20,060 bases of DNA, taken from IMG/VR virus record IMGVR_UViG_3300049440_000245, positions 1 to 20,060 of that record, one strand, 5' to 3'. This document shows positions 1 through 20,060 of the stretch, in pieces. The stretch is from a virus. The first letter of the stretch is position 1, and the number at the start of each line of letters is the position of its first letter. The position numbers and the translations under genes were made by a program. The notes beneath the pieces were generated by a model. The model made no database searches. It worked only from the letters and a program-made list of their open reading frames with translations, and had not been told where the DNA came from.

Positions 1-512
1 GCGGACGCGAAGGCGTAGAAGCCGTCCATCTTGCGCGGCAGCACGCCGACGCTGTTGCCCTGAGCCGTCTGGAACTGACGGATCGAGTGCACGAGCGCGA
101 ACTCGATGAAGCGAGCGAGCTCCATCGACGCCTTGCGCAGCTGGTAGACGTATTCGTCGCGGATGCCCGCGGTGTTCACGTCACGCTGGGTGTCGGACAC
201 ATCGAAGGTCCGGCGGATGATGTGCGTCAGATTGCACAGGCGCTTGCGCGGGACAAGCGGTTCGAAGGTCGCGTCCGAACCTTCCGCGACGGCCTGCACG
301 TCGGCATTGCCAACGTCCGGGTCGCCGAAGTCGGCGAGGATGTCCACCAGCCACTCGTGCGTGGTGTTGGAGGCGGGAACCTTCTCGAGCCCAGACAGCA
401 TGAGCGTGTCCATGGGCGAGATGTTCGTGATGATCTCGAGGAGATCCTCACGGTTGCCACGCTCGATGTCGAACGTGGACAGAATCGAAGTGTCACCGAT
501 GAAAGAGGTCAT
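1..512 (-). CDS. Major capsid protein, SU10-like (partial, C-terminus beyond window)
   Basis: Reading leftward from the ATG at 512-510, the frame stays open to the window edge and gives the first 170 residues. The N-terminus has the pattern of the SU10-type/DUF5309 major capsid family: an acidic 'NREDLLEIITNISPMDT' segment (about residues 20-36), then 'THEWLVDILAD', an 'AEGSDATF' segment, and 'TFDVSDTQRDVNTAG' followed by a long helix 'YQLRKASMELARFIEF'. These correspond to the HK97-fold N-arm/E-loop region and start of the spine helix. As the shell subunit it would assemble around the scaffold encoded just upstream. No Shine-Dalgarno sequence precedes the start; a stem-loop occupies the whole gap to the scaffold gene. 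The family call rests on motif recognition, and the C-terminal half is unseen. Confidence 0.88.
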   Translation of the reverse strand, partial: MTSFIGDTSILSTFDIERGNREDLLEIITNISPMDTLMLSGLEKVPASNTTHEWLVDILADFGDPDVGNADVQAVAEGSDATFEPLVPRKRLCNLTHIIRRTFDVSDTQRDVNTAGIRDEYVYQLRKASMELARFIEFALVHSIRQFQTAQGNSVGVLPRKMDGFYAFAS

Positions 513-513
513 T

Positions 514-554
514 TGGGTTGGATCTGCGGTCGTGGTTGACCGCGACTCAACCCA
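514..554 (-). promoter_or_regulatory. Stem-loop filling the scaffold-capsid intergenic gap
   Basis: On the transcribed strand an outer stem (TGGGTTG at 554-548 with CAACCCA at 520-514) encloses an inner perfect 6-bp stem (GCGGTC/GACCGC, 543-538 with 531-526) and a 6-nt loop, separated by a small asymmetric internal loop. It starts five bases after the scaffold stop codon and ends one base before the capsid ATG. A translational control or mRNA-processing element is an inference; the base pairing is directly visible. Confidence 0.6.
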
Positions 555-559
555 GCGCG

Positions 560-1588
560 CTACCGCTGATAGCTCGGCGGCCCCTTCGGAAGTCTCGCGG
601 CGAGCTTGCTCCTCAGCAGCTGATCCATTGCCCGGCCGGCATCACGCCGATCGAGAGTGTCAGTGCTGCGAGCAAGCTTGAACGCACGCTGCCTGTCGAG
701 CTCGACTTCCTGTTCGGGAGTCAGCTGCTTCGGATCAGGCTGCGGGACATACCTCGGAGCTGCATTGCCAGGAGACGGCATCGCGATGGGTGGAATCGCG
801 GGCGCACGGTCCTGGTTCAGGGCGAGCTCCTCCGGTTCCGCGACGGCGCGGAACGCTTGTTCGATGCTGCAGTTTGGGTTCTTCTCGCGGAAGATCTCGA
901 TCAGCTCAAGATGCGTGTCCAGGCGGAACCCCGGATACTTCGTAGCCAGTCGCGAGAGATCGTCCTGCGCGGCACGGTCTCGCACTGACTTCAGCATCGG
1001 GTCGATCCGCTGCAGGAGGCGAGACTCGATCCCGGCAACCAACTCGGTCATGCGCGCGTCCTGCATCACTGCAGCTCGCGTTTCAGGATCGAGCGATTCC
1101 AGGTTCTGTCCGATCACCTTCTTGTAGCCCTCCTCGACCGACTGCAGGCGAGCCTGCAGCTGGGCGTGGGACTCTTCGAGTTGTCGGCTTCTCGCCTCTG
1201 CTTGCTGCAGGGCTTGCTCTCGCTGTCGCAGAGTCGCGGTCAGTTCACTGAAGCGTCGTTGGGCGTTCGGAGAAGCGTCCTGAGCTGGCGGCTCTGCGTT
1301 CGGCTGCTGGGGTGGTTGCCCTTGTGGCTGTCCGTTCTGCGCTGCCGGCTGGGTCGGCACGGGCTGTTGAGGATTCATGCGCGCCGCGGCTGCAGCGCGT
1401 TGTGCCTCAATCTGCTGACGTGCGTAGGAACCTTCCGGGGGCAGTGGACGAGCCGGCTGACCATCAGCATCGACCGGCACACTCCTGGGCTGCAGTGGAT
1501 TGCCGTGGCGATCCTTCATGCCTGCCTTCAGAGCGAGTGCCGCCTGGTCGGAGCGTGCTGAGAATTGACTGGGTTGGTTTGTTGTCAT
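560..1588 (-). CDS. Scaffold-like head assembly protein
   Basis: This is a 342-aa protein encoded directly upstream of the capsid gene, the usual place for a scaffold. Residues 60-108 are Ala/Gln/Pro-rich low complexity; residues 110-160 form a strongly predicted coiled coil rich in Gln, Glu, Arg and Leu; residues 210-255 form a more compact helical segment (LATKYPGFRLDTHLELIEIF); the C-terminus is basic. This disordered, coiled-coil and basic-tail layout is typical of phage scaffolds, whose basic C-terminus contacts the capsid subunit before being expelled or degraded. I see no protease motif. The ATG at 1588 has no clear ribosome-binding site. The scaffold role is inferred from architecture and position, since sequence similarity was not searched. 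Confidence 0.68.
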   Translation of the reverse strand: MTTNQPSQFSARSDQAALALKAGMKDRHGNPLQPRSVPVDADGQPARPLPPEGSYARQQIEAQRAAAAARMNPQQPVPTQPAAQNGQPQGQPPQQPNAEPPAQDASPNAQRRFSELTATLRQREQALQQAEARSRQLEESHAQLQARLQSVEEGYKKVIGQNLESLDPETRAAVMQDARMTELVAGIESRLLQRIDPMLKSVRDRAAQDDLSRLATKYPGFRLDTHLELIEIFREKNPNCSIEQAFRAVAEPEELALNQDRAPAIPPIAMPSPGNAAPRYVPQPDPKQLTPEQEVELDRQRAFKLARSTDTLDRRDAGRAMDQLLRSKLAARLPKGPPSYQR

Positions 1589-1631
1589 CGAACTTCGCGG
1601 CGCACGACTCCCGCAGCTTCAGTGCCAAAGC

Positions 1632-1718
1632 CTCGGTCACGACTCCGAGCATCAGTGGTCTCCCGAATGACCCATCGGGAGAACCGGGACCGCATTAGTT
1701 TTTGTCCGCGTGATGCGG
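1632..1718 (-). promoter_or_regulatory. Three stem-loops in the leader upstream of the scaffold gene
   Basis: The 148-base gap between the 86-aa gene and the scaffold gene contains three successive inverted repeats: CCGCAT/ATGCGG (1690-1695 with 1713-1718, 17-nt loop), TCCCGA/TCGGGA (1661-1666 with 1675-1680, 8-nt loop) and CTCGG/CCGAG (1632-1636 with 1645-1649). None is followed by a T-run in the transcribed direction, so they are not classical terminators. No convincing promoter was found here. A structured leader or processing site is possible. Confidence 0.4.
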
Positions 1719-1736
1719 CGAACTGGACTTGCGCTT

Positions 1737-1997
1737 CTAGCCGTGGGTGCCAGCGGGCGTGTCGCTCGAGCCACCGTTGCCGGTCTCGTAACCGACGAGG
1801 TGCTCGTCTGCGCTCGCTCCGTCGACATCCTGGTAGTCGTAGGCGGGACCACCCGCAGCGTTGTGCGGGCTCCGCGTCTTGCTGCCCATCGCGCCCATGG
1901 TGGCGCTGAGCCCCATGCCGCGGTTGAGCGGGGTCGCCATGTCGCCGGTCTTGGACTGTGCCGCACCGACGCCTTCGTTTGTTGCGTGGCCACTCAT
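1737..1997 (-). CDS. Small hypothetical protein sharing a motif with the portal N-terminus
   Basis: This 86-aa protein starts at the ATG at 1997, which overlaps the upstream stop as ATGA. It is Gly/Ala/Ser/Thr-rich and looks disordered, without membrane segments. It contains 'ATPLNRGMG' (about residues 21-29), closely matching 'ATPNRGMG' near the N-terminus of the portal protein two genes upstream, but with different synonymous codons, so the resemblance is at the peptide level. Being coupled to the portal and lying before the scaffold, it is probably a head-associated or assembly protein. The function is unknown. Confidence 0.6.
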   Translation of the reverse strand: MSGHATNEGVGAAQSKTGDMATPLNRGMGLSATMGAMGSKTRSPHNAAGGPAYDYQDVDGASADEHLVGYETGNGGSSDTPAGTHG

Positions 1998-2419
1998 GCT
2001 GGATTCCTTGGTTCTCTTGGGATTGGCGGCGGCGGAATCCGCCGCTCAAGTTGCTTCCTGGCATCCTGCGCTCCGGCGAGAGCTTCCGCAAGAGTCTGCC
2101 GTGTGCTCTTGGTCCGATCGACCACGTTGATCACGGCCTCGAGCTCGAGACACCTGCCGGTGAGGATGTTGGCTTCACGGTCGTTCTTGGCCCCAAACAG
2201 CTCCTTCATGCGACTTTGGCGCATGTCGCGGAGCGCCTGAACGAACAGCTGGAACCCAGCGCCGGAAGCCATCTGCAGCACGCCATCAGCCATGGTGATC
2301 GCGGCCTGCAGGGTGGCGATCCGCTTGTCGGCCGCCTCCAGCTGCTCGATCTCGTCCTTCCGCACGTCGCGGAAGGCGATGTCGTCTGGCGGAGGAGCTG
2401 AGAAGTCGAGTTGCGTCAC
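1994..2419 (-). CDS. Hypothetical helical protein coupled to portal
   Basis: This 141-aa product begins with GTG at 2419-2417, overlapping the portal stop codon as GTGA, so it is probably translated by termination-reinitiation. It is almost entirely helical by composition: residues 20-55 (KDEIEQLEAADKRIATLQAA) and 90-128 look like coiled coil, and the C-terminus is a Pro/Arg-rich tail. No catalytic motif, Cys pair or transmembrane segment is visible. Position between portal and scaffold suggests a structural or assembly role. I do not recognise a family. Confidence 0.65.
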   Translation of the reverse strand: MTQLDFSAPPPDDIAFRDVRKDEIEQLEAADKRIATLQAAITMADGVLQMASGAGFQLFVQALRDMRQSRMKELFGAKNDREANILTGRCLELEAVINVVDRTKSTRQTLAEALAGAQDARKQLERRIPPPPIPREPRNPA

Positions 2420-4857
2420 ATGGCGCCTGGGTTGGGCGCACCGGCCATGGCCGGGCTCTTCACGTCAGCCGACGGCCCTTGCCGCTCGTTCTCGTTGCGC
2501 CTGATCTTGGGACTCGTGGGTTGCTGATCTGGAGTGGCGGCGCCTTCTGGCGCCACGCCGTTGTCGCTGCCGAGTTCTTCGGTCATGCCACCGCCAGCGT
2601 CCACTGTGGCGCCGACCAAGTTCTGCAGCGTCGCCTGCTGCTGCATCATCATCATCATCTGCTCCTGCAGCTCGGCGAGTCGCGCCAGCTTCCGCATGTG
2701 GTCAGCGATGTGCGCTCTTGCCATCGCAGCGGTCGGCGGATCCGACTCCTCGAGAGCCTGGAAGCGTTCCGACTTGAGTTCTTCGCTGTGCGCCAGCCAG
2801 TGGCGAAGATCGTTGTCGTCGGCGCGGCGCGGCGGAACGTTGCCGTGATACCAGAGCTCGTGCTCCTCGAGAGCGGTGAGCAGGTGAGTCTCGTCCGGGG
2901 AGCGTTGGATGAACTCATCCACGTTCCTCATGTCGAAGCCGTTCTCCAAGATGTAGCCGAACAGCCTCGGCATGTTGACGGCCTTCGGACCATACTGCTG
3001 GTTGATCACCGGCGCGCGATCGAGCAGGTTGACGAGCTGCTGCACCTGCGTCTGCTTCGTCAGCAACCGGAAGCCGGAGAGAGGTTGGCAGATGAAGCGA
3101 CCGAGGATGTCCTCGGGCCGCACCATGAAACGGTCGCGGTAGCTGATCCCCATCGGTCCGATCTGCCGGATCACCCTCGGCATGGACATGAACTGCATGT
3201 TGTTCCAGACGATCATGTCCAACATCGGCACGGTGACTTCCGTGTCGTAGTTGTTGATCGGACCACTGAGGCGCATGTTCGCCTCGTTGAGGTCGTTGTT
3301 GCTCTGCGTCGCAGTCTTGCCTGAGCCGCCGAGTGGATCGGTCGCGCCAAGGACTGGCGCGGTGACGCCAGTGACCTCACGCATCTCGACCTCGAGCACG
3401 TTCTCAGCGCGCAGCACGGTGTCGCTCACCTGATTGAACTGCACCGGCATCACCGCTTCGTTCGGGTTGCCTGGCACACGGATGATCAGGCCGGGCTGAG
3501 CCAGCAGCTGACCTGGAGCGATGTTAGCCTGATCGGAGACAACCATCATCGGGTTGCCTTCGAGCTGCGTCGCCGCCATCAACAGCTGACGCTTCGTGTC
3601 CTTCTCCACGGAGAGCCTGGCGATCGGCTCGATCACGCCCATGCCGAAGAGTTCGCCCTCGAGCTCGATCGGTCGCCACACCTGATACGGCTTCTTGCCG
3701 TGCCAGTAGGGGTTCTGAGTCACGCGCGGGATCAGCGCCAGACCGTTCGGGTCCAGCATCACCACGTTGCAGATGCGGGTGGTGTAGGAGCCGCTCTCGT
3801 CCTTGATCACCAGCGGGCCCCACCAATCCACGCACTCGTAGTGCGGGATGTGGGGAGCCTGCGCGCCGTTGCGGTTGTCGTAGACGCCGTAGGCGTAGGC
3901 CTTGCGCTGCTTGAACGGATCCTCGTAGCTGAAGTCGTTGCTGCCGCCGTAACCGGCCAAACCCTCGAGGCCGATCCAGTGCCCCATCTCGACCATCTGC
4001 TTCACGCGGAAGTCGGGCCACATGGATCGGTCGAGGCACCACTCCGCTTCGTCGATCGAAGACGCGCACGGAGAAGCCTGGAAGTCGAAGATGCTGATCG
4101 GCAGCACGTCGTTGCCGTCGAACAACAGCTCCTTCCTCGTCACCGCTTCCATGTCTACTCGAGAAGCGCCTGGGATCTTCGGGTCCGGGATGCGTCGAGC
4201 AACGCGGTAGGAACGCTCGCCAATCTCCTGCTTCCAGTAGGTCTTCTGGATCGCGGTGCCGTAGATCAGACCATCGCGAATGAACCTCGAAGCCTTCTGC
4301 TTGTAGTTGCAGACGCGAAGCTGGTCGTAGCTGAGCATCTCCTGCGCCGCGGCAGGAACGTCATGCTCGTTGTCGACGCCGTAGAGCTTGAACCACTGAT
4401 CGCTGCCGAACACCGTTCGCATGATCCTTGGGTGGATCGACTCGACGAGCTTGAACGGCGTCGGCGAGTGCAGCTGCATGCGACCGTAGTTGAACTGGTT
4501 GATCGTCTCGCCGCGGTAGAGGCGGTAGAGGATCAGCCACTTGTTCCGCAGATACTGCATCGTCGCGAAGACATCTTTCAGCGACGCCAGCACGGCGGCC
4601 TTCGCCTGCTCCAACACGAACGGATCATCGGCCAGGTTGGGGAACCCGACCATCTCGTTGTAGAGCTTGCTGACCTTCTCGACGTTCCGGTTGTCCTGGT
4701 AGGTCTCGACCAGTGAGTGCGCGCCGAAGACTGGATCGGTCCCCTTGCGCTTGGTCGCGACTCCCATGCCGCGATTGGGTGTGGCGTAGGAATTGACCCG
4801 CGTCATCGGCGGGTTCGTGCCGTTGCCGATCTGCAGCCTGTCGGAAGCGACGGTCAT
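2416..4857 (-). CDS. Portal protein (head-tail connector)
   Basis: This 813-aa protein has the features of large podovirus/SU10-type portal proteins. It has an N-terminal disordered arm (residues 1-45), a helical segment 'FATMQYLRNKWLILYRLY', the early conserved stretch 'HSPTPFKLVESIHPRIMRTVFG' (split here as residues near 130-150), a middle beta-rich wing with 'YECVDWWGPLVIKD', then 'IELEGELFGMGVIEPIARLS' and the stem/crown helices 'VLEVEMREVTGVTAPVLGA'. The dodecameric ring would sit at one capsid vertex, dock the terminase and admit DNA. The C-terminus is Gln/Met-rich with five consecutive Met residues and then disordered. It starts 3 bases after the preceding gene and its stop overlaps the next gene. 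Confidence 0.85.
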   Translation of the reverse strand: MTVASDRLQIGNGTNPPMTRVNSYATPNRGMGVATKRKGTDPVFGAHSLVETYQDNRNVEKVSKLYNEMVGFPNLADDPFVLEQAKAAVLASLKDVFATMQYLRNKWLILYRLYRGETINQFNYGRMQLHSPTPFKLVESIHPRIMRTVFGSDQWFKLYGVDNEHDVPAAAQEMLSYDQLRVCNYKQKASRFIRDGLIYGTAIQKTYWKQEIGERSYRVARRIPDPKIPGASRVDMEAVTRKELLFDGNDVLPISIFDFQASPCASSIDEAEWCLDRSMWPDFRVKQMVEMGHWIGLEGLAGYGGSNDFSYEDPFKQRKAYAYGVYDNRNGAQAPHIPHYECVDWWGPLVIKDESGSYTTRICNVVMLDPNGLALIPRVTQNPYWHGKKPYQVWRPIELEGELFGMGVIEPIARLSVEKDTKRQLLMAATQLEGNPMMVVSDQANIAPGQLLAQPGLIIRVPGNPNEAVMPVQFNQVSDTVLRAENVLEVEMREVTGVTAPVLGATDPLGGSGKTATQSNNDLNEANMRLSGPINNYDTEVTVPMLDMIVWNNMQFMSMPRVIRQIGPMGISYRDRFMVRPEDILGRFICQPLSGFRLLTKQTQVQQLVNLLDRAPVINQQYGPKAVNMPRLFGYILENGFDMRNVDEFIQRSPDETHLLTALEEHELWYHGNVPPRRADDNDLRHWLAHSEELKSERFQALEESDPPTAAMARAHIADHMRKLARLAELQEQMMMMMQQQATLQNLVGATVDAGGGMTEELGSDNGVAPEGAATPDQQPTSPKIRRNENERQGPSADVKSPAMAGAPNPGAM

Positions 4858-4860
4858 GGG

Positions 4861-5202
4861 TCAGCTCGCGGTGTGATTGAACTCTTTCGCCACCGACTTG
4901 CTTGGACACGGCTTGCTCATCGAGCCAGGACTGTGCTCGCAGCCGCGCATGAACCGTGCCTGCTTCTCGCTAGTCGCCGGGTTGTGCGCCATCCGCGTGA
5001 ACGGGTTGATCCCCTCTAGCGGCGCCAACGGGCTGGTCCCCTCACCGCGCTCATCACCTTCTGCGGTCTCCTCCTCCGCGGTCTCACGATTCGGGTCGAT
5101 GAAGTCGAACTGGCTCGACTTGAGCGGCATCGGCGTGAGCCGGCTCTGGTTCGCATCGGCCAGCGTCGGCAGCATGTGATCCGGCGGGTTCTTTGGTCTC
5201 AT
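4861..5202 (-). CDS. Small head-operon protein with SxKQxRFM motif
   Basis: This 113-aa protein has a C-terminal segment (about residues 75-113) 'TSEKQARFMRGCEHSPG' followed by 'PSKSVAKEFNHTA'. The pattern S-x-KQ-x-RFM ... H ... P-S-x-x-VAxEF recurs in many small phage proteins encoded near head and packaging genes; their function is unknown. The central part (residues 40-60) is acidic. The ATG at 5202 overlaps the upstream gene by 119 bases in another frame; internal ATG codons at 5175 or 5130 would shorten the overlap while keeping the motif. It ends 3 bases before the portal start, so it is probably co-translated with portal. Confidence 0.68.
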   Translation of the reverse strand: MRPKNPPDHMLPTLADANQSRLTPMPLKSSQFDFIDPNRETAEEETAEGDERGEGTSPLAPLEGINPFTRMAHNPATSEKQARFMRGCEHSPGSMSKPCPSKSVAKEFNHTAS

Positions 5203-5953
5203 CGAAGTTCGCCTTGGGGAAGATGTCGTAGATCGGACCGCTGAAGCCAGGGTCGAGGCGAACCCTACCAGGGAAGGTCTTGCTGTGCCACTCGCACCAT
5301 GCCAAGGCGCGTTTCTGCTCGTAGAACGTTGTGCGCTTCGTCACCGGGTTGGTGTGCCCGAAGTGGTAGCCAACGCCGTTCTGTAGGGTGAAGCCGACCG
5401 CGTAGATCGGGTCGCAACCCATGAGGTGCGCCAACTGAATGGCGAAGCACAGGCTGTTGGCGCCTGGATGGAAATGCTCAGAGACCGACGCCGGCATGAA
5501 CGGCGGAGCCATGGCAAACTCGATCTGCCCGGTCTTGGTGCGCCTCGCTCCGCCGAGCGACTTGATCTTGATCTCGGTGATCGCGCGCTGGCCCTGCCCA
5601 ACCATCTTCATGCGTCGCGCATGCGCTGTGCTGAAGACTCCTCCACCGAAGATGTTCGCGCCAGCAACTACAACCATGGAGTCGGGACATCGAGCGAGCT
5701 GAGATCCTTCGCACTTCCAGACCCCCGCGTCCACGACAAGCCAGATGCTGGGGACCACAACTCGGAGGGTCCAGTTGGTGCCGATGGAGAGCTCACCTCT
5801 TGCGGCGGCAAAGCCTGCGGACTCAGCCAACCCCCCAGCTCCCCCAAGCAGGAAGACTTTTCTGCCGGCAGCAGATCCATCAAGCCAGTTCGCGCCAGGA
5901 CTTCGGCCACGCGGTGCCGGTAGGTGTGCCGCCTGCCAATCTGGTTGGAACAT
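5084..5953 (-). CDS. Rossmann-type MptE/GT42-like protein of the glycosylation cassette
   Basis: The frame encodes 289 aa, of which about residues 30-245 look genuinely coding. Residues 32-42 (KVFLLGGAGGL) form a Rossmann-like glycine-rich first strand and loop; 'SIGTNWTL' and 'WLVVDAGVW' follow, and later 'GANSLCFAIQLAHLMGCDPIYAVGF' (about 165-189). This order (glycine loop, GxN, D near a third strand, then SG/GANxxxxAxxLAxxLG-Y-x-G) resembles MptE-like (DUF115) proteins and family-42 sialyltransferases, which act on sugars or nucleotide-activated substrates. The first 28 residues overlap the preceding glycosyltransferase out of frame and may not be translated; no GTG/TTG alternative start lies closer to the domain. 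The exact reaction cannot be told. Confidence 0.6.
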   Translation of the reverse strand: MFQPDWQAAHLPAPRGRSPGANWLDGSAAGRKVFLLGGAGGLAESAGFAAARGELSIGTNWTLRVVVPSIWLVVDAGVWKCEGSQLARCPDSMVVVAGANIFGGGVFSTAHARRMKMVGQGQRAITEIKIKSLGGARRTKTGQIEFAMAPPFMPASVSEHFHPGANSLCFAIQLAHLMGCDPIYAVGFTLQNGVGYHFGHTNPVTKRTTFYEQKRALAWCEWHSKTFPGRVRLDPGFSGPIYDIFPKANFDETKEPAGSHAADAGRCEPEPAHADAAQVEPVRLHRPES

Positions 5954-7017
5954 GCGTGCCCAATCTCCTCGGCTTCATCTTGGTGTTCAAGGTAGTAGAG
6001 AACCAGCGACACGAAGTGATCGACGCCACTCGCGCGCGGTGCCATCGGGAACATGCGTCGAAGCTCTGACCTCGAGTCATCGCTAACGACCAGAGTCCCA
6101 CACGCGGCCATCTCGAAGAACCTCGGGTTGACGTGCGCCGCTGGAAGATTCGCATCGTTCCAGAAGCCGGTGCCATCCTCCGGCGGCATCTCCTTGCACA
6201 GCTGCAGGCCTGTCGGAAGGGTCATGGTCGCCGGCCGCCGCTCGACACGATTGCGGAAACACTCTCTCGTGATGCCAGGGCTCCTGTGCACGTTGAGGCC
6301 GACGACGCAGTTGGAGTAGTAGCTCGGGTGCTGGTTCCATGGGATCCAATCGGGGTTGCCCTTGGCAACGATCGAGTGCCGGCCAGCTCTCGGTCTCGGC
6401 CAGTAGCGAATCTCCGCACCACTCACCAGCTTCTCAACTGCGCGCAGGTATGGCTCCCGCGGCTTCAGCATCGGGTTGCCGAGGAAGAAGGCTGGCACCG
6501 TCCTGCTCGAGTAGTCACGCAGCGTGAACAGGTCTGTATCGACGCACGGCGGCAAGTAGAAGACTCCGCGCCTCTGCGTCTGTGATCGCGACTCCGCGTG
6601 CGCCTTCACCGTGAGCGGATCCATGGTGAACACGAAATCGAATCGCGGGCTGTAGCGCGCGGTCTCGCCAGTCTCATAGGGCTCGTCGCAGAGGTAAACC
6701 GCGGTCGGTATGCCGCGGCGCTTGAACTGCGACAAGAACGACTCGTTGCCGGCCGCGCGTCCGTGGTGGCACCAGAGCAGGTCGGGACGCCACGCGATGA
6801 TGTTCTCGGCCATCCCTCGCGACATCGTGCCGCCGCGCGTGCTGAGGTGACCGCCTCCGCCGCGGCGCAGCGACGATACATCTGTCACCAGCACTTCACA
6901 GCCAATGCTCTTGAAGCCGGCCAACCAACCCATGCGCCAGTCGTCGCTGTAGATCAGGCCGGCGTCGTCAGCGATCGCGACGCGCGGAGGTCCTGACCTA
7001 CCGACCACACGGTTCAC
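5668..7017 (-). CDS. Glycosyltransferase, CgeB-like GT-B fold
   Basis: The start is taken as GTG at 7017, which overlaps the upstream stop as GTGA and gives 449 aa. Residues 10-130 form the N-terminal half-domain (PRVAIADDAGLIYSDDW ... IPTAVYLCDEPYET), close to the DUF3880/CgeB N-domain. Residues 150-380 form the donor-binding half, with 'YLPPCVDTDLF', 'GLNVHRSP', the key 'HVNPRFFEMAACGTLVVSDD' (295-314) and the terminal 'RHTYRHRVAEVL' helix, all characteristic of the Glyco_trans_1_2 (CgeB) family. It would transfer a sugar from a nucleotide donor to an unknown acceptor. Beyond about residue 383 the sequence loses family character and lies opposite the next gene's Rossmann start, so the true C-terminus is uncertain. 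Confidence 0.8.
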   Translation of the reverse strand: MNRVVGRSGPPRVAIADDAGLIYSDDWRMGWLAGFKSIGCEVLVTDVSSLRRGGGGHLSTRGGTMSRGMAENIIAWRPDLLWCHHGRAAGNESFLSQFKRRGIPTAVYLCDEPYETGETARYSPRFDFVFTMDPLTVKAHAESRSQTQRRGVFYLPPCVDTDLFTLRDYSSRTVPAFFLGNPMLKPREPYLRAVEKLVSGAEIRYWPRPRAGRHSIVAKGNPDWIPWNQHPSYYSNCVVGLNVHRSPGITRECFRNRVERRPATMTLPTGLQLCKEMPPEDGTGFWNDANLPAAHVNPRFFEMAACGTLVVSDDSRSELRRMFPMAPRASGVDHFVSLVLYYLEHQDEAEEIGHACSNQIGRRHTYRHRVAEVLARTGLMDLLPAEKSSCLGELGGWLSPQALPPQEVSSPSAPTGPSELWSPASGLSWTRGSGSAKDLSSLDVPTPWL

Positions 7018-7697
7018 TTGGCCGTCTTGAGCAGCGTGAGCCTGACGGAAGGGATGGCCCACGAGCACAGGCCGAGACCGCGAAGCGCATGCTGCAGCGG
7101 GCTGCTGTAGTCGTCCTCGGCCAAGCCGAACTTGATCTGACCAAGAGCCGAAGCTACGAACGACCGCTGCACCATGAAGACGCGACCGGGAACGTCCTGA
7201 CGAGGATCCCAGCGATGCGGTGGCCGCGTGTTTCCGGCCATGTCGTCGAACGCGAAGGACATCCCGCAGCTGGAGTCCTTGGTGAACGGCATCTGCATCT
7301 TGCCGAACCACTCCGGGTCGGTGAGCAGGCAATCGACCGGGATGCTGAGGATGTAGTCGGTAGTGGCGTTGGCAAGGTCGCGGTCGATCGCCTGGTTCAC
7401 GCCTTCTGCTGACTGCATCAGCACCCAATCGGCGCCACGCATCGCGGACATCAGCGACGTGACCCAGCCGACTTGCTCTTCACTCAACGCGCCGATCAGG
7501 GCGACGACCAGCCTGTGCTTGAGCGGAGTGTTCTTCTCGATCCAGGTCACAGCCGTGTCGAGGAGATCGACCTTCTCAGCCGGAACCGAGAGCAGGATGG
7601 TGAGGCGCGGAACCTCCTTCTTGAGATCTGGCCCCTTCCCTGGCAACAAAGGTTTGGTTGCACCGCCGGGAGCAGAAAATCGGTCTCTGTTTTCCAT
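7014..7697 (-). CDS. GT-A/family 2-like glycosyltransferase, degenerate
   Basis: This 227-aa product has a glycosyltransferase family 2-like order: first strand 'RLTILLSVPAEK' (31-42), 'RLVVALIGALSEEQ' (62-75), 'GVNQAIDRDLANATTDYILSIPVD' (99-122; quoted motif split by strands) where D122 takes the place of the metal-binding DxD, and 'GLAEDDY' (191-197) resembling the acidic ED base motif. It is shorter than typical GT2 enzymes and the DxD is reduced, so activity is uncertain. The ATG at 7697 lies inside the preceding zinc-ribbon gene (122-base overlap). A perfect AAGGAGGT sequence occurs at 7619-7612 just before the conserved first strand, yet no start codon follows it at normal spacing. Confidence 0.6.
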   Translation of the reverse strand: MENRDRFSAPGGATKPLLPGKGPDLKKEVPRLTILLSVPAEKVDLLDTAVTWIEKNTPLKHRLVVALIGALSEEQVGWVTSLMSAMRGADWVLMQSAEGVNQAIDRDLANATTDYILSIPVDCLLTDPEWFGKMQMPFTKDSSCGMSFAFDDMAGNTRPPHRWDPRQDVPGRVFMVQRSFVASALGQIKFGLAEDDYSSPLQHALRGLGLCSWAIPSVRLTLLKTAK

Positions 7698-7788
7698 CGC
7701 GTATCGCCGCCTTGTGTGGGCCTGCTGGGATGACTACCTCTTTGCCGCAGCCGAAGCAATGCACCGTGACTGTTTCGTAGATGCTCAC
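7576..7788 (-). CDS. Small zinc-ribbon protein (YacG-like spacing)
   Basis: This 70-aa protein starts with GTG at 7788, overlapping the upstream stop as GTGA. Residues 11-43 carry CxxC ('CFGCGKE') and, 23 residues later, 'FCSRRC', i.e. CPxC/FCSxxC spacing like that of YacG-type treble-clef or zinc-ribbon proteins. The C-terminal 25 residues overlap the next gene in another frame and are low in character. A second protein of the same design is encoded upstream of the large terminase. Zn binding is likely; whether it binds DNA or protein is unknown. Confidence 0.62.
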   Translation of the reverse strand: MSIYETVTVHCFGCGKEVVIPAGPHKAAIRDGKQRPIFCSRRCNQTFVAREGARSQEGGSAPHHPALGSG

Positions 7789-8174
7789 AGCACCCAGTCG
7801 CCTGACTTCTTCGCTGGAGCCACTGAAGCTGGAAGGATGAGCTCGCGCTTCTTCGGCAGAGGAGCGACCGGACTCGCGAGCTCGCCGCGGCGGTCCATCT
7901 CCTCCTCGGTGACGTGCTCGTTGACGACAGCTTCGCGGCCCGGCGCGCGCTTCACCTGACGTTCGTCGGCGGCCTTGTCCATTCGTAGCTGCTGAGCGTT
8001 GCGCGCCGGCATTCGGTAGTCAGAGCCGTGCTGGATCGGCAGCGCGTTGCCGACCGGACCAGGGGCACCGAGTTGTTCGATGCAGCGATGCACGAAGACC
8101 TCGACGCCATCCTGAGCCTGCTGCAGGAACGGAGCGTCTTCGCCGAACTCGTTGATGAGCAGCTCGCGCACCAT
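7785..8174 (-). CDS. Hypothetical protein after the large terminase
   Basis: The frame is open further upstream, but the likely start is ATG at 8174, eleven bases after the terminase stop codon, giving 129 aa. The N-terminal 45 residues (VRELLINEFGEDAPFLQQ, then VEVFVHRCIEQL) look like a compact helical domain; the rest is charged and Pro-rich with a predicted disordered tail. No catalytic motif or membrane segment was seen. Its stop overlaps the start of the zinc-ribbon gene. Placement after terminase suggests a packaging or head accessory role, but the family is not recognised. Confidence 0.58.
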   Translation of the reverse strand: MVRELLINEFGEDAPFLQQAQDGVEVFVHRCIEQLGAPGPVGNALPIQHGSDYRMPARNAQQLRMDKAADERQVKRAPGREAVVNEHVTEEEMDRRGELASPVAPLPKKRELILPASVAPAKKSGDWVL

Positions 8175-8185
8175 CTGGCCAGCTT

Positions 8186-9901
8186 CTACTGCGGGCCGAA
8201 GATGTCGCGATTTGACTGGTTGGAGGTTCCGCGGAAGAGGCTTCCCGGTGCGGAATCGCTGTTCTTGCTGCCCCACAGATCGTGCTCCTTGTTCTTGGTG
8301 AACTCGCGTGCTGGATACTTGGCGTCAGGGTTATAGCGCCCGTCGACAGTCGGTGGTGTGAATCGCTTCACCTCGAGCGGCGTCCACCCAGGAGGTGGCC
8401 CAGGGAAGTAGAACTTTCCCGAGTCATCCACCTTGTCGAGGTCGCTGATCGCGTCGGGGATGTCGTCGTTCGCGCTGAACGGCCACTCGGTCATCTCGTC
8501 GAGCATCGGCTTCCACTTGGTGGCGAACTGCTGACGCACGAACTCGGTGAAGTAGATGTTGCCACCGCGGAAGCGCGGCTCGATCGACTCGATCCTGATG
8601 TCCTTGATCTCCTGGTTGCGCCCAGCGATCTCGATGAAGCGCGGCCGGATGAAGGTCTGTCGACGCACCTCCTCGAACAGCGACATGAGGAGTTCCTTGT
8701 GCGTCGTCTTCTCGACGCCGACGCCCTTCACGTTGAGCGGCTGGAACCTGGTCCACAGGTCACACACGATCCGACAGGAATCCGAAGGCCGCCAGCGACC
8801 GATGTAGAGATCACGCACGTAGGCGGTGCGGTTGCAGTCGAGGCTCACGACCCAGAAGCAGCAGCGGTCCGACTTTGACTTCGACTTCTTCTCGTCAGCG
8901 GTGAACGCGAAGTCCGTGAGCACGTAGGTCCACACAGAGCCGGGCACGTCCTGGTCGCGGATGACGTGGAAGTAGTCCTCGTGGAAGATCTGGTCGTCGC
9001 CGGTCTGCGGCTTGTTCTCGTAGAAGCACGCGAACAGGCGCGGCACCTGCTTCACCTTGCGGTCAGCGATGAACGCGCGCGTGAGCCTCTTCGGGAAGAA
9101 GAGCGTCGTCGGCTCCTTGCCTCGCGGATCCACCAGCGGCTCGCACCATGCGTGCTTGCTGATCTCGAAGGTCGCGGCGATCGCCGGATCCTTGATGATG
9201 CGACAGTAGATGTCGTTGTAGTGGTGGAGCGTGCCGATGACGAAGAGCTTGGTGCCGGGGTCGAGCTGCGACTGCACCTCGGAGAACCACGACCACAGTG
9301 AGTCGATCGACTCCGGCGTCTTGGTGTTCTCCTGCGAACAAACGTCGTCCATGAGAACAACGTCCCAGTGCGCGCCGGTCTGCACTTCGCCGACGCCCGA
9401 CGAGGCCAGCGTCGGATCCTTGATGCCCTGCCGCGTGCGCAGCGCCGAGTAGAAGACGCCGGACGCCTCCTTCCACTTGTCGCCGCGGTGCACGCCGAAC
9501 CGATCGCGGAACCACTGGCTGTCCACGATCTTCATCACTTCGGCGGCGAACTTCTGCGCCTGACGCGCGGTCTCCGAGCAGATCAGGATGCGGATGTTCG
9601 GGTCACGCGCGATCAGCCACGCCGCCTGGCCGATCGTGAACACCTGGCTCTTGAAGGAGCCGCGCGGCCAGAGCGCCATCTTCGATCGGAAGTTGGTGAT
9701 CTCCGGGTTGTCCGGGTCCGGGTCGCCCTGCCAGGTGACGAGCGACTGCGCGTAGCGACCATGCGGCTGCCACTCAGCATCTGGCGCTGCACCGCTGTCG
9801 CGCACGAAGTCGAGGAAGCCCTCGTCCGAGGTGTAGTAGTCGCGCTCCCGGCTCAACCGCTCGGTGCGAAGCTGCTCCAGCGTTAGGGTCGACTCTTCCA
9901 T
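8186..9901 (-). CDS. terL: Terminase large subunit (TerL)
   Basis: The start at ATG 9901 (shared base with the upstream stop, TGATG) gives 571 aa, a normal TerL size. The ATPase domain has a Walker A-like loop 'PRGSFKS' (79-85), adenine-motif region 'ILICSETARQAQKFA' (105-119), Walker B 'DVVLMDD' (180-186) and coupling motif 'IGTLHHYND' (222-230). The nuclease domain shows the RNase H-fold acidic residues: D330 in 'LTDFAF', E397 in 'GVEKTTHKEL' and D480/D483 in 'NDDIPDAISDL'. The protein cuts concatemeric DNA and drives it into the prohead through the portal. The P-loop has Phe where Gly is common (GSFKS rather than GSGKS). The packaging type (cos or headful) cannot be told here. Confidence 0.93.
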   Translation of the reverse strand: MEESTLTLEQLRTERLSRERDYYTSDEGFLDFVRDSGAAPDAEWQPHGRYAQSLVTWQGDPDPDNPEITNFRSKMALWPRGSFKSQVFTIGQAAWLIARDPNIRILICSETARQAQKFAAEVMKIVDSQWFRDRFGVHRGDKWKEASGVFYSALRTRQGIKDPTLASSGVGEVQTGAHWDVVLMDDVCSQENTKTPESIDSLWSWFSEVQSQLDPGTKLFVIGTLHHYNDIYCRIIKDPAIAATFEISKHAWCEPLVDPRGKEPTTLFFPKRLTRAFIADRKVKQVPRLFACFYENKPQTGDDQIFHEDYFHVIRDQDVPGSVWTYVLTDFAFTADEKKSKSKSDRCCFWVVSLDCNRTAYVRDLYIGRWRPSDSCRIVCDLWTRFQPLNVKGVGVEKTTHKELLMSLFEEVRRQTFIRPRFIEIAGRNQEIKDIRIESIEPRFRGGNIYFTEFVRQQFATKWKPMLDEMTEWPFSANDDIPDAISDLDKVDDSGKFYFPGPPPGWTPLEVKRFTPPTVDGRYNPDAKYPAREFTKNKEHDLWGSKNSDSAPGSLFRGTSNQSNRDIFGPQ

Positions 9902-10128
9902 CACCACTTGATCATGTGAGCAGCGCCGTGGTGCGTCTTGTCTTCGAGCTTGTAGCCTTCCTGCAGGCACTGCTCCGAGCAGAAGAACGTCGCTGTGCGC
10001 ATCCACTGCGCGTCGTCGAAGAAGCACGTCGACTCAGGGGCAATGACGTTACCGCACTTCGGGCACTGGGTGGCTCGCGGAGGAACGCCGATGCCGAGGA
10101 ACTTGGTCTTGTGCGCGATGACGTTCAC
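9901..10128 (-). CDS. Small zinc-ribbon protein between terminase subunits
   Basis: This is a 75-aa product starting at GTG 10128, overlapping the TerS stop as GTGA and preceded by AAGGAGAG six bases upstream. It has 'CPKCGNV' (about 24-30), a lone Cys in 'STCFFDD' and 'FFCSEQCLQEGY' (about 51-62), giving a CxxC...CxxxC zinc-binding site with the FCSxxC signature of YacG-like proteins. Longer upstream extensions of the frame lie inside TerS and are shadows. Its stop shares a base with the TerL start, so the three genes are tightly coupled. A packaging accessory role is plausible from position only. Confidence 0.72.
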   Translation of the reverse strand: MNVIAHKTKFLGIGVPPRATQCPKCGNVIAPESTCFFDDAQWMRTATFFCSEQCLQEGYKLEDKTHHGAAHMIKW

Positions 10129-10865
10129 TTGGTCTCTCCTTCGCCTTCGAGCTTCAGGCCCTTGACGGTATCGATCATCACGAAGTCGGCCTGCTTGATC
10201 TCTTCGATGCGCTTCTTCTTCTTCAGCTCGAGCTGCACCATCGCCTCGACCTCGGCCTTCTGCTGCTCGCCGAAGTTGACGTTGTGCGTCACCTCGACTC
10301 GGCGCACCGCGCTGTCGACGATGCCTAGCGACTGGAGCAGGCCGACCATCTCCTTGGTCACCCTGAAGTAGGCGGCCCACTCCTCCTGCTTGATCAGCCC
10401 TTCCTGCGCGCGCTCGTAGGCGAGTTGGATGTGACCGGCGAGGGTGTTGAGCCGGATCTGGCTGACCTGCGCGCCGATGTTGTCGGCGTGCTCGTTGAAC
10501 AGGCGAGCCACCTCGAGCGGGTCCATCTGCAGCTCGTGGCCGATGACCTCGCTGCGGTAGCCCTGCTCGCGCAGCGTGACGATCAGCGCGACCTGTTGCG
10601 GCCGTAGCAGCGTCGTGAACCACTTCGCTCGCTCCGGCCGCTGCGTGATCTGGAGCTCGGTCCACATCCGCCGGCCGAGGTCACGCATGGTGATCGTCGG
10701 CGTGAACCCATCCTTGTCCTTGGCTGGCGGAGAGGCGAGCGCGCCGCTGTCAGAGACGAGCTCGACCAGCTGCTGGAACGAGAGGCCGACCGCGGCCGCC
10801 GCTTGCTCGAGTTTGTCCTTCGATTTTGGATCAAGCAGTTGGGTGTCGATCTTCTTAGCTGACAC
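10125..10865 (-). CDS. Probable terminase small subunit (TerS-like)
   Basis: This 246-aa protein sits upstream of TerL, separated by the zinc-ribbon gene. Residues 88-128 (LRPQQVALIVTLREQGYRSE ... DPLEVARLFNEH) look like a helix-turn-helix DNA-binding segment of the type found in small terminase subunits. Residues 135-185 are helical (possible oligomerisation core), and residues 205-225 are a Lys/Glu-rich helix (LELKKKKRIEEI), with an acidic C-terminal end that could contact TerL. It would recognise phage DNA and recruit TerL. It overlaps the HNH gene by 11 bases at its start. The assignment relies on position and the HTH. Confidence 0.62.
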   Translation of the reverse strand: MSAKKIDTQLLDPKSKDKLEQAAAAVGLSFQQLVELVSDSGALASPPAKDKDGFTPTITMRDLGRRMWTELQITQRPERAKWFTTLLRPQQVALIVTLREQGYRSEVIGHELQMDPLEVARLFNEHADNIGAQVSQIRLNTLAGHIQLAYERAQEGLIKQEEWAAYFRVTKEMVGLLQSLGIVDSAVRRVEVTHNVNFGEQQKAEVEAMVQLELKKKKRIEEIKQADFVMIDTVKGLKLEGEGETK

Positions 10866-11256
10866 GGCGACGACCTCGAAGGATCTTGTCGCGCTCGTTG
10901 TCCTTGTGAGTGCCGGCGCGAATGTGCATCGGGTTCACGCAAGGCGGATTGTCGCAGGAGTGGAGCACTAGCTGTCCTGGTTCGAGAGGTCCGAATACTA
11001 GCTCGAACATGAAGCGATGAGATCTGAGCATCACGTTGCGACCGCCGATCTGCTCGGTGAAGACTCCGTAGCCGCCGGTGTCGAGTGCTCCGGTCCACGG
11101 CCAACATTGGAACGGTCTGCGCTCCACGAAGGCCATGAACCTCTGAACTCGATCGGGCTCGAACATCAACTTGATGCGTCGCCACAGGTCGCGGGAAGCG
11201 TTCAAGCTTCCCTGCTTCGCGTAAAGCTCAGCTCGAACTCTGTCGACGAACAGCAT
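10855..11256 (-). CDS. HNH endonuclease (HNH_3 type)
   Basis: This 133-aa protein shows the HNH_3 pattern: 'CWPWTGALDTGGYG' (51-64), 'SHRFMFELVFG' (79-89), and the catalytic 'LHSCDNPPCVNPMHI' (98-112) with the beta-beta-alpha metal motif, then 'GTHKDNERDKILRGR'. Cys101 and Cys106 may bind structural Zn. Such enzymes nick or cut DNA, often as free-standing homing endonucleases; some phage HNH proteins next to terminase genes take part in packaging. Both roles are open here. No separate DNA-binding domain is visible. A related HNH gene lies at 18119 in the right arm. Confidence 0.85.
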   Translation of the reverse strand: MLFVDRVRAELYAKQGSLNASRDLWRRIKLMFEPDRVQRFMAFVERRPFQCWPWTGALDTGGYGVFTEQIGGRNVMLRSHRFMFELVFGPLEPGQLVLHSCDNPPCVNPMHIRAGTHKDNERDKILRGRRRVS

Positions 11257-11274
11257 GGCTCACGGCTTCACCGG

Positions 11275-11640
11275 CTACTCCTTGGGAGGCCCGCTGACCT
11301 GCGCGCGCGGCTTCCACTCGACCTTGACCTGCGGCTTCTCCTCGAGCGCGATGCGCGCCATGTGCACGGCCTTGCTGATCATCAGCTGCAGGCCGACGAA
11401 CCGATGGCCTTCCGCGCGCAGGAACTTCTGCGCCGCGTGCGTGGAGTCGAATCCGCCGACACCGGGCGCCGGGATCAGCGTCCCCTTCGCGTGCGCCGGG
11501 TCTTCGCTGATGACGTAGATCCTGAAGTCGCCACCATCGTCGCCAGGGAACAGCCGGTAGCGCCGCTGCTTCTTCGCGCGCTTGCCTTTCGGAGTTGGTG
11601 TGGCGTCGGTGGGGGTCGAGAGGGCTTGCGTTTCACTCAT
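11275..11640 (-). CDS. Hypothetical protein, early in left operon
   Basis: ATG at 11640 gives 121 aa; an in-frame GTG at 11649 is the alternative start. The N-terminus is Thr/Pro/Lys-rich and basic (GKRAKKQRRYRLF, about 18-30). A beta-rich middle follows (FRIYVISED ... GTLIPAPGVGGFDS), then a helix (THAAQKFLRAEGHRFVGLQ) and a second helix with a basic C-terminal tail. The 'FxSTHxAxKFLRxEG' pattern recalls small helical capping segments, but I recognise no family. It lies 18 bases ahead of the HNH gene. Confidence 0.6.
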   Translation of the reverse strand: MSETQALSTPTDATPTPKGKRAKKQRRYRLFPGDDGGDFRIYVISEDPAHAKGTLIPAPGVGGFDSTHAAQKFLRAEGHRFVGLQLMISKAVHMARIALEEKPQVKVEWKPRAQVSGPPKE

Positions 11641-11679
11641 GGTTGCCACTCGTAGCGGGTGGCGTTGTCGGTTGCAACC

Positions 11680-11925
11680 TCATTTGTTGCTACCAAGGCT
11701 ATCGCCGTCGTCGAACGGCAGCGGCGGCAGCTTCGGTTTTGGCTTTCTCGTCGCAGCTGCCGTCCTTGCGTATTCCTCGGCCTCGTTGTGGGCACGGACC
11801 AGCTCTTCGCTGTGGATCTTGCTCCACTCCGCCCAGGTCTCGCTCCAAGGAAGTGGCGCACCCATCGCCGCCAACAGCTCCTTCAGCTTTCGCTTCCTCC
11901 GCGCCATGAAGTCCGGCCTCCCCAT
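11680..11925 (-). CDS. Small basic hypothetical protein
   Basis: This 81-aa product uses the ATG at 11925, which shares one base with the upstream stop (TGATG). The N-terminal 20 residues are strongly basic (ARRKRKLKELLAAMG); the middle contains a Trp-rich helix (WSETWAEWSKIHSEELVRAH), followed by a Lys/Pro stretch and an acidic end. It has no Cys pairs or membrane segment. Upstream in-frame extension lies inside the 138-aa gene in another frame and is not supported. The function is unknown. Confidence 0.55.
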   Translation of the reverse strand: MGRPDFMARRKRKLKELLAAMGAPLPWSETWAEWSKIHSEELVRAHNEAEEYARTAAATRKPKPKLPPLPFDDGDSLGSNK

Positions 11926-12341
11926 CACGCATCTCCCTGCTTGCGCATGCCGATGTCTGGGTTCTCGCGCATGAAGTCGAGCACTTCGGAGTGCGTTGGG
12001 GTGTATCCAGCGCCCTTCTCGCTCAAGATCATCTTGCAGGCCAACGAATACTTGAACGGCCACACCCTTGGATCGTTGAGCACGTCCTTGCGACCGAGCT
12101 CGTCCAGCTTCGGCCTTCCACCGATGCCAACAACGGGCTGGAACTTCATCGCGAGTGGCGAGCACTTCTCGCATCCCTGCTGACTCGACTCCTCGAAATA
12201 CCACACCAGGAACTCGAGCACGCGCCCAGCTGACAGCTTCCACGTCGGGAAGGCGTAGGCCTGCTGCCGGACGTGCATGTTCTCCATCAGCCGCTGGAAC
12301 GACTCGAACGCCATCTCGTGCACGCCAATCGTCTTTGCCAT
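11925..12341 (-). CDS. Lead gene of the left operon, hypothetical
   Basis: This 138-aa protein is the first gene read leftward from the divergent promoter. It is mixed alpha/beta in composition with two Cys in 'GCEKCSP' (about residues 56-62). 'SAGRVLEFLVWYFEESSQ' and 'WPFKYSLACKMILSEKG' are its most structured stretches, and the C-terminus ends in 'EVLDFMRENPDIGMRKQGDA'. I recognise no family. Its start codon lies exactly seven bases after a near-consensus -10 hexamer, so the message may be leaderless; an internal ATG at residue 10 is an alternative start. Confidence 0.65.
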   Translation of the reverse strand: MAKTIGVHEMAFESFQRLMENMHVRQQAYAFPTWKLSAGRVLEFLVWYFEESSQQGCEKCSPLAMKFQPVVGIGGRPKLDELGRKDVLNDPRVWPFKYSLACKMILSEKGAGYTPTHSEVLDFMRENPDIGMRKQGDA

Positions 12342-12348
12342 GGCCTCG

Positions 12349-12377
12349 TGTATACCTTACCGAAGTAGCTTCGTCAA
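12349..12377 (-). promoter_or_regulatory. Sigma70-type promoter of the left (late/structural) operon
   Basis: On the minus strand TTGACG (12377-12372) and TATACA (12354-12349) are separated by exactly 17 bases: five of six matches at -35 and a strong -10. The predicted transcription start falls at about 12342-12341, i.e. at the ATG of the 138-aa gene. A small inverted repeat CGAAG/CTTCG (12361-12365 with 12369-12373) lies in the spacer and touches the -35, where a regulator could bind. Confidence 0.75.
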
Positions 12378-12471
12378 GCGGCCTGCCAAGCAGAAAACGT
12401 CACGGCCAGTTGGAGAGTCGCCGGGGTTCACTTACTTCTTGTAGTGAGGAGCTTTTTGTAGGGCTCTCTAC

Positions 12472-12490
12472 GAGAGAGAGAGAGAGAGAG
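12472..12490. repeat. GA dinucleotide microsatellite
   Basis: Nineteen bases of perfect alternating GA. The first GAGAG can pair with CTCTC at 12464-12469 just upstream to form a small hairpin. Such tracts are slippage-prone, so copy number may vary between isolates or reads. Confidence 0.9.
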
Positions 12491-12627
12491 AAGATCATAT
12501 CTATTGCCTCTCCTCTATATCTGCTTCTGTGCTGTAGGTTTTTCTCGGCAATTTTTGCAGGATTTTTTCTGGTGCGCTCGTGTTTTCCGTGAGGACATTA
12601 CGCGAGAGCGGACTTTGCACTTCCTGG

Positions 12628-12646
12628 CCGCGGGGCCGCGCCGCGG
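12628..12646. repeat. GC-rich inverted repeat
   Basis: Two copies of the palindromic hexamer CCGCGG bracket a seven-base GC-only spacer, so the segment can form a 6-bp hairpin on either strand. No T-run follows on either strand, so it is not a canonical terminator. It sits between T-tract DNA and the promoter-proximal part of the control region. Confidence 0.55.
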
Positions 12647-12767
12647 ACGATCGGACCTCGCAAACTCGCAATGATTGAATGCATAATCACTTATGACTGT
12701 TACGCTGCAACGTCAGGAATCTATTCTTGCTTGAGTGGCAGATTAGGCCGCAATCTTGGTCGCCGTA

Positions 12768-12849
12768 AGATACCGGCCAGTATCTCAACTGTCCTCTGAC
12801 GCACATTGCGGACACTGCCTGTAATTCTGTCCTCAGGGCATGCGGACAC
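12768..12849 (+). promoter_or_regulatory. Candidate operator array upstream of the right promoter
   Basis: An 18-base near-palindrome (12768-12785; AGATAC...GTATCT arms) is followed by two copies of a composite element: CTGTCCTC at 12789-12796 and 12827-12834, each followed by TGCGGACAC at 12807-12815 and 12841-12849. Within each copy TGTCC and GGACA form an inverted repeat. The second copy ends seven bases before the -35 hexamer. This is the arrangement expected for a repressor or activator binding array, but no regulator gene is visible in the window. Confidence 0.5.
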
Positions 12850-12856
12850 CACACAC

Positions 12857-12885
12857 TTGACGCGCGCACCACAACACTGTAAAGG
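12857..12885 (+). promoter_or_regulatory. Probable promoter of the right (early) operon
   Basis: TTGACG at 12857-12862 is followed, 17 bases on, by TAAAGG (12880-12885); a TGTAAA at 15-base spacing is an alternative -10. The distance from TTGACG to the ATG of the first gene is 30 bases, identical to the left promoter. The -10 is weak by consensus, which would suit a factor-dependent promoter fed by the repeats just upstream. Confidence 0.5.
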
Positions 12886-12892
12886 CGGCGCC

Positions 12893-13132
12893 ATGGCTAG
12901 CTACGTTCCGCACATTCTACCTGGCGACACACTGCGGCTAGTCGACTTTGACCGCTACACACAGTGTCAACACAAAGACGATGCCAACGCTTGCCGGTCG
13001 CGCTGCCGTCGTCGCGTCGCCTACGTCGTTGGCGATTCCCACAACGGGCTCTGCCGATACCATGCGGCAATCTACTGGCGCGCAGCAACGCTCACCGCTG
13101 ACCGCGCTGCCGGCCTCATTCAACCGTTGTAG
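12893..13132 (+). CDS. Lead gene of right operon, Cys-containing small protein
   Basis: The ATG at 12893 is chosen over an in-frame ATG at 12806 because it follows AAAGGCGG by four bases and the promoter lies between the two. The product is 79 aa. Four Cys and two His residues (CQH at about 24-26, CRSRC at about 33-37, then 'GLCRYHAAIYW') could form a small zinc site, and the middle is Arg-rich. This fits a small DNA- or RNA-binding early protein, but no family is recognised. The context is the first gene after the control region. Confidence 0.58.
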   Translation: MASYVPHILPGDTLRLVDFDRYTQCQHKDDANACRSRCRRRVAYVVGDSHNGLCRYHAAIYWRAATLTADRAAGLIQPL

Positions 13133-13140
13133 ACTTGGCC

Positions 13141-13284
13141 ATGCACTACATCGCTACCGTTGTTGCCTTCGCCATCATGTTTCCGATCGGCATTGCCGCT
13201 CACTTCGTGTGGTGGTGGGCGATCGGCAGCACCTTGCGCAACACCATGCGCCGCGTTGAAACCAAGTGCGTGGTCCTCAAGTGA
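13141..13284 (+). CDS. Tiny membrane protein (47 aa)
   Basis: The ATG at 13141 opens a 47-codon frame. Residues 3-30 are hydrophobic (YIATVVAFAIMFPIGIAAHF then VWWWAIG), a clear single transmembrane segment, followed by a basic tail (TLRNTMRRVETK), which puts the C-terminus in the cytoplasm by the positive-inside rule. No good Shine-Dalgarno is seen eight bases after the previous stop, so coupling is likely. Its stop overlaps the next start as GTGA. Tiny membrane proteins in phage early operons can act in exclusion, lysis timing or host takeover; none can be assigned here. Confidence 0.6.
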   Translation: MHYIATVVAFAIMFPIGIAAHFVWWWAIGSTLRNTMRRVETKCVVLK

Positions 13285-13373
13285 CTTCCCGTCGCCGCCT
13301 TCGCATGCTACTCTTCGTTGGTTGCGCGCTTGGCACGTTGCTGAGCGTTGCAACGCTCTACTTTCACCGCTAG
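13281..13373 (+). CDS. Tiny single-pass membrane peptide (30 aa)
   Basis: GTG at 13281 overlaps the stop of the 47-aa gene (GTGA) and opens 30 codons: a basic N-terminus (TSRRRLR) then a hydrophobic segment (MLLFVGCALGTLLSVATLYF) and a short His-Arg end. By charge the N-terminus would be cytoplasmic, opposite to its neighbour, so the two could pack together in the membrane. The small size makes the call less certain; support comes from the exact start/stop overlap and the fully hydrophobic stretch. Confidence 0.52.
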   Translation: MTSRRRLRMLLFVGCALGTLLSVATLYFHR

Positions 13374-13421
13374 ACGCCTCAACACTCTCGAACGGCCACC
13401 AACACTGGCCAAGGAAAGAAC

Positions 13422-14438
13422 ATGGCACACGAAATCCGCTCAACAGACCGTTTCGGCGAAGTGAGGGCTCAGGGCAAACGTGCGTGGCACGGCCTGGGCG
13501 TCGAGATTCCCGAAGGCATCAGCACCGTTGATGCGATGAAACTGACCGGGCTCGACTGGGAAACCGAGCTATTGACCGTGCACGCCGAACGGCTCACAGC
13601 GGAGGGGGTCGAATCCATTCCCCTCCCCGACCACCGTGCACACTTCCGCAAGGGCACGAACCAACGGCTCGGCATGGTGTCCTCAGACTGGAAACCAGTC
13701 GAGAACCTGGAGCTAGCCGAGTTTGCCGATGCTCTGCTCGGCGAGGACCGTGCGGCGACGTGCGAGACGGTCGGCTCGCTGTTCGACTGCCGCAAGGTGT
13801 TCGCGCTGATCCGCCTCCCTGGCGACCTACAGGCCGCGGTCGGCGACAAGCTGGCGACCTACATCGCCATAACGAATGGCCACGGCGGGACGGCCGCCTT
13901 CGCCGCCTACCCGACCACGGTGCGCATCGTCTGCAACAACACGCTCCGCATGTCCGAGCAGTCGCTCAGTCAGGGTGCACGGTTCGTGCACACTGGCGAC
14001 CTCAAGGGCAAGCTGGCCACGGCTCGACTGGTCCTCGGGTTCGCTCACAAGGAACTCGAACGGTTGGACGAACAGATCCGCGCCATGGTGAACCAACGGC
14101 CAGGGTCGGCCGCCATCGCCTCATTCCTTGACCGTGCGTTCCGCGCGACGTTCGCCGCTCCGTCAGCTGACGACGTGGAAGCAACGGAGAAGTGGAACAG
14201 CAAGCGTGTCGAGACGCAGCACCGTTGGGCCGATATCTACAAGCTGGAATGCGACCGCACCCCCGCCATCGCTGGCAGTGTGTGGGCCGCCTTCAATGCG
14301 GTCACCGAATGGCACGACCACGAACGTGGCCGCTTCGAAGATGTCGCCACAAGCGATGCGCGCGTCCACTCGAACCTCTTCGGTGTCTCGCACGTAGCGA
14401 AGTCTAAGACTCTCAAGCTTGCCATGTCGCTGGTGTAG
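13422..14438 (+). CDS. DUF932 family phage/plasmid-like protein
   Basis: This 338-aa protein has the hallmarks of the DUF932 family (phage/plasmid-like protein, TIGR03299-type): 'RAWHGLG' near residue 20-26, 'RLGMVSSDWKPVEN' (82-95), 'YIAITNGHGG' (147-156) and 'TVRIVCNNTL' (166-175). The ATG follows AAGGAAAG by five bases. DUF932 proteins are common on phages and conjugative plasmids; their biochemical role is not established, though association with recombination and DNA-processing genes is frequent. Here the next gene, two bases away, is a RadC-like protein, which fits that association. Length is normal and I see no disruption. Confidence 0.88.
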   Translation: MAHEIRSTDRFGEVRAQGKRAWHGLGVEIPEGISTVDAMKLTGLDWETELLTVHAERLTAEGVESIPLPDHRAHFRKGTNQRLGMVSSDWKPVENLELAEFADALLGEDRAATCETVGSLFDCRKVFALIRLPGDLQAAVGDKLATYIAITNGHGGTAAFAAYPTTVRIVCNNTLRMSEQSLSQGARFVHTGDLKGKLATARLVLGFAHKELERLDEQIRAMVNQRPGSAAIASFLDRAFRATFAAPSADDVEATEKWNSKRVETQHRWADIYKLECDRTPAIAGSVWAAFNAVTEWHDHERGRFEDVATSDARVHSNLFGVSHVAKSKTLKLAMSLV

Positions 14439-14440
14439 CC

Positions 14441-14899
14441 ATGATCCGCCACACTTGGCGACAAGTCCGCGTCTCGCTGGTGCGCGAGGGTGCACCGGCG
14501 CGATTCGACGGTCTGCTGACAATGAGTGGCGACGAGCAGGCGGCAGGCTTGGCGCGAGCCGTGATCGGTGACGATCCACGCGAACACTTCCTGGCCATCT
14601 ATCTGGACACGAGACACCGCGCGATCGGCGTGCACGTGGTCAGCATCGGCACCGCTGACGTCTCGCTGGTGCACCCGCGCGAGGTGTTTGGCCCTGCCTT
14701 GATGCTCCACGCGACCGCTCTGATCGTCGTGCACAACCATCCGTCAGGTGACCCGTGCCCGTCTGCTGAGGACAAGCGGCTAACGGAAAGGCTCCGCGAC
14801 GCGGGCACGTTGCTGGGCATCGAGTTGCTGGACCATCTGGTCCTGGGCAGTGAACGCTTCTTTTCCTTCGCCGACGAAGGCTACAAGGTGATGCCTTGA
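14441..14899 (+). CDS. radC: RadC-like JAB/MPN (JAMM) domain protein
   Basis: This 152-aa protein consists of a RadC-type JAB1/MPN domain without the N-terminal HhH part of chromosomal RadC. E48 in 'PREHFLAIYLD', 'VVHNHPSGDP' (H98, H100) and 'SAEDKRLTERL' (D111) form the metal-binding JAMM signature E...HxH...S..D, and 'GTLLGIELLDHLVLG' matches the conserved end. RadC proteins are frequent on mobile elements; peptidase, nuclease or repair roles remain debated. It begins two bases after DUF932, and its own end carries AAGGTGATG that probably serves the next start. All metal ligands are present, so the fold should be active. Confidence 0.88.
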   Translation: MIRHTWRQVRVSLVREGAPARFDGLLTMSGDEQAAGLARAVIGDDPREHFLAIYLDTRHRAIGVHVVSIGTADVSLVHPREVFGPALMLHATALIVVHNHPSGDPCPSAEDKRLTERLRDAGTLLGIELLDHLVLGSERFFSFADEGYKVMP

Positions 14900-15129
14900 G
14901 CAAAACGCCGAAGCAACGGCTCAGTGATGTTGCGCTGATCCTCGCCAACGGTCTGCCTGGCGTTGATGGTGCATCGTTCAGCTGGGTTCTACTCACCGCA
15001 GCGCAACGGCTCGCGAGCTACGCAATCGACGCGAGTAGTGGCGACGCGAGCGCGGCGAAGGCTCTGACTCAACTAGCAACCAAGGTTACCGACTGGCGCG
15101 ATGCGCTGGTCAAGGCGGTGAGCGAGTGA
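14896..15129 (+). CDS. Small hypothetical helical protein
   Basis: TTG at 14896 overlaps the RadC stop as TTGA; AAGGTGATG sits eight to nine bases upstream, so a TTG start is credible. The 77-aa product is alpha-helical and Ala-rich: a helix 'PKQRLSDVALILANGLPG', then 'WVLLTAAQRLASYAID', and 'AAKALTQLATKVTDWRDALVKAV'. It has no Cys or membrane segment. It could be a small DNA-binding or inhibitor protein, but no family is recognised. Its end overlaps the next gene by GTGA. Confidence 0.6.
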   Translation: MSKTPKQRLSDVALILANGLPGVDGASFSWVLLTAAQRLASYAIDASSGDASAAKALTQLATKVTDWRDALVKAVSE

Positions 15130-15332
15130 GTGAACAGCCGCTTCGCTACCGTGGCCAGTTGTTGCTGGCGCACACGGACTACCGTGGAGCTGAGCAATGG
15201 GAATGCGTCACTTGTGGCACGCGCTACCCACGCGGTTCTGGTGACTCGATCGTTTGCAACGGACACAGAATCGGAATATGTCCATGGTGTCGCCCTGACT
15301 CTGAGCCGTGGAAGCACGGCAGGGGGAGGTGA
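15126..15332 (+). CDS. Small zinc-ribbon-like protein
   Basis: GTG at 15126 overlaps the previous stop (GTGA) with AAGGCGGTGA just upstream, giving 68 aa. It contains 'CVTCGTRYP' (about 27-35), then 'CNGHRIGICPWC' (about 44-55): a CxxC, C, CPxC set able to bind zinc, with aromatic residues between. The C-terminus is basic (WKHGRGR). It may contact nucleic acid. A longer overlapping frame (15130-15693) has frame-shadow composition and is rejected. Confidence 0.6.
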   Translation: MSEQPLRYRGQLLLAHTDYRGAEQWECVTCGTRYPRGSGDSIVCNGHRIGICPWCRPDSEPWKHGRGR

Positions 15333-15334
15333 CT

Positions 15335-15544
15335 ATGAACGACACCTGCCAATGCGGTGCTCCCGCGGTGCACGGGCGCTACTGTCGCGCGTGCCTGGAG
15401 CTCGAAACCAAAGACCTGAGCAACGAAGAACTGCAGGCGATGGAGTCGATCTACGCGGCGCTTGGCCATCGCATGACACGCGAGCAAGCCGAGGCGCGAT
15501 TCGCCGAGGCTCGAGCGCGAGTCGAGCGCGAACGCGAGTCGTAA
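15335..15544 (+). CDS. Small Cys-containing protein with helical tail
   Basis: The ATG at 15335 is preceded by the strong ribosome-binding sequence GGGGGAGGTG, which overlaps the end of the previous gene, and is preferred over ATG 15308. The 69-aa product has 'CQCGAPAVHGRYCRACLE' (5-22), i.e. CxC...CxxC, a rubredoxin-like or zinc knuckle pair, followed by a long charged helix (NEELQAMESIYAALG, then EQAEARFAEARARVERERES). The stop codon TAA lies inside a 20-bp palindrome. The function is unknown; it is the last gene before the terminator. Confidence 0.62.
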   Translation: MNDTCQCGAPAVHGRYCRACLELETKDLSNEELQAMESIYAALGHRMTREQAEARFAEARARVERERES

Positions 15545-15557
15545 CGATCGTTACGAC
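15538..15557. repeat. Perfect 20-bp palindrome
   Basis: GTCGTAACGATCGTTACGAC is its own reverse complement over all 20 bases. It covers the last two codons of the preceding gene and the first bases after it. No T-run follows, so it is not a terminator. A binding site for a dimeric protein is the simplest reading. Confidence 0.85.
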
Positions 15558-15733
15558 AGGAAAACGAACACCCCGCGCTCTGCGACCTTGGCGGGTTGCA
15601 ACGCGGAACGAGACTGAGACGAAGGTATGTTCTGAGGTGAAGACTCGAAAACGCTGTGCAACCGTCTTCGTTCTTTCTGAGGTTGCGCGGTAGCCGAGTC
15701 GTAGAATTGCTCGCTGTGTTGGCGAGCCGTTCG
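15558..15733 (+). other. Non-coding stretch before the first terminator
   Basis: No gene is supported here. It contains a 9-base direct repeat TTCTGAGGT (15630-15638 and 15675-15683) and a 6-bp hairpin GCTCGC/GCGAGC (15709-15714 with 15722-15727) just before the terminator stem. It looks like the 3' untranslated part of the first right-arm operon, or a structured RNA tail. Confidence 0.45.
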
Positions 15734-15791
15734 CAGCCCGTGAAGTAGTCCCTTTGACCAACTGGGACTGGCCTTCACGGGCTGTTTTTTT
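15734..15791 (+). terminator. Strong rho-independent terminator
   Basis: CAGCCCGTGAAG (15734-15745) pairs perfectly with CTTCACGGGCTG (15773-15784), with an inner AGTCCC/GGGACT stem (15747-15752 with 15764-15769), and is followed directly by seven T residues (15785-15791). It ends the DUF932-RadC operon. There is no T-run on the other strand, so it acts rightward only. Confidence 0.92.
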
Positions 15792-15812
15792 CCCAACGCG
15801 GCGCTAGACTTC
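15789..15812 (+). promoter_or_regulatory. Promoter-like motif, copy 1
   Basis: TTTCCCAACGC (15789-15799) followed five bases later by TAGACTTC (15805-15812). The same 11 bases plus seven of the next eight conserved positions recur at 16074-16097. TAGACT could serve as a -10 element; no good -35 hexamer lies at the right distance because the terminator T-run occupies it. A phage-specific or activated promoter is a possibility. Confidence 0.4.
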
Positions 15813-16058
15813 GCGCGTCTCCTTTGCCACCTCTGGGCGCGATCTGGTGTCCCCTGCGTGCGAATCACCGGCCAATACCCGGTCTCGCGCGTGCTAGGAT
15901 CTGGTCCCGCGCAAACTACAAGGACGCAAGCGGCGTGTGGCTAGCCGATCTTGCCCCCGGCCGACTGGGAGAACAACCAGGATAGAAGCCACCCAATTGG
16001 AGTCGGTTGAACGCTTCATCGAGAAGCCTCGCATTCGAAGTGCGAGGCTTTTCTTTTT
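15813..16058 (+). ncRNA. Candidate non-coding RNA between two terminators
   Basis: About 245 bases bounded by a promoter-like motif and a strong terminator contain no ATG in the plus direction and no convincing GTG frame. Possible helices include GTGGCT/AGCCAC (15937-15942 with 15987-15992) and CCGACT/AGTCGG (15961-15966 with 16001-16006), whose interleaving would make a pseudoknot, plus the terminator stem. With arms this short in GC-rich DNA, chance pairing cannot be excluded. I found no tRNA, tmRNA or known riboswitch consensus. Confidence 0.4.
16024..16058 (+). terminator. Rho-independent terminator
   Basis: AAGCCTCGCA (16024-16033) and TGCGAGGCTT (16041-16050) form a perfect 10-bp stem with a 7-base loop, followed by TTCTTTTT. 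No gene ends immediately before it, so it must terminate either read-through or a separate short transcript. Confidence 0.92.
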
Positions 16059-16066
16059 GTCGAGCC

Positions 16067-16097
16067 TTGACAGTTTCCCAACGCTCGTGTTGAGTTC
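16067..16097 (+). promoter_or_regulatory. Promoter-like motif, copy 2, ahead of the helicase operon
   Basis: A perfect TTGACA (16067-16072) is followed after 17 bases by TTGAGT (16090-16095), a weak -10. Embedded between them is TTTCCCAACGC (16074-16084), repeated from 15789. It lies right after a terminator and about 65 bases before the helicase start, so it probably drives the second right-arm operon. Confidence 0.55.
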
Positions 16098-16161
16098 CGC
16101 GCAGCTTGCGAGCTGACCTTGGTGCGGTTGCACTGAGCCCTGCGCGAGCCTGGATCCAAGC

Positions 16162-18129
16162 ATGACCGAGCGCGTTGAAGTGACGATCGTAGCTGACCTC
16201 AAAGGTCAGCTGATCGACTTGAGGGGCGGGCAGGCGAAGGGCCTCGACGCGGTGCACCGCACGGTCAGCGGGTGGCCGGGCTGGAAGCGGCTGCCTGGCT
16301 GGGCGAAGCTGGCCGACGGCTCGGCCTGCTCCCTCTACCGGGCTCGCCTGTGGCCCCACACCGTGGCGCCTCTGCTGCGGTCGACCTGGACGGTGCAGTG
16401 CCACCCCTCCGACAGGGAGCAGCTGCAGGCCTGTGTGGCGACCCTGACGGAGGCGGAGCGGGCGCTGGGTCGGGAGGAGCGGGTCGCCATTGCCCTTTTC
16501 GAAGGCGAGGCGCTCACGAGCCGCGTGGCCATGCTGCACCAGTGGCAAGCCGTCAAGGCGCTTGAGGCGCACCACAACCAAGCCCTCCTGAACGACGACA
16601 TGGGCCTGGGCAAGACCGCCACGGCACTGTGGGCGTGGTGGGGAACCGGCATGCGTCGCCTAGTCGTCGTCTGCCCGAAGAGCGTGAAGCTCAACTGGCG
16701 AGCCGAGGTGGCCGTGACCCTGGCTCCTCCAGAGAAGCTGCCCTGTTTCGTCGTGGACGGCAGTCCAACCGAACGGGCCGACACCTTCGCGGCAGTCGCG
16801 CACTGCCTGGACCAGCGCCGCCAGGAACGAGCCGTCCTCGTCATCAACTACGACAGCCTTCGGTTGCTGCCGGTGCCGCAGCGAGCGTTGCTGCAGGCGT
16901 GGTGCGACGAGCAGGCCGTGATCCTCGACGAGTCGCACTACATCAAGAGCCACGACGCAGCGCGAACCGAAGCGGTGTTCGAGCTGTTCAGCGCAGCGAA
17001 GTTCAGGCTCGCCCTGTCTGGCACTCCGGTGCGCAACACGATCGAGGATCTGTTCACGCAGTGCGAGTTCGTCAGACCTGGAAGTTGGACAAGCGTTCAC
17101 GATTTCCGCAACCGATACCTAGTGATCGTGCCGACGACCTTCAACGGTCGCAAGCGGCCGGTCAACATCGTGCGCGGCACGAAGAACGTTGCCGAGCTGA
17201 ACGCGGTGCTCAACACGATGCGCGTCGCTCGGAAGAAGGAAGACGTGCTTGATCTGCCGCCGAAGATCTACACCAAGCCGCTGATCGAGCTCGAGGACGC
17301 ACACCTCTCTGTCTACAAGGCGATGAAGGAGTATGCGGTTGTCGAGCTGGCGAAGCTGATGCTCAGCGGTTTGCCTGGCTGCCCGAAGTGCGATGGGAAG
17401 GGCAGCTACGAAGTCGACGACCCGAACGATCCACTCGCGCCCAAGGACATCGTGAGCTGCGAGTGCACCAACCGCACCACCACCATCTTCCAGCCCGCAG
17501 CACGGTCGACGGTCGAGGCCGCTATGCGCTGCGAGCAAATTGCTCAGGGGTTCCTCGGTGGAATCCCTGAGACCTATCTTCAGAAGCACGCGGCGTTCCT
17601 GGTGAAGCACGCAGAGAAAGTCGACGGCATGCCTGGAGCGTTGGTGTTCCCCGCATCACCCAAGCTGGTGTGGCTCTGCGACGCGATCGAGGAGATCACC
17701 GGCGCCAATCGACAGGTGGTTGTGTTCAGCCGCTTCAACGTGCCGCTGCTCTGGCTCGCCAAGAAGTATGAGGAGCTGGCCGTGCTGCTCGTCGGCTCAG
17801 TGGACACCTTCGACCGCCAGCTGCTCCTCGACTCGTTCTTCCGCAAGGAGAAGCGCATCATGCTCTGCCAGGTGAAGCTGGCGGAGGGGTTCAACCTGAC
17901 CAGCTGCCAAGACGTTCTGTTCTTGGGGAGGGATTGGTCACCCAGCGTGAATGCGCAAGCGGAGGCAAGGTGTCATCGCATTGGTTCGAAAGGGACAGTG
18001 AACGTGCAAGTGCCGGTGGTCGTGAACACGATTGAGAAGATGATCGACAAAGCCCTGTCTGCCAAGGAGGCCAACGCCGAACAGGCTTTGAGGCATGTCA
18101 CCGTCCAGGAGTTGGTCAATGCGCTCTAG
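16162..18129 (+). CDS. SNF2-family (SF2) DNA helicase/translocase
   Basis: This 655-aa protein has both RecA-like lobes of an SNF2-type ATPase: motif I 'DDMGLGKTATAL' (145-156), Ia 'LVVVCPKSVKLNW' (167-179), II 'DESHYIKS' (256-263), III 'ALSGTPVRN' (284-292), IV 'VVVFSRF' (519-525), V 'KLAEGFNLTSCQDVLFLGR' (572-590) and VI 'QAEARCHRIGSKG' (599-611). The domain N-terminal to motif I (1-140) is family-variable. Residues 407-435 insert CPKCDGKG ... CEC, a DnaJ-like zinc knuckle between the lobes. It probably translocates on dsDNA in phage replication, recombination or host-protein removal. No clear Shine-Dalgarno precedes ATG 16162; a 9-bp hairpin lies at codons 10-17. Confidence 0.92.
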   Translation: MTERVEVTIVADLKGQLIDLRGGQAKGLDAVHRTVSGWPGWKRLPGWAKLADGSACSLYRARLWPHTVAPLLRSTWTVQCHPSDREQLQACVATLTEAERALGREERVAIALFEGEALTSRVAMLHQWQAVKALEAHHNQALLNDDMGLGKTATALWAWWGTGMRRLVVVCPKSVKLNWRAEVAVTLAPPEKLPCFVVDGSPTERADTFAAVAHCLDQRRQERAVLVINYDSLRLLPVPQRALLQAWCDEQAVILDESHYIKSHDAARTEAVFELFSAAKFRLALSGTPVRNTIEDLFTQCEFVRPGSWTSVHDFRNRYLVIVPTTFNGRKRPVNIVRGTKNVAELNAVLNTMRVARKKEDVLDLPPKIYTKPLIELEDAHLSVYKAMKEYAVVELAKLMLSGLPGCPKCDGKGSYEVDDPNDPLAPKDIVSCECTNRTTTIFQPAARSTVEAAMRCEQIAQGFLGGIPETYLQKHAAFLVKHAEKVDGMPGALVFPASPKLVWLCDAIEEITGANRQVVVFSRFNVPLLWLAKKYEELAVLLVGSVDTFDRQLLLDSFFRKEKRIMLCQVKLAEGFNLTSCQDVLFLGRDWSPSVNAQAEARCHRIGSKGTVNVQVPVVVNTIEKMIDKALSAKEANAEQALRHVTVQELVNAL

Positions 18130-18541
18130 GTGCATCCTCTGGAAAGGTGCGCTCGACGCCGATGGCTATGGCCAGCTGACGCGGAGGTGGCGTGGCACAA
18201 GACGAGCGCCGCGCAAGGCATTCTTCGACGCCTACGGCTTCCTCCCTGAAGTGGTCATGCACCTCTGCGACAACCCGCCGTGCGTGAACCCGCAGCACCT
18301 TCGCGGTGGAACGAAGATCGACAACATCGCCGACATGTGGAGCAAGGGTCGCGGTTCGAAGCCGCCACGCAACCCACACCTTCGAGGCGAAAAGGCTCCT
18401 TGGTCGAAGCTGAAGGAGAAGGACGTCAAACTCATTCGCCTGTTGGTGAAGGCCGGCTTCAGCCAGCGAGTGTTGGCCAAGGTCTATGGCGTCAGTCCGG
18501 CAACCATCACGTTGATCAAGAAAAGGAAGATTTGGAAATGA
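18119..18541 (+). CDS. HNH endonuclease with C-terminal HTH
   Basis: ATG at 18119 (11 bases inside the helicase end) gives 140 aa; a longer frame start at 18095 lies deeper in the helicase. 'CILWKGALDADGYGQL' (5-20) and 'MHLCDNPPCVNPQHLRGGT' (47-65) match the HNH_3 nuclease core. In place of the usual aHR segment it has 'APRKAFF'. Residues 96-139 (KLKEKDVKLIRLLVKAG, then VLAKVYGVSPATITLIK) form a helix-turn-helix of the type joined to phage homing endonucleases. It is related to the HNH gene at 10855 and may be a free-standing homing gene placed between helicase and the next gene without disrupting either. Confidence 0.87.
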   Translation: MRSRCILWKGALDADGYGQLTRRWRGTRRAPRKAFFDAYGFLPEVVMHLCDNPPCVNPQHLRGGTKIDNIADMWSKGRGSKPPRNPHLRGEKAPWSKLKEKDVKLIRLLVKAGFSQRVLAKVYGVSPATITLIKKRKIWK

Positions 18542-18807
18542 CCTTCGACCTCGCACAGAACAACCAGATGCTCGGCGCACTCTCGATCCTGCACTACCTG
18601 CACAACGCGAGCGGCATTCAGTTCGCCGAAGACATCTTTCCTGATGGCGTGCGGAGCTACAAGCAGGAGAAGGCCCTCGCCTTCGGTGAAGCTCCGACTC
18701 GAGCCATCGGCAACCTGGACTCAAGGAACCTACAGAAGCTGCTGCTGCTCGCCATGGAGCGGCATGGCGCTGCGGCTGAGCAACAGATGAGGAGCTGGAA
18801 GTCGTGA
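18538..18807 (+). CDS. Hypothetical helical protein
   Basis: ATG at 18538 overlaps the HNH stop as ATGA, with AAGGAAG about eight bases upstream; the product is 89 aa. It is helical: 'NQMLGALSILHYLHNASG', 'AEDIFPDGVRSYKQEKALAFGE' (given in parts) and 'NLQKLLLLAMERHGAAAEQQM'. No Cys, membrane segment or catalytic motif is seen. The frame is open upstream inside the HNH gene, which I treat as shadow. Function is unknown; co-expression with the helicase is likely. Confidence 0.62.
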   Translation: MTFDLAQNNQMLGALSILHYLHNASGIQFAEDIFPDGVRSYKQEKALAFGEAPTRAIGNLDSRNLQKLLLLAMERHGAAAEQQMRSWKS

Positions 18808-18962
18808 TCACAACCATCCTCGTCGGCACGCTCTCGCTGTTCATGTTCTTCCTGTCGATCCGTCTCCACCACCTGCAGCGGCAGCACGACCGACTCGAGC
18901 TCGCGTTCCTCCGACTGCTCGAGGTGGTGAAGCGACACTCAGCCGGAGACTTCGGACCATGA
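18804..18962 (+). CDS. Small single-pass membrane protein (52 aa)
   Basis: GTG at 18804 overlaps the previous stop (GTGA) and GAGGAG lies upstream. Residues 2-19 (ITTILVGTLSLFMFFLSI) form one transmembrane segment, followed by a His/Arg/Gln-rich amphipathic helix (HHLQRQHDRLELAFLRLLEV), probably cytoplasmic coiled coil. This layout resembles small phage Rz-like or i-spanin parts and other one-pass proteins, but no lysis genes lie nearby. The stop overlaps the next ATG as ATGA. Confidence 0.6.
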   Translation: MITTILVGTLSLFMFFLSIRLHHLQRQHDRLELAFLRLLEVVKRHSAGDFGP

Positions 18963-19342
18963 CCAATACCGAGACCATGACGACGCTCACCTGCACGAGG
19001 TGCGCGTCAGACTTCTCCATCACCAGCAAGTTCTGCCGCACCTGGAGGGAGGGCGTAGACACCACACTGTGGTGCCCATGCTGCGGTGCCTCCTGGGCTG
19101 GTGGATCCGAGTCACAGACGAAGAAGCTGCAGAAGCAACTCGATGCAGAGTATGCAGCGCACGCCAAGACTCGCGCCGCACTCAACACGAGCAAGCGTCA
19201 GCTGACGGCGAAGAAGGGCGCGATCACCAAGCTGAACAAGCGCATCGGCAACGGTGTGTGCCCATGCTGCAATCGCACCTTCGTCAACGTGCAGCGGCAC
19301 ATGGCGAGCAAGCATCCTGAGCTGAAGGACCGGCAGGGATGA
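18959..19342 (+). CDS. Zinc-finger/coiled-coil protein
   Basis: This 127-aa protein starts at ATG 18959 (ATGA overlap). It has three parts: an N-terminal zinc ribbon with 'CTRCASDF' (12-19) and 'WCPCCGASW' (38-46); a central basic coiled coil (about 53-95, TKKLQKQLDAEYAAHAKTRA); and a C-terminal C2H2-like finger 'CPCCNRTFVNVQRHMASKH' (101-119). The finger pattern CPxCxRxFxNVQRHMxxKHP is common in small actinophage and other phage proteins. DNA or RNA binding is likely; the target is unknown. The next gene starts within its stop codon. Confidence 0.72.
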   Translation: MTNTETMTTLTCTRCASDFSITSKFCRTWREGVDTTLWCPCCGASWAGGSESQTKKLQKQLDAEYAAHAKTRAALNTSKRQLTAKKGAITKLNKRIGNGVCPCCNRTFVNVQRHMASKHPELKDRQG

Positions 19343-19653
19343 AACGCAAACCGAGGTTTGGTGACTGTGATGAACTACTACCGATGAGCGCCGTCAAGAA
19401 AGCTGCAGCCGAGGAACGAGCTCGCTGCCTTTGGATCCTGGACACCATCCTCAGCGACCTGCGCAAGCAGATCGGCAGGAAGGTGCTCGTCGAAAGCGAG
19501 ATTCACCTGATCAAGGTCAAGGTCGCCATCGCCGAGGCGTTGGTGAGCAAGGCTCGTCGACTGATCACGCTCGGCCTTGCGCCGAAGAAGAACGAGCCGA
19601 CCTCTGTCGAGGACATCGTGAAGCGAGCGGCGGAGGAAGGGAAAGACCAGTGA
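19339..19653 (+). CDS. Hypothetical helical protein
   Basis: ATG at 19339 overlaps the previous stop as ATGA; the product is 104 aa. The N-terminus is basic (MKRKPRFGD); the middle is a long amphipathic helix (AAAEERARCLWILDTILSDL, then RKVLVESEIHLIKVKVAIAE), and the C-terminus is charged (VEDIVKRAAEEGKDQ). The 'AxEERARCLWILD' opening resembles small phage proteins with a helix-hairpin pattern near replication genes, without known function. A purine-rich GGAGGAAGGGAAAG at its end probably serves the next start. Confidence 0.62.
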   Translation: MKRKPRFGDCDELLPMSAVKKAAAEERARCLWILDTILSDLRKQIGRKVLVESEIHLIKVKVAIAEALVSKARRLITLGLAPKKNEPTSVEDIVKRAAEEGKDQ

Positions 19654-19859
19654 GCGGAGCGGACCAATGGCGCGAAAGAACACAGCAGAAGAGAAACGTG
19701 CAAAGGATGCGGCACGCAACACCGCCCAAGCACGACTCGCCGCAAAGAGGACTTCGCGTCCAGTCCAAAGGGTCCGGGAAACTCGGCGGCAAGATGGTTC
19801 TCCCTCCAGACCCGAAAAGCCCCGCGTTCATTCTCGGCTACCTGGTGACGAGCCACTAG
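19650..19859 (+). CDS. Small hypothetical protein (frame uncertain)
   Basis: GTG at 19650 overlaps the upstream stop (GTGA) with a strong GGAGGAAGGG upstream, giving 69 aa. The C-terminal half (SKGSGKLGGKMVLPPDP, then SPAFILGYLVTSH) looks like real protein, while the N-terminal half is Gln/Arg-rich and less convincing. An overlapping frame from ATG 19667, with GGAGCGG upstream, gives a plausible N-terminus (ARKNTAEEKRAKDAARN) and stays open to the window edge. Either two frames are used, a frameshift occurs near 19755, or only one is real. Confidence 0.45.
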   Translation: MSGADQWRERTQQKRNVQRMRHATPPKHDSPQRGLRVQSKGSGKLGGKMVLPPDPKSPAFILGYLVTSH

Positions 19860-19864
19860 TCACC

Positions 19865-20060
19865 ATGAAGTGCGAGATGCATCACGATCGACGCTGGGAC
19901 GTTGCCTACTTCACCAACAAGACCAACGATCTCGCGATCGTGATCAAGACGCACACTCACCTTCTCCGTCTGCTCAACGGTCGTTCGAAGGCGTTCTTCG
20001 AAGGTCGGGTGGTAAACAAGATCCTTCAGCTCGGGCGCATGCTGACGGATGAAGAGAGCG
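19865..20060 (+). CDS. Hypothetical protein (partial, runs off right edge)
   Basis: ATG at 19865, five bases after the previous stop, opens a frame to the window end (65 codons seen). The sequence (KCEMHHDRRWDVAYFTNKTN, then DLAIVIKTHTHLLRLLNG) has ordered beta/alpha composition and codon use like its neighbours. The same frame extends upstream to ATG 19667, but the intervening Arg/Ser/Pro-rich part looks like a shadow of the 69-aa gene. No clear Shine-Dalgarno is seen. No family is recognised from the part visible. Confidence 0.55.
   Translation, partial: MKCEMHHDRRWDVAYFTNKTNDLAIVIKTHTHLLRLLNGRSKAFFEGRVVNKILQLGRMLTDEES

Follow-up and report, generated by a model that had tools for sequence, protein, structure and literature searches.

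What acceptor do three glycosylation-type enzymes encoded between the packaging and head genes of an uncultured tailed phage act upon? Many phage glycosyltransferases modify DNA bases, and few phages are known to glycosylate their virions. The window analyzed here, a stretch of 20,060 nucleotides of viral DNA, encodes the three enzymes on its minus strand. An earlier sequence-only reading had recognized three ORFs on one strand at 5084-7697, placed them between terminase and portal and proposed a virion protein as the acceptor; both the ORFs and their placement stand, with TerL and an SU10-type portal identified at the flanks.

The locus and its neighbors

The three cassette genes are all co-oriented. 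The features that matter for the argument are as follows.

8186..9901, minus strand: TerL, the large terminase, which borders the cassette on its upstream side (phrog_38, E = 4.9e-66)
7785..8174, minus strand: g129, a small ORF lying after TerL and before the zinc-finger-like ORF, conserved in relatives
7576..7788, minus strand: a small CxxC zinc-finger-like ORF with a 122-nt overlap with GTA, kept in most relatives
7014..7697, minus strand: GTA, a GT-A-fold glycosyltransferase-like protein, 227 aa (ORF, AlphaFold2 model, Foldseek, homologues)
5668..7017, minus strand: CgeB, a GT-B glycosyltransferase (Glyco_trans_1_2), 449 aa (Pfam PF13524, E = 8.5e-18)
5965..5969, minus strand: Shine-Dalgarno-like AGGAG within CgeB, 11 nt upstream of the MptE ATG (sequence motif)
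5951..5953, minus strand: internal start codon of MptE, ATG (ATG in 56, GTG in 4 and TTG in 1 of 61 loci)
5668..5953, minus strand: dual-coding overlap of 286 nt, encoding the C-terminus of CgeB and, in another frame, the N-terminus of MptE
5084..5953, minus strand: MptE/GT42-like protein, 289 aa (AlphaFold2 model, Foldseek, 51-member alignment)
4861..5202, minus strand: g113, a small ORF with a 119-nt overlap with MptE (phrog_16759, unknown function, E = 5.4e-4)
2416..4857, minus strand: SU10-type portal, which borders the cassette on its downstream side (Pfam SU10_portal, E = 1.9e-20)
1..539, minus strand: major capsid protein of the SU10 type, truncated where the window ends (Pfam SU10_MCP, PF17236, E = 2.6e-32)

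The slot between TerL and the portal thus also holds three small ORFs, of which g129 has no family match in Pfam and PHROG profile searches. The overlaps with adjoining genes that had been claimed for the cassette are present at both of its ends, and they vary among relatives. The 286-nt overlap between CgeB and MptE was absent from that earlier account. No promoter-like site was found in 4500-12600, which, together with the short or overlapping gene junctions, fits a single operon running from TerS to the head genes. The cassette lies in what looks like a late operon and would presumably be expressed late.

Three enzymes of three folds

CgeB is recognizable by sequence: residues 295-375 score 65.1 bits against PF13524 (cut-off 25), as expected of the CgeB-like GT-B glycosyltransferase proposed from the sequence. 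Its GTG start is coupled to the GTA stop by a 4-nt overlap, GTGA, and its C-terminal tail (residues about 381-449) is coded solely within the overlap with MptE. CgeB is kept up to the last residue in relatives of about 50% identity.

The folds of the other two proteins, missed by sequence profiles in the window, are supported by AlphaFold2 and Foldseek. The GTA model (pLDDT 88.4, pTM 0.82) has 656 Foldseek matches at E<=1e-3, and the 50 listed are GT-A-type enzymes, with PDB E-values from 2e-9. Glycos_transf_2 (PF00535) is matched by 15 of 31 GTA family members at E<=0.1 (best 8e-9). The model and these profile matches in homologues agree with the GT-A-like assignment; nevertheless, we class the window protein by its fold, as a relative of GT-A enzymes, and do not place it in GT2, because its own PF00535 score lies below the cut-off (13.1 versus 23.3 bits, E = 0.094). 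The position of the GT2 DXD motif is degenerate in this protein (IPVDCLLTDPEW) and variable across the family at the aligned place; given this region, the window GTA may be inactive.

The MptE-like protein was modeled with a pLDDT of 83.8 and a pTM of 0.82, with low confidence in the C-terminal tail (about 250-289), which is also variable. Its 12 best Foldseek matches in the PDB are all CstI/CstII sialyltransferases of family GT42 (probability 0.84-1.00), and the BFVD matches include MptE-like phage proteins, in line with the proposed Rossmann MptE/GT42-like identity. The structural resemblance to CstII is no more than modest, with a TM of about 0.38-0.49 and E-values from 1.7e-3. The MptE-like/Maf_flag10 profile PF01973 does not match the window protein, and it matches 2 of the 51 members of the family alignment weakly (best E = 0.026); a sialyltransferase PHROG match (E = 0.18) was not relied on. 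GT42 enzymes are distinguished by a catalytic His188 and a CMP-sialic acid donor, and we take Tyr162 and Tyr156 of CstII to be catalytic as well. Tyr162 has a counterpart in an invariant phage tyrosine, Y196, in a profile alignment that is weak (E = 2.2); Tyr156 lies opposite a gap.

All three window proteins lack usable sequence matches among PDB sequences, match no cultured-phage record in INPHARED by tblastn, and have only chance-level NCBIfam matches. No obvious membrane helix is present in any of them (highest 19-residue hydropathy mean 1.41). Profile searches and structure prediction, by profile for CgeB and by model for the other two, demonstrate the enzyme folds of all three proteins, as opposed to the case in which at least two of the three would lack a glycosyltransferase fold.

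Conservation of the cassette

In an unbiased TerL search of IMG/VR, all TerL relatives at >=41% identity with about 2.4 kb or more of downstream sequence carry CgeB and MptE. Where TerL and CgeB occur together in a locus, a GT-A homologue is always present (46 of 46 loci). Dozens of IMG/VR contigs, with identities of 38-98%, show the genes in the same order and the same reading frames. The recurrence of order and frames, along with the constant presence of a GT-A homologue, indicates that the cassette is not a chance arrangement. A genome-contig scan gave a single find, a phage-like contig within a MAG.

In some relatives, this operon also contains additional genes of the GT2, TOD1/MUCI70 and methyltransferase kinds; the additional GT2 of one relative is a strong member of the GT2 family (2.9e-17). 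One relative holds a gene of GT9-like appearance. Crude gene calling on four relatives performed poorly in one case (G007, 64% coding).

A long dual-coding overlap

Relative to CgeB, MptE is read in frame +2, which is the same as -1. The overlap measures 280-292 nt in 57 of 61 distinct loci and 352 nt in the other 4, and both of its ends are fixed down to 42%/32% identity. An assembly frameshift was rejected as its source, given that the two identical frames recur in 61/61 loci. Stops in the CgeB frame of the overlap number 0.07 per locus, against 1.55 expected, and identity in this frame is 0.46 versus a null expectation of 0.27. The third frame keeps its stops (2.4 per locus observed, 1.9 expected) and has a smaller excess of identity, so that non-coding nucleotide constraint was rejected as the cause of conservation.

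The first base of the MptE start is A in 92% of the loci and never C, whereas elsewhere CgeB third positions are A in 10% and C in 40%; judged by this bias, the start codon is under selection. A Shine-Dalgarno-like motif lies within 15 nt of the start in 57/61 loci. By itself, this motif is weak evidence for initiation because it is partly forced by conserved CgeB Glu codons.

The tail of CgeB could be a functionless by-product, its frame held open by the MptE protein, and in single loci an open frame is indeed not very improbable (median 0.22). Among 14 diverged representatives, however, CgeB-frame identity is 0.398 versus a null of 0.233 (the highest of 200 null values was 0.254), and the fixed stop has a joint probability of about 1e-18 if the representatives are treated as independent. 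Moreover, CgeB residues are invariant where MptE varies, for example, a serine in 57/57 loci opposite L or I in MptE, which makes a functionless tail scarcely credible. A CgeB-MptE fusion produced by programmed -1 frameshifting, as in tail assembly chaperones, would be compatible with the geometry, with a conserved TTGGGG run and with the end of the GT-B domain at about the start of the MptE fold. Such a fusion is nevertheless highly improbable: no X XXY YYZ slippery heptamer occurs in frame in more than 9/57 loci at any position, selection maintains a conserved start codon for MptE, and the CgeB tail is under purifying selection up to the fixed stop. Comparison across the loci establishes, at the level of the genes, true dual coding of two separate proteins rather than a frameshift fusion.

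Proposed role of the cassette

We consider it fairly probable that the three genes are the invariant core of a glycan-assembly module in this uncultured tailed-phage lineage and that the enzymes glycosylate a virion protein stepwise, late in infection and in the cytoplasm. The cassette would be made together with packaging and head proteins, with MptE translated from its own conserved start inside CgeB. The CgeB, GT42/MptE-like and GT-A enzymes would work in sequence within the cytoplasm, attaching sugars to serine or threonine residues of a capsid or other structural protein and yielding glycosylated particles. The SU10-type major capsid protein is a speculative candidate acceptor. The fixed overlap would link CgeB and MptE genetically and translationally, as fits enzymes working as a pair. 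Late expression, enzymatic activity, donor sugars and the CgeB-MptE partnership are all predictions of this scheme.

Phage-encoded glycosyltransferases lie here within or near the structural operon, the arrangement that characterizes virion-glycosylation modules. Operon position alone is no proof of a virion target. The virion acceptor, which we infer, is now better supported than in the sequence-only reading by the fixed core in an apparent late operon, the extra glycosyltransferases and methyltransferases of relatives, and the lack of a hydroxymethylase of the thymidylate synthase type in 15 relatives.

Glycosylation of phage DNA bases, yielding hypermodified DNA protected against restriction, is suggested by the adjoining packaging genes and by how common DNA glycosylation is among phage glycosyltransferases, but we regard it as quite unlikely. 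The thymidylate-synthase/hydroxymethylase family is absent in those 15 relatives, of 39-49 kb, in a search whose control was positive in 9 genomes; the Pfam matches of two relatives include no base-modification enzyme; and the GT42/MptE and CgeB folds are not known from DNA glycosyltransferases. No Tet/JBP match was found either, in a search whose control was silent. The enzymes could instead alter a host surface glycan (O-antigen or capsule) and block superinfection in the manner of seroconversion, given that enzymes of the GT2, GT42-like and (in one relative) GT9-like kinds are typically found in pathways for surface polysaccharides. We judge this unlikely, too: the three proteins lack obvious membrane helices, no flippase or polymerase is among the Pfam matches of two relatives, and the cassette is fixed between TerL and the portal, whereas seroconversion genes usually reside in lysogeny or early regions.

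Virion glycosylation remains the preferred reading and might, more doubtfully, be extended to a lineage that depends on an obligately overlapping glycosyltransferase pair. The CgeB tail, overprinted on the MptE gene, would dock the GT42-like partner, the resulting two-enzyme complex, encoded by a single bicistronic segment, would attach and extend the virion-protein glycan, and swappable GT2 and methyltransferase genes would diversify the outer glycan. More generally, three enzymes of three folds as the fixed core of a widespread uncultured lineage suggest that glycosylated particles may be a necessity for it and not an accessory trait.

Comparison with known systems

The median length of overlap regions in DNA viruses is 15.6 nt; same-strand overlaps of dsDNA viruses are nearly all 1 or 4 nt, and same-strand +2 is their commonest phase (surveys PMC8903798, PMC7017920). 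The CgeB/MptE overlap shares this phase but spans 280-352 nt, with both ends conserved across the whole lineage. What is new here is this unusually long, precisely conserved out-of-frame overlap. About 95 conserved dual-coding codons between two folded enzymes are rare for dsDNA phages and offer a well-suited natural example in which to study overprinting, translational coupling and enzyme pairing.

Within the CgeB-type GT-B family (PF13524), the phage protein is a clear member with the conserved C-terminal half domain, and it differs in the extra tail of ~70 residues encoded in the MptE overlap. Maf enzymes O-glycosylate flagellin via a PF01973 domain that resembles Cst-II (PMC11339370). The phage MptE-like protein belongs to the same fold class as Maf and GT42 CstII, and the Maf acceptor is a self-assembling structural protein; the phage protein, however, is single-domain and scores under the Pfam cut-off.

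Cluster O mycobacteriophages encode three tandem glycosyltransferases beside an O-methyltransferase gene, and their capsid and tail tube are glycosylated (PMC11600133, PMC12363180). Virion glycosylation modules are attributed to Corndog of cluster O, Che8 and Myrna (Freeman et al. 2023, as cited in PMC11600133 and PMC12363180). The homology of these enzymes to the cassette was judged solely by the absence of tblastn matches in the phage collection. The mycobacteriophage modules and the cassette have in common phage-encoded tandem glycosyltransferases, methyltransferases (here in some relatives) and a virion-protein target, which for the cassette is proposed. The cassette, in contrast, belongs to a different lineage, with SU10-type capsid and portal, occupies a fixed slot between TerL and the portal, and combines a GT-B, a GT42-like and a GT-A enzyme with a dual-coding overlap of 286 nt.

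Gene order and distribution of the cassette

In the window, a virus record of IMG/VR type with 20,060 bases, the packaging and head genes are co-oriented, with three predicted enzyme genes, those for a GT-A-like protein (GTA), CgeB and an MptE-like protein, lodged between TerL and the portal, in the following order:

TerS, then a small zinc-finger-like ORF, minus strand, at the start of the order
9901-8186, minus strand, TerL
Between TerL and GTA, minus strand, the small ORF g129, then a CxxC ORF
7697-7014, minus strand, GTA
7017-5668, minus strand, CgeB, with a GTG start
5953-5084, minus strand, MptE-like protein
Between MptE-like and portal, minus strand, the small ORF g113
4857-2416, minus strand, SU10-type portal
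After the portal, minus strand, small ORFs and a probable scaffold, followed by an SU10-type capsid protein truncated at the window end

The GTA stop and the CgeB start overlap as GTGA. Out-of-frame overlaps of 122 nt (7576-7697) and 119 nt (5084-5202), with lengths that vary among relatives, are found at the cassette ends; in one relative (L002), the start of the zinc-finger ORF is read in the GTA frame. An HNH_3 endonuclease ORF (10855-11256, minus strand) is flanked by TerS and a small conserved ORF; it was not detected at the corresponding place in close relatives, so this HNH gene is probably mobile. Another HNH_3-like ORF (18095-18541, plus strand), whose C-terminus carries a helix-turn-helix, lies directly downstream of a SNF2-type helicase gene, and adjoining DUF932 and RadC-like JAB genes (13422-14896, plus strand) are divergent from the head/packaging operon.

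IMG/VR, queried with CgeB and MptE, yielded 61 distinct loci once duplicates had been discarded; a second search used TerL, which avoids the bias of enzyme queries. Both CgeB and MptE are present in every TerL relative of at least 41% identity whose contig continues for about 2.4 kb or more downstream (among shorter contigs, two end inside CgeB and a few before it), and the sole longer TerL locus lacking both is a 22% relative. A GT-A homologue occupies the slot in all 46 loci with both TerL and CgeB. Of 50,697 phage records, none gave a tblastn match to any of the three window proteins, and the similarity of the capsid protein to phages, for example Pseudomonas phage SCYZ1, is only distant (about 33% or less).

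A conserved dual-coding overlap

In the window, 286 nt (5953-5668) are read in different frames by CgeB and MptE. The overlap spans 280-292 nt in 57 of the 61 loci and 352 nt in the other 4, and both ends are fixed down to 42% (CgeB) and 32% (MptE) identity. The 352-nt loci (L027, L080, L082 and L083) form a subclade with a longer CgeB tail, in which 3 of the 4 MptE genes start with GTG.

In the null model, the MptE protein was held constant, synonymous codons were redrawn from each locus's own usage, and the CgeB frame was compared. CgeB-frame identity is 0.46 against a null of 0.27 (sd 0.003) for diverged pairs and 0.398 against 0.233 (none of the 200 null values exceeding 0.254) for 14 mutually diverged representatives, which carry 0.07 CgeB-frame stops per locus against 1.55 expected, although the loci are kin and these figures are not strict probabilities. 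The third frame also shows an identity excess (0.334 against 0.220), as expected because the CgeB frame constrains the nucleotides, yet it retains stops. Examples of fully or almost fully conserved CgeB residues are the Leu, Gln, Ser and Trp opposite MptE codons 36, 46, 86 and 93, where the MptE residue varies.

The overlap could be expressed by frameshifting or by separate initiation. Any in-frame slippery heptamer is common to at most 9 of 57 loci. The MptE start codon is ATG in 56 loci, GTG in 4 and TTG in 1; its first base is a CgeB third codon position, where A reaches 92% and C is absent, compared with 10% A and 40% C at CgeB third positions elsewhere. Shine-Dalgarno-like motifs within 15 nt of the start in 57 of 61 loci are partly forced by CgeB Glu codons. 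From the start-codon selection and the lack of a common heptamer, we conclude that the overlapping genes are predicted to yield two independently initiated proteins rather than a frameshift product.

Identity of the enzymes

CgeB, matching Glyco_trans_1_2 (Pfam, 8.5e-18), is clearly a predicted GT-B enzyme of this family. GTA alone falls below the Pfam threshold (E 0.094); 15 of 31 GTA homologues match Glycos_transf_2 (best 8e-9). All 50 PDB entries among the matches listed for the GTA model (pLDDT 88, pTM 0.82) are GT-A-type glycosyltransferases, from E 2e-9. Since the DXD region is not conserved, the window GTA may be degenerate.

The best 12 PDB matches of the confident MptE-like model (pLDDT 84, pTM 0.82) are all CstI/CstII (GT42), and matches in a viral structure library include proteins named MptE-like and a DUF115 protein. 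Because the TM-scores against CstII are modest, the assignment stops at the GT42/MptE fold class, short of any named family. Structural similarity to Cst-II has been described for PF01973 (MptE-like/Maf_flag10), which forms the central domain of the flagellin O-glycosylating enzyme Maf (PMC11339370).

Enlarged cassettes in relatives

The L157 lineage, which includes L101, has a larger TerL-portal slot (L157 4847-8249), with a GT9-like gene (likeness by eye, without a Pfam match), a strong GT2 (2.9e-17), a weaker GT2, Methyltransf_24 (1.2e-15), a GT-A-like gene, CgeB and MptE. Between TerS and TerL, GT2 or TOD1/MUCI70 genes are added in G003, G010 and L118, and methyltransferase genes in G003 and L118. 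The L118 interval holds two methyltransferases, one TOD1/MUCI70 gene and further GTs; this contig (BDTL01000023.1, in GTDB under 'Bacterium BMS3Bbin02') looks like a phage contig of the window's lineage, and its presence in a MAG is possibly a binning artefact. The CgeB-MptE core is invariant and the outer gene set variable, which would suit a glycan whose linkage stays constant and whose periphery varies.

The proposed acceptor and comparison with known systems

A virion protein is the favoured acceptor of the predicted enzymes, over phage DNA or a host glycan, because the cassette has a fixed place, apparently in a single operon that also contains the packaging and head genes, because the enzymes have no obvious membrane helix, and because a thymidylate-synthase-type hydroxymethylase was not found in 15 relatives. 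In a Tet/JBP search the control was silent, so its outcome is not evidence of absence. Mycobacteriophages offer a precedent that also favours this acceptor: three tandem glycosyltransferases adjoining an O-methyltransferase gene modify the capsid and tail tube (PMC11600133; PMC12363180).

A literature search of open-licence papers found no description of the CgeB/MptE pair. A survey covering 12,609 virus genomes found that +2 same-strand overlaps come mostly from dsDNA viruses and are nearly all of 1 or 4 nt, with a median of 15.6 nt for overlap regions in DNA viruses (PMC8903798); the overlap described here, at 286 nt and with ends held lineage-wide, lies far beyond that range.
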